In this document: positions 1 through 43,350 of the stretch, one piece after another
Layout: every line of letters starts with the position of its first letter
Numbering within the stretch: position 1 is the stretch's first letter
Made by a program: the position numbers and the translations under genes
The notes under the pieces: generated by a model
The model's input: only the letters and a program-made list of their open reading frames with translations
Databases searched by the model: none
Told to the model about the DNA's origin: nothing
IMG/VR virus record: IMGVR_UViG_3300027749_000008
Location: 1 to 43,350 of that record
Direction: 5' to 3' (one strand)
DNA from: a virus
Length of the DNA: 43,350 nucleotides

Positions 1-127
1 ATTCTTGAAGAACTACAAGATGGTGGTTTCCAGCGCACTACTAGACCAGTAGGAGAATCACCAGCAAACGAGACTCAAACTCGTGGCACAGGTGGTGCTC
101 GTATGGGTGACGCAGAAGTAGCAGCAC
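1..127. repeat. Direct terminal repeat, left copy (assembly overlap)
   Basis: These 127 bases are identical to the last 127 bases of the window. The reading frame of the interrupted gene runs through the join without a break. A repeat of exactly 127 bases is the size of a common maximum assembly k-mer, so it most likely marks a circularly closed contig and not a biological terminal repeat. The true unique length would then be 43,223 bp. Confidence 0.95.
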
Positions 128-156
128 GCCTTGGGGCTAACGGAAACAAGAAGTAG
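1..156 (+). CDS. 3' part of small head/connector-region protein (split by contig ends)
   Basis: This is the continuation of the gene that starts at 43146. Joined across the overlap it gives a 77-residue protein beginning MPSRFDEAYSVDTRKAG and ending with a basic, Gly/Asn-containing tail (ARLGANGNKK), stop TAG at 154-156. Codon phase is continuous through the duplicated 127 bases. It sits among small genes between the capsid gene and the fibre genes, so a virion or head-completion role is plausible. I do not recognise a family. Confidence 0.85.
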   Translation: MLEELQDGGFQRTTRPVGESPANETQTRGTGGARMGDAEVAARLGANGNKK

Positions 157-163
157 AACCTAA

Positions 164-550
164 GTGGCATACTTTACGCCACCACAGGTCTATGACAATC
201 CGCCGATTCTTCCGGATTCACGGGGGATAGCAAACAGACTATTTCGTTACTTCCCTAACAGGGCTAGATACGTCACTGTCTTTGCGCTATCAGATGGAAC
301 GTTTGTTCAAGACACTGCTACGGCTGAAAATTCTAATACAAACATTCCGTACCCGTATAACCCGTATGACCCATCGGCTCCTTACGCTATTTCTTGGTAC
401 ACGGACTACGAAGTAAGCCCACCAGTTTTAACGAATACATCTGTTTCACAAAACCCTTATATTACTAAAGTGTATCAAGGCAAGCAATCAATAACGGCTA
501 CCGAAGTCGCTGCACTCACCTCTGCTGGATACGGAGCACTAATTTCATGA
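164..550 (+). CDS. Virion-associated protein, head-tail connector region
   Basis: A 128-residue protein starting at GTG 164, seven bases after the previous stop. The N-terminal part (PPQVYDNPPILPDSRG, then a basic RLFRYFPNRARY segment) is followed by a Pro/Tyr-rich middle (YPYNPYDPSAPYAISWY). It contains no membrane segment or catalytic motif. Small proteins of this general look occur next to capsid genes in actinobacteriophages, which suggests a structural or connector role. The next gene overlaps its end by 4 bp (ATGA), a sign of translational coupling. Confidence 0.75.
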   Translation: MAYFTPPQVYDNPPILPDSRGIANRLFRYFPNRARYVTVFALSDGTFVQDTATAENSNTNIPYPYNPYDPSAPYAISWYTDYEVSPPVLTNTSVSQNPYITKVYQGKQSITATEVAALTSAGYGALIS

Positions 551-885
551 CCGCAACACCACACAACATGGGGCTACATCCAGAGAACTGCTTTGGTTGC
601 AAGGCTGCATCTATTGGATTTGCAGCATCTGCTATGCCTACACGTTCTGATGCTGGACGCATTAACATGGACACTAAGGCTATGCACAATGACGTTGATG
701 CCTATAGGCGTCTACGCAAGGACGGGCTACAGCCCAAAACGGTTAAAGGTGCTGCGGCACTTGAATCCCGTGCAGTATCGAAGTGGGAAGTAGAAACAGG
801 AAGCACGCTCAAAGGCGACAGCAAATTGGGCAAAAGGCTTGACGAAACACAGGGCGCAATTAACCGAGGAGAATCAGTAATCTAA
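547..885 (+). CDS. Hypothetical virion-region protein with CxxC motif
   Basis: A 112-residue basic protein. The N-terminal segment HPENCFGCKAAS holds one CxxC pair near residues 15-18. The rest is charged and helical (DVDAYRRLRKDG, KLGKRLDETQGAINRG). It starts by ATGA overlap with the gene before and shares one base with the following fibre gene, so it is in the same late operon. The HPENCFGCK segment looks like one I associate with structural-gene regions of actinobacteriophages, but no function is known to me. Confidence 0.75.
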   Translation: MTATPHNMGLHPENCFGCKAASIGFAASAMPTRSDAGRINMDTKAMHNDVDAYRRLRKDGLQPKTVKGAAALESRAVSKWEVETGSTLKGDSKLGKRLDETQGAINRGESVI

Positions 886-3284
886 TGGCTTACATTCTTA
901 GTGGAGTTGTTGCTGGTCCTTCAGGTTTTCTAAACGATGCAGCCGTCTATGCTTACAAAGCATCTCTATTCGCAACTCCACCTGCCGCAGGTCAAGCACC
1001 TCCGGCCGCTACATTAAACACCGATTACTTTGGACCTGTTATGACGGGTACTCAATTTGGTGGCCCTGGACAATGGGAACTAACCGTAGCAAGCAACGTC
1101 AATTACTACGTCTGTGTTACTTACCCAGTTGGTTCTACAACGGCTAAGTACTACTGGACATTAGACGACTCTCTTACTCAAGCCAAAGGTGACATTGGTA
1201 ACCAAGGAGCACAAGGTGTAACTGGTGCTCAAGGTTCAACTGGACCACAAGGTCTAACAGGTGCACAAGGAACAACTGGAACGCAGGGTAATCAAGGGTT
1301 TCAAGGAAATCAAGGTTACCAAGGTCTAACAGGTTCACAAGGTACACAAGGCCCACAAGGTCTTACTGGTTCACAAGGCTCACAGGGCGTTACAGGTGCC
1401 ACGGGAGCACAGGGAAATCAAGGATACCAAGGTAACCAAGGCAACCAGGGTTTAACAGGTTCACAAGGCGCACAGGGTTATCAGGGTACAACAGGTTCTA
1501 CTGGTGCTCAGGGAGCCACAGGTTCGACTGGAGCACAGGGAAGTACTGGTACACAAGGTTCACAAGGTAATCAGGGCACACAGGGCAATCAAGGTTTCCA
1601 AGGTAGTCAAGGCTTCCAAGGTGTACAGGGCAGTCAAGGAACCACTGGTTCTACTGGTGCCACTGGTGCACAAGGTTCAACTGGTTCGCAAGGTTCACAA
1701 GGCAACCAAGGAACTCAAGGCAACCAAGGTAGTCAGGGATACCAAGGGATTACTGGTGCTACTGGTTCACAGGGTAATCAGGGCTTTCAAGGCTTTCAAG
1801 GTAACCAGGGTTATCAAGGCAATCAGGGTTTTCAAGGAACTCAGGGAACTCAAGGCAATCAGGGATACCAAGGTAATCAAGGAAACTCTGGTGATTTATA
1901 CCGCACAACGTCTACTACTTCATTAAGTATTACTACGGGTACAAAAACTTTAACTATAAACACTAACTATTCTTACTCAATAGGTCAAGCCGTTGTAATT
2001 GCTTACGATGTCTCTAACACAATGATAGGTACTGTTAGTTCTTACGATGTTGGAACTGGTGCACTTGTTGTTCTTGTTAATGGTGTTTCTGGTTCCGGTA
2101 CGTATTCTTTATGGACAGTAAATCTTTACGGTGCTTCTGGCCCACAGGGTTACCAAGGCACACAAGGAATTCAGGGTTACCAGGGCAACCAAGGCACACA
2201 AGGCGCACAAGGCTCTACAGGTGCTCAAGGCACAACCGGTGCACAGGGTAGCCAAGGTTTTACTGGAACACAAGGTAGTCAAGGATACCAAGGGTTTACA
2301 GGGGCACAAGGTGCTACCGGTACACAGGGTGTACAAGGCTTTCAGGGTTCTACCGGTGCTCAGGGAACAACTGGTGCACAAGGCTCTACGGGTGCACAAG
2401 GTTCTACGGGTGCGCAAGGTTCTACTGGTTCCCAAGGTAACCAAGGCTTTCAGGGTATTCAAGGTGCGACAGGCTCACAAGGTTCTACTGGAGCGCAGGG
2501 GACGCAAGGTTTCCAAGGTACAGCAGGTACAACTGGTGCACAGGGTAGTCAAGGTTCACAAGGGGCCACTGGAACTACTGGTGCTCAAGGTAGTCAAGGC
2601 AACCAAGGATTCCAAGGCACACAAGGATTTCAAGGTGCTACTGGAACTACAGGTGCGCAAGGCTCACAAGGATACCAGGGGTATCAGGGCGTACAGGGCT
2701 CACAAGGATTTCAGGGTAGTCAAGGAAGTACTGGTTCTCAAGGTAGTACTGGCGCACAGGGTACGCAAGGTAGCCAGGGTGCTACCGGTACTCAGGGTAG
2801 TCAAGGCACACAAGGAAATCAAGGTACGCAAGGATATTCTGCTGCTACTACTAACGTAGTTCTTACTGCTCCATTTGAAACAGTCAGTACTTCTGCTACT
2901 GCTTTAAGTGGTTCTGTATCAGCAGCATTAAGCGCTACGAGTTCAACCCTTTACAACTACACAGGAAACCCAACAGCAACTTACACTGTAAACATAACAG
3001 GAGCACCTACGGTAACTGGTCAATCTGTTACATTTACTATGTTAGTTAGCAACGGAGCAACTGCTTATCTTCCTAAGAACATAACTATTAACACAGTTCA
3101 GGCTGGGGCATCTTCAACAGTTTTGCCATTAGAAGGTGCTACAAATAACAGTATTACTACTCGTTACCAAAGTGGAACTGCCTGGAGTGCAGCAGATGCT
3201 TCTACACTTGATATCTATACTTTTGTTGTAATTTGCACGGGGTCGTCGGCGTGGACACTTCTCCTTAGCCTGACGAAGTACTAA
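885..3284 (+). CDS. Collagen-like tail fibre protein
   Basis: A 799-residue protein. Residues 1-100 form a globular N-terminal domain (probable virion anchor). Residues about 103-332 and 416-650 are two long collagen-like tracts of Gly-X-Gln or Gly-X-Thr triplets, such as GNQGYQGNQGFQG. Between them lies an 80-residue non-collagen domain (about 335-415) beginning DLYRTTSTTSLSI and rich in Ser, Thr and Val, of a type seen repeatedly in phage fibres. Residues 650-799 look like a beta-rich C-terminal trimerisation or receptor-binding domain. Gln in the third position replaces the Pro/Hyp of animal collagen, as in other phage collagens. It is expected to form a trimeric adsorption fibre. The next gene overlaps its stop by one base. 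Confidence 0.9.
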   Translation: MAYILSGVVAGPSGFLNDAAVYAYKASLFATPPAAGQAPPAATLNTDYFGPVMTGTQFGGPGQWELTVASNVNYYVCVTYPVGSTTAKYYWTLDDSLTQAKGDIGNQGAQGVTGAQGSTGPQGLTGAQGTTGTQGNQGFQGNQGYQGLTGSQGTQGPQGLTGSQGSQGVTGATGAQGNQGYQGNQGNQGLTGSQGAQGYQGTTGSTGAQGATGSTGAQGSTGTQGSQGNQGTQGNQGFQGSQGFQGVQGSQGTTGSTGATGAQGSTGSQGSQGNQGTQGNQGSQGYQGITGATGSQGNQGFQGFQGNQGYQGNQGFQGTQGTQGNQGYQGNQGNSGDLYRTTSTTSLSITTGTKTLTINTNYSYSIGQAVVIAYDVSNTMIGTVSSYDVGTGALVVLVNGVSGSGTYSLWTVNLYGASGPQGYQGTQGIQGYQGNQGTQGAQGSTGAQGTTGAQGSQGFTGTQGSQGYQGFTGAQGATGTQGVQGFQGSTGAQGTTGAQGSTGAQGSTGAQGSTGSQGNQGFQGIQGATGSQGSTGAQGTQGFQGTAGTTGAQGSQGSQGATGTTGAQGSQGNQGFQGTQGFQGATGTTGAQGSQGYQGYQGVQGSQGFQGSQGSTGSQGSTGAQGTQGSQGATGTQGSQGTQGNQGTQGYSAATTNVVLTAPFETVSTSATALSGSVSAALSATSSTLYNYTGNPTATYTVNITGAPTVTGQSVTFTMLVSNGATAYLPKNITINTVQAGASSTVLPLEGATNNSITTRYQSGTAWSAADASTLDIYTFVVICTGSSAWTLLLSLTKY
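1192..2838 (+). repeat. Gly-X-Gln coding repeat tracts
   Basis: Two runs of nine-base units of the form GGN-NNN-CAR (about 1192-1881 and 2130-2838) encode the collagen triplets and are separated by a unique 250-base stretch. Synonymous third positions vary (GGT/GGA/GGC, CAA/CAG), so this is protein-level selection and not simple DNA slippage, although length variation between strains is likely. The repeats produce long false open frames in the other phases. Confidence 0.9.
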
Positions 3285-4138
3285 TGCCTTTAACAGGAAC
3301 GTTTGCTGGCTTAACGGCAAGAGCATATGGTTTTCTTGCTCAATTAGCGTTTGCTGCAATTAATGATACCTTTTCTCGTACAACTTCAGGAAGTCTTGGT
3401 ACCGCCACTTCCGGCCAAGTATGGGTTGCAGTTAGCGGTGTATGGTCATCAAATGCTGGAACTGCCATTACTGCAACGGCTTCTTCGTCGTACCCACTTG
3501 CTACTATTCCTTTTAATGCAGCAGCAACAATAACTGCTAAAAGTGTGTCCCCAGGTGCAGGAATTTCTTTTTGGGAAACTAGCGCTGGTAATTACTTTGG
3601 TGTAATTAACAACACGTACAAATATGATTACACGTATTCTTATACGTACTACTACTATGTTTACTGTTGCGGAGGGTATGGTCCGTATTGTTGCGGTTAT
3701 TACACAAGTCCTTACTACAATGTAACAAGTTGCAGTTGCGTTGGTTATACTTGTACTTCACCCAGTTCATGCCTTACATCGGCTACAGGGTACGCCAGTG
3801 CAACAACGTACTACTGGCAATTATCTCTAATTAAAGCAGTTTCAAATGTTGTAAGCCTAATAACAACTGCCGCTTTGCAATCTTCAGGGGCTCAAACACC
3901 GAACCTAATTCAGTCAATACGTGTTGTAACAACATCTGCTGGAGGAATTACAGCCACTGCTTTTAGCGATACTGCTTTAGTCACCAGCGTTGGTACTCTT
4001 ACGTCAACTCAAACTGTTCCAACGGGAAGCGTTTCTACTGGTATAATTCTAGCGCCGGTTGGAGTAACGGCATCAGGTTCAGTGAGCAATGGTGGGTTTA
4101 ACCAAGGAAACTCAATCGGACCTTTTACGGCCGTATAA
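3284..4138 (+). CDS. Jelly-roll-like fibre/tail protein with Tyr/Cys-rich insertion
   Basis: A 284-residue protein starting at an ATG that shares one base with the fibre stop. Residues 30-110 (DTFSRTTSGSLGTATSGQVW, later ISFWETSAGNYFGV) resemble the LamG/concanavalin-like beta sandwich found in many phage tail proteins. Residues 112-163 form a striking insertion with 17 Tyr and 8 Cys in 52 residues, including YYYYVYCCGGYG and PYCCGYY. The fold then resumes at YYWQLSLIKAV. The C-terminal part is Thr/Ser/Val-rich and beta-prone. A role as a fibre tip or adhesin is likely. The insert could be disulfide cross-linked, or could carry modified tyrosines given the sulfotransferase and hydroxylase genes just downstream. 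Confidence 0.75.
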   Translation: MPLTGTFAGLTARAYGFLAQLAFAAINDTFSRTTSGSLGTATSGQVWVAVSGVWSSNAGTAITATASSSYPLATIPFNAAATITAKSVSPGAGISFWETSAGNYFGVINNTYKYDYTYSYTYYYYVYCCGGYGPYCCGYYTSPYYNVTSCSCVGYTCTSPSSCLTSATGYASATTYYWQLSLIKAVSNVVSLITTAALQSSGAQTPNLIQSIRVVTTSAGGITATAFSDTALVTSVGTLTSTQTVPTGSVSTGIILAPVGVTASGSVSNGGFNQGNSIGPFTAV

Positions 4139-4147
4139 GGAGAGTAC

Positions 4148-4378
4148 ATGTCTATTAAAAATGTAATTACTAGTAACAAACTTGTGTACATGCAAAATAA
4201 CGTTGTTGTATTTGCAATGTATTGCAGTGCAAGGTTTGCTGGAATAATGACAGAAACACCATCACCAACAATTATTGACATTACAAATAACACGCAAGGT
4301 ATAAAAGTCGGTTGGTCTTACGATTCTACAACGGGTACGTTCTCTGCCCCTGTATCGGTACTACCGCCAATCGCATAA
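4148..4378 (+). CDS. Small fibre-associated protein (paralogue of 5922-6152)
   Basis: A 76-residue protein with a good ribosome site (AAGGAGA at 4137-4143). Its C-terminal half, GIKVGWSYDSTTGTFSAPV, matches the pattern IVKGYVYDPIRNTFTEPV of the 76-residue product at 5922, and the upstream strands also line up, so the two are probably paralogues. The G-x-x-YD-x4-TF-x-x-P ending occurs in small proteins encoded beside phage tail fibres, which suggests a fibre component or assembly helper. This is inference from position and motif only. Confidence 0.7.
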   Translation: MSIKNVITSNKLVYMQNNVVVFAMYCSARFAGIMTETPSPTIIDITNNTQGIKVGWSYDSTTGTFSAPVSVLPPIA

Positions 4379-4386
4379 GGAACATA

Positions 4387-5055
4387 ATGATATATTCACC
4401 TGATAACAATTTTCTACTTATTAAAAATTTTAAAGTTGGCGGCACCTCTTTAGAAGTAACACTGTCACGTTTATTACCACAAAGCGCTATATGCACACCA
4501 ATCGGTCAGCCTTCGCACGTTGACCACATTGAAAGAAATTGGAAAACAAACGAATACGAATTGTCAAATCACACGTCCTATGGTCACGCAAAAACAGTAT
4601 TTGGTGACGATGTAATTAGCAATACCGTGTCAGCAGTTTTTGTTAGAAACCCTTACGAACAAGTCCTATCTTGGTTTTTTCACAAACTTGATGAGTACAA
4701 TTGGAAGTTTGATTGGAATGCCCTTACCAAAGAACAGCAGGAATCGTGGGTGGAAAAATTCTTTTCTGAGACAGACCCACGTTTTTGTATGTTAAAAAGT
4801 ACCAAGAGGTTATACACACAAGGCGATGAAAACCACATATCCGTTGGTCATGTCCTTCGTTACGAAAATGGTTTAGAAAGCGAAATAAATAAAGTCCTTG
4901 CTTTAGTTAATTTGCCTGAAATTATTGTGCCCTACCAAGAAAAAAATCTTAGGCCAAAAACGGTTAATTATTTTGACGTTTTCAAAGAAGAGCATTTAGA
5001 AAAAATTCAGGCTGAATGGTCTTGGGAATTTGAAACGTTTGACTACCAAAAGTAA
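4387..5055 (+). CDS. Sulfotransferase family protein
   Basis: A 222-residue protein; start ATG 4387 has AAGGA eight bases upstream. The two PAPS-binding signatures of sulfotransferases are visible. The 5'-phosphosulfate loop is K16-V-G-G-T-S21. The 3'-phosphate motif is V86-R87-N-P-Y-E-Q-V-L-S95-W-F. H44 or H47 and later acidic residues are possible catalytic bases. Size and motifs fit the carbohydrate/Sulfotransfer_2 group, which moves sulfate from PAPS to a hydroxyl on a glycan or, in related enzymes, a tyrosine. It lies between fibre genes and an APS-kinase-like gene that could make its donor. The acceptor is unknown; fibre tyrosines or host surface sugars are the obvious candidates. Confidence 0.85.
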   Translation: MIYSPDNNFLLIKNFKVGGTSLEVTLSRLLPQSAICTPIGQPSHVDHIERNWKTNEYELSNHTSYGHAKTVFGDDVISNTVSAVFVRNPYEQVLSWFFHKLDEYNWKFDWNALTKEQQESWVEKFFSETDPRFCMLKSTKRLYTQGDENHISVGHVLRYENGLESEINKVLALVNLPEIIVPYQEKNLRPKTVNYFDVFKEEHLEKIQAEWSWEFETFDYQK

Positions 5056-5057
5056 AA

Positions 5058-5639
5058 ATGAAATACGCAAGCCCTTCGGAGACACCAAAGAACTTTGAGC
5101 CTTTTAACTTTCGTTTTAAAGGCAACTTTGACGTTAGTAAAATTTCTGACTACCTGATGTCAAATGACATAGTTTGGGGCAGGGAACGAATTGGTATTCA
5201 TCATGCCGAAGCAAATCCATACTACATAAACAATGTCTCAGAGGATTGGAACATTGGTGACCCTTATGTATCTACCTATGTTTCTAAAGACGACAATCTC
5301 TGGTTCTTGATAGAGCCAATCATTAGTCATTTTGAAAAAGAGATTGGTGGCAAAATGGGCAAAGTTCTTTTTATACGTTTGCCTGAAGGTAAAGAAGTTT
5401 ATGGTCATTACGATTATGGCGACTATTTATCTTCTGTAAGAAGGCACCACTTGGCTATAGTAACTAACCCCAATGTTAAATTTAGTGTAGGTGGAGAAAC
5501 GATTAACATTAAGTCGGGTGAGTGCTGGGAGATAAACAACGTCAAATGGCATGAAGTTAAAAATTCTGGCGACTCAATGCGTATCCATTTGCTTTTTGAT
5601 ATAATGCCTAGTAAATACGTTGGGAGTGACAATGATTAG
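5058..5639 (+). CDS. Aspartyl/asparaginyl beta-hydroxylase-like 2-oxoglutarate dioxygenase
   Basis: A 193-residue protein beginning two bases after the sulfotransferase stop. The C-terminal half shows a double-stranded beta-helix iron site: H117-Y-D119, then H165 in VKWHEV, and an R175-I-H177 that fits the 2-oxoglutarate-binding Arg. The segment GECWEINNVKWHEVKNSG closely follows the Asp/Asn hydroxylase pattern of GE-W-n-x-x-H-x-V-x-N. Expected reaction: Fe(II)- and 2-oxoglutarate-dependent hydroxylation of a peptide side chain. Adjacent genes encode Asn-containing collagen-like fibres and a sulfotransferase, so fibre modification is an attractive role. A small-molecule or host target remains possible. 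Confidence 0.8.
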   Translation: MKYASPSETPKNFEPFNFRFKGNFDVSKISDYLMSNDIVWGRERIGIHHAEANPYYINNVSEDWNIGDPYVSTYVSKDDNLWFLIEPIISHFEKEIGGKMGKVLFIRLPEGKEVYGHYDYGDYLSSVRRHHLAIVTNPNVKFSVGGETINIKSGECWEINNVKWHEVKNSGDSMRIHLLFDIMPSKYVGSDND

Positions 5640-5925
5640 ACGAAACAAAGAACAACGATTCCCAGGTGGCAGAAAGTGGCACGCCACACACATACCACCT
5701 AAGAGAAAGCACAACGAACCAAGAACGTTTAAGTACCTTGAGACCATGGGCTTAGAACGTGTTTTTATAGAAAAAAACGACGATTACGATTTCTACGTTG
5801 TTTCAAAAGGGACACGACCAGATGATGTAAAGATTGTTGGCATCGCTGCAAACCTTAAAAGCGCAGTGATTTTGTCAAACCAAGAAGTAACAAACATTAA
5901 CAATAGTATCTTAGGAGAAACGTGA
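5632..5925 (+). CDS. Hypothetical protein, paralogue of 7032-7283
   Basis: The chosen start is ATG 5632, with GGGAG six bases upstream; TTG 5620 and GTG 5626 are possible alternatives. It gives 97 residues and overlaps the hydroxylase stop. The N-terminal 35 residues are very basic (RRNKEQRFPGGRKW, PPKRKHNEPR). The C-terminal 60 residues match the product of 7032-7283: VFIEKNDDYDFYVVSKG against VFIEKDKNYKVFVVSVG, and AVILSNQEVTNIN against AVILAKNVIGEIN. Function is unknown. Two copies in one cassette suggest a role linked to the modification enzymes or fibres. Confidence 0.7.
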   Translation: MIRRNKEQRFPGGRKWHATHIPPKRKHNEPRTFKYLETMGLERVFIEKNDDYDFYVVSKGTRPDDVKIVGIAANLKSAVILSNQEVTNINNSILGET

Positions 5926-6152
5926 CACTTCCAGACGACCCAAGCATAGAGATGAATCAGACCAACACGGTTGCTTTTATTTTAGACGGTAAAGTTGTTC
6001 AAGTTGACAAGGTAGGTGTTTACTATGCTGCAGTTCTTACAAGCGATGATGTAACTGTCATGAACGTTACACACATTGAAAATGCCGACAACATAGTAAA
6101 AGGGTATGTGTACGACCCAATTAGAAATACATTTACAGAGCCGGTTATCTAA
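5922..6152 (+). CDS. Small fibre-associated protein (paralogue of 4148-4378)
   Basis: A 76-residue protein starting at GTG 5922 with AGGAG upstream, overlapping the previous gene by 4 bp. It is beta-prone throughout and ends with NIVKGYVYDPIRNTFTEPVI, the same ending pattern as the 76-residue product at 4148. It probably belongs to the same fibre-linked family. No enzyme motif is present. Confidence 0.7.
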   Translation: MTLPDDPSIEMNQTNTVAFILDGKVVQVDKVGVYYAAVLTSDDVTVMNVTHIENADNIVKGYVYDPIRNTFTEPVI

Positions 6153-6368
6153 ATGGATAACGAACCAAAACCAACTCGACCATGGGACTTGCTTACAAAA
6201 GAACGTGTCAGCGATGAATTGGCTAACGAAAGATTTGCTATTTGCAAAAATTGCCCAAGGCTTCGTAAAAAAATTAACGTTTGCAAAGAGTGCCATTGTT
6301 TTATGCCAGAGAAGGTAAAGTTAGCATTGTCGTTCTGTCCACTAGGAAATTGGCAGCCGCATGTCTAA
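6153..6368 (+). CDS. Small Cys-rich zinc-binding protein
   Basis: A 71-residue protein starting directly after the previous stop. Cysteines are arranged as CKNCPRL, then CKECHCFM, then FCPLGNW, giving a likely zinc knuckle of four to six Cys. It resembles short Cys-rich proteins encoded in T4-like cyanophage tail regions (the DUF6171 type), but this is recognition from memory. Its place in the modification cassette suggests a shared function with its neighbours. Confidence 0.7.
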   Translation: MDNEPKPTRPWDLLTKERVSDELANERFAICKNCPRLRKKINVCKECHCFMPEKVKLALSFCPLGNWQPHV

Positions 6369-7035
6369 AGTTTTAAGGTTTGAAGCCTTACCAGGTACGT
6401 TAAAAAAAACCCTTGAACCAATGGTTAACGCTATCCCTGATTGGTATAGAGGGATTGAACGTTTCTACAATGCAGAGGGTGAGAATCACGCCTCAGTAAA
6501 ACACTGCATACCTTTCCTTGACGCTTTAACAACGGGCTATTACATCGCTCTAGGCAAGGACGTATACGTTACACAAACCCCATACGGTCCTTCTGTACGT
6601 TATGAAGATGTACCTTCTCCTGTAGGCAACAGAGCACCTGGTTCTACTGGAAAAATGCCAGTACCAGAAGGCTATGACGAAGAACATTTGGTTTGGCAAA
6701 CACAGGTTGCATTTACTTTACCAGAAGGATACAGCGCAGTTTTTACTCACCCACTAAATAGATTCGACCTTCCATTCATTACTCTTTCTGGTGTGGTTGA
6801 TGGTGAGATGAACGTTCACGGTGGCAACATTCCTTTTCACATTAAGAAAGGTTTTGAAGGTCTGATACCTGCTGGTACGCCAATCATTCAGATTATTCCT
6901 TTTCTTAGAGAAAACTGGGAGTCAAAACCAAAGAAAGGTCTTTGGAACGAAAGCCTTCTCAACGTGTCAACCGACGATTACAAAGAAGGGCGTTGGTATC
7001 TTCGACGTAAGCACCACAGAAAAAGTTACAAATGA
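6361..7035 (+). CDS. Conserved phage protein of unknown function (DUF6065-like)
   Basis: A 224-residue protein. Recognisable features are IPDWYRGIERF near the start, VKHCIPFLDALTTGYYI, a loop with HLVWQTQVAFTLPEGYSAVF, then FITLSGVVDGEMN and the PAGTPIIQIIPFLRENW strand. This order matches a family found in cyanophages and other environmental phages, probably DUF6065, with an all-beta core. No catalytic residues are known to me. It starts inside the end of the zinc-binding gene, so the two are translationally coupled. A fibre-associated or surface role is a guess from position. Confidence 0.7.
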   Translation: MSKVLRFEALPGTLKKTLEPMVNAIPDWYRGIERFYNAEGENHASVKHCIPFLDALTTGYYIALGKDVYVTQTPYGPSVRYEDVPSPVGNRAPGSTGKMPVPEGYDEEHLVWQTQVAFTLPEGYSAVFTHPLNRFDLPFITLSGVVDGEMNVHGGNIPFHIKKGFEGLIPAGTPIIQIIPFLRENWESKPKKGLWNESLLNVSTDDYKEGRWYLRRKHHRKSYK

Positions 7036-7283
7036 AAATGCAATACATGGTTGTTCCCGATAAGCCAAACAGGGTTATGTTTTACTTTCAATCAAATAGC
7101 GACTTTAAGGTTTTTATAGAAAAAGATAAAAATTACAAAGTCTTTGTTGTCTCTGTTGGCCTAAACCCAAAGATGTTGAGGTCGTATGCTGTCGTAGAAA
7201 AATTCAAAGATGCAGTTATTTTGGCCAAGAACGTTATTGGCGAAATTAACGATGCACGTAACTTTGCTACGGAGACAAAATGA
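7032..7283 (+). CDS. Hypothetical protein, paralogue of 5632-5925
   Basis: An 83-residue protein, start ATG 7032 overlapping the previous stop (ATGA). The motif VFIEKDKNYKVFVVSVG and the helix AVILAKNVIGEIN reproduce those of the 5632-5925 product. It lacks that protein's basic N-terminal extension. The duplicate flanks the 5922-7035 genes, so the cassette may have grown by internal duplication. Confidence 0.7.
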   Translation: MKMQYMVVPDKPNRVMFYFQSNSDFKVFIEKDKNYKVFVVSVGLNPKMLRSYAVVEKFKDAVILAKNVIGEINDARNFATETK

Positions 7284-7699
7284 TTATACAAATAATTGGA
7301 CTACCAGGCTCGGGCAAGACAACGCTTGCCAGAAAACTATCTGAGCACCTTGCGGCTATTCATTTAAACGCAGATGAAGTAAGAGATTTTGTTAACTATG
7401 ATTTGGGTTTCAGCCACCTTGACAGGATTGAACACGCACGCCGACTTGGTGGCATGGCTCGTTTGTTCCAGGAGAAGGGGTTTCACGTGGTGGTAGATTT
7501 TGTTTGCCCAACATCTGATACCAGAAAAGCCTTTGGTAGTGCTGACGTAGTTGTGTTTATGGACAGGATTCAAGAAGGCCGTTACAAGGACACCAACCTC
7601 CTATGGCAGCGACCTGAGAATCCCGACGTTGTAATTCCTGATGGTCTGACCTTAGAGCAGGAAATTGAAGTTACGTTGGCCTTTTTAGGCAAATGGTAA
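7280..7699 (+). CDS. Adenylylsulfate (APS) kinase-like P-loop kinase
   Basis: A 139-residue protein. The P-loop is G7-L-P-G-S-G-K-T-T15. The segment L29-N-A-D-E-V-R35 followed by N39-Y-D-L-G-F-S45-x-x-D-R49-x-E-x-x-R-R55 follows the APS-kinase pattern (L-D-G-D-x-V-R, L-N-x-D-L-G-F-S, D-R-x-E, R-R). APS kinases phosphorylate adenylylsulfate to PAPS, the donor for sulfotransferases such as the one at 4387-5055. The protein is shorter than typical enzymes (about 200 residues) and diverged after FVCPTSDTRK, so substrate change is possible. No ATP sulfurylase is encoded, so APS would come from the host. Confidence 0.8.
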   Translation: MIIQIIGLPGSGKTTLARKLSEHLAAIHLNADEVRDFVNYDLGFSHLDRIEHARRLGGMARLFQEKGFHVVVDFVCPTSDTRKAFGSADVVVFMDRIQEGRYKDTNLLWQRPENPDVVIPDGLTLEQEIEVTLAFLGKW

Positions 7700-7726
7700 A
7701 ATAGATAGAGAACTAAAGGACTCCCC

Positions 7727-8731
7727 ATGCCCTCAATAATTACAGTAGGTGGTTCAAGCAGCACTGGAAACGGTACTACGTTTGGCGACCTTATAGAGAA
7801 GGTATACCGCCGTGTAATGGGTGGCATCCGTGAACGTACCGTACAGATTAACCAGACTGGTGGCATCGGCACCACTGACACAAGCGTTGTTCTTTCTGGT
7901 GCTCAGACATCAGGTATCTCGCCTGGCGTTATACTTTCAGTAGAGTTGGAATTGATGTACGTTGTTGAATGGAACGCAACTACATTAAAGGCAACGGTTC
8001 TACGTGGGTATTACGGTTCTACACCAACTAGCCACATCAATGGCACCATCATCTACATTAACCCACGTTACTCACGCTATGACATTGGCGTTGGAATTAA
8101 TGACGACCTTCGTTCATTGTCTAGCCCAACCAATGGGTTGTTTCGTGTAGGTGTTGCTGTCCTTACATACAACCCAGTCTTTGCTGGATACGACCTTGGC
8201 GCTTTGCCTGACAACTTCATTGACATCCTTGAAGTCCGTTACCGTATTGCACCACCGTACCGTACATTCCCACCAATCAAGCGTTGGAAAGTTCTTCGTG
8301 GTCTTCCAGACCCAGTGTTCCCATCGGGTCACGGTCTTGTGTTGTACGAATCAGGTTGGCCTGGACTACCTATCTACGTTACTTACTCGGCACCGTTTAT
8401 TAAGTTAGTAGATGCTGCTGACTCAGTGTTGTCAACACCAGGGACTAATGATGAGGCTGCTCCTAAAAATGGATACTCAACAACTAACATTTCTAATCTA
8501 ACACCAACAATGCTGGACCTACCTCCACTTGGCGCTGAAATTGACCTTACACTCCCACGTGAAATCTCACGTAACTTTATGGAGTCTCAGCCTGACCCAC
8601 GTAAGGCTCAGGAAGTTGCTCCTGGTGCTGTCGCTGGTTCAGTAAATGCTTTAAATGCTAGACGTATGCAGAGAATTAACGAAGAAGCAGACCGTCTACA
8701 ACGTCAGTACACCAAAGTTCGTGCCTGGTAA
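7727..8731 (+). CDS. Head-to-tail adaptor / tail tubular protein A-like
   Basis: A 334-residue protein with an AAAGGA ribosome site. The N-terminal helix FGDLIEKVYRRVMGGIRER is followed by beta-rich sequence and a long C-terminal helix, ARRMQRINEEADRLQRQYTKV. The small upstream domain, predicted beta middle and basic C-terminal helix fit an adaptor that joins the portal to a short tail. Its position directly before the large nozzle-like gene (sharing one base) matches podovirus tail order. Sequence identity to known adaptors is not evident by eye. Confidence 0.6.
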   Translation: MPSIITVGGSSSTGNGTTFGDLIEKVYRRVMGGIRERTVQINQTGGIGTTDTSVVLSGAQTSGISPGVILSVELELMYVVEWNATTLKATVLRGYYGSTPTSHINGTIIYINPRYSRYDIGVGINDDLRSLSSPTNGLFRVGVAVLTYNPVFAGYDLGALPDNFIDILEVRYRIAPPYRTFPPIKRWKVLRGLPDPVFPSGHGLVLYESGWPGLPIYVTYSAPFIKLVDAADSVLSTPGTNDEAAPKNGYSTTNISNLTPTMLDLPPLGAEIDLTLPREISRNFMESQPDPRKAQEVAPGAVAGSVNALNARRMQRINEEADRLQRQYTKVRAW

Positions 8732-11322
8732 TGAGTCTTTACTCTGTTCTTTTTGGTTACTCTAAGACCAGTGTAAACGAGGCGGACTCGTATTTTCCTA
8801 ACGTAGCGTCAACTTCTGCTTCAACACCAACTGCTGCATTGGGAGCATACGCTGTAGCAATTAACGGTCGTCAGTTTACAGTTGACACTTCGTTTGAACC
8901 TTACCGTCGTGAGGCTTTCCGCCACAAGACCATTCCATCACAGCGTCAATCAATCATGATGACCAACATTGCTGGACAGGGAACAGTTAACACTGAAGGT
9001 CTGTGGCGACGTGAGCAAACTGAATGGTCTATGGGTGCAGGTCAAGCGTACCTCGACCGTAAAGGTGACTCACAAGAAACACGGTTTGCTAAAAGTAAAG
9101 GAGTGGACGTATTCTCTGTGCCACTTCAGGCAACACTTCTCAACGACACAATTAACCGGTACTCAACTTCAAGCGCAAACGTTCTTGTCAGCCGTTGTGG
9201 AATCTACAACGTAATCATTGACGGAACTACTATTCTCTACACCAACAGTTGGCCTACGTACCCTACTGCTGTGACAACAACCATTGCCACACCTTCTGGT
9301 GTTACATCTATTAACTCTATTACTAGCAACGAATTAGTTACCTACATTGCCACCAACAATGGAATCTGGTACTACCAATTCGGTGTGTCTAGTGCTTTTA
9401 CTTTGTACGCTGCTAACGACGTGACTACTGGTTTCACAGGTGGATACGACATGGTTCGTTGGGTGAATGACCAATTGGTTGCATCAAGAAACAACCGTCT
9501 GTATGCATTCCAGCCACGTGTTGCGTCTGGATACCCTGCCTTTGGCGCAGTGCCTAGCATTAACGATGTCACTATTGGTATTAAAGACATTACTCTTTCT
9601 AGCACAACCGCTACGGTAACTACAACCGACGTTCACAACCTCAGTGTTGGTCAGCCAATCAGCATTACTAACAGCATGACTCAAGCAAGTATTAGTGGTG
9701 TGTCTTATTCATCTGGTGCTATCACCGCTACTTGCTCTACTAACCACGGTCTTTCTGTGGGTGAGCAAGCAAACATTATCCTCAACTACGGTACGGTCCC
9801 GTACAGCGAAACAGCAACTGTAACTGCTATTACCAATACTACGTTTACATTTAATACAACGCAGGTTACAACATCGTCAGGGTTCTCAAGCGGTAGTGTT
9901 CAAGGAACAACAGGGTATGGATTTAATGCACCATACGCAGTTGCTTCTACGCCTGGCACAACAACATTTACTATTACCACTTCTTCAACTTTAAGCCCAA
10001 CGTCAAAGGGTGGAACCGTAGTTAACTCTCAAGTGCCTGACATGCTGTACACCCACGTCAACCCTAATTGGATTTGGTCAGATTCTACTGGTGGTGCTAC
10101 TCAAGTTTACTTTGCTGGCTATGTAAAAAGCGGAAACAGTGGATACAGTGGATGTATCTACCGTTCAAACCTTCAAGGTTCATCAACGTCTAGCACCAGT
10201 GGTTACACAACTACATCTACTGGTAACGCACCTCAACCTTTCAACTTAAACATCCCAGTTCAGGCGCTACCCATGTCGCCTGACGAGTACCCAACGTGCA
10301 TTAAGTCGTACCTTAATTTTATTTTTATTGGTACTAACCGTGGTATCCGCATGGCTCAGACACTTAGCATCTACGACCCTACTGCTACTGCAAGTGGTGA
10401 CCTTAAATCAGGACCACTTATTCCTAACATTACTCAACCAATTAAATACCCAATAACAGGTATCACTGGTGACGGACGTTTTGTTTGGTTTACTTGGAAC
10501 AACTACGATACGCAAAGCACTGGTCTAGGTAAGTTGGACCTATCAACGTTTATTGTTGGTGACCCACTAGCACCAGCGTACGCATCGGACTTAATGGTAA
10601 CAGGTCAAGGAACTATTAAGTCACTTGACTGGGACCCAATTACTGGTTCCCCTGTCATGGCTGTTTCTGGTCTAGGCATATTTACAAAGAACCCAAACAG
10701 TTATGTATCTAGCGGAACCATTGAATCGGGTATCTTCTCATACGGTATTCCTGACCCAAAGATTCCAGTTACTTTTAACTACGGTGTTATTGCAAACAAT
10801 GGCACATCAGCACAAGCAACCGTCATTGTTGACCCTAATGACAATGACTATGCAGGACCAGTACCTATTGAATCCTATTCAACTACAACGTTAAACACCG
10901 GAGAGTATTCAGTCCCTGCGGGTTACCGTGCCGAGCAGTTTTCTGTAACAATGCAATTAAACAGTGACAGCCAGAACCTAGACACTCCTATCCTTTACCG
11001 ATGGACTCTTAAGTCATGGCCTGCTGCGGTTAGCGAAACAGCCATTTCTGTTGTGTTGCAACTGTACTCCGTAAACGTCGTTGACGGTATGGAAGTCTTT
11101 GTTGACCCGTACGAATCATTTATGTTTTTAGAAACATTAAGAAAAAAACAAACAATAGTGGTTTATCAAGAAGGACCGTTGACTGCTAACGTAGTTGTTG
11201 AAATGATGGACTGGATTCCTCACAAGCGTCGTGGCAATTACGAAAACGGTTTTGAAGGCGATTGTGTAGTAACAATGAAGACTATCGGTGGTTACGTCTA
11301 TAACGGCGTTTCGACCAATTAG
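8731..11322 (+). CDS. Large tail nozzle / tail tubular protein B-like
   Basis: An 863-residue, almost wholly beta-predicted protein without membrane segments. The N-terminal region has FEPYRREAFRHKTIPSQRQS and GLWRREQTEWSMGAGQAYLDRK. The middle has repeated Thr/Ser-rich strands and blade-like repeats (ITGDGRFVWFTWNN, TIKSLDWDPITGSPVMAVSG) suggestive of a beta-propeller. Near the C terminus are WTLKSWPAA and VVEMMDWIPHKRRG. Size and position after a 334-residue adaptor resemble podovirus nozzle proteins (T7 gp12 is 794 residues). Together with the lack of a tape measure gene, this is the main support for a short tail. Confidence 0.6.
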   Translation: MSLYSVLFGYSKTSVNEADSYFPNVASTSASTPTAALGAYAVAINGRQFTVDTSFEPYRREAFRHKTIPSQRQSIMMTNIAGQGTVNTEGLWRREQTEWSMGAGQAYLDRKGDSQETRFAKSKGVDVFSVPLQATLLNDTINRYSTSSANVLVSRCGIYNVIIDGTTILYTNSWPTYPTAVTTTIATPSGVTSINSITSNELVTYIATNNGIWYYQFGVSSAFTLYAANDVTTGFTGGYDMVRWVNDQLVASRNNRLYAFQPRVASGYPAFGAVPSINDVTIGIKDITLSSTTATVTTTDVHNLSVGQPISITNSMTQASISGVSYSSGAITATCSTNHGLSVGEQANIILNYGTVPYSETATVTAITNTTFTFNTTQVTTSSGFSSGSVQGTTGYGFNAPYAVASTPGTTTFTITTSSTLSPTSKGGTVVNSQVPDMLYTHVNPNWIWSDSTGGATQVYFAGYVKSGNSGYSGCIYRSNLQGSSTSSTSGYTTTSTGNAPQPFNLNIPVQALPMSPDEYPTCIKSYLNFIFIGTNRGIRMAQTLSIYDPTATASGDLKSGPLIPNITQPIKYPITGITGDGRFVWFTWNNYDTQSTGLGKLDLSTFIVGDPLAPAYASDLMVTGQGTIKSLDWDPITGSPVMAVSGLGIFTKNPNSYVSSGTIESGIFSYGIPDPKIPVTFNYGVIANNGTSAQATVIVDPNDNDYAGPVPIESYSTTTLNTGEYSVPAGYRAEQFSVTMQLNSDSQNLDTPILYRWTLKSWPAAVSETAISVVLQLYSVNVVDGMEVFVDPYESFMFLETLRKKQTIVVYQEGPLTANVVVEMMDWIPHKRRGNYENGFEGDCVVTMKTIGGYVYNGVSTN

Positions 11323-11339
11323 AAAGGTATAATTTAATC

Positions 11340-12359
11340 ATGGCTTTAACATTCCCAGCACGCTCATACGCAGGAGCAGCATCGGCAGGTACCCTTACTG
11401 CTGCTATTAGTTCCGGCTCTACAACCTTTGCATCCAGCACCGCGCTGACTGGTTGGGTTGACATCACAGGTGGTACCTTCTCAGGACGATGTGTAATTGC
11501 ATTTGGGTATGGTACTGCTGCCGAAGAAAAGATTCTTTGTACGTACAGTACATCAACAGGTAACTTTACAATCATCACTCGTGGCTACGATGGTACTTCA
11601 AGCCCAGCCGGTGGTTGGCCTGTTGGAACAACTTTTAATCTTGTATGGTCTGCAACCGAAGCAGCAGAAGCAGCAGCAGCAGTACAAAACACAGTTAAGC
11701 AAATAACTGCAGCAGGTGACATTTTGTACGGTACTGGTGCAAATACTATGACACGTTTGCCAATTGGTTCTACTGGTCAGGCTCTTATTTCTAACGGTTC
11801 AACGCCATACTGGTCTTCAGTTGTTGGTGCTCAGGGTGCTCAAGGTTCTCCTGGTACACAAGGTGCTAATGGAACGAACGGCACACAAGGTGCTCAAGGT
11901 GCCCAGGGTGCGCAAGGTTCTAGCACTGGTACACAAGGAACTCAGGGTTATCAGGGTGTTCAAGGATACCAAGGATACCAAGGAGTTGCAGGTGGTGGTG
12001 GCGTAGGAATGTTTGGTAGTACGTCTACAAGCGTAACCGTTAACAACTCACCTAGTATTATTCTTACACTTAACGTAAGTGGTTACACAAAGTATGTTAT
12101 TAACTGGACAGCGTATTGTACTAACGCAAGTGGTGCAACTGTTGCTTACAATTTTAGTCTTTATGCAGGCGGAAGTGCTACAGGAGAAGCAGACTATCAA
12201 ACAACAGTAAACGGTGCTTCTACTACTGCTGCAATGACCTACTTCTACAACGCAGGTACAACTGCTACTCAAACCATTAACATTTACTGTACAACAAACT
12301 CATCCGGTAGCAATCAAAATGTCTACGACCAATCAATAAGTGTAATTGGTTCTAACTAA
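11340..12359 (+). CDS. Second collagen-like tail fibre protein
   Basis: A 339-residue protein with an AGAAAGG ribosome site. Residues 1-160 form a beta-rich N-terminal domain (FPARSYAGAASAGTLTAAI, ILCTYSTSTGNFTIITRGYDG) typical of phage baseplate/fibre anchors. A short Gly-X-Gln collagen stretch spans about residues 163-218 (GAQGSPGTQGANG, GYQGVQGYQGYQGVAG). The C-terminal 115 residues are beta-rich and Asn/Ser/Thr-rich, as expected for a receptor-binding head. It is followed within three bases by a tail-collar protein, so the two may build one adsorption apparatus. Confidence 0.85.
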   Translation: MALTFPARSYAGAASAGTLTAAISSGSTTFASSTALTGWVDITGGTFSGRCVIAFGYGTAAEEKILCTYSTSTGNFTIITRGYDGTSSPAGGWPVGTTFNLVWSATEAAEAAAAVQNTVKQITAAGDILYGTGANTMTRLPIGSTGQALISNGSTPYWSSVVGAQGAQGSPGTQGANGTNGTQGAQGAQGAQGSSTGTQGTQGYQGVQGYQGYQGVAGGGGVGMFGSTSTSVTVNNSPSIILTLNVSGYTKYVINWTAYCTNASGATVAYNFSLYAGGSATGEADYQTTVNGASTTAAMTYFYNAGTTATQTINIYCTTNSSGSNQNVYDQSISVIGSN

Positions 12360-12361
12360 CA

Positions 12362-13156
12362 ATGCCCGATGTTGTTATACCTCCCACCGCACAAGCGGGG
12401 CAGATACTTACCTCTGTAGGTAACGGTAATCAGGTGCAGTGGAAGGCACCTAAGCAACAAACAAGTACAGGGGCCAAGTTGCCCACTGCTACAACCGCAG
12501 GACAAGTTCCACAATGGGACGGTTCAACATGGCAAGCAGCAATAATCCTGCCGTCTGGTTTAATTATGGATTACGCAGGTTCATCAACACCTACAGGGTG
12601 GCTTCTTTGCGATGGCTCTGCGTACGACACAACAACGTACGCTTCTTTGTTCGCTGCCATTGGTTATACGTGGGGCAGTTCTGGCGGCAATTTTAAAGTG
12701 CCAGATTTGCGTGGTGTGATGACGCTTGGTGCTGGTTACAACGCTGCTGCTGCTGTTACATACACATTAGCGACAATAGGTGGTGCTGTTACTACAACCA
12801 TTTCTACAGCAAACCTTCCATCTCACAGTCACACAGTCAATGATTCGGGCCACGTTCACACAGTAAATATTACCGATACTGGTCACGTTCACCAACCATC
12901 AGGCGGTACATTGATAGGTAATAACGCAGCAGCAACAGCATTAAACAATGGTGTTACTGCTGGTGGAGGTTACAAATATGTGGGTCGTTATTCTGAAGCG
13001 GCTGTAGGCGTTCAATACACTAGTTCTAGTGGTACGGGTATTTCTGCAAGTGCTGCCAGCGCAACAACAGGTATAACAACTCAGAACACTGGTTCAGGTA
13101 CCGCAGCAACAACCATTTCACCATACGCAGTAACTAACAAAATCATTAAGACATAG
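12362..13156 (+). CDS. Tail collar domain fibre protein
   Basis: A 264-residue protein. Residues 1-60 include PPTAQAGQILTSVGNG and QVPQWDGSTWQA, repeat units common to phage fibres. Residues about 65-125 (SGLIMDYAGSSTPTGWLLCDG, then YASLFAAIGYTWGSSGGNFKVPDLRG) are a clear phage tail collar domain. Downstream, HSHTV, HVHTV and HVHQP give closely spaced HxH motifs like those that bind metal in T4-type short tail fibres. A trimeric receptor-binding role is expected. The upstream gene encodes a collagen-like fibre and the downstream gene an endolysin. Confidence 0.88.
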   Translation: MPDVVIPPTAQAGQILTSVGNGNQVQWKAPKQQTSTGAKLPTATTAGQVPQWDGSTWQAAIILPSGLIMDYAGSSTPTGWLLCDGSAYDTTTYASLFAAIGYTWGSSGGNFKVPDLRGVMTLGAGYNAAAAVTYTLATIGGAVTTTISTANLPSHSHTVNDSGHVHTVNITDTGHVHQPSGGTLIGNNAAATALNNGVTAGGGYKYVGRYSEAAVGVQYTSSSGTGISASAASATTGITTQNTGSGTAATTISPYAVTNKIIKT

Positions 13157-13163
13157 GAGAGAC

Positions 13164-13649
13164 ATGACAGACGTAAGACAAAACATCGTTGCTTGGGCTA
13201 AGTGGGCTGCATCTAACCACGCTAAATTTAATTACACCCAAGGTGCTAACCGCATGGCAAACATCGGCAAGCCTGGCTCACTGCCAGTTAACGCTGACTG
13301 TTCTTCATTTGTCACTCTCTGCTACAACTGGGCTGGCGCACCAGACCCTAACGGCATGGGCTACAACCACACAGGCTACACAGGCACACTCCTATCTCAC
13401 GGAAAGAAGATTGCCCTCAAGGATGTAATGCCTGGCGACGTTATCGTTTACGGTGGCGGGACTGGCGAGCACACAGCATTGATTGTTGGTGTTGATGGCA
13501 ACAAGAACCCACTGACCATTTCGCACGGACAGCAAGGTGACCCTTCATACGTACACGTCAACCAAGACGGACGCAAGCCACAGACATACCTTCGCTTCAA
13601 CACAATCGCAACTGGTGAGAAGAACATTCACACCCCACCTAAGGCATAA
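13164..13649 (+). CDS. NlpC/P60-type peptidoglycan hydrolase (endolysin candidate)
   Basis: A 161-residue protein with an AGGAGA ribosome site. The catalytic Cys is C46 in N-A-D-C-S-S-F-V, and the His is H103 in GEHTALIVG after PGDVIVYGGG; a second polar residue may be H116-type in ISHGQQG. This is the NlpC/P60 cysteine peptidase arrangement that cuts stem peptides of peptidoglycan. It has no signal peptide, so release would need a holin, and the next gene encodes a candidate. Position between tail genes and a holin-like gene supports a lysis role over a virion role. Confidence 0.85.
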   Translation: MTDVRQNIVAWAKWAASNHAKFNYTQGANRMANIGKPGSLPVNADCSSFVTLCYNWAGAPDPNGMGYNHTGYTGTLLSHGKKIALKDVMPGDVIVYGGGTGEHTALIVGVDGNKNPLTISHGQQGDPSYVHVNQDGRKPQTYLRFNTIATGEKNIHTPPKA

Positions 13650-13652
13650 TCC

Positions 13653-13910
13653 GTGCTTGGCGTTAACCTGAACAATTGGTTTACTGTTGCTTCCGGTTAC
13701 GCAACCACTCTCGCAGTTATTGCAGGTTTCGTTGTTTGGGGTTGGAGAAGGTTAATGGCAGAGTTTAAGCCGAACAGTGGGTCGTCATTGAAGGACGCAC
13801 TGAATCGCATCGAGTCTAAATTAGACGACATAAACGCACACGTTCACGAAGTGGACATGGAGTTGCGTTCTCACATTTCATTTCACAAAGGCAGAGATGA
13901 AGCCCGGTGA
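13653..13910 (+). CDS. Holin-like one-TM protein with coiled coil
   Basis: An 85-residue protein starting at GTG 13653. Residues about 12-33 (VASGYATTLAVIAGFVVWGW) form one transmembrane helix followed by a basic RR. The C-terminal half (LKDALNRIESKLDDINAHVHEVD) is an amphipathic coiled coil. Such a single-helix, coiled-coil design is common for actinophage holins or holin partners encoded next to endolysins. It overlaps the downstream gene by 14 bases. Confidence 0.65.
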   Translation: MLGVNLNNWFTVASGYATTLAVIAGFVVWGWRRLMAEFKPNSGSSLKDALNRIESKLDDINAHVHEVDMELRSHISFHKGRDEAR

Positions 13911-14391
13911 CCTGGTTTTCTGTCACACCAAGGGAATCATTGGAGCAAGTATCCGATGGGCACAGAAGTTCATGCCTTCCTCGGATTACTCAAAGTGGAA
14001 TCACGTTGCCATTTTGGACAGATACGTGGACGGACAATGGTATCTTATCCAAGCCCAACCGAAAGGTGTCACAGACAACCTAACGTTGGAACAATCGGCG
14101 TTTGGTGGAACGTATGAAGTAATAAAACTACCAGCCAGCGTTGACCGAGACAAAGTACTGAAGTTCGCTCGCTCTCAGGTGGGCTTGAAATACAGTTATC
14201 TTAGCATACTTTCATGTGCCTTCGATAACATACTTCCCGATGCCATCTGTCTAAGGAAATCTAAGTCTTGGATTTGTTCCGGCCTGGTGGCTGGTGCTTT
14301 GTGGTACGGGGGATTTCACAAGGTAATGGAATTGAGTGACATGTACTCGACCACCCCAGCCGAAGTAGCAGAGGCAGTAACAGAAAAATAA
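13897..14391 (+). CDS. Circularly permuted NlpC/P60-like (YiiX/LRAT-type) cysteine enzyme
   Basis: A 164-residue protein. MKPGDLVFCHTKG at the start and H36 in KWNHVAIL come before C127 in SWICSGLVAG. The His-before-Cys order and the GDLVF opening strand are those of permuted papain-fold enzymes (YiiX/YebB, LRAT-like). Members cut or transfer acyl groups on peptides or lipids, and some phage members are thought to act on the cell envelope. It lies in the lysis cluster after the holin-like gene and is the last gene of the late operon. It could be a second lysis enzyme acting on lipids or peptide links. Confidence 0.7.
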   Translation: MKPGDLVFCHTKGIIGASIRWAQKFMPSSDYSKWNHVAILDRYVDGQWYLIQAQPKGVTDNLTLEQSAFGGTYEVIKLPASVDRDKVLKFARSQVGLKYSYLSILSCAFDNILPDAICLRKSKSWICSGLVAGALWYGGFHKVMELSDMYSTTPAEVAEAVTEK

Positions 14392-14403
14392 ATTACATAG
14401 GTG

Positions 14404-14433
14404 TTGTTTTGTTGGTAACTTGTGTGCTAGACT
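14404..14433 (+). promoter_or_regulatory. Sigma70-like promoter before phosphoesterase gene
   Basis: TTGTTT at 14404-14409, an 18-base spacer, and TAGACT at 14428-14433. The -10 box is extended by TGC directly upstream. It lies in the 75-base gap between the lysis genes and the TTG-start phosphoesterase gene. An AAGGAG ribosome site follows at 14454-14459. Confidence 0.5.
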
Positions 14434-14466
14434 CCCAATGGGCGGAACTAGACAAGGAGCATTACC

Positions 14467-15306
14467 TTGCAAAAACCAACAACACACGTAATTATTCCTG
14501 ATACTCAGGCTAAGGCTGGAGTACCAACAGACCACCTTCGCTGGATAGGTCAATACATTGTGGACGAGTTCCACGATGAACCCATCAAAATTATTCACCT
14601 AGGTGACCACGCTGACATGCCGTCTCTGTCGATGTATGACAAGGGTAAGAAGGCTATGGAGGGTCGCCGTTACAAGCAGGACATAGAAGCAGCCAATGAC
14701 GCATGGGCAATCCTCAACCAAGCACTCACCGACTTTAACAAGAATCGTCGTAAGACCAGGCACGCTAAATGGAACCCTGAGAGGCACATCCTCCTTGGTA
14801 ACCATGAGGATAGAATCAACCGTGCTGTCTCAATGGATGCACAACTTGAAGGAGTTGTTACCACCGACCACCTTGACTACGAACGAAGCGGATGGAAAGT
14901 CAACCCATTCCTAGAAATTCTATGGCTCGATGGCGTTGCTTACAGCCATTACTTCTACAACCCAATGACCGGCAAGCCACTAGGAGGCAATGTTGAAGCG
15001 AGACTTAAATCCATTGGCCATAGTTTCACGATGGGCCACCAACAGACGCTTGCGTACGGACTCCGTTTCGTCGCTGGCAAGAGCCAACATGGCCTTGTCG
15101 CGGGCGCGTGTTATCTCCATGATGAGGACTATAAAGGCCCGCAGGGGAACGCCCACTGGCGAGGAATAGTAGTCAAGCACGAGGTGCGTGAGGGTTCATA
15201 CGACCCTATGTTTGTATCGCTCGACTACCTATGCCGTCGTTACGAGAAGATGCCACTGGTGCAGTTCATGAAGAAGAAGTACCCTAACGTAGAGTACTCG
15301 TTCTAA
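14467..15306 (+). CDS. Calcineurin-like metallophosphoesterase
   Basis: A 279-residue protein starting at TTG 14467, chosen because AAGGAG sits eight bases upstream. Metal motifs are D12-T-Q14, G46-D47-H-A-D50, G111-N112-H113-E-D115, and later H-S-F-T-M-G-H. This is the binuclear metallophosphoesterase fold. Phage members of this size are found in many actinophages. Substrate could be nucleic acid, a cyclic nucleotide or a sugar phosphate. It begins a three-gene block with a membrane protein and a glycosyltransferase-methyltransferase. Confidence 0.85.
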   Translation: MQKPTTHVIIPDTQAKAGVPTDHLRWIGQYIVDEFHDEPIKIIHLGDHADMPSLSMYDKGKKAMEGRRYKQDIEAANDAWAILNQALTDFNKNRRKTRHAKWNPERHILLGNHEDRINRAVSMDAQLEGVVTTDHLDYERSGWKVNPFLEILWLDGVAYSHYFYNPMTGKPLGGNVEARLKSIGHSFTMGHQQTLAYGLRFVAGKSQHGLVAGACYLHDEDYKGPQGNAHWRGIVVKHEVREGSYDPMFVSLDYLCRRYEKMPLVQFMKKKYPNVEYSF

Positions 15307-15524
15307 TGCTGTGGACCTGGTCATGGATACTAGCCTTTGTGGGTTCATTTGGTTTGTTTACTGTAGGTAGCAAGATACGTTGGGGCTGGTTTGTCCTTAT
15401 TTGCAACGAGTTCCTATGGGTAATCTACGCCCTGCAATCTAAACAATACGGATTTATTCTGTACAGTTTCCTGTACGTGGTTATGTACATCCGTGCTATG
15501 TTCAAGTGGGATGAAAATGATTAG
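15306..15524 (+). CDS. Small three-helix membrane protein, PnuC-like fragment
   Basis: A 72-residue protein sharing one base with the phosphoesterase stop. Three hydrophobic helices are visible (WSWILAFVGSFGLFTVG; WFVLICNEFLWVIYALQ; GFILYSFLYVVMYIR). The spacing of W, N-E-x-x-W and Q-x-G resembles the second half of PnuC nicotinamide-riboside-type transporters, as in other small phage proteins. At 72 residues it cannot be a full transporter by itself, but could oligomerise. The next gene begins inside its last codons. Confidence 0.65.
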   Translation: MLWTWSWILAFVGSFGLFTVGSKIRWGWFVLICNEFLWVIYALQSKQYGFILYSFLYVVMYIRAMFKWDEND

Positions 15525-16746
15525 CGTATTCACGCCAAGCCACGACCCTAAGTACTTAAACCAGTGCTACCGTTCGCTTAACGAGCAGACCAATAACAAC
15601 TGGGAATGGATAGTCCTCCTTAACGGCGATGCCGACTGGGACCCACCTAAGGACGCAAGGGTTGTGGTGTACTACTCTGTGGCAGAGGGCGTGGGTGCTT
15701 TGAAACGTGAAGCCGTATCATACTGCACAGGTGACGTGTACCTGGAACTTGACCACGACGACATACTTATGCCTAACGCACTCATGGAAATTGAGTACGT
15801 TTTTGATAAGTTTACTGATGTCGGGTTTGTATACTCTGACACAGCCCAAATCCTTGAAGATGGCAAGGCTGACCTAGTCCCACCTTTTGGAGCAGAGTAC
15901 GGGTGGAAGTACTACAACGAGGAAGGTTACGTTGGGGCCTTGGCTTTTGAAGATTACCCCCACAACGTGTCTTACATCTGGTTCGCACCGAATCACCTAC
16001 GTGCCTTCAGGAGTGCCCTATACGCCGAAATAGAGGGGTATAAGGCCAACCTAGAGGTACTGGACGACCAAGACATTATGACCCAGTTGTACCAGACAGA
16101 GACTAAGTTCTACCACATCCCTGAGATTCTGTACCTTCAACGTGTGCACTCTAACAACACTCAGTCAGTAAGAAATGCGGAAATTCAGACTGGCACAGTC
16201 AACATGTATTACCAGACTATCGAGAAGAACTGCCTAGCATGGGCTAACCGTGAGGGTCTGTTGGCACTTGACCTTGGTGCACACCACAACAAAGCCGAAG
16301 GATTCCTAGGTGTAGACCTACGACCTGGTCCTGGCGTTGACTACGTGGGTGACATCTTTGACATGGACATTGCCGACAACAGCGTTGGTGTTATCCGTGC
16401 CTACGACTTCATGGAGCACATCGCCAACAAGACAGCCTTCATGGAGTGGTGCTACGACAAGTTAGCCCACGGTGGCATGTTGCTCTCTATGACACCAAGC
16501 AGTGATGGACGTGGTGCTTTTCAAGACCCAACACACATTGCCTTTTGGAACGAGAACTCGTTCTGGTACTACACCGACAAGCACTACGCAGACTTCATTG
16601 ACTTCGAGTGTAGGTTTCAGCAGTCTGCATTGCGTAGTTTCTTTCCAAGCGATTGGCACATAGAGAACCACATACCGTACGTGCAAGCCAACCTTATTGC
16701 GGTTAAGGAAAAAACCCACGACTTCGGTGGAGTACTGAGTATTTGA
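15511..16746 (+). CDS. Glycosyltransferase family 2 fused to SAM-dependent methyltransferase
   Basis: ATG 15511 gives 411 residues; ATG 15517 or 15493 are possible. Residues 3-230 are a GT-A glycosyltransferase: SVFTPSHDPKYLNQCYRSL, WEWIVLLNGD, and the DXD-type D81-H-D-D84. Residues about 245-400 are a class I methyltransferase: L253-D-L-G256-x-x-H, GVDLRPGPGVDYVGD, MEHIANKTAFMEW and HGGMLLSMTPSSD. The fusion would add a sugar and methylate it or a neighbour. Candidates are host surface glycans (superinfection exclusion), phage fibres or phage DNA. The order phosphoesterase, membrane protein, GT-MTase suggests surface glycan work. Confidence 0.85.
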   Translation: MKMISVFTPSHDPKYLNQCYRSLNEQTNNNWEWIVLLNGDADWDPPKDARVVVYYSVAEGVGALKREAVSYCTGDVYLELDHDDILMPNALMEIEYVFDKFTDVGFVYSDTAQILEDGKADLVPPFGAEYGWKYYNEEGYVGALAFEDYPHNVSYIWFAPNHLRAFRSALYAEIEGYKANLEVLDDQDIMTQLYQTETKFYHIPEILYLQRVHSNNTQSVRNAEIQTGTVNMYYQTIEKNCLAWANREGLLALDLGAHHNKAEGFLGVDLRPGPGVDYVGDIFDMDIADNSVGVIRAYDFMEHIANKTAFMEWCYDKLAHGGMLLSMTPSSDGRGAFQDPTHIAFWNENSFWYYTDKHYADFIDFECRFQQSALRSFFPSDWHIENHIPYVQANLIAVKEKTHDFGGVLSI

Positions 16747-16771
16747 CAAACCCCTTCTGAGTGTGTATCGT
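16743..16771 (+). promoter_or_regulatory. Strong sigma70-type promoter for recombination/replication genes
   Basis: Perfect TTGACA at 16743-16748, a 17-base spacer, and TATCGT at 16766-16771. The -35 box overlaps the stop codon of the glycosyltransferase gene. The next gene starts at 16798 with GGAAGGAG upstream, leaving a leader of about 20 bases. This is a good candidate for the main early promoter. Confidence 0.75.
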
Positions 16772-16797
16772 TGGTACCACTCAAAGGAAGGAGTAAG

Positions 16798-17682
16798 ATG
16801 GAACAAGTATCCAACCCAGTTATTACTGGTTTGCTTGTCGAGGAACTACACCTCAAAAGCCAGACCCCTAAGCCAACAGCCAAGGGGACCCCACTACGCT
16901 ACTCATCAGCACATTCGTGTGCTCGTCAGCAGGCGTATGCAGCACTAGGTGCTGAACCTACCGAACCTATGGACCACGCCGGTGCATGGGTTACAGGTCT
17001 AGGTACCATTGTACACGAAGCACTACAAGATGCGATTAGTCGTCGCTTCCCATCAGCCCAGTTCGAGGTTGCCTCTCAGATAGGAGATTTCCTATCAGGC
17101 TCGTGTGACGCACTCATTGACATCTACGACGTTGGTTCTGTCTATGGTGGCACACACGTCCTGTACGAACTCAAGACCATGGGTACCTACGCCTTTGACA
17201 AGCAGGTCGGGTGGAACCGTATGCGTGGCACCATGGGTGCAGGTGTTGGCCCAGCAGCAAAGGCTGTTGCACAGGCTGGCATGAACGCACTAGGCATTGA
17301 AGCAGAGAACCCTGACATCCGTATCGAGACGCTCGTCATGGGTAGCATTGGCTTCGAAGCACTGTCGAAGAACAAGGCAGAGAACATGGGTGTCGAAGGC
17401 GTCAACCGATTCCTTGCCGAGTTCGAGGTACCACGTTACGAGTGGGAACCACTGGCTTCAGAAGAGATTGCACGTATGGAGAGTGTTCAGCGTCTCTTGG
17501 AAGATGGCTACCTACCTATTCGCTCCGCTAAGGACGATGACAATAGTGTGCTAACGTTAGACCCTAACGGTCGTGGATGGCAATGCGACTACTGTGCGTT
17601 CCGTTCTGTCTGTGTAGACGATGGTCCAGCATCTATAAAAATCTCAAGCAGTTCAATGAGTAAAAGAAAGGAAGTACAATGA
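16798..17682 (+). CDS. PD-(D/E)XK nuclease, Cas4/RecB-like with 4-Cys cluster
   Basis: Start ATG 16798 follows GGAAGGAG; it gives 294 residues. Nuclease motifs in order: LGTIVHEAL (His), FLSGSCDALIDI (Asp), VLYELKTMG (E-x-K). One Cys lies near the N terminus in HSCARQQAY and three near the C terminus in WQCDYCAFRSVC, the four-Cys iron-sulfur arrangement of Cas4 and AddB-type exonucleases. It probably resects DNA ends to single strands for the ERF annealing protein two genes downstream, making an exonuclease-annealase-SSB recombination set. Confidence 0.85.
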   Translation: MEQVSNPVITGLLVEELHLKSQTPKPTAKGTPLRYSSAHSCARQQAYAALGAEPTEPMDHAGAWVTGLGTIVHEALQDAISRRFPSAQFEVASQIGDFLSGSCDALIDIYDVGSVYGGTHVLYELKTMGTYAFDKQVGWNRMRGTMGAGVGPAAKAVAQAGMNALGIEAENPDIRIETLVMGSIGFEALSKNKAENMGVEGVNRFLAEFEVPRYEWEPLASEEIARMESVQRLLEDGYLPIRSAKDDDNSVLTLDPNGRGWQCDYCAFRSVCVDDGPASIKISSSSMSKRKEVQ

Positions 17683-17918
17683 ACACCACATATCCAACAG
17701 TTACCATGATAGGTAGCGAAGTAGAGTTGACCATGTTTCCCGATTGTACCGATGGCAACACATGGGCAGTAACTCTTAAGGAGAACGACGACTCTGTCTT
17801 TCTCGGTATCACACACAACTACGAGGCATGCCTTGAGATGATGAATACCTTCATGGTCGCATTCGCTGCTCTCGGTTACAAACTAGACTCAAACCTAGGA
17901 GAAACAAATGCAGAGTGA
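17679..17918 (+). CDS. Small acidic hypothetical protein
   Basis: A 79-residue protein starting by ATGA overlap with the nuclease. It is acidic and beta-then-alpha in character (TYPTVTMIGSEVELTMFPD, WAVTLKENDDSVFLGITHN). I do not recognise the family. Its place between the exonuclease and the annealing protein suggests a recombination or regulatory accessory role. The annealase gene starts inside its 3' end. Confidence 0.7.
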   Translation: MNTTYPTVTMIGSEVELTMFPDCTDGNTWAVTLKENDDSVFLGITHNYEACLEMMNTFMVAFAALGYKLDSNLGETNAE

Positions 17919-18486
17919 ATCAATAGACCTATTAGCCAAGTCACTTGTAGGTGCACAAGCCGAGTTCGGTGCGGTGCCGAAGGGTTCAGTTAACCCTTTC
18001 TTTAAGTCAAAGTACGCTGGTTTGCCAGAAGTAATGGCTCACGTTAGCCCAGTGCTGTCAAAGCACAAGTTGGCTATCAGTCAGTTCATTACATACGCAG
18101 AGGATGGTAGCGACACATTGCTCACTTACCTTCTGCACGAATCAGGTCAGTACATGGCTTACTCTATGAAGTTGCACCTACCTAAGCAGGATGCCCAGGG
18201 ACAAGGTAGTGCTACGACCTATGCTCGCAGGTACTCGGTGCTTGCTGTGCTTGGTGTAGTGGCCGACGAGGATGACGATGGCAACAAGGCTAGCCAAGCA
18301 CCTAAGTCAGCACCCAAGTCTAAGCAACCAACACCACTAGACAACATGCGTGAACTGCTAGCCAAGAAGTTCGATGAGCCAGCAGACCGTAAGGCTTTCT
18401 GTGAGGAGAGAGTTCAGCGTACATTGAAGTCGTTGAATGACCTAGAAGAAGCAGAGATTGTCGGTATCATCCTAGAGTTGTCATGA
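17908..18486 (+). CDS. erf: ERF-family single-strand annealing recombinase
   Basis: A 192-residue protein. The ERF core is clear: LVGAQAEFGAVPKGSVNPFF, KYAGLPEVMAHVSPVLSKH, and GQGSATTYARRYSVLAVLG followed by DEDDDG. ERF proteins anneal complementary single strands. Here it would act with the Cas4/RecB-like nuclease and SSB in recombination-dependent replication or end repair. The C-terminal 60 residues (Lys/Pro-rich linker, then LDNMRELLAKKFDEP) may bind partners. It starts inside the preceding small gene. Confidence 0.9.
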   Translation: MQSESIDLLAKSLVGAQAEFGAVPKGSVNPFFKSKYAGLPEVMAHVSPVLSKHKLAISQFITYAEDGSDTLLTYLLHESGQYMAYSMKLHLPKQDAQGQGSATTYARRYSVLAVLGVVADEDDDGNKASQAPKSAPKSKQPTPLDNMRELLAKKFDEPADRKAFCEERVQRTLKSLNDLEEAEIVGIILELS

Positions 18487-18632
18487 CCAAGTGGAAAGAT
18501 TGCCAGCACGAGTGGCTAATAAGTGTTACACATTATAACTCTTACGTTTTCTGTCCCAAGTGTGAAGCATCTTTCAAACCACAGAGCCAACAGATGCCTT
18601 ACAAAGGCATAGTACCGGAGCAGTATAAGTAA
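18483..18632 (+). CDS. Zinc-ribbon microprotein
   Basis: A 49-residue protein starting by ATGA overlap with ERF and ending by a one-base overlap with the next gene. Metal ligands are C-Q-H near residues 7-9 and CPKC near residues 26-29, giving a likely zinc ribbon. The overlap pattern on both sides and the zinc motif support it being real despite its small size. Confidence 0.75.
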   Translation: MTKWKDCQHEWLISVTHYNSYVFCPKCEASFKPQSQQMPYKGIVPEQYK

Positions 18633-19105
18633 TGACAGTTATCATCGGTTACACAGACGGAAAGAACTACGCCATTGGCGGAGACTCAGGAGCCTTCGAT
18701 GAAGGTGGACTGTATCAACTGACTGGTGAGCCGAAGGTATGGAAGTCGGGCGATTCGTTAATCGGTGGTGCGGGTAGTTTCCGCATCATCGAACTCGCCC
18801 GCAAGTCAGGTCTTAACGACCCCTACGCTCTACGCAACCACCTTATAGAGTCTAACCCTGGTGGTGAGTGGAGCCTACTAGTCGTCACTAAGAAAGCATT
18901 GTACGAATTGTGCGATGACTTTTCTGTTGTTAAGTTTAAGGAGAATTATGCAGCAATTGGTGCTGGCAATTCTGTTGCTACTGGGGCTATTGCGACTTTG
19001 GCAGAAACTAAAGTAGAACCGGACATGGCAGTTCGAGTAGCATTGAAGGTCACGGTACGCCACTGCAACATGGCTATGGCACCATTCACGGTGGTGAAGT
19101 CATGA
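18632..19105 (+). CDS. Proteasome-beta/HslV-like Ntn hydrolase
   Basis: A 157-residue protein, close to HslV size (about 175). After removal of Met the mature N terminus is Thr1. Asp17 (GGDSGA) and a Lys at mature 34 (GEPKVWK) fall at the T1/D17/K33 positions of proteasome beta subunits. SLIGGAGSFRIIEL and AAIGAGNSVATGAI match the two glycine-rich strands of the family. A self-compartmentalised protease or related amidase activity is expected. No HslU-type ATPase is encoded here. It could process virion proteins, degrade host proteins, or work with host unfoldases. Confidence 0.75.
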   Translation: MTVIIGYTDGKNYAIGGDSGAFDEGGLYQLTGEPKVWKSGDSLIGGAGSFRIIELARKSGLNDPYALRNHLIESNPGGEWSLLVVTKKALYELCDDFSVVKFKENYAAIGAGNSVATGAIATLAETKVEPDMAVRVALKVTVRHCNMAMAPFTVVKS

Positions 19106-19236
19106 GGAAGTGGGTGTGCCCGAAGTGTCTATTGCTGATAGAAGCAAGAGCAGAAGAAGTATTACACCGTTGTCCTAGCAACAAGTCTAGGTACACGTCA
19201 TTCGAAGAGAAGGAAACAGATGAAAAAGGACGTTGA
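19102..19236 (+). CDS. Zinc-finger microprotein
   Basis: A 44-residue protein starting by ATGA overlap with the Ntn hydrolase gene. CPKC near residues 6-9 and HRC near residues 27-29 give a half-ribbon or zinc knuckle. The rest is charged (EEKETDEKGR). It overlaps the next gene by 17 bases. Confidence 0.65.
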   Translation: MRKWVCPKCLLLIEARAEEVLHRCPSNKSRYTSFEEKETDEKGR

Positions 19237-19381
19237 ATACGAATACCTACGTGAGCGGAATGAGATTCTGCTTGGACGTATAGAGGAATACATGGTCGAG
19301 AACCGTGACCTACAACGTAAGGTGCGTGAGTTGCAGTTGCATCTTTCACGCCTACGCCATCCGTCAGGGGAGGGCAAATGA
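19220..19381 (+). CDS. Small coiled-coil protein
   Basis: A 53-residue highly charged protein (YLRERNEILLGRIEEYMVE, then LQRKVRELQLHLSRLR) with clear heptad spacing of leucines, so it is likely a dimerising helix. It overlaps both neighbours, as is common for genuine genes here. Function is unknown. Confidence 0.65.
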   Translation: MKKDVEYEYLRERNEILLGRIEEYMVENRDLQRKVRELQLHLSRLRHPSGEGK

Positions 19382-19767
19382 TTAAGTCAGCCGTTGCAGT
19401 TGTAACTGCTATGACATCATTTTCTTTCCTGCCTGTTGCAACAACACAAGCAGAAGTGCCACAACCTATCTTGGTAGAGAGGGCTATGCCTTACCCCCCA
19501 CTACTCTCTCTACCAAGAGATGTACAAGCCAGATTTGCATGTGTTGCATACCGAGAGAGCCGTGGCAAGGTAGTTGATACCAACGTGGTATCAGGTGCTC
19601 AGGGTATGTTCCAATTTATGCCTGACATTTGGCAGTTCGCTCGACAGAACATCAAGGGTCTACCACCTACACCGAACGAAGCAGACATCTATCAACAACA
19701 ATCAGCAGTTGTATTTTATTACAACAGAAACCACGGGCTTTATCCAGAATGGACGGACGGTTGCTAA
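19378..19767 (+). CDS. Secreted transglycosylase/Rpf-like protein
   Basis: A 129-residue protein. Residues 1-26 form a signal peptide (KSAVAVVTAMTSFSFLPVA, cleavage probably after TTQA). The domain ACVAYRESRGKVVDTNVVSGAQGMFQFMPDIWQFA follows the pattern of Rpf/lysozyme-like transglycosylases: C-V-x-x-RES-G, then GxxGxFQF. The Glu of RES is the expected catalytic acid; C53 and the terminal Cys may form a disulfide. It is exported on its own and placed among early genes, not with the lysis genes, so it might remodel the host wall early or act in release. Confidence 0.8.
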   Translation: MIKSAVAVVTAMTSFSFLPVATTQAEVPQPILVERAMPYPPLLSLPRDVQARFACVAYRESRGKVVDTNVVSGAQGMFQFMPDIWQFARQNIKGLPPTPNEADIYQQQSAVVFYYNRNHGLYPEWTDGC

Positions 19768-20051
19768 TGAACCCAACCTTTAACGCAATACTAAAAGAAG
19801 TACAGGACATGCACGACAAGAAGTCGAGAGACTACGGTCGTCCTGAGAATCCCTACTACAACATTCGTCAGAGCATGGCTTTTGGGATACCCTCATGGGT
19901 GGGTGCTTGTCTGAGAGCCAATGACAAAATGGGTCGTCTGCAACTTGCGGCTCAGGGTTCACTACTGGCAAACGAAGGCATTGAAGATTCTTTGCTTGAC
20001 ATGATTACGTACTTGACCATCGCACTAGATGAGTTCAGGAATGGAAACTGA
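19767..20051 (+). CDS. DUF1599/MazG-like nucleotide-associated protein
   Basis: A 94-residue all-alpha protein; ATG 19767 overlaps the previous stop (TAATG). The sequence DKKSRDYGRPENPYYN, then CLRANDKMGRLQ, then EDSLLDMITYLTIALDEF follows the nucleotide-modification-associated domain 1 pattern (DYG, R-x-x-DK-x-x-R, E-D-x-x-D-x-x-x-Y). Such proteins are thought to bind or hydrolyse nucleotides. Its position before the replication-initiator-like gene suggests a role in the nucleotide pool. Confidence 0.75.
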   Translation: MNPTFNAILKEVQDMHDKKSRDYGRPENPYYNIRQSMAFGIPSWVGACLRANDKMGRLQLAAQGSLLANEGIEDSLLDMITYLTIALDEFRNGN

Positions 20052-20577
20052 TTACCACAAGGCCCTTTGCATTTTAATCGATGAAGGATTTGTTACTACT
20101 GACCAGGTAAAACAGGCAGTGAGCAAAGCCAAGAAGTTACAGTACAAAGAAGGCCAAGACTCAGCGACATGGAAGTCGGCACACACGCTTGCCGTTGAAC
20201 TACGTGAGTTGTGTGTGGCGAACGGATACAAAGCATTCAGTATCAACAAGTCTTCGATGAGCGACATCGAGTACTTGCTACGTGTCACTAACCATACCGA
20301 AGAAGAAGTACGTGGTGTTATTGAATGGGCTACATCAGATACATTCTGGTCACCCGTGATACTCAACACCACACAACTGCGTAAACACTTTGACCAGTTG
20401 TTCATTAGACGAAACAGAACGTCTGTACAACAACCAGTCGTTGACCGCAGTGAAGAAGTACGAAAGAGCATGGAGAACTTTGAGAAGAAGTTGGAGCAAC
20501 GCAGGGCAGAAGCAGTGCCTATGCCTAGAGGATTCAAGGACGTATTAAAGAAAGGTAAGAGCAGTGAAGTTGAATGA
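20041..20577 (+). CDS. Replisome-organiser / DnaD-like protein
   Basis: ATG 20041 (178 residues) is used; ATG 20029 is an alternative and neither has a strong ribosome site. Residues about 85-130 contain HTEEEVRGVIEWATSDTFW and SPVILNTTQLRKHFDQL. This is the helical segment with a W and a loop ending in L-R-x-x-F-x-x-L that is seen in the C-terminal parts of phage replication initiators and helicase loaders. A charged tail (MENFEKKLEQRRAEA) follows. It may open the origin or recruit the host helicase, since no phage helicase or polymerase is encoded. Confidence 0.6.
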   Translation: METDYHKALCILIDEGFVTTDQVKQAVSKAKKLQYKEGQDSATWKSAHTLAVELRELCVANGYKAFSINKSSMSDIEYLLRVTNHTEEEVRGVIEWATSDTFWSPVILNTTQLRKHFDQLFIRRNRTSVQQPVVDRSEEVRKSMENFEKKLEQRRAEAVPMPRGFKDVLKKGKSSEVE

Positions 20578-20812
20578 TTGGACAGCAGACGCTAAGTGTA
20601 AGGGGATGGACACAAACATCTTTTTCCCATTGAAGGGTTCTTCACACAAAGTTGACGAGATGGTACGGAGCATTTGTCACGGGTGCCCTGTGTCAGAGCA
20701 GTGCTTGGATGACGCACTATCTACGTATCACCAGATAGGATACAGAGCAGGTCTTAGTGCCAAGCAACGTAGAAGTATGTTGCTCAAACAGAAGCGAGAG
20801 AGTGCAGCATGA
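20564..20812 (+). CDS. WhiB-family iron-sulfur transcription regulator (first)
   Basis: An 82-residue protein starting at GTG 20564 with AAGG upstream. Four Cys (C12, C38, C41, C47) match WhiB cluster ligands, in K-C-K-G-M and ICHGCPVSEQC. The turn GYRAGLS stands where WhiB proteins have G-x-W-G-G. A basic helix (KQRRSMLLKQKR) follows for DNA contact. WhiB proteins are limited to actinobacteria and their phages and act by binding the host sigma factor. It probably redirects host transcription. Confidence 0.9.
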   Translation: MKLNDWTADAKCKGMDTNIFFPLKGSSHKVDEMVRSICHGCPVSEQCLDDALSTYHQIGYRAGLSAKQRRSMLLKQKRESAA

Positions 20813-20970
20813 AGAAAAATGAATTAGAAGAAGCAGTCAACGGTGCGATGGACAAAGCCATTGCTTCATTGTTGGGTGCATTGATACGTAATGGAGTATC
20901 ACACGATGTATTACTAAAGTCACTTGCTGACATGATGGACGACTTGGAGCCTGATGACGATACTAATTAA
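20809..20970 (+). CDS. Small acidic helical protein
   Basis: A 53-residue protein starting by ATGA overlap with the WhiB gene. It is predicted all-helical (LEEAVNGAMDKAIASLLGAL, DVLLKSLADMMDDLEPDDD) with an acidic tail. No family is recognised. It overlaps the next membrane microprotein by 17 bases. Confidence 0.65.
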   Translation: MKKNELEEAVNGAMDKAIASLLGALIRNGVSHDVLLKSLADMMDDLEPDDDTN

Positions 20971-21052
20971 CATACTGGTTGACGTATTTTTCGTAGGTGC
21001 TGTTGCATTATTGTTGTTTGTGTTATTTGGTATTTTTGGTGCGTGGAAATGA
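20954..21052 (+). CDS. 32-residue membrane microprotein
   Basis: A 32-residue product, almost all one transmembrane helix (ILVDVFFVGAVALLLFVLFG). It overlaps the gene before by 17 bases and the next microprotein by ATGA. The overlap chain supports translation. Function is unknown; small inhibitors of host membrane processes and accessory lysis peptides look like this. Confidence 0.55.
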   Translation: MTILINILVDVFFVGAVALLLFVLFGIFGAWK

Positions 21053-21117
21053 CGACAACATCATTTGTAATCATTCTTGTCTGTATTTGGACTCTTACAT
21101 GGATGGCTATTAAATAA
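21049..21117 (+). CDS. 22-residue membrane microprotein
   Basis: A 22-residue product (SFVIILVCIWTLTWMAIK) that is essentially a single membrane helix. It starts by ATGA overlap with the 32-residue gene and ends by TAATG overlap with the nuclease gene, filling the gap exactly. That fit is the main evidence that it is real. Confidence 0.5.
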   Translation: MTTTSFVIILVCIWTLTWMAIK

Positions 21118-21458
21118 TGACAACGCCACAGAAGGCTAAGGGTTCTCAGTGGGAGCGTGACGTTGCTAAGTTCTTTAACGAGAACGGCTACCCCAATGTC
21201 GAGAGACGATACGGTGCTGGCAACACAGTTGACAAAGGCGACCTCAATGGATTCGCACACGCCATTGTTATCGAGTGCAAGAACGTTGGCAAGATAACGC
21301 TCGCTTCTATCATGGATGAGACAGAGGTAGAGAAGAACAACGCTAAAGCAGACATCGGCCTTGCGGTGATTAAGCGCAGGAACACAAGCGCAGGTCGTGC
21401 CTATGCAGTAGTGACACTAGAAGACATGGTGAAACTGTTGCACATGGCCGGCTATTGA
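21117..21458 (+). CDS. PD-(D/E)XK nuclease, Holliday-junction-resolvase-like
   Basis: A 113-residue protein. Motifs: KGSQWERDVAKFF (Glu), VDKGDLNGF (Asp) and IVIECKNVG (E-x-K) follow the archaeal-type resolvase/RecB-like small nuclease pattern. The size suits a dimeric structure-specific endonuclease. With ERF and the Cas4-like nuclease it would resolve branched DNA before packaging. The C-terminal half (AVVTLEDMVKLLHM) is also typical. Confidence 0.85.
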   Translation: MTTPQKAKGSQWERDVAKFFNENGYPNVERRYGAGNTVDKGDLNGFAHAIVIECKNVGKITLASIMDETEVEKNNAKADIGLAVIKRRNTSAGRAYAVVTLEDMVKLLHMAGY

Positions 21459-21466
21459 TGTAGTAT
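21438..21466 (+). promoter_or_regulatory. Sigma70-like promoter before ssb
   Basis: TTGCAC at 21438-21443, a 17-base spacer, and TAGTAT at 21461-21466. The -35 lies inside the end of the resolvase-like gene, and the SSB gene starts at 21499 with AAAGG upstream. A separate promoter for SSB is plausible because the usual gene overlaps are interrupted here by a 40-base gap. Confidence 0.55.
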
Positions 21467-21498
21467 TACAAGGCAGTAAATAAACGAAAGGTACAGAG

Positions 21499-21855
21499 AT
21501 GAGTACGACCATTATTGGTAGATTGACAGCAGACCCCGAGATTAAGTTCACTAACAACGGCACAGCCCTTGTGAACTTCTCGGTAGCAGTAAACCGTAAG
21601 AAGGGTGACGAAGAATACGTCTCCTATTTTGATGTAACAGCATGGGGCACACTTGCACAGGGTGTTGCCGACACACTTCACAAAGGTGACCGAGTTGTGG
21701 TAAATGGGTTTCTAACCCAAGACCGTTACGAGAACAAGGAAGGTAAGACGGTGAGCAAGGTAGTTCTAACTGCCGAAGCCGTTGGTCCTGACCTTCGATT
21801 CGCAACGGCCACAGTACACGCTACTAAGAAGAAAGAAGTTGAAGCAGACTTCTAA
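21499..21855 (+). CDS. ssb: Single-stranded DNA-binding protein
   Basis: A 118-residue OB-fold protein: TIIGRLTADPEIKFTNNGTAL, FSVAVNRKKG, YVSYFDVTAWGTLAQ, LHKGDRVVVNGFLTQDRYE and KVVLTAEAVGPDLRFA are in the order of bacterial SSB. The tail is short and ends VEADF, an acidic-Phe end like the partner-binding tip of SSB. It coats single strands made during replication and ERF-mediated recombination. The next gene starts at its last base. Confidence 0.95.
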   Translation: MSTTIIGRLTADPEIKFTNNGTALVNFSVAVNRKKGDEEYVSYFDVTAWGTLAQGVADTLHKGDRVVVNGFLTQDRYENKEGKTVSKVVLTAEAVGPDLRFATATVHATKKKEVEADF

Positions 21856-22241
21856 TGGCTGATTGGTCCGAGGCGAAGTGTATTGGTATGACCAAACTTT
21901 TCTTCGACGACCGCATAAAAAAAATTAACCGAGCGAAGTACATTTGCAAGGAGTGCCCACTTAAGAACGAGTGTCTTGAGTGGGCACTTGTGCATAGAGA
22001 AGCGTGGGGAGTATGGGCTGGTCTTGACTACCACGAACTTCGTATCGTTGCCGTCTCATTGGGCTATGCGCCCCCTAACAGACGTGAGGTGGAGCATGGC
22101 ACCGAACGTGGCTGGGCGTGGCACAGAAGGCAGAAAATGAAGGACACAGAGCACGAGACGTGCCAGCCTTGCGTTGACGCATACAACCAAGCCACCCGTA
22201 TCCGAGTAGCCCGTTACCGCAAAAGAAAAAGTTCGACTTGA
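21855..22241 (+). CDS. WhiB-family regulator with C-terminal CxxC basic extension (second)
   Basis: A 128-residue protein. WhiB Cys ligands are C9, C31, C34 and C40 (AKCIGM, YICKECPLKNEC), with the turn GVWAGLD and the helix YHELRIVAVSLG. Residues 75-128 extend the usual phage WhiB length with a basic stretch (TERGWAWHRRQKMKD), CQPC, and an Arg/Lys-rich end (IRVARYRKRK). The extension might bind zinc and DNA. It is directly followed by a very strong promoter. Confidence 0.88.
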   Translation: MADWSEAKCIGMTKLFFDDRIKKINRAKYICKECPLKNECLEWALVHREAWGVWAGLDYHELRIVAVSLGYAPPNRREVEHGTERGWAWHRRQKMKDTEHETCQPCVDAYNQATRIRVARYRKRKSST

Positions 22242-22267
22242 CACGCACGTAATTTTGTGTTTATAAT
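22238..22267 (+). promoter_or_regulatory. Near-consensus sigma70 promoter
   Basis: Perfect TTGACA at 22238-22243 and perfect TATAAT at 22262-22267, with an 18-base spacer. It is the best promoter in the window and overlaps the WhiB stop codon. It drives two small genes beginning at 22295 with a strong AAGGAGG ribosome site, so these are probably made early and in quantity. Confidence 0.85.
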
Positions 22268-22294
22268 GTAGTCATACCAATTAAGGAGGGTATT

Positions 22295-22465
22295 ATGGAA
22301 GAAAAATTATTCGGTAGAGATAATTCAGAAGTGCTTTGGTTTTCTGAGATAACAGAAGATTTTATCGCCAGTGCTAATTTAAGCGACGAAGACCAACAGT
22401 CGTTCTTTGAGCAACTCAACGATGCAGTCTTGGAAGTCTGTGACATTTGGGGCGTGGGATTATGA
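22295..22465 (+). CDS. Small acidic protein under strong promoter
   Basis: A 56-residue acidic protein (EITEDFIASANLSDEDQQ, then FFEQLNDAVLEVCDIWG), mainly helical. The ribosome site AAGGAGG is near perfect. No family is recognised. Small, acidic and strongly expressed early phage proteins often bind host enzymes, and DNA mimicry is a possibility; both are inference. Confidence 0.75.
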   Translation: MEEKLFGRDNSEVLWFSEITEDFIASANLSDEDQQSFFEQLNDAVLEVCDIWGVGL

Positions 22466-22647
22466 CCGATTCAGTTAAGATTAAGATTCGTGGCGAGATG
22501 GTAAACTTTGTGTTTGACATTACGCCTGAGCAGTGGGTGGAGATTGACAAGTGTGTCAACGGACATAACCGCCCACGAAAAACCAGTCGTGGTACAAAAG
22601 ACGTGGTGACTCTCATACGTGAGAGCATCAGATTCGCTGACGTGTAG
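22462..22647 (+). CDS. Small hypothetical protein
   Basis: ATG 22462 overlaps the previous stop (ATGA) and gives 61 residues. The N-terminal half is beta-prone (KIKIRGEMVNFVFDITPEQW), the middle is basic (NRPRKTSRGTKDV) and the end is a short helix (TLIRESIRF). Last plus-strand gene before the convergent terminator. Function is unknown. Confidence 0.75.
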   Translation: MTDSVKIKIRGEMVNFVFDITPEQWVEIDKCVNGHNRPRKTSRGTKDVVTLIRESIRFADV

Positions 22648-22674
22648 TTTCCCTTCTTTCTATCACGTCAGCCA

Positions 22675-22728
22675 TGCCCCTGTGAGGTGCGCTTGTTCCT
22701 ACCTCTTGCAAGTGACCTTACAGGGGCA
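22675..22728. other. Long stem-loop in convergent intergenic space
   Basis: A 13-base arm at 22676-22688 pairs with 22715-22727 at 12 positions (GCCCCTGTGAGGT against ACCTTACAGGGGC). Inside, CTTG at 22692-22695 can pair with CAAG at 22709-22712. No T-run follows on either side, so it is not a simple terminator. It lies 28 bases after the last plus-strand stop and could stabilise or process that mRNA. A second hairpin (GCCCC-TGC-GGGGC) lies at about 22765-22777. Confidence 0.6.
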
Positions 22729-22836
22729 CTCTACGAAAAATGCGACCAGCGTCCGAGCACATGTTGCCCCTGCGGGGCCGGAAAAAAAAGTAAAATACAA
22801 GTTGAAGACTTGGATTTTGCATGTTAAAAAAACCAT

Positions 22837-22873
22837 GGGGAGTTGCGCAACAGCGCAACCCCCAGGGCTTTTT
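22837..22873. terminator. Bidirectional intrinsic terminator
   Basis: The stem GGGG-A-GTTGCGC pairs with GCGCAAC-CCCC around an AACA loop (22837-22863). A T-run follows on the plus strand (CTTTTTAATT) and a run of seven A lies just left, which reads as T after the stem on the minus strand. It sits between the ends of the plus-strand early genes and the minus-strand operon (first stop at 22876-22878), so it can end both. Confidence 0.85.
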
Positions 22874-22875
22874 AA

Positions 22876-23040
22876 TTAGTCAGGGAAAATTATGTGTCTA
22901 ATTTCACTGACTTCAACGTAGCCGCAACCGAAGTCTGTGTCTAGATGGAAACAGATACCGTTGTCGGGTAGTTGTTGTACTGATAGCAGGGAGATTCCTC
23001 CCCCCGCTATCAGTTTGTTTAGGTGCTGGACGTTGTCCAT
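22876..23040 (-). CDS. Small hypothetical protein
   Basis: A 54-residue protein with an excellent ribosome site (AAAGGAGGT six bases before ATG). Sequence features are LNKLIAGGGISLLSVQQLPD and CFHLDTDFGCGYVEVSE. No known domain is seen. It is the last gene of the minus-strand operon; its stop adjoins the terminator stem. Confidence 0.75.
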   Translation of the reverse strand: MDNVQHLNKLIAGGGISLLSVQQLPDNGICFHLDTDFGCGYVEVSEIRHIIFPD

Positions 23041-23055
23041 TGTACCTCCTTTCTT

Positions 23056-23199
23056 TTATTTGTCGTACAGGAATAGTAAAATGTACCAACTTACTATCCA
23101 CACCAAGCCAAGGGTATACGCAGATTGCGTACCACCCTGGCTTAGTGCAAGACACCAACCTGTTAAAACGGCGACTATACGCCGTGACGTTTGAGTCAT
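23056..23199 (-). CDS. Small membrane protein
   Basis: A 47-residue protein starting by ATGA overlap with the amidotransferase gene. It has a basic start (TQTSRR), then a hydrophobic stretch (IVAVLTGWCLALS), a short Gly/Gln turn, and a second membrane helix (TLGLVWIVSWYILLFLY). A two-helix hairpin is likely. Function is unknown. Confidence 0.65.
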   Translation of the reverse strand: MTQTSRRIVAVLTGWCLALSQGGTQSAYTLGLVWIVSWYILLFLYDK

Positions 23200-23996
23200 C
23201 GCTTAACCGACCCAACGAAGCACTGACATGCTTCCCAGTGTGTGTCACAGTCTTGACACCAACCGCAGTAGTGGCAGAACTCATTCATGTAGTCCAGAAT
23301 TTCAGGACACTCAGGATTCAAGCAATTTGTAAGCATTGAATCTTCGTCTTCATCATCCCAAACTTGTGAACCCATGATGACTGTCTTGGGCGCTGGGTAT
23401 GTGGAGTAATTATAAGGCATGTATGACTTATTACTCCACCACAACCCCTCGGTCTGCCAATGGCCGAGTGATTCGCCAAGAATCAGTAGCGGTATTTCTA
23501 GTTCTAAGGTCAGAATTACAACCTTGGAATTGCTACCCTCTACAAATCCGTCCATCACGTCCCACACTCGCTGGTCGCAAAGACCAGTGATGCCGCCGAA
23601 CCGTGGCAACACGTCTTCGGCAAACACTCGAGAGTCGGAGCGCCAGTCTCCCTTCTCGAGGGTTAATGGCATAATGCCATTGTGGGCAATGATGGATTTC
23701 TTGTCTGAACCCTCAACCATGAAGCCATGACAACCACGGATGGATGTTTCACCGTGTGTTGCAATGCGAGCGTGGAAGAAATGTGCTTGGACATGATTCC
23801 CGTACTCGCGGAAGACAGCCTCGTAATCCGAGATGGCTTCCTTGGCTTGCATGGACTTACCTGATAACAACCTAAGTTCACCCTTGTGTTCTACAACAGC
23901 ACCCCAACCGAATCCGTCAGGATTTGATTTGCATGCTTGTTCTAATTCTTTATGTGTTGGCTTTTCATTGCCTATACCTGCACAGATTACGCACAT
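23196..23996 (-). CDS. Class II glutamine amidotransferase with C-terminal zinc ribbon
   Basis: A 266-residue protein. Cys2 (MCVICAG) is the N-terminal nucleophile. NPDGFGWGAVVEH, HFFHARIATHGE and the IIAHNGIM loop are the other active-site parts of class II (Ntn) amidotransferases such as YafJ. The C terminus adds several cysteines (CLNPECPEI, FCHYCGWCQDC, EACQC), a metal-binding tail not seen in typical members. It releases ammonia from glutamine for a partner, and the overlapping upstream amidoligase is the natural candidate. A perfect AGGAGG ribosome site lies inside that gene. Confidence 0.9.
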   Translation of the reverse strand: MCVICAGIGNEKPTHKELEQACKSNPDGFGWGAVVEHKGELRLLSGKSMQAKEAISDYEAVFREYGNHVQAHFFHARIATHGETSIRGCHGFMVEGSDKKSIIAHNGIMPLTLEKGDWRSDSRVFAEDVLPRFGGITGLCDQRVWDVMDGFVEGSNSKVVILTLELEIPLLILGESLGHWQTEGLWWSNKSYMPYNYSTYPAPKTVIMGSQVWDDEDEDSMLTNCLNPECPEILDYMNEFCHYCGWCQDCDTHWEACQCFVGSVKR

Positions 23997-25084
23997 GGTA
24001 ATACCTCCTGTAGTCCGGTGAATGGCTCACCTGATATAATTCTTGCTGCATGCGGGAATTTCCCACGTGCCACGTACTCTGCAAACTTAGGCCAGTCTAA
24101 TGCACCACGGGCGACATCGAAAGATGTAAGACCGTGTGTGTAATCTCTGGCTGCTGCTACTAACTCGATACAACCTAACCAACGCAGCGAGAATGAAGGA
24201 CGGAAAATCCGGACTTCGATGGTGTCCCTGTTACCAAAGTTCACCGCGTCAGAGTGTGAACTCGTGTGCGGTTCTAGAACTTTGAGTGGTACACCACCAG
24301 ACTTCAACCCGTTGAAGTTGGCATAGCCTGAACTACGGCGTGCTGCTTCTTTCCAGTCTAATTCATTGCGACTGAACAACAGGCCGAAACGTGTCTGGTG
24401 AGCAGGTGACATACCTGCTCTTGACATGTGTACGTGTAGGCCGCAGTTGGTGCGATTCCACGCACGTTGCCCACGTCCATTAAGTTCTGCAAGAACTTTA
24501 AGGAATGACGGGGCAAATTCACGCCATGAATCTAGGTCACGAGGGTGTGAAACTATCTCAAACCCATAAGACAGACTGCCATCTTCCTTTAGATAAGCAG
24601 TAGATTCTTTAACACTTCTAACGAAGTGTGCTGCTGCTTCTGCATTGTTATGGTTAATGTTCTCACATTCTAGTTCGATTCCGAACTGAATGGGAGAGAC
24701 ACCGTGGAACACGGGGTCTGGCTTGTAGCCATAGTTGTGTAGATAGTCATCTGCACCGTCGTTGTCACAGCAACTGTCGCTGTTAGGACGATACTCGTCA
24801 CAACCTTCACACCACCAGTAATAGTTACCGAGGCAACCATCACAAACATCACCGACGCCTGTAACATGACCACTGTCGTAATAACCAGAGTCATAGTTTT
24901 GGTCACACTCATGACACCAGAAAGCCTGTGTATCATTACAGTCTTGACACCAGCGTTGTTCGTGACCAACAGAGTAGACTATGAAGCAGTCATGTTCTGT
25001 TTCACCGTCGCTACAGTTGGCGCATGGTGATATAATTACAACTTCTTCTTCCGTCGGTACGACGGGTTCTTGCATTTCAGACAT
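23987..25084 (-). CDS. Amidoligase (COOH-NH2 ligase family) with N-terminal Cys-rich domain
   Basis: ATG 25084 (AAGAAGG upstream) gives 365 residues; ATG 25099 is possible. Residues about 15-125 are Cys-rich (PCANCSDG, WCQDCND, WCHECDQ, VCDGCLG, WCEGCDE), probably several zinc knuckles. The amidoligase domain follows: QFGIELECENINH, LKEDGSLSYGFEIVSHPRD, NCGLHVHMSRAG and DTIEVRIFRPS, the signature of the GCS/GS-like ligase family that forms amide bonds. Overlap with a class II glutamine amidotransferase gene implies an ATP- and glutamine-dependent modification of a peptide or small molecule. Confidence 0.9.
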   Translation of the reverse strand: MSEMQEPVVPTEEEVVIISPCANCSDGETEHDCFIVYSVGHEQRWCQDCNDTQAFWCHECDQNYDSGYYDSGHVTGVGDVCDGCLGNYYWWCEGCDEYRPNSDSCCDNDGADDYLHNYGYKPDPVFHGVSPIQFGIELECENINHNNAEAAAHFVRSVKESTAYLKEDGSLSYGFEIVSHPRDLDSWREFAPSFLKVLAELNGRGQRAWNRTNCGLHVHMSRAGMSPAHQTRFGLLFSRNELDWKEAARRSSGYANFNGLKSGGVPLKVLEPHTSSHSDAVNFGNRDTIEVRIFRPSFSLRWLGCIELVAAARDYTHGLTSFDVARGALDWPKFAEYVARGKFPHAARIISGEPFTGLQEVLPCA

Positions 25085-25105
25085 GATTCCTTCTTTCATG
25101 TATGC

Positions 25106-25126
25106 ACCGGTAGCACCTTACTACCG
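25106..25126 (-). promoter_or_regulatory. Leader hairpin before amidoligase gene
   Basis: CGGTAG and CTACCG (with flanking bases) can pair across a short loop, 22 bases upstream of the amidoligase start codon. It could affect translation start. No function can be assigned from sequence alone. Confidence 0.35.
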
Positions 25127-25191
25127 ATGGTAAAACAATGACCAGCATGCGAGTACGTGTAACATAATCGAAGTGCCGGCATTTTTTTTAC

Positions 25192-25226
25192 TACTAGAGA
25201 CGGGGCTAAATGCCCCGTCCCTAGTA
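25192..25226. other. Strong 15-bp hairpin downstream of 25233 gene
   Basis: The 15-base arms 25192-25206 and 25212-25226 pair with one mismatch around a five-base loop (core GACGGGGC/GCCCCGTC). It begins seven bases after the minus-strand stop at 25233-25235. An eight-base A/T run adjoins it, but reads as A after the stem on the minus strand, so it is not a standard intrinsic terminator. It may protect the upstream mRNA or give differential expression within the operon. Confidence 0.65.
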
Positions 25227-25232
25227 AGTTTG

Positions 25233-25478
25233 TTAGTTGCTACTTACGTAGCGTACGTACAGTTTGGTGATTTTACCGTATTTACGGTATGCACGTTCAA
25301 ACTGCTTGCCTTTGAACTCTGTGGGCAGATATGCACCACGGTTCGGCTTTGATTCGTAAATCAAGGCCCATTGGCCTGGATTTTCGATTAGCATTAGTTT
25401 TACAGGGGCCCATTTTGCACCCTTGATAACTCGTGCTGTCTGTTTTTCTTGTGGTGTCTCCCACTTGACGTTAATCAT
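25233..25478 (-). CDS. Small basic hypothetical protein
   Basis: An 81-residue basic protein with a perfect AAGGAGG ribosome site. It looks like a small mixed beta/alpha domain (VKLMLIENPGQWALIYES, FERAYRKYGKITKLYVRYV). I recognise no family; a nucleic-acid-binding role would fit its charge. It lies between the Arg-tail membrane protein and the amidoligase. Confidence 0.75.
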   Translation of the reverse strand: MINVKWETPQEKQTARVIKGAKWAPVKLMLIENPGQWALIYESKPNRGAYLPTEFKGKQFERAYRKYGKITKLYVRYVSSN

Positions 25479-25502
25479 GATTTCCTCCTTTCCTTCTTAT
25501 CA

Positions 25503-25649
25503 TTAGAACCATCCATTACGACGGCGACGGCGACGGCGACGGCGTGGTGAATCTTCAAACATGCCTTGCATGTAAGCCCAAAGCAACCAGGCTCCCATCC
25601 ATACACCAAACAAGAAACACCAAAAAGCGTCTGCGTTAAACTTTTCCAT
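25503..25649 (-). CDS. Membrane microprotein with nine-arginine tail
   Basis: A 48-residue protein: a short charged start (MEKFNADA), one membrane helix (FWCFLFGVWMGAWLLWAYM), then EDSP, nine arginines in a row and NGWF. The arginines use alternating CGC/CGT codons. It starts by TAATG overlap with the upstream gene and has AGAAGG upstream. The Arg run would sit on the cytoplasmic face and could bind nucleic acid or phospholipid. Confidence 0.7.
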   Translation of the reverse strand: MEKFNADAFWCFLFGVWMGAWLLWAYMQGMFEDSPRRRRRRRRRNGWF

Positions 25650-25822
25650 TATTCTACCTTCTTTCTAGGGAACGGAGTGGCAACGTTTCTCGTTGCGCAC
25701 TTGCGGTACTGCTTAGTTAAACCCTGATGTAACCACGTACTTTTGTACGTATCAGGGTTAACAACCTCAACCAATTTAACATTACAATTGGTACAACGCA
25801 AGTCACCAAACGCGCCGGACAT
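25649..25822 (-). CDS. Small CxxC protein
   Basis: A 57-residue basic protein. LRCTNCNVKLVEV near the start is a zinc-ribbon half, and a further Cys (RKCATRN) lies near the C terminus. It overlaps its neighbours on both sides by TAATG junctions, which supports a genuine coupled operon. Function is unknown. Confidence 0.65.
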   Translation of the reverse strand: MSGAFGDLRCTNCNVKLVEVVNPDTYKSTWLHQGLTKQYRKCATRNVATPFPRKKVE

Positions 25823-26073
25823 TATTCATACATCCTGATGAGACGACGGTCGATGTCACACTTTTCACACCAACAGGTTAAGTCGTCAATGAGGCCTTGC
25901 TCATACTCAAGTTGGACTCTTTTGAGACGCGCTTCTTCTGCTTGTTCTACGTCGAGGACTTCGATGTATTCCATTTCAGCCACACAGTGGGTGCAACGGT
26001 CACCTGGTTTACCCCAAACATCATTACCACATAGACATTCAACTACTGAATCTACATACTTAACATCTGACAT
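25822..26073 (-). CDS. Small zinc-finger protein, first gene of minus-strand operon
   Basis: Start ATG at 26073 gives 83 residues; an AGGGGAA-type ribosome site lies upstream. Paired cysteines CLCGNDVWGKPGDRCTHC and CWCEKCD suggest two metal sites joined by an acidic helix (EVLDVEQAEEARLKRVQ). It is the first gene after the long structured region, so any promoter for this operon must lie upstream of 26073. Confidence 0.75.
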   Translation of the reverse strand: MSDVKYVDSVVECLCGNDVWGKPGDRCTHCVAEMEYIEVLDVEQAEEARLKRVQLEYEQGLIDDLTCWCEKCDIDRRLIRMYE

Positions 26074-26234
26074 TTTAATTCCCCTTTTTTTAGACTCACA
26101 CTCGCTGTGAGGCGCGCAAGATTTCACAAGTGGCCCAAAGACTAGAAGCCTGTAACAACAGGCTACGACGGCTTTGGATGCCACGGTCTACCCACGTGCA
26201 TGCCAGCGATTTTTAATCGCTAGGCACACTTTGA

Positions 26235-26317
26235 GGTGCGTTAAAAGGATTTTTATTAGTTTTTCGTTACAAATTGTTGGATTTGTAACTAAAAAGTCAT
26301 AAAATATCCTTAGCACC
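26235..26317. other. Extended 83-base hairpin
   Basis: Nested arms pair in order: GGTGC/GCACC (26235-26239, 26313-26317), AAGGAT/ATCCTT, TTTTT/AAAAA, and a perfect nine-base GTTACAAAT/ATTTGTAAC around TGTTGG. The middle is AT-rich between GC-rich flanks. Such an arrangement fits a structured RNA or an origin with an unwinding element. Confidence 0.65.
26277..26305 (+). promoter_or_regulatory. Possible plus-strand promoter inside hairpin
   Basis: TTGGAT at 26277-26282, a 17-base spacer, and TAAAAT at 26300-26305. The -35 box is poor (three of six) and the -10 good (five of six). If active it would transcribe the structured region towards 27283. Confidence 0.3.
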
Positions 26318-26564
26318 CACAAGTGCTCCACGACGAAGGAGTGGAATAGTGCATCTGGGAGATGTGATATCTTGTCAAGCCCACAGAGAGAGAGAGAGAT
26401 AGTTCTAAGTTCGTCGCCCCAAACGGAGATGCAAATCAGATTGATTCTGATTTGTGCTTGCAACGACAAATACATGCGACCAAGCATGGATTTGGAGTTG
26501 TCGCAGTGCAGGGTTCAGAAATAATAGGTAGTTTGCTTGTTGTTTACAGGCCTCGCCGAGAGCC

Positions 26565-26591
26565 GAGCGTCGCAGACTGAGCGTCGCAGAC
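26565..26591 (+). repeat. Tandem 13-bp direct repeat
   Basis: GAGCGTCGCAGAC occurs at 26565-26577 and again at 26579-26591, one base apart. A nearby GAG-AGCC-GAG stretch looks like a degenerate partial copy. This may be a protein-binding site in the structured region. Confidence 0.7.
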
Positions 26592-26775
26592 ACAAGAAGA
26601 AGGATTGGAGCGTAAGCGTTAAGCCCATCCATTGTATTCCCTATCATAACCACTGTCATTACAATAGAAAGCAAAGCAAACTGCATAGATAGTGTGGCGT
26701 ATGCCACGCATGCAGTCGGAGACCCCTAGGGGGGGGCGTAGTGAGGGCGAGTCATGCATATGACGTAGGCCGAAT

Positions 26776-26826
26776 GCTTGGCACACGCAGAGAATCCAAG
26801 GGATTCTGACCGGGTGTGTGCCGAGC
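26776..26826. other. Strong two-part hairpin
   Basis: GGCACAC pairs with GTGTGCC, and inside it AGAATCC pairs with GGATTCT around AAG. Outer bases GCT/AGC also pair. It lies just downstream of the minus-strand promoter candidate at 26845-26873, so it would be at the 5' end of that transcript. Confidence 0.7.
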
Positions 26827-26844
26827 GGGGGTCAATAAAAGTAA

Positions 26845-26873
26845 AGTGTATCCCAAAAATGGTAAACTGTCAT
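26845..26873 (-). promoter_or_regulatory. Candidate promoter for minus-strand transcript
   Basis: On the minus strand, ATGACA (26868-26873), a 17-base spacer and TACACT (26845-26850). Start would be near 26838, about 765 bases before the first minus-strand gene. A very long structured leader or an independent non-coding RNA would result. A perfect minus-strand TTGACA also occurs at 26373-26378 but without a good -10. Confidence 0.5.
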
Positions 26874-27238
26874 TCTCTCCAAATCAGGGCTAGCACACGG
26901 GCCGAGGAACCTGTCACATTTCTGTGTCAAAACCACTGTCAGAGGGTGTCGTAGGACTGGGGTTGTTTTAACATAAAGCCCCCTGCATTCACCACTAAAA
27001 AAATCTTAGGACAATCCACCCGTCATGAACACGAGGACTATTTACCAAAGGCTCTTGGCACGTGTTCAACCCAACCCCGCTCTAACCGGGTAACTCCGGC
27101 GAGTATCTGCAACCTCACGGCTGGGACTCACACTCCGGGGCGACTTTCACGCACGACCACTCACATTAGTGATACATCTACTATACACCTTCAACCGCCC
27201 TTGTGACGTAACTACTATGTGAATGTTTTCACAATGTG

Positions 27239-27270
27239 TGTGTATGGAGTGTGTATGGAATGTGTATGTG
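27239..27270 (+). repeat. Three 11-bp iterons
   Basis: TGTGTATGGA begins at 27239 and 27250, and TGTGTATGTG at 27261, with an exact 11-base period (one helical turn). A perfect inverted repeat TGTGAA/TTCACA lies just upstream at about 27218-27233. Together they look like an operator or initiator-binding site directly upstream of the first rightward gene. Confidence 0.7.
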
Positions 27271-27271
27271 C

Positions 27272-27277
27272 TATTCT
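27272..27277 (+). promoter_or_regulatory. Candidate -10 element for leaderless microgene
   Basis: TATTCT ends seven bases before ATG 27284, so transcription would start at or within a base or two of the start codon. No ribosome site precedes this ATG. Leaderless mRNAs are common in actinobacteria. The iterons occupy the -35 region, which suggests activation or repression by a bound protein. Confidence 0.45.
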
Positions 27278-27283
27278 AGATGT

Positions 27284-27400
27284 ATGTGTTCAACTTGCGG
27301 CTGTGGCCGACCTAAAGACAAGCATGGCGAAAAGACCTTGGCTAAGGCAAATAAAAAGTACTCCAAGGTAAAGCCAAAACCTAAACCAAAGCGGCCTTGA
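27284..27400 (+). CDS. Cys-rich microprotein, MCxTCGCG type
   Basis: A 38-residue protein: MCSTCGCGRPK at the start (a CxxCxC metal motif), then a Lys-rich tail (KANKKYSKVKPKPKPKRP). Similar tiny Cys-start, Lys-rich proteins occur in actinobacteriophages. The start is apparently leaderless. The next gene may start within its stop codon. Confidence 0.6.
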   Translation: MCSTCGCGRPKDKHGEKTLAKANKKYSKVKPKPKPKRP

Positions 27401-27516
27401 TTTTTCGCAGCCGCCGCCGCGACAATACCGTCACCTCTCTTCGCCTTGGATGGCGTAGAAAGCGTAAACGAGACTATAAGGCTCTCTGGAACGCGGACGG
27501 TACGCCACGCTCCTAG
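27397..27516 (+). CDS. Basic microprotein (possible)
   Basis: A 39-residue Arg/Lys-rich product starting at TTG 27397, which overlaps the previous stop (TTGA). It reads IFRSRRRDNTV, then LGWRRKRKRDYKALWN and ends ADGTPRS. The coupled start, the stop just before the terminator hairpin and the non-random composition support it, but the TTG start and small size leave doubt. Confidence 0.4.
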   Translation: MIFRSRRRDNTVTSLRLGWRRKRKRDYKALWNADGTPRS

Positions 27517-27520
27517 AGCA

Positions 27521-27555
27521 GTTTTGCACCTCGGTGCTAAAAACAAAATTTTTTT
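27521..27555 (+). terminator. Intrinsic terminator
   Basis: GCAC-CTCG-GTGC with flanking TTTT/AAAA forms a hairpin, followed by a run of seven T at 27549-27555. It directly follows the two microgenes and would separate their transcript from the packaging operon. Confidence 0.65.
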
Positions 27556-27565
27556 GGCTTTCGTA

Positions 27566-27574
27566 TGCTACACT
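27566..27574 (+). promoter_or_regulatory. Extended -10 promoter of the packaging/late operon
   Basis: TGC-TACACT at 27566-27574 is an extended -10 (TGn before TAnnnT). ATG 27582 begins eight bases after its end, with no ribosome site, so the first gene is probably translated from a leaderless mRNA. No clear -35 is seen, since a T-run occupies that position. Confidence 0.5.
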
Positions 27575-27581
27575 CAGGGGT

Positions 27582-27833
27582 ATGAATAAACACATAGCCC
27601 CACACATCACAGCACTCCTTACGGGGACAGGTGCTGTGCTATCAGTAGTACATCCAGGCTTCAGTCTTCCTGTAGGCGTTCAGGGACTTGTAGCATCACT
27701 TTGCGTATTGGCTTCTACTTTTACCGAAGCACTCCACTTTGTGCGCAAGCACAACCTTGAGAGCAACATTGCACTAGCAACCCACCTTGCCAATGCAGTC
27801 TCTACAACGGTAGAAGAAGAAACTAAAGCGTAA
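27582..27833 (+). CDS. Small membrane protein, holin-like
   Basis: ATG 27582 gives 83 residues. Two hydrophobic helices are visible (HITALLTGTGAVLSVVH and GVQGLVASLCVLASTFTEAL), followed by a soluble amphipathic tail (NIALATHLANAVSTTVEEE). The two-helix hairpin and size resemble phage holins encoded just before terminase genes in some actinophages. The lysis enzymes are at 13164-14391, so this may be a second holin or a membrane protein with another role. Confidence 0.6.
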   Translation: MNKHIAPHITALLTGTGAVLSVVHPGFSLPVGVQGLVASLCVLASTFTEALHFVRKHNLESNIALATHLANAVSTTVEEETKA

Positions 27834-28084
27834 TGTCACACGGGGAGATAATCGAAAGTTCACTGAAAGCGTGGATAGATGAAAACCTCCCCAAGTTTCT
27901 CAACCGTATAAACGAGGAACTACCAACAGACGCACCATGGGAGATGCCGGTCGTGGAGGACTATGTCCTCGTAATTGCCGTTAAGGATTACAACGACGGA
28001 CTCGGCGGCATCTTTACCATTGGTGATTCCAACGTGCCTGGATACAGGGTACGTGGCTTGATTGCTGACGCATTGAACTCATAA
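27833..28084 (+). CDS. Hypothetical protein upstream of terminase
   Basis: An 83-residue protein starting by TAATG overlap. It is acidic at the start (HGEIIESSLKAWIDENLPKF), then beta-prone (VVEDYVLVIAVKDYNDG, GIFTIGDSNVPGYRVRGL). It is followed directly by the terminase gene. Position where a small terminase subunit often lies suggests a packaging role, but no helix-turn-helix is visible. Confidence 0.7.
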   Translation: MSHGEIIESSLKAWIDENLPKFLNRINEELPTDAPWEMPVVEDYVLVIAVKDYNDGLGGIFTIGDSNVPGYRVRGLIADALNS

Positions 28085-30007
28085 ATGGCAGTAACACCAG
28101 TACAAAGGAAGAAGTACTTTGAAGCACGAGCGGCTGGATTCTCCATTGCGGAAAGTGCTCGAAAGGCTAAGTTTTCAGAAGCCACAGCCTACCGAGTCGA
28201 GAAAGCCGCCCAAACCCTTAAAGCCGACGAGGGAATAGATAGTTCTGCTCGTGACTATCGTGAGCGCAAGACCGAAGCAAAACTGCAAGGTCCTATTGCC
28301 TACGACAAATTAAGTGACGAAGCCAAGTTAGCACTTGAAGACTTTGGTTACTTTCGTGAGAGGTACTTCGGCCGTGTGTCTACGCCATGGCAAGAAGAAG
28401 CAGGTATGGCACTTGTAGATTTACTTGAGTCAGAACAAAAAGAATACGTTGTTATGAACATGCCACCTGGTTCTGGTAAGACAACTCTTCTCCATGACAT
28501 TACCTGTTGGGTTATTTGTCGCAACCGTTCCACACGACTTCTGACCGGCAGTGCGACTATGTCCCTAGCCAAGAGAAACTTGATGCGTGTGCGCCGTTCA
28601 CTAGAACGTGTTATTCCAGAACAAGCCGATGAAATGCTTAAAACCCGTGGACAGGCACTCGATGCTATTACTACAATGGCTCACGACTTTGGACGCTTTA
28701 AGCCATTGGAAAAAGAACTGTGGACCAACGAAGCGTTTATTGTTATGCAGCCAGAAGAAATGGGTGCTATCTCAGAAAAGGAACCAACACTAAGTGCTTA
28801 CGGTATGGACTCTGGTTTTATTGGTGGTCGTTTTGATGGTTGTTTTTGGGACGACCTCGTAGACCCTAGAAAGGTGCGAAGTGCTGAACAACGTGAGGCA
28901 ATGGAAGACTGGTATCAAGACGTGGCTGAAACACGATTGGAGCCCGCAGGAATGCTTGCTCTTATTGGCCAGCGTTTGGCTCCCGACGATTTGTATCGTT
29001 TTGCTCTTGACATGGTGCAGCCATTAGACGAAGAAGCAGAAGAAATCATTGATGAGATGACTGAGGAAGAAGCGACACTGCTTCGACGTGACAAAAAGTA
29101 CAAACACCTAAAGTACAGGGCACACTATGAAGAAAAATGTAATTCAGATAATCACAAGCGTTCGGCTCTTGCTTACCCCGAAGGTTGTCTTTTGGACCCA
29201 CGCCGTCTCGGATGGCGAGACATTTCTAACCTTATGTCCAACCGAGGAGAACGCTTTGCTGTTGTATACCAGCAGGAAGACCTGGCGCTAGATGAAGTCC
29301 TTGTCAGGAATGAATGGGTCTACGGGCACGGGGGCAGTCCCGGGTGTATTGACAATGAACGTGACCGTTGGGAAATACCGCCAGGTATCTCTGCATCAGA
29401 TTGTATCGTGGTTGCAACCGCAGACCCTAGTCCAACAAATTACTGGTCAATCCAGTGTTGGCTATACCACAAGGAGTCTGAACAGAGGTTCCTCCTTGAC
29501 CTCATACGTAGTAAAATGGAAGCCCCGCAATTCTTAGAGTACAACTACAACGAAGGTGAATTCACTGGGGTTATGGAAGATTGGCAAAGATTATCTATTT
29601 CTATTGGGTTTCCTATTCAGGTGTGGATTGTGGAACAAAACGCAGCCCAGCGATTTATGTTGCAATATGACCACTTTAAACGTTGGCGACAATTACGTGG
29701 GGTGGAAATTATTCCCCATAACACTACTAGCAATAAATCTGATGCCGACTACGGAGTTACGACGATTTCTCAACATTGGAAGTTTGGTCGTGTAAGATTG
29801 ATGGGTAAGGGCGAAGGTAAAGTTCGGTCAATGAAGTTGATTGACGAAGTTACCAGATACCCTCACGGACGTACGGATGACTGTGTAATGGCGGAATGGT
29901 TCTTTGAATGGAACCTTCCTAATCTTTACATGCCTCAGACTAGGTCCGTACAAGCATGGCGACCAAAATGGGTAAAGAATACCCAACTAACTAACTTGAG
30001 GTTTTAG
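28085..30007 (+). CDS. terL: Terminase large subunit with N-terminal helix-turn-helix
   Basis: A 640-residue protein. Residues 5-45 look like a helix-turn-helix (YFEARAAGFSIAESARKAKF, SEATAYRVEKA), a part usually found in the small subunit. The ATPase follows: Walker A P127-P-G-S-G-K-T-T134 and Walker B F254-W-D256-D257. The C-terminal nuclease has VVATADPSP with D447, and a late Asp cluster (GRTDDCVMAEWFFEW). It cuts and pumps DNA into the head through the portal encoded next. No separate small subunit is recognised, so the fused domain may recognise the DNA. Confidence 0.93.
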   Translation: MAVTPVQRKKYFEARAAGFSIAESARKAKFSEATAYRVEKAAQTLKADEGIDSSARDYRERKTEAKLQGPIAYDKLSDEAKLALEDFGYFRERYFGRVSTPWQEEAGMALVDLLESEQKEYVVMNMPPGSGKTTLLHDITCWVICRNRSTRLLTGSATMSLAKRNLMRVRRSLERVIPEQADEMLKTRGQALDAITTMAHDFGRFKPLEKELWTNEAFIVMQPEEMGAISEKEPTLSAYGMDSGFIGGRFDGCFWDDLVDPRKVRSAEQREAMEDWYQDVAETRLEPAGMLALIGQRLAPDDLYRFALDMVQPLDEEAEEIIDEMTEEEATLLRRDKKYKHLKYRAHYEEKCNSDNHKRSALAYPEGCLLDPRRLGWRDISNLMSNRGERFAVVYQQEDLALDEVLVRNEWVYGHGGSPGCIDNERDRWEIPPGISASDCIVVATADPSPTNYWSIQCWLYHKESEQRFLLDLIRSKMEAPQFLEYNYNEGEFTGVMEDWQRLSISIGFPIQVWIVEQNAAQRFMLQYDHFKRWRQLRGVEIIPHNTTSNKSDADYGVTTISQHWKFGRVRLMGKGEGKVRSMKLIDEVTRYPHGRTDDCVMAEWFFEWNLPNLYMPQTRSVQAWRPKWVKNTQLTNLRF

Positions 30008-31918
30008 ATGCCCCTTTCTCCTGACAACGACAAAGCCTCCGGGCAGATTGTTCAAATGTATCAGGAGCGTCGCACACAACGTAGCGGTACGTTTCGACGC
30101 ATGCAAGAAGTACGTGACCACTACAACGGTGACGTTATTGTTCCACTACCAGAACTAGACGAAGCAGAGAAGCCTGCAATCCCAAACCTTATTGCTCAAG
30201 GTATTGACTCTTTTGCTATGCGAGTTGCTTCAATGCTTCCTGACATTCAATACCCTTCACTTCGACCAGGTATCCAGGCTTCTGAAAACAAAGCCCGTGA
30301 CCGTCGTCTTGCTAACCTTGGTTGGTGGGACATGAACAAGATGGCTGTTAAATTACGTCGTCGCAGCCGTCACCTTACTGCTTACGGTATGTCTGCTGTA
30401 TCTCTTTCTCCTGTATCACTTGACCCACAAGACAGACGACGTATTCCACACTGGCGTGTACGCAACCCTCTTGCTACATATCCTGCTCCAATGATTGACC
30501 CGGACAACATGGAACCAGTTGACTGTATCTTTGCTGACCGTCGTCCTTTGGGTTGGATGAAAGAACACTATCCACAACAAACTTCTGTTCTTTACAAGGG
30601 TGACAAGCATGACACTGACATGTTTGAAATCCTTGAATACCTTGATGCCAGCGAAACAGTTCTTGTAGCCGTTGGTGCTGAAAAGCAAAAGAACCAAGGC
30701 TTTTCACAGGAGACAGGAAAGGGTGTAGCAACACACATAATTCTTGAACGTATTCCTAACCGTTCAGAAATTTGCCCAGTAGTTATTGCTGGACGTATTA
30801 CTCTTGACCGCTTGCAAGGTCAGTTTGACCAAATGCTTGGTATGTACCAACGTGAAGCCAAGTTAGACGCACTTAACACTATTGCAGTGTTCCGCAACGT
30901 GTTTCCTGACGAATGGGTTGTATCTCCTGCAAATTCTCCGACAAGCCCACGTATTGTTCAAGAGGCTGACGGTAAAATGGGTATCCGAGGTATCTTGGAC
31001 AAAGGACAGATTCAAATTGTCCATCCACAGCAGACCCAAGATGCACCGATGGCGCTTGACCGCCTTGAGCGAGCACAACGCCTTACGGCTGGTATTCCTG
31101 CCGAATTTGGAGGCGAGTCAGGTTCTAACATCCGTACCGCTCGACGTGGTGCTTCTGTTCTGTCTAGTGCAGTTGACATGCCACTCCAGGAATACCAGGA
31201 AATCTTTGCTAACTCAATGGAGTTAGAGAACATGCGTGCAGTTCAAATTATGAAGTCGTACTACGGCAACAAGCCAAGTATGTTCTTTATGGGTGGAGAC
31301 GGCAAAGTTGTTCACGACGATTACACACCTAATGAAGCGTTTGAAACAAATCTTTCATACGTTAAATACCCAATGCCTGGTTCTGACATTAACAGTCTTG
31401 TGGTTTCACTTGGTCAGCGTGTTGGTATGGGAATCATGTCTAACGAGACAGCCCGTATCATGGACCCAGCAATTGAAGACCCACAGTTGGAAGCAGACCG
31501 TGTTGAGATGGAAGGTCTACGCAAGGCGCTGCTAACAGGTCTTGAGCAGCAGGCTTCTGCTGGTTCACTTGACCCAAGCATTATTGCTCGTATTGCAAAA
31601 ATGAAAGCACAGCGTCACGTTACACTTGAAGATGCAGTTGCTAAAATTCATGAAGAGATGCAACAGGAACAAGCAACCAAGGCAGACGCAATGCAGCAAC
31701 AGCAAGGTGGTATGCCCCAGGGTATGCCCCAGGGTATGCCTCAAGGTATGCCAGGAATGGGTGGGCCAGAACAGGCACCACAAGGTGCTGCTCCAGAAAT
31801 GCAACCAGGTCTTGGTGTATCAGCAGAAAACCCAATTCAGCCTGGCGCTCAACAGGCACCTCAAGGACAACCCGATGTTCGTCAACTATTGGCGAGTCTC
31901 GGCGGACAAGGAGCATAA
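30008..31918 (+). CDS. Portal protein
   Basis: A 636-residue protein starting at the base after the terminase stop. It has the size and position of SPP1-type portals. Segments: SFAMRVASMLPDIQYPSLRPG, then WRVRNPLATYPAPMIDPDN, a long helix region (FDQMLGMYQREAKLDAL), and TAGIPAEFGGESGSNIRTARRG, a typical portal motif. The C-terminal 70 residues are low-complexity, rich in Gln, Met, Pro and Gly (GGMPQGMPQGMPQGMPG). It forms the ring for DNA entry and tail attachment. Confidence 0.88.
   Translation: MPLSPDNDKASGQIVQMYQERRTQRSGTFRRMQEVRDHYNGDVIVPLPELDEAEKPAIPNLIAQGIDSFAMRVASMLPDIQYPSLRPGIQASENKARDRRLANLGWWDMNKMAVKLRRRSRHLTAYGMSAVSLSPVSLDPQDRRRIPHWRVRNPLATYPAPMIDPDNMEPVDCIFADRRPLGWMKEHYPQQTSVLYKGDKHDTDMFEILEYLDASETVLVAVGAEKQKNQGFSQETGKGVATHIILERIPNRSEICPVVIAGRITLDRLQGQFDQMLGMYQREAKLDALNTIAVFRNVFPDEWVVSPANSPTSPRIVQEADGKMGIRGILDKGQIQIVHPQQTQDAPMALDRLERAQRLTAGIPAEFGGESGSNIRTARRGASVLSSAVDMPLQEYQEIFANSMELENMRAVQIMKSYYGNKPSMFFMGGDGKVVHDDYTPNEAFETNLSYVKYPMPGSDINSLVVSLGQRVGMGIMSNETARIMDPAIEDPQLEADRVEMEGLRKALLTGLEQQASAGSLDPSIIARIAKMKAQRHVTLEDAVAKIHEEMQQEQATKADAMQQQQGGMPQGMPQGMPQGMPGMGGPEQAPQGAAPEMQPGLGVSAENPIQPGAQQAPQGQPDVRQLLASLGGQGA
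31709..31756 (+). repeat. 12-bp tandem repeat in portal C terminus
   Basis: Four copies of a 12-base unit (GGTATGCCCCAG and variants) encode Gly-Met-Pro-Gln repeats. The first two copies are identical, so recent slippage is likely and copy number may vary between relatives. Confidence 0.85.
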
Positions 31919-31921
31919 TAA

Positions 31922-32341
31922 ATGCCACGTTCAGGTAAAGGCGGTTCACGCCAAGGAACACCCGGTACTGCTTACAGCAACCGTACAGATTTGAATGTTC
32001 CTAAAACTACTGTACCCAATCAAGAGTACGGTAAGGCAACAGAACAGATGAACGCACAATCAGCAATACCAATGGCACAGTCACCTGTTGCTCAAGGTGC
32101 CGCTCCTGCACAACAAACTGCTGGCCCAATGCCAGGTTCGCTGCCATTCCTTCACCCGACAGAGCGACCAACTGAACCAATTCAAGCGGGTATCACTTCT
32201 GGCCCTGGACCTGGACCTGAAGCCATTGCACCACAGCCAAGAGGTATTCTTTCTGAAGCATTGCGTCACATGTCTAACGACCCTAACGCTACTGCTGGAA
32301 CATTTGACCTTGCTGCTCACGCTCGCTTGTTTGGTATGTAA
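31922..32341 (+). CDS. Pro/Gln-rich small structural-region protein
   Basis: A 139-residue low-complexity protein (RSGKGGSRQGTPGTAYSNRT; QSPVAQGAAPAQQTAGP) with an ordered C terminus (GILSEALRHMSN, AGTFDLAAHARLFGM). It lies between portal and the giant gene and overlaps the latter by one base. It may be a scaffold-like or portal-associated protein. No family is recognised. Confidence 0.7.
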   Translation: MPRSGKGGSRQGTPGTAYSNRTDLNVPKTTVPNQEYGKATEQMNAQSAIPMAQSPVAQGAAPAQQTAGPMPGSLPFLHPTERPTEPIQAGITSGPGPGPEAIAPQPRGILSEALRHMSNDPNATAGTFDLAAHARLFGM

Positions 32342-35300
32342 TGGCTGACGGAAACCAGAACCCACAAGGCCAAGTACCGGTACCACAACAACCAGTTGCA
32401 CCTGCACCTATAAAAGTAGGTCGAGGTATTCCTGGTGGAGGTCAAGCACAGCAAACATACAATGAACAACAGAACGCTTACCAAAAAGCAATAACAACTA
32501 ATTCCTACAATTCTTTAAACCAGAATCAGCACTACGCTCTTCAATCTATTTACAACAACTACCCAAGTGCGTTTAAAAACCCTGGGATGATAATGGACCT
32601 TGTTAAGAATACTGGACCTATGCAAGGTGTTCATATTCAAGACGCAACAAACGCTCTTAAGTTTATGGCCTTGTATGACAAATTTAATTCTACATGGTAT
32701 ACAGGACAAAACCCAACTGGAGCCACTGGTCAGATTTGGAATGCGGCTAAAGCGGGTTGGAGTGGTTTAACTACACTCAAGAACTGGAAAAACGTTGGTC
32801 CTGAAATTGTTAACCTTGGTACCCACACTTGGGACAACTTTCATAACTACATTACAAACGGTGTACACAAATACGGTCTTGGTGGTTTCTTTACACACGA
32901 AGGTTCTGTTTACGGTAAATCTTTTGTTAGTGCAGCCGGTGGTCTTGCCAAGGGCATTGGTGGTCTTGTAGAGCGTGCTGGTAAAAGCATTATGGAATTA
33001 AATGGTTTTGGTGGTGTAGCAGGTTATGAAGACCTTGGCAAAACACTTCTTAACCTTGGTCAAAACTTTAACCCATGGAGCGACAAAAACGCTTATCAAA
33101 TGACTGCACACGTTTTGGCTTACTACGAAAGTATGGTTAAGCAAAAAGGTATTATGTATGCCTTGGGTAACATTGGACCAAGTCTTGCACTTATAGGTGC
33201 AACTGCAGGTGCTGGTTCTGCTGCAGTTGCCGGATTTGACGCTACTGCTGCTGCTGAAGCGGCTGCTACTGCTGCAGAAGAAGCAGCAATGGCAACTGAA
33301 ACTGGTGCTGCAGGCTTTGACATGGCTACTACTGCTGCTAACGCTACAAAAGAAATTGAAGCGGCTAATGCGGCACAAGCAACACAAGCAAGCAAAGTTT
33401 TTACAATCATGCAAAAACTTAGCGAACACGGCAATCCTCTTGGTTACATGTACCGTGGTGCTAAAGGATTTACAAAAATGACTGGTGGTGCTAGAGCCAA
33501 TGCTTTGTACCAGTTAGTACAAGCGCAAGCAAAGCACAGTGATGCTAAATTGTGGCAACAAACTGGTGACCTTGGCGTACACGATGCTAACGGTAAACCA
33601 GTTGACCTTGGTAGGGCAACAATGGAGTTCTTTGCTGGCAAACAAGACCAAGGTGTTTTCTTTTCTGCCTCTTCAGGCATTGTTGACCTTTGGGCAAAGT
33701 TTATTGGTACCGACCCTGTTGGTGCTTTAGGTACAAAGATTTCTTCAGCACGTACCGTAGGTCTTGCGCCACGTCTTGCTAGAAGGTTGGACGAGTTTAG
33801 CCACACTGCTGAACTTGCTGTAGAGCGACAAACCAAACTAGGTAAACTAATTGAAAAGGGTGGCGGCTCACAAACGCTTGGAAACCTATCTGTATATTTT
33901 AAGGGCCTTGGTGTTACTAGTGGTGACACGCTTCGTCAATTAGCAGTACGACCATACGTTCGTCGTGCTCTTACATTTATGGCTACTCACAACAGTGGTG
34001 AGATTGGAACTATGTTTAAGGCTGGAAAGCAAAGTAACACTTTCTCTCCTTACGTCTTAAAACAATTGGGAGACGCTAAGACAGAAGAAGAAGTTCTAAA
34101 CATTCTTGCTCCTTTGGCTGATGGTCAAGGTCTTGCTCTTGTACATGCACCTTCAATGGGCATGTACTCATGGATGAGACAAACTGCTGCTGACAGCATT
34201 CTTAGCAAGCAATCACTTCTCTCTGCTGACATTTCTATTATCAACCGATGGAAGAATACTAAATGGTCTAAAGACGGTCCAGACGTTAAAGTTGACGACC
34301 CTATTTGGGTAGGTGTTGTCGACGCAGGTCTTCGTGCTCGTTCTTCATTCCGTCTTTGGGTTGCAAAGCAATTGGCCGGAAAACCTATGTACTACTCAAG
34401 TGTGCTTAAGGGATTTGAAACCGACCGAATTATTATGGAAGATGCTAACGAGTCTATTCCAGCAATTAGGCAACTTGCTATTGGTGCAATGATGCCAAGA
34501 GAAGTTGTTAACGCAATGACTGACTACTTGACTCAGGCATTGGCTGACGGAGGAACCGAAGCGTTTTCTCAAGCATACCGTGAAGTTGTTTACCACATGG
34601 TTATGCGTCGTGCTGTATCTGGACTCAACCGTGCAGAGTACGACCTAGTTGCTAAAGACCTTGAAGGCAGCATTCAAGAAGAGATTTACCGCATGTTGGG
34701 TTTTGACGGTGGTTCAGTTAAGGCTCACTATGGTGCCAACGGCGCAAGTGACATTGGAAACATTGAAGACATGGAAGACATCAAAGGTATTAATTCTCAC
34801 GCTGCCATTGTTGACTCACAGTTGTCTGACATGAAGATTCCACAAGTACGTGACCTTAACAACCTAAGTACTTTTATTAACGAAACCATCATTCGTATGA
34901 CCAACCAAATTGGCAACCTTCACGACATCAATCTGTCTGAAGACACCGTCCGTGCCCTTGCTTTGGACAAAGGTCTTGAAGTTAGTCACACCAACAAATG
35001 GCATGACCCTATTCACGAAATGCGTCTTAACAGAGACACTAACGCTGCTCACGTTTCTGGTCTTACTGCAGGACGAAAGCAAGTAACAGACGCAATTAAA
35101 GAAATCATGGAAGGCCCAGGCAAGCCTCACGAAAAGTTTGCTGCTGCCTACAAAAAAGTTGCTGAGATACAAAAGAGCGCTGACCTTAAAGTTAAGGAAG
35201 AGACACGGTTCCTTGACGACAGTTATGTCAATGCTAACGAACCTGTTGCTAAAGACCTTACCAAAGCAGGCAACACTTCTACTAGACAAAACGTAGATTA

Positions 35301-38300
35301 TTTTAGAGGTGTACTAAACGCTGCTCACGACCAAATGATGTCGTTTAATGTTCTTATGCTTCGTGACCCAGGTATGGGTAGCGACGTTAAGAGATTGTTC
35401 AGCATAAAGCGTTTGAACAAAATTGGCGAATCAAAATTGACACCAGAAGAATGGGCTGTTTCTCGTGCTGGTATTAAGTACGATGCAAACGAAGAAAAGA
35501 TTCAAGCCCAATTTGTAAAAGAGATTACTGCTCAACGAGGAACACGCTCTGGCCTTAGAACTAACTGGCAAGTTATCGTTGATGGAATGAACCGAAGCCT
35601 TAGCCTTGTGTTCGTTCCACTTGCTCTTCTTTCAGGACGATGGGCAATGCACGTTGGTGTTTCTGAAGCAACGCTAAACGCATTACGTGTTGGTGGCTTT
35701 AACTTGTTTGATGCTCGCCTTGCTGCTTCTATTGTTCGTCACGAAAATCAAACTGCTGTTCTTATGGGAAGGCTAAAGCAACAGGGTGATTTAAAATCAA
35801 TTACTGCTGACCTTGCCAAAAATGTTTTCCACCAAGACTACAAGGGTGCTAGCAAATCAGCAACAACTTTGTTAAGTCACAACCGTATTCTTATTCGTAA
35901 CGTTACTGCTGGTGTTCTTACTGGTATTGAAAAGAGCATGATTAAGGGTTGGGACTCAGAGAAATTGGGTCGCCTTGTAGAAGACACTGCTGGCGTTATT
36001 ATGCGTCACTCTGGTCACCTTCCACTTGGTGTTCACGCACAGAACGACGTTTCAATAACCGACCCGTTTTCTGGTTTGCAAGGTGAAATTACAGACGTTT
36101 ACCGTGTTGACGCTGCTAATCGTTTGGTTAAGACAAAAGCATCTGTAGGTGACCACCACACATACAACAACCTTCACGACCACGGTTACGCAAGGTCAAT
36201 GGTTCAGCAGATGGTAAGACTTGTTGATGACAAACTTTCGTTTGCTGCTAGCAAGAGACTTAGGGAACTCATAGAAGAACCAACTATTTCTGGAATGTTT
36301 GGTGTTAAAAAGGGTTCACTTGAATGGTTCAACGAAACTCGAGTGCGACTGTCTGAAGAAGTTTACAAAGACGTTCTTCAGATGAAGCCTGCAGAACTTT
36401 CTAGGTACCGTGCATCTGAATTAGTTATCTCTGACCCTAAGTTATCTGCATGGTCCTTGGACATGCGTGAGGCTATTAAAGACAAAGGCCCTGACGCTTT
36501 GGTGCCTGGACGTGAAGCAGAAGGTATCACCTATGAAATGGCATTCAAAGAAGCAGCGTTAAAAGACTTTGCTACTCGTACGGCAACCAACGTACTTAAC
36601 ACCGTAACTGGAACCAGCAGTAACAAGTGGCGACTTCACACTGACCTGCTTGACATGATTATCCACAACCAGATACCTACTGAAAAAGAAATGAACGCCA
36701 TCTTAGGTGATAAAAAACTTTACGCACCAAAGGACATACCTGGCCGAGAAGTTAATGCCGCCAATTGGACAACTGCTGCTTCGTACAAGAACTTTGTACG
36801 TCGTCTTTCTGAAGTAGGTCACGAAAAGGTTCTTGGACCAATTGTTAACTGGATGGTACGTGACCCGTTGTTTGCTCTTGAGTACCACAACCAAATGGAA
36901 CTTGCTCGTGAGTTGATTAAGGCTCGTCAACTAAACGTTGACAACGCAGAGGTATGGGCAGAGAACCAGGCTATTCAACGAATGATTCGTTTTGTTCACA
37001 ACCCTAAAGACAAGACATTCTTTGAAGCCAACATGCGTGTTGCTGCTCCGTTTTATTTTGCTCAAAACCAGGCATGGCGACGTGCATTCCGTATGGGTGC
37101 CGTAGACATGGGGGCATTTGAAAAATATCTAAAGATGTCTCTTGGTGTTACTAACTACGTAGCAATTCAAAACCAAGCAGGAACATCACCAAAGATGGTT
37201 ATCCCAGGCACACAGTGGTTAGGTGGAATGTTTGGTCTTGACTTTAACCTTACAGGTGGCCCAGGTTCAGTTAACTCAATGGTGCCTACGGGTGACATGG
37301 GTGGAATCATGGGAACCCTAGGAACAATTGTTCGTCCTGCATTTGGACCTTACGTTACAACGCCGCTCAAACTTCTTAAGGACCTAAAGTTCCCACACGA
37401 AGAATGGGCTAACAACATTGTTAAGAACATTATTGGTGAGTACGCCAACAACTCTACAATGCAGCAGAACCTTTTGCCTTCTTCAACACTAAACGGCATG
37501 CTACAAATTATGGACGACGTGGTCTTTAAAAACCACAACGGTACTGTTGCCTCAGTTGAAAATCAAATTATTACTGACTTGTCCGAGCAGATGCACAAGA
37601 AGTTTAGAGACGAAGTTGAGTCTTACCTAAGCAGAAGTGACAAGTGGAATAGTTACGATAAGGGTACAAGAGAGCACCTTATTAAGAGTGTGTCTAACAC
37701 ATTATTTGCTAACTGGACTGCTGACAATGCTGCACAGGCCAAGTTCTTAGAAGAGGCTCACTCTAAGGCAGTGATGATGATTGCCACAAAGACTATCCTT
37801 AACTTCTTTAGTCCTCTTGCCCTTTCTCTTAACGCCACATACTCTGGCCTTGGAGACCTAGACAAGATTATGGCTGAAAAGAATAAGGACGGCACACCTA
37901 AGTACACGGCCTACGAAGCCATGGACGAATACAACAAGAGACACCCGAACAACATCTACGACCTTACGGCTCACACATCAAGTCCTTACGGTCACTTTGA
38001 CGAAACAAAATTTACGTTTGATTTTGTTGAACAGAACATGGGCTTTGTCAACAAGTACAAGTATGCATCAGCAATGATTCCTGACCGCACTTCACCACAA
38101 GACGCACATGCCGCTTCGTTGGAAATGCGCCTTGGTCTTCGTGCACGTATGACTCCAGATGAGATGATTGTTCAACGTGACATTACAACTGGTAACGATT
38201 GGTACTACAACGACGCACGTTTCTACATGCTTCAGAACCCAATGTATTCGTACGATGGCAAAACGCTTAACGGCGAAGGAATCAAAGTAATGGGCGACAT

Positions 38301-38688
38301 GGCTAAAGGTTACGGTAAATTAAACCCTAGTTGGTACGCTTCTTTTAAGGGTGAAGAAAAAAACAGCAACGCTCTTAAGGTCTACGACGAAATGAACAAG
38401 ATGTTGCAAGACCCTGAAGTTCTTGGCCCATTAAATGGTAAAGGTGGGAAAATTATTATTCCTCCTGAGCAGTACATGCAATTTGTTGCTTTAAACAAAA
38501 TTTACGATGCTAGTGCATCACAAATTAATGCAGAGTACAAGGTTAACCCTTCTGCTGCTTCTGAGATGCAAAACAGATTGTACGAAACACTTCTTGCTGT
38601 TTCCAAATTAAAAGAATTTTCATTAGCGTCGTACTACATTACTTCGTGTCTTTTGAAGATGCCTACCGTATTCGTACCTGCAAGATAA
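32341..38688 (+). CDS. Giant 2115-residue internal virion protein (probable)
   Basis: At 6.3 kb it takes 15 percent of the genome. Residues 1-110 start Gln/Pro-rich and then helical. Residues about 278-300 are hydrophobic (IGPSLALIGATAGAGSAAV) and lead into an Ala/Glu-rich helix to about 345. A second hydrophobic stretch is near 1086-1103 (SLSLVFVPLALLSGRW). Most of the rest is long charged helices with few Cys. No protease, lysozyme or ADP-ribosyltransferase motif is visible. Size, helicity and place between portal and capsid fit an ejected internal virion protein that helps DNA cross the envelope, as T7 gp16 does. This is inference from architecture. Confidence 0.65.
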   Translation: MADGNQNPQGQVPVPQQPVAPAPIKVGRGIPGGGQAQQTYNEQQNAYQKAITTNSYNSLNQNQHYALQSIYNNYPSAFKNPGMIMDLVKNTGPMQGVHIQDATNALKFMALYDKFNSTWYTGQNPTGATGQIWNAAKAGWSGLTTLKNWKNVGPEIVNLGTHTWDNFHNYITNGVHKYGLGGFFTHEGSVYGKSFVSAAGGLAKGIGGLVERAGKSIMELNGFGGVAGYEDLGKTLLNLGQNFNPWSDKNAYQMTAHVLAYYESMVKQKGIMYALGNIGPSLALIGATAGAGSAAVAGFDATAAAEAAATAAEEAAMATETGAAGFDMATTAANATKEIEAANAAQATQASKVFTIMQKLSEHGNPLGYMYRGAKGFTKMTGGARANALYQLVQAQAKHSDAKLWQQTGDLGVHDANGKPVDLGRATMEFFAGKQDQGVFFSASSGIVDLWAKFIGTDPVGALGTKISSARTVGLAPRLARRLDEFSHTAELAVERQTKLGKLIEKGGGSQTLGNLSVYFKGLGVTSGDTLRQLAVRPYVRRALTFMATHNSGEIGTMFKAGKQSNTFSPYVLKQLGDAKTEEEVLNILAPLADGQGLALVHAPSMGMYSWMRQTAADSILSKQSLLSADISIINRWKNTKWSKDGPDVKVDDPIWVGVVDAGLRARSSFRLWVAKQLAGKPMYYSSVLKGFETDRIIMEDANESIPAIRQLAIGAMMPREVVNAMTDYLTQALADGGTEAFSQAYREVVYHMVMRRAVSGLNRAEYDLVAKDLEGSIQEEIYRMLGFDGGSVKAHYGANGASDIGNIEDMEDIKGINSHAAIVDSQLSDMKIPQVRDLNNLSTFINETIIRMTNQIGNLHDINLSEDTVRALALDKGLEVSHTNKWHDPIHEMRLNRDTNAAHVSGLTAGRKQVTDAIKEIMEGPGKPHEKFAAAYKKVAEIQKSADLKVKEETRFLDDSYVNANEPVAKDLTKAGNTSTRQNVDYFRGVLNAAHDQMMSFNVLMLRDPGMGSDVKRLFSIKRLNKIGESKLTPEEWAVSRAGIKYDANEEKIQAQFVKEITAQRGTRSGLRTNWQVIVDGMNRSLSLVFVPLALLSGRWAMHVGVSEATLNALRVGGFNLFDARLAASIVRHENQTAVLMGRLKQQGDLKSITADLAKNVFHQDYKGASKSATTLLSHNRILIRNVTAGVLTGIEKSMIKGWDSEKLGRLVEDTAGVIMRHSGHLPLGVHAQNDVSITDPFSGLQGEITDVYRVDAANRLVKTKASVGDHHTYNNLHDHGYARSMVQQMVRLVDDKLSFAASKRLRELIEEPTISGMFGVKKGSLEWFNETRVRLSEEVYKDVLQMKPAELSRYRASELVISDPKLSAWSLDMREAIKDKGPDALVPGREAEGITYEMAFKEAALKDFATRTATNVLNTVTGTSSNKWRLHTDLLDMIIHNQIPTEKEMNAILGDKKLYAPKDIPGREVNAANWTTAASYKNFVRRLSEVGHEKVLGPIVNWMVRDPLFALEYHNQMELARELIKARQLNVDNAEVWAENQAIQRMIRFVHNPKDKTFFEANMRVAAPFYFAQNQAWRRAFRMGAVDMGAFEKYLKMSLGVTNYVAIQNQAGTSPKMVIPGTQWLGGMFGLDFNLTGGPGSVNSMVPTGDMGGIMGTLGTIVRPAFGPYVTTPLKLLKDLKFPHEEWANNIVKNIIGEYANNSTMQQNLLPSSTLNGMLQIMDDVVFKNHNGTVASVENQIITDLSEQMHKKFRDEVESYLSRSDKWNSYDKGTREHLIKSVSNTLFANWTADNAAQAKFLEEAHSKAVMMIATKTILNFFSPLALSLNATYSGLGDLDKIMAEKNKDGTPKYTAYEAMDEYNKRHPNNIYDLTAHTSSPYGHFDETKFTFDFVEQNMGFVNKYKYASAMIPDRTSPQDAHAASLEMRLGLRARMTPDEMIVQRDITTGNDWYYNDARFYMLQNPMYSYDGKTLNGEGIKVMGDMAKGYGKLNPSWYASFKGEEKNSNALKVYDEMNKMLQDPEVLGPLNGKGGKIIIPPEQYMQFVALNKIYDASASQINAEYKVNPSAASEMQNRLYETLLAVSKLKEFSLASYYITSCLLKMPTVFVPAR

Positions 38689-38696
38689 GGAATAAC

Positions 38697-39263
38697 ATGC
38701 CAGAAGAAAAAGCAACCCCAACCAAAGCAGCACCAGCAAAAGCAACTGCGGCTAAGAAAGAACCAGTGCCTACGGCAAAAGCGATGGAAGACATTGCCAA
38801 CCGTTACATGGTTCCGATTACCAAGGATGTTATTAAAGTTCTTGCCAAAGAACTTACACCTGCAAAGTTAAACGCTTTTGAAGAGTACATGAAGCAACAG
38901 GCAATGGGTTTATACCCTACGCTTGCCAAACAAATAGAACAAGGAATGCCTACACGTGCGCTTATTGAACCGTACCGTCAAGTGGGCAAGCAGGTTCTTG
39001 GACAAAACTTTGAACCTGATTTTGTTGGTGACCCTAAATCTGCTGCAGCACTTCACGGACATGTCGATGAAGCAACAGGGCGACCAGCACCTATGCCACT
39101 CCACAAGTGGAAAGAACACCTTATGAACGAGCGTTCATTTGGTTGGGAATACACACCTGCTGCACACGAAGCAGCACAAAAAGTAACTTCAGCACTTAAC
39201 GAAGGATTTATGAGGCCACCCGCACAAGGAGCGCCAGAAGGAATACAAGGAGCACAACGATGA
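38697..39263 (+). CDS. Head-region protein with Ala/Lys-rich N terminus
   Basis: ATG 38697 follows AAGGAA and gives 188 residues. The first 35 are Lys/Ala/Pro-rich (PTKAAPAKATAAKKEPVP). Then come a helical domain (DIANRYMVPITKDVIKVLAKE, PAKLNAFEEYMKQQAMG) and a Pro/Gly-rich tail. A structural or ejected protein is likely from its place between two large virion proteins. It overlaps the next gene by ATGA. Confidence 0.7.
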   Translation: MPEEKATPTKAAPAKATAAKKEPVPTAKAMEDIANRYMVPITKDVIKVLAKELTPAKLNAFEEYMKQQAMGLYPTLAKQIEQGMPTRALIEPYRQVGKQVLGQNFEPDFVGDPKSAAALHGHVDEATGRPAPMPLHKWKEHLMNERSFGWEYTPAAHEAAQKVTSALNEGFMRPPAQGAPEGIQGAQR

Positions 39264-40795
39264 AAACTGCAAAAAAGAATACCCCGGTAACCCCTGCCAA
39301 GCCAAAGGTTTTAGTAGACCAGTCAACAATTGACCAAATTGTTGCAAGTGTAACGCAAGCAGGGTTAAGTGCTGGTGCAACTGGACTTGTAACTGTTGGT
39401 CAAATGGATGCAACGTCTCTTCAAATGTATGGAATCCCAAAGCAATACATAGCAGCATTCCTTGCTGACATTAACCCAAAACTTAAAGCAGGTGTTTACA
39501 GTGGGTCAACAATTAGCGCAAGTAAACTTCAAACTGCTATTGAAGCATCGGCCGGTAAAGTAGCAGGTAGAAATTCAGGCCAAATTATTAATGCTTTTAA
39601 AGCATATTTTGGTATTAAAAAGGATTCAACCAGTACAAGCGATGGTTGGGGTCGTCTTGCAACTGGTATTACAAGAGCAGGTGGTGTTTGGGCAGTTGCC
39701 TCTTCTCCAGGAACAGCAGGAGCACCTAACGTTATTGGTGCGTTTGTTCCACCAAAGACTACAGGAACTCCTAGTTCTTCCGGTGGTGTATCTGCACAAG
39801 CCGCAGCCGAAGTAAACGCAAAGGCTTCAGCCCAGGTATCTGCTTATGACACAGTTCTAAATACCCTAGACTCATGGGGTATGGCACCTAAGAAGCCAGA
39901 ACCACCTGCCAACAAGAACGACGCTGCTGCTATGGCTGCTTACAATCAGCAACTTCAGGCGTTCAATGCAGACGAAAGCATTATTGGCACTGTAAAGAAC
40001 ATGGTCTTTGGAGCATCTAGTCAACAAGTAAACAGCAAGATTCTTTTAGACTACGTTCGTGGTACTGCCGCTTACCAAGCCGCTTTCCCTGGTCTTACAG
40101 AACGTAATACAAAAATGGGTCTAGCACAGCACATGACAGAGCAAGACTACATGAACTATGTTTCTTCTATTCATGGCACAGCACAGCAGTACGGCATACC
40201 TAAACTTGACAACAAACAGATTGCTGCCCTTGTACAAAACGATGTTTCTGCTGCTGAGTTTAATGAGCGTGTGACTAAAGGTTACACAGCCGCTATGAAC
40301 GCTGACCCAGCAACTCGAGCACAGTTGGCCAAATTTGGCGTTAACACCAGTGACCTTGCCCACTATTACCTTGACCCTAAGAACAGCCTAACCAAGATTG
40401 AACAAGCCACGGCTGCAGCCACACTTGCTGGTTACTCTCAGAACGTTGGTCTAAGGGGTATGAGTGAGTCTGGTGCCCGTGAATTGGCCGATAGGGTCAA
40501 CCTAGGAGCAGGGTCAGCCTACGGTACTATGAGCATGGCAGGTGCCCAAAACGCCCTTCTAGGTGCCTCTCGTGACGTTCAATTGACAGCCGCAGCCCCA
40601 GGTTCAGGCCGTCAGACTGTGACTACAGACCAACTTATTGGTTCACAGGTGGCAGGCTATGGCGGTACTAATCAAATAGCCGAGCAAACCCAAGTAGCAA
40701 GAGCCGAGCAATCAGCCACCCAACAATTCTCAAAGGGTGGAGGGTACGCTGAAAATGGCCGTGGAGTTACAGGAATAGGTTCGGCTAAGTCGTAA
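39260..40795 (+). CDS. Probable internal virion protein, 511 residues
   Basis: An Ala/Gln/Ser-rich, mainly helical protein. It starts with a Lys/Pro-rich leader, then MYGIPKQYIAAFLADINP and, in the middle, GIPKLDNKQIAALVQNDVSAAEF with FGVNTSDLAHYYLDPKNSL. The C terminus is Gln-rich and ends with Gly-rich sequence. It has no Cys and no catalytic motif. The neighbouring giant protein and the absence of a tape measure suggest ejection-complex membership. Last gene before the promoter gap that precedes scaffold and capsid. Confidence 0.65.
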   Translation: MKTAKKNTPVTPAKPKVLVDQSTIDQIVASVTQAGLSAGATGLVTVGQMDATSLQMYGIPKQYIAAFLADINPKLKAGVYSGSTISASKLQTAIEASAGKVAGRNSGQIINAFKAYFGIKKDSTSTSDGWGRLATGITRAGGVWAVASSPGTAGAPNVIGAFVPPKTTGTPSSSGGVSAQAAAEVNAKASAQVSAYDTVLNTLDSWGMAPKKPEPPANKNDAAAMAAYNQQLQAFNADESIIGTVKNMVFGASSQQVNSKILLDYVRGTAAYQAAFPGLTERNTKMGLAQHMTEQDYMNYVSSIHGTAQQYGIPKLDNKQIAALVQNDVSAAEFNERVTKGYTAAMNADPATRAQLAKFGVNTSDLAHYYLDPKNSLTKIEQATAAATLAGYSQNVGLRGMSESGARELADRVNLGAGSAYGTMSMAGAQNALLGASRDVQLTAAAPGSGRQTVTTDQLIGSQVAGYGGTNQIAEQTQVARAEQSATQQFSKGGGYAENGRGVTGIGSAKS

Positions 40796-40875
40796 CATTC
40801 ATCATTTGAGTGATACAATATTCATAGATGGTTGGCCCTATGTGGCCGTAGGTGCGCTAACTATCTAAACCCGCT

Positions 40876-40904
40876 TTGGAGGGCATGACCAAAGTGCGTA
40901 CAAT
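40876..40904 (+). promoter_or_regulatory. Candidate promoter for scaffold and capsid genes
   Basis: TTGGAG at 40876-40881, a 17-base spacer, and TACAAT at 40899-40904. Another TACAAT with TGA before it lies upstream near 40813. They lie in the 171-base gap before the scaffold gene, so capsid genes can be made at a higher level than the large virion proteins upstream. Confidence 0.55.
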
Positions 40905-40950
40905 AGTGCTGAAAATTATCCGCTTTATTAACCTCTGGTAAAGTGCGTAC
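40891..40950 (+). repeat. 11-bp direct repeat pair around promoter
   Basis: AAAGTGCGTAC occurs at 40891-40901, overlapping the -10 box, and again at 40940-40950, just before the ribosome site (AAGGAG). The 49-base spacing is between four and five helical turns. This could be a regulator site controlling capsid expression. Confidence 0.6.
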
Positions 40951-40966
40951 CGCAAGGAGCGACTAC

Positions 40967-41452
40967 ATGGCATACGATGACGAATTAGATTACGAAGTTG
41001 AAACTGAAGAGCGTCAACCGCTAGACCCGAATATTCGGAAGCAGTTACGTGAAGCAGAAAAGGCTCGTAAGGAATTAGACAGTCTTAAGGCAGAACTAGA
41101 AACGCAGAAGCGTGAAGTTCAGTTTTCAAAGGCTGGCATTCCAGATTCAGGATTAGGTCAACTATTCCGCAAGGCTTACGATGGAGAATCTTCGCAAGAA
41201 GCAATCCACAAAGCAGCGATGGAATATGGCATTCTCCAGGCTCCAGAAGAGCCGTCAACGGATGACTCGGAACTTGCGGCTTTACGCAGAGCGCAGGGTG
41301 CGACTATTGGGACTACAGGCGCAATGCCAGACCCCCAGCAAATGTACCTTGAAGCACTTGCAGCAGCCACTACTCCCGATGAAGTCATGAAAGTCGTTGA
41401 AGGAGACTCAGGTAAAAAACTGGGTATCTATTCCTCCCGTGGTGCGTTCTAA
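40967..41452 (+). CDS. Scaffolding protein
   Basis: ATG 40967 with AAGGAG upstream gives 161 residues. The N terminus is acidic (DDELDYEVETEERQPLD). Then follows a coiled coil (REAEKARKELDSLKAELETQK) and an acidic, Ala/Pro-rich second half. High charge, coiled coil, and place directly before the capsid gene are typical of phage scaffolds, which guide capsid assembly and leave. Confidence 0.8.
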   Translation: MAYDDELDYEVETEERQPLDPNIRKQLREAEKARKELDSLKAELETQKREVQFSKAGIPDSGLGQLFRKAYDGESSQEAIHKAAMEYGILQAPEEPSTDDSELAALRRAQGATIGTTGAMPDPQQMYLEALAAATTPDEVMKVVEGDSGKKLGIYSSRGAF

Positions 41453-41494
41453 GCCTAAAAACTTTTAACCTACTAAGAAAAGGAGTCAACCAAA

Positions 41495-42556
41495 ATGGCT
41501 GACGCATTTACAGGGGCCAGTGCCCTAGACTTTTCAAAGGCCGCTTATGACCGTATGGCGTATTTCGCCCTACGTCCTGAGTTGTACTTTGACGCAGCAG
41601 CAGATATCCAGCCTACTCACCAGAGTATGCCAGGTGCTTCAGTTGCATTTACAATTGTTAACGACCTACCAATCAAGTCATCTGCTCTTACTGAGACAAC
41701 AGATGTTGAGACAGTTGCTCTTTCAGACAGCCAGGTTACCCTGACTCTTGCTGAATACGGTAACGCTGTTCTCACAACTGCCAAGTTGCGTGGTACATCA
41801 TACGTAGACATTGACCCAATCGTAGCCAACGTAGTTGGATACAACGCTGGTGTTTCAATTGACACTATTGCTCGTGCAGCACTTGACGTTGGAACAAACG
41901 TACAGTACGCATCGGGACTCGGAGCAACAACTCTACAGTCTGCAATCACAACACGTGCTGGAGTAACAGCAAGTTCAACACTGTCATCACTTGACATCCG
42001 TGTTGCTCGTGCCCGTCTCCGTTCACAGAACGTTCCAACATTCGGCGGAATGTACGTCGGATACATCCACCCAGACCTCGTGGCTGACCTTCAGGGAGAA
42101 TCTATCTCTGGCAGCAACGTACAGGGTTGGCGTGCACCACACGTATACGCTCAGCCTGGAGAAATCTGGACTGGTGAACTTGGTGCTTACGAAGGTGTAC
42201 GTTGGATTGAAACACCTCGTGCTCCTGTATTCCAGGGTACTGGTGCTTCAAGCACAAACGTTTACGGAACAATGATTCTTGGTCGTCAGGCTCTTGCTAA
42301 GACGTACTCAACGCTAGATGGCAATGGTGCCTTCCCACACGTTGTACCAGGACCAATCACTGACCGTCTCCGTCGTTTTGTACCACTTGGTTGGTACTGG
42401 TTGGGTGCTTACGGAATCTTCCGTCAGGCTTCAATCATTCGCATCGAGTCAGCATCGCTTCTAGGTGGAGACCTTTCAACAACTGTTGGAACTGGAACTA
42501 CTTACGACCCAGCGATTGACCTCGGTGAAACCGGCTCTGGCGCTAACGTAGCCTAG
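41495..42556 (+). CDS. Major capsid protein, N4-gp56 family
   Basis: A 353-residue protein with an AAAAGGAG ribosome site. The N-terminal AAYDRMAYFALRPELYFD, then VTLTLAEYGNAVLTTAKL, SIDTIARAALDVGTN and the YVGYIHPDLVADL segment follow the order of HK97-fold N4-gp56 capsid proteins. The C terminus has RRFVPLGWYWLGAYGIFRQAS. Codon choice shifts to C-ending codons (ATC, ACC, CTC), consistent with high expression. It is the abundant shell protein. Confidence 0.9.
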   Translation: MADAFTGASALDFSKAAYDRMAYFALRPELYFDAAADIQPTHQSMPGASVAFTIVNDLPIKSSALTETTDVETVALSDSQVTLTLAEYGNAVLTTAKLRGTSYVDIDPIVANVVGYNAGVSIDTIARAALDVGTNVQYASGLGATTLQSAITTRAGVTASSTLSSLDIRVARARLRSQNVPTFGGMYVGYIHPDLVADLQGESISGSNVQGWRAPHVYAQPGEIWTGELGAYEGVRWIETPRAPVFQGTGASSTNVYGTMILGRQALAKTYSTLDGNGAFPHVVPGPITDRLRRFVPLGWYWLGAYGIFRQASIIRIESASLLGGDLSTTVGTGTTYDPAIDLGETGSGANVA

Positions 42557-42579
42557 TCAATAGTTAGGTAGATACGGTT

Positions 42580-42729
42580 ATGTCGTGGCCACGTGCTTGC
42601 GCAGTATGCAATAGTCGTGACGTGCAGGCGACCGCAGATGAGATTCAATGTCTTGTCTGTGGTCGTCTGACCGACAAACTCGGCATAGCCGTTTCTATCC
42701 AACACCAATACGAAACTAACGAAGGATAA
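42580..42729 (+). CDS. Zinc-ribbon microprotein after capsid gene
   Basis: A 49-residue protein with two Cys pairs, C7-A-V-C10 and C24-L-V-C27, a full four-Cys zinc ribbon. It has no strong ribosome site. Such small ribbons are frequent in actinophage structural operons, role unknown. Confidence 0.7.
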   Translation: MSWPRACAVCNSRDVQATADEIQCLVCGRLTDKLGIAVSIQHQYETNEG

Positions 42730-42733
42730 CGGA

Positions 42734-42913
42734 ATGACAATTCCTACAGGGCACGGACTTACAATGGGACTTGAATCTGCTAATCAAGCAGGTACACCAC
42801 TTCCAAACCGAGTTGCTCGTGCAAAAGCAAACGACGCCAAAGCAATTAAAGGCGAAACATCAGAACCATGCTGTTGCGGTAATTGCACCATGACAGACCC
42901 AAGGTGGACATAA
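42734..42913 (+). CDS. Small Cys-cluster protein
   Basis: A 59-residue protein with a basic middle (NRVARAKANDAKAIKG) and a C-terminal CCCGNC cluster. It lies four bases after the zinc-ribbon gene and overlaps the next by one base. Head-region position suggests a structural or assembly role; the family is not recognised. Confidence 0.65.
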   Translation: MTIPTGHGLTMGLESANQAGTPLPNRVARAKANDAKAIKGETSEPCCCGNCTMTDPRWT

Positions 42914-43146
42914 TGGAATCACGTTCAGCATTCCCAACAGTAAACATGGAATTATTCCGTGGAACTATTGACCCGACCACTACTACTGGCACTGGCCTCG
43001 GCGGGGAAACACTTAAAGGCATGGAGCGCAACACTGCTCGTGGCGTTAAGGAAGCCGTTGTCCTAAAAGACATTATTAAGTTGGAGTACGCTCCAGCAAC
43101 AGACGCTCCTCCTGTTGAGGGCTTTAAAACATACGGAGAACTATAA
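42913..43146 (+). CDS. Small head-region protein
   Basis: ATG 42913 (TAATG overlap) gives 77 residues: MESRSAFPTVNMELFRG, a Thr/Gly-rich stretch (DPTTTTGTGLGGE), and a strand-rich end (VVLKDIIKLEYAPA). It has no known motif. It may be a head-completion or decoration protein. Confidence 0.7.
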   Translation: MESRSAFPTVNMELFRGTIDPTTTTGTGLGGETLKGMERNTARGVKEAVVLKDIIKLEYAPATDAPPVEGFKTYGEL

Positions 43147-43350
43147 TGCCAAGTCGTTTTGACGAAGCCTACAGTGTAGACACTAGGAAGGCTGGATTTG
43201 TCGTTGACATGTCACCTTCTACCATTCTTGAAGAACTACAAGATGGTGGTTTCCAGCGCACTACTAGACCAGTAGGAGAATCACCAGCAAACGAGACTCA
43301 AACTCGTGGCACAGGTGGTGCTCGTATGGGTGACGCAGAAGTAGCAGCAC
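43146..43350 (+). CDS. 5' part of small head/connector-region protein (split by contig ends)
   Basis: ATG 43146 overlaps the previous stop by one base. The frame stays open to the window end and continues at base 128 (or base 1 in the duplicate) to the stop at 154-156, giving 77 residues. It contains STILEELQDGGFQRTTRPVG and a Thr/Gly-rich linker. See the entry at 1-156. Confidence 0.85.
   Translation, partial: MPSRFDEAYSVDTRKAGFVVDMSPSTILEELQDGGFQRTTRPVGESPANETQTRGTGGARMGDAEVAA
43224..43350. repeat. Direct terminal repeat, right copy
   Basis: It is identical to bases 1-127. Together the copies show that the contig closes into a circle, either from a circularly permuted or terminally redundant virion genome or from circular intracellular DNA. 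Confidence 0.95.

Follow-up and report, generated by a model that had tools for sequence, protein, structure and literature searches.

What would a bacterial virus of freshwater do with three enzymes encoded among its tail-fibre genes, namely a sulfotransferase, one that resembles protein hydroxylases and one that looks like a shortened APS kinase? We addressed this question in a viral DNA of 43,350 nucleotides (IMG/VR record IMGVR_UViG_3300027749_000008; hereafter the window, meaning this whole stretch), the relevant genes of which are listed in Table 1. A first-pass annotation had placed the sulfotransferase and the kinase in one cassette. Both ORFs are present and belong to one gene run on the same strand, but they are not adjacent and further ORFs intervene. 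The product of the ORF next to the upstream collagen-like gene has no Pfam match, and its homologues lie upstream of the cassette in two other loci (L001 and L025). The phrog_7084 gene is frequent in the same islands and has at least 577 relatives in IMG/VR. A glycosyltransferase is also encoded in the window.

Table 1. Genes of the window in and around the putative sulfation cassette
Feature	Position	Strand	Evidence
Collagen-like tail fibre gene (upstream), 799 aa; candidate acceptor	885..3284	+	PF01391 Collagen, E 4.3e-76, 8 stretches
Fibre or tail-like protein, 284 aa	3284..4138	+	phmmer: homologues in 18 loci
Sulfotransferase class A (P0001), 222 aa	4387..5055	+	PF03567, AF2 fold, motifs
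Asp/Asn beta-hydroxylase-like 2-oxoglutarate/Fe(II) dioxygenase	5058..5639	+	PF05118, E 2.7e-15
phrog_7084 protein	6361..7035	+	PHROG, E 1.4e-29
APS-kinase-like P-loop kinase (P0002), 139 aa, standalone	7280..7699	+	PF01583, E 4.6e-16; phrog_10255 'kinase', E 3.1e-30
Second collagen-like fibre gene, downstream	11340..12359	+	phrog_5073 and phrog_366 tail fiber; GxxG repeats 11826-12008

The product of the sulfotransferase gene, P0001, scored 38 bits against the Pfam family Sulfotransfer_2 (curated cut-off 22; E 2.6e-9; residues 2-221), far above chance. Both PAPS-binding signatures that had been read from its sequence were found, K16-V-G-G-T-S21 as the 5'-PSB and R87-N-P...S95 as the 3'-PB, and the alignment of 39 homologues showed K16, H62, R87, P89 and S95 to be invariant. 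Its profile matched SULT (E 5e-8), and H62 aligned with the catalytic-base histidine of SULT in the profile alignment to 5x2b. When the AF2 model (pLDDT 94.2) was compared with the PDB by Foldseek, the first 27 of the matches listed were sulfotransferases with probability up to 0.97, at modest E-values (best 8e-3). P0001 is a Sulfotransfer_2-family protein with PAPS-site and catalytic-type residues, and from its sequence it is predicted to transfer sulfate. Among INPHARED phages, no class-A sulfotransferase was found.

Directly downstream lies a gene that the earlier annotation had missed, the product of which scored 57 bits against Asp_Arg_Hydrox (PF05118; cut-off 22.6). The metal/2OG-type residues H117xD119, H165 and R175 are invariant in the alignment of its relatives.

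The kinase, P0002, scored 59.6 bits against APS_kinase (PF01583; cut-off 21.1), likewise far above chance, although the match covers no more than positions 4-91 of the 152 in the profile. All the motifs previously noted in it were recovered (P-loop GLPGSGKT, LNADEVR, NYDLGFS, DRIE and RR). APS kinase was the top match by Pfam, PDB sequence and PDB fold; for the fold we used a relative fused to a second domain (L018), for which all of the best 50 PDB matches listed were APS kinases, with E from 5e-9. No rival P-loop family did better in Pfam, NCBIfam, PDB sequence or PDB structure, and shikimate and polynucleotide kinases, considered as other identities, scored weaker wherever they appeared. 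Among 51 distinct kinase relatives, the APS-site residues R35, F44 and R49 are kept in all and R54/R55 in 50; the APS-site Asp, counted together with these residues, is kept in 50-51 of the 51. On the other hand, the APS-kinase lid RDxKGLYxKAR...F is deleted in P0002, where an aromatic residue and a DTN motif alone are left, and the score of 59.7 bits falls below the apsK equivalog cut-off of NCBIfam TIGR00455 (138.7). The Asn of the EN motif is replaced by Gln or His in the kinase and its relatives, and the first Asp of DGDN by Asn. The earlier proposal that the kinase makes the donor of the sulfotransferase thus agrees with its APS-kinase-like family, but because the lid is absent and the score lies under the apsK cut-off, the substrate is one that we infer.

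We then examined gene linkage in IMG/VR, where the kinase, sulfotransferase and hydroxylase counts are samples taken among the matches listed. The three genes recur in many other lake phages as a shuffled, often overlapping cassette, and the pairing of kinase and sulfotransferase is therefore not peculiar to the window. A class A-C sulfotransferase was located within 10 kb of the kinase in 31 of 80 kinase-seeded loci, and all 31 shared the kinase's strand at a distance of at most 3 kb. Seen from the other side, a kinase lay within 3 kb of 11/13 distinct class-A and 23/56 class-B sulfotransferases. Junctions of 60 bp or less were counted 48 times for sulfotransferase to hydroxylase, 37 for hydroxylase to kinase, and 13 each for hydroxylase to sulfotransferase and sulfotransferase to kinase. 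Gene order varies, and unrelated sulfotransferase subfamilies (A, B, C, D and Sulfotransfer_1/3) occupy the same slot, as expected for a linkage based on function and not solely inherited. In an island-matched control, a sulfotransferase was present in 5/10 loci with the kinase vs 5/69 without it (Fisher p 0.002). The hydroxylase is a more constant neighbour of the sulfotransferase than is the kinase; many class-B sulfotransferases occur with a hydroxylase or with no partner, and without a kinase. Standalone kinases had a sulfotransferase nearby in 8 of 9 distinct cases, and in support of the link two cellular homologues of the kinase, in Pelagibacteraceae, are neighbours of Sulfotransfer_3 genes. 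At 16 of 32 distinct kinase neighbourhoods with intact flanks no sulfotransferase was detected within 5 kb (one of these loci, L085, has one outside the models used), and the kinase loci lacking a nearby sulfotransferase are mostly fusions of the kinase to a nucleotidyltransferase.

Sulfate assimilation is the role usually given to cysC-like genes of viruses, and those of freshwater and deep-sea viruses have been assigned to this pathway as auxiliary metabolic genes, the sulfotransferase being unmentioned in the main text (PMC10914622, PMC9529941). According to this reading, the kinase would boost assimilatory sulfate reduction in the host, which runs from APS through PAPS and sulfite to cysteine, and a sulfotransferase beside it would be incidental. 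PAPS reductase, however, was found in none of 50 kinase-bearing viral records nor in the window, while sulfotransferases are common beside the kinase, which argues against assimilation. A host-encoded reductase would still be usable; even so, we consider this role very improbable and rejected it. The presence of sulfotransferase and hydroxylase beside the kinase, together with the missing PAPS reductase, suggests sulfation, by many freshwater phages, of some target on the surface of the particle or the host, perhaps the phage fibres.

We favour, with a probability of roughly 60%, the reading that the run from 4387 to 7699 contains a phage-encoded sulfation module of kinase, sulfotransferase and hydroxylase. 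The kinase would phosphorylate adenylyl sulfate (APS) to PAPS and, being standalone (no nucleotidyltransferase domain was found in the window), would draw APS from the host. The sulfotransferase would move the sulfate onto a hydroxyl of an acceptor made during infection, and the hydroxylase may work on the same acceptor or acceptor class, possibly creating that hydroxyl. As the cassette lies between fibre genes, the acceptor would most likely be a collagen-like or other fibre protein, or a host surface polymer. The pathway proposed in the first-pass annotation thus holds for the families of both proteins and for the recurrence of the pair; its acceptor, phage fibres or host surface glycans, fits the position among fibre genes and stays a guess from that position.

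That the sulfotransferase and hydroxylase act not on the fibres but on a polymer of the host surface, or on a small molecule that is secreted (for superinfection exclusion or receptor masking), is a variant compatible with the module, and we hold it possible though not probable. Larger phages carry the cassette beside lysin-like and Trp_halogenase genes with no collagen fibres there, cellular kinase homologues lie with Sulfotransfer_3 genes in clusters that, judged by eye, resemble polysaccharide loci, and the glycosyltransferase of the window would suit this variant. Against it, the cassette sits amid collagen-like fibre genes in the window and in three other loci (L010, L016 and L208); in L208 the order is fibre, sulfotransferase, kinase, hydroxylase, fibre, the three genes standing alone between two collagen-like fibre genes.

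A different doubt concerns the kinase, which might phosphorylate some small molecule other than APS (perhaps a sugar, a nucleoside or a nucleotide analogue) and serve a different modification or nucleotide pathway. The sulfotransferase would then depend on PAPS from the host and stand nearby solely because both genes sit in accessory-gene islands. The deleted lid and the missed apsK cut-off would fit, and Campylobacter Cj1415 offers a precedent, an APS-kinase-like enzyme that is the kinase of another small molecule. In most kinase relatives, moreover, the kinase is joined to a nucleotidyltransferase domain of the HxGH type (HxGH/ISxT), which best matches CTP_transf_like and, in the PDB, NMN adenylyltransferase, not ATP sulfurylase. 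The fusion has no annotated sulfotransferase nearby in isolated Stenotrophomonas phages; in phage Bhz60 it adjoins a NADAR gene, and in one Pseudomonadota genome a cellular fusion (L275/L283) lies beside an AMP-dependent synthetase-like gene with no sulfotransferase recognised nearby (both by eye). A role of the fusion in NAD salvage is disfavoured in spite of the NADAR gene, as nicotinamide phosphoribosyltransferase was absent from 26/26 kinase records. The commonest neighbour of the fusion, DUF2061 (40/51 distinct loci), did not serve as a marker of a sulfur pathway; the kinase profile matched nothing within ~1.5 kb of DUF2061 in 30 Pseudomonadota loci. Against such a role of the kinase speak the strictly close spacing on one strand, the changing gene order, the way in which one sulfotransferase subfamily has repeatedly taken the place of another, the enrichment over the island-matched control and the conserved APS-site residues, and we regard another substrate as rather unlikely.

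The sulfation module could be extended to a complete system for sulfating proteins, encoded by phages. In it the APS-kinase-like domain would form a miniature PAPS synthetase with the small HxGH nucleotidyltransferase fused to it as ATP sulfurylase, or would work alone on host APS; the hydroxylase would make hydroxyls on the collagen-like fibres of the tail, and these would be sulfated by sulfotransferases that can stand in for one another. This is speculative and improbable in our view; if true, virions would undergo post-translational modification in the style of collagen, and host recognition would be tuned by it. The cassette itself provides a concrete enzyme set with acceptor candidates, and if the module is real, sulfation and hydroxylation join the means by which phages vary receptor-binding or surface chemistry.

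Among known systems, OM43 phages also carry sulfotransferase family genes, the function of which is stated as unclear; unlike in the cassette here, no paired kinase or hydroxylase is mentioned (PMC10580990). The viral cysC genes of freshwater and marine phages (PMC10914622, PMC9529941) are likewise APS-kinase-like, but the present cassette differs in its sulfotransferase and hydroxylase neighbours and in having no PAPS reductase. P0001 resembles cytosolic SULT and Sulfotransfer_2 enzymes in the 5'-PSB Lys loop, the 3'-PB Arg and Ser, the SULT-aligned His and the fold, and differs in being short (222 aa) and only weakly similar to solved members. With APS kinase (CysC, or the PAPS synthetase domain), P0002 shares the fold, the P-loop, (D/N)xDxxR, NxDLGFSxxDRxE..RR and the aromatic residue ahead of a C-terminal P; it differs in its length of 139 aa, in the loss of the lid and, together with its relatives, in having NADE, EQ or EH, and DFVCP in place of DGDN, EN and FISP. 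Mimivirus L230 is a collagen lysyl hydroxylase-glucosyltransferase; it belongs to a eukaryotic virus, glycosylates rather than sulfates and is of another hydroxylase family, and the likeness lies in a virus encoding its own means of hydroxylating and decorating collagen-like proteins, as the cassette described here may do.

The putative sulfation cassette in the window is real and recurrent. The two ORFs that the first-pass annotation had paired as a sulfotransferase and an APS-kinase-like gene beside tail fibre genes were both confirmed at their coordinates, and an Asp/Asn beta-hydroxylase-like gene absent from that annotation lies in the same run. We observed that the genes of the run are all on the + strand, overlapping or separated by short gaps.

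Features of the cassette region and other window genes
Feature	Position	Strand	Remarks
Collagen-like fibre gene	885-3284		flanks the cassette run upstream
Small ORF	4148-4378		by eye a fibre-associated protein related to 5922-6152; the two flank sulfotransferase and hydroxylase
Sulfotransferase	4387-5055	+	222 aa; Pfam Sulfotransfer_2, full length, E 2.6e-9, 38 bits (cut-off 22)
Asp/Asn beta-hydroxylase-like gene	5058-5639	+	E 2.7e-15
Small ORFs, then phrog_7084 gene	after the hydroxylase gene	+	
Small ORF	5922-6152		see 4148-4378
APS-kinase-like gene	7280-7699	+	139 aa; APS_kinase E 4.6e-16, 59.6 bits (cut-off 21.1)
Collagen-like fibre gene	11340-12359		flanks the cassette run downstream
417-aa ORF	15493-16746		Glycosyltransferase family 2 domain, then methyltransferase-like region
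WhiB-like transcription factor	21855-22241		PF02467 E 2.4e-15
2115-aa ORF	32341-38688		presumably a large virion protein

The sulfotransferase assignment was supported by fold and profile comparisons. Besides the Pfam match, an AlphaFold model built with 39 phage homologues (pLDDT 94.2) was compared with PDB folds, and the first 27 matches listed were sulfotransferases, with a modest best E of 8e-3 and a probability of up to 0.97. The profile of the homologues matched SULTs in the PDB at 5e-8. K16, H62, R87, P89 and S95 are invariant (39/39 sequences), and H62 aligns in the profile alignment with the histidine of 5x2b that is the SULT base. We therefore treat this product, by homology, as a genuine PAPS-type sulfotransferase.

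The claim of an APS kinase stood only in part. APS kinases rank first for the kinase domain in both profile and fold comparisons, the fold having been computed on a fused relative (L018) that shares alignment A4 with the window protein. The APS_kinase match of the window protein, however, spans only the first 60% of the profile, its best PHROG is 10255 ('kinase'), and it scored below the NCBIfam apsK equivalog cut-off. An alignment of 51 distinct relatives shows conservation of the APS-site Arg, Phe, Arg and RR, residues whose roles are known from APS-kinase structures. In contrast, Asn replaces the first Asp of DGDN, Gln or His replaces the Asn of EN, and these proteins have no lid. The product is thus only APS-kinase-like, and we infer that it would phosphorylate APS.

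Close relatives of the kinase are mostly ∼252 aa long, being extended at the C terminus by an HxGH...ISAT nucleotidyltransferase domain, which is recognised as CTP_transf_like and nearest in the PDB to NMN adenylyltransferases. Most kinase loci have this fusion with a small domain (for example L031 6370-7128 and L018 6447-7202), and a DUF2061 membrane protein usually comes next (40/51 distinct loci). No such domain is encoded anywhere in the window, where the kinase is standalone.

The kinase has at least 575 matches in IMG/VR, and linkage was counted by locus among best-scoring hits (at most 80 per sample), which may include several from one species. The pairing proposed for the window recurs in other phages. 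A sulfotransferase of subfamily classes A-C was present in 31 of 80 kinase-seeded 20-kb loci, in all 31 within 3 kb and on the same strand; conversely, 16 of 17 loci seeded with class A, that of the window protein, had a kinase ≤3 kb away. With close relatives removed, a kinase lay within 3 kb of 11/13 class-A and 23/56 class-B sulfotransferases. As a control we seeded loci with phrog_7084, a gene from the same islands, and found a sulfotransferase in 5 of 10 kinase-bearing loci (two of them one phage) versus 5 of 69 kinase-free ones (Fisher p 0.002).

Within the cassettes, neighbouring genes mostly overlap or lie end to end. The junctions counted at ≤60 bp were sulfotransferase>hydroxylase (48), hydroxylase>kinase (37), hydroxylase>sulfotransferase (13) and sulfotransferase>kinase (13), and the orders seen were sulfotransferase-hydroxylase-kinase, hydroxylase-sulfotransferase-kinase, sulfotransferase-kinase and sulfotransferase-kinase-hydroxylase. 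Different subfamilies (A, B, C, D, Sulfotransfer_1/3) fill the sulfotransferase slot. In L208 the three genes stand alone between two collagen-like fibre genes; fibre repeats adjoin the cassette in L010 and L016 too.

In larger phages the cassette is followed by a gene of the tryptophan-halogenase family (L031 7365-8918, PF04820 E 2.4e-100; L041 11207-12760). Larger phages also have a second, class-C-like sulfotransferase that Pfam does not detect (L104 19534-20274 and relatives); in most cases it lies 8-9 kb beyond the kinase, on its downstream side. Two loci (L339 3467-5441, L356 3514-5470) have overlapping class-D sulfotransferase and hydroxylase genes and no kinase.

Viral cysC genes have been reported as sulfate-assimilation genes (PMC10914622, PMC9529941). 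For this kinase we consider the provision of PAPS to sulfotransferases likelier than a part in assimilation, because PAPS reductase was found in none of 50 kinase-bearing viral records nor in the window, and because Sulfotransfer_3 genes lie near two of the standalone homologues in Pelagibacteraceae genomes (L252 and L256). These loci and L253, where a second APS_kinase gene adjoins, resemble polysaccharide clusters by eye.

PAPS supply may not extend to every relative. With classes D and E included, 32 distinct kinase loci whose flanks were intact could be compared: 16 had a sulfotransferase within 5 kb, and the other half showed none within that distance; the linked fraction is a lower bound, since contig ends and limited sensitivity conceal partners. 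Among distinct standalone kinases, 8 of 9, counting that of the window, have a sulfotransferase close by. No sulfotransferase is annotated in two isolated Stenotrophomonas phages with the fusion, and none was recognised by eye around a bacterial fusion; the fused forms may thus serve a different function. In Stenotrophomonas phage Bhz60 (5553-6729) the fusion is directly downstream of a NADAR-domain gene, and the bacterial fusion adjoins a gene resembling, by eye, an AMP-dependent synthetase.

A WhiB-like protein was used as an actinophage indicator for Nanopelagicales phages, whose variable island, with tail fibre and collagen-like proteins, is tied to host recognition (PMC10202952) and is similar in kind to the cassette site. 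This likeness and the WhiB-like gene of the window point to a freshwater actinobacterial host, and fibre or cell-surface modification is the natural guess for the acceptor. In the open-access literature searched we found no description of such a cassette. As far as that literature shows, the enzyme families are already known; what is new is how they are combined, the absence of the lid from the kinase, and the setting.
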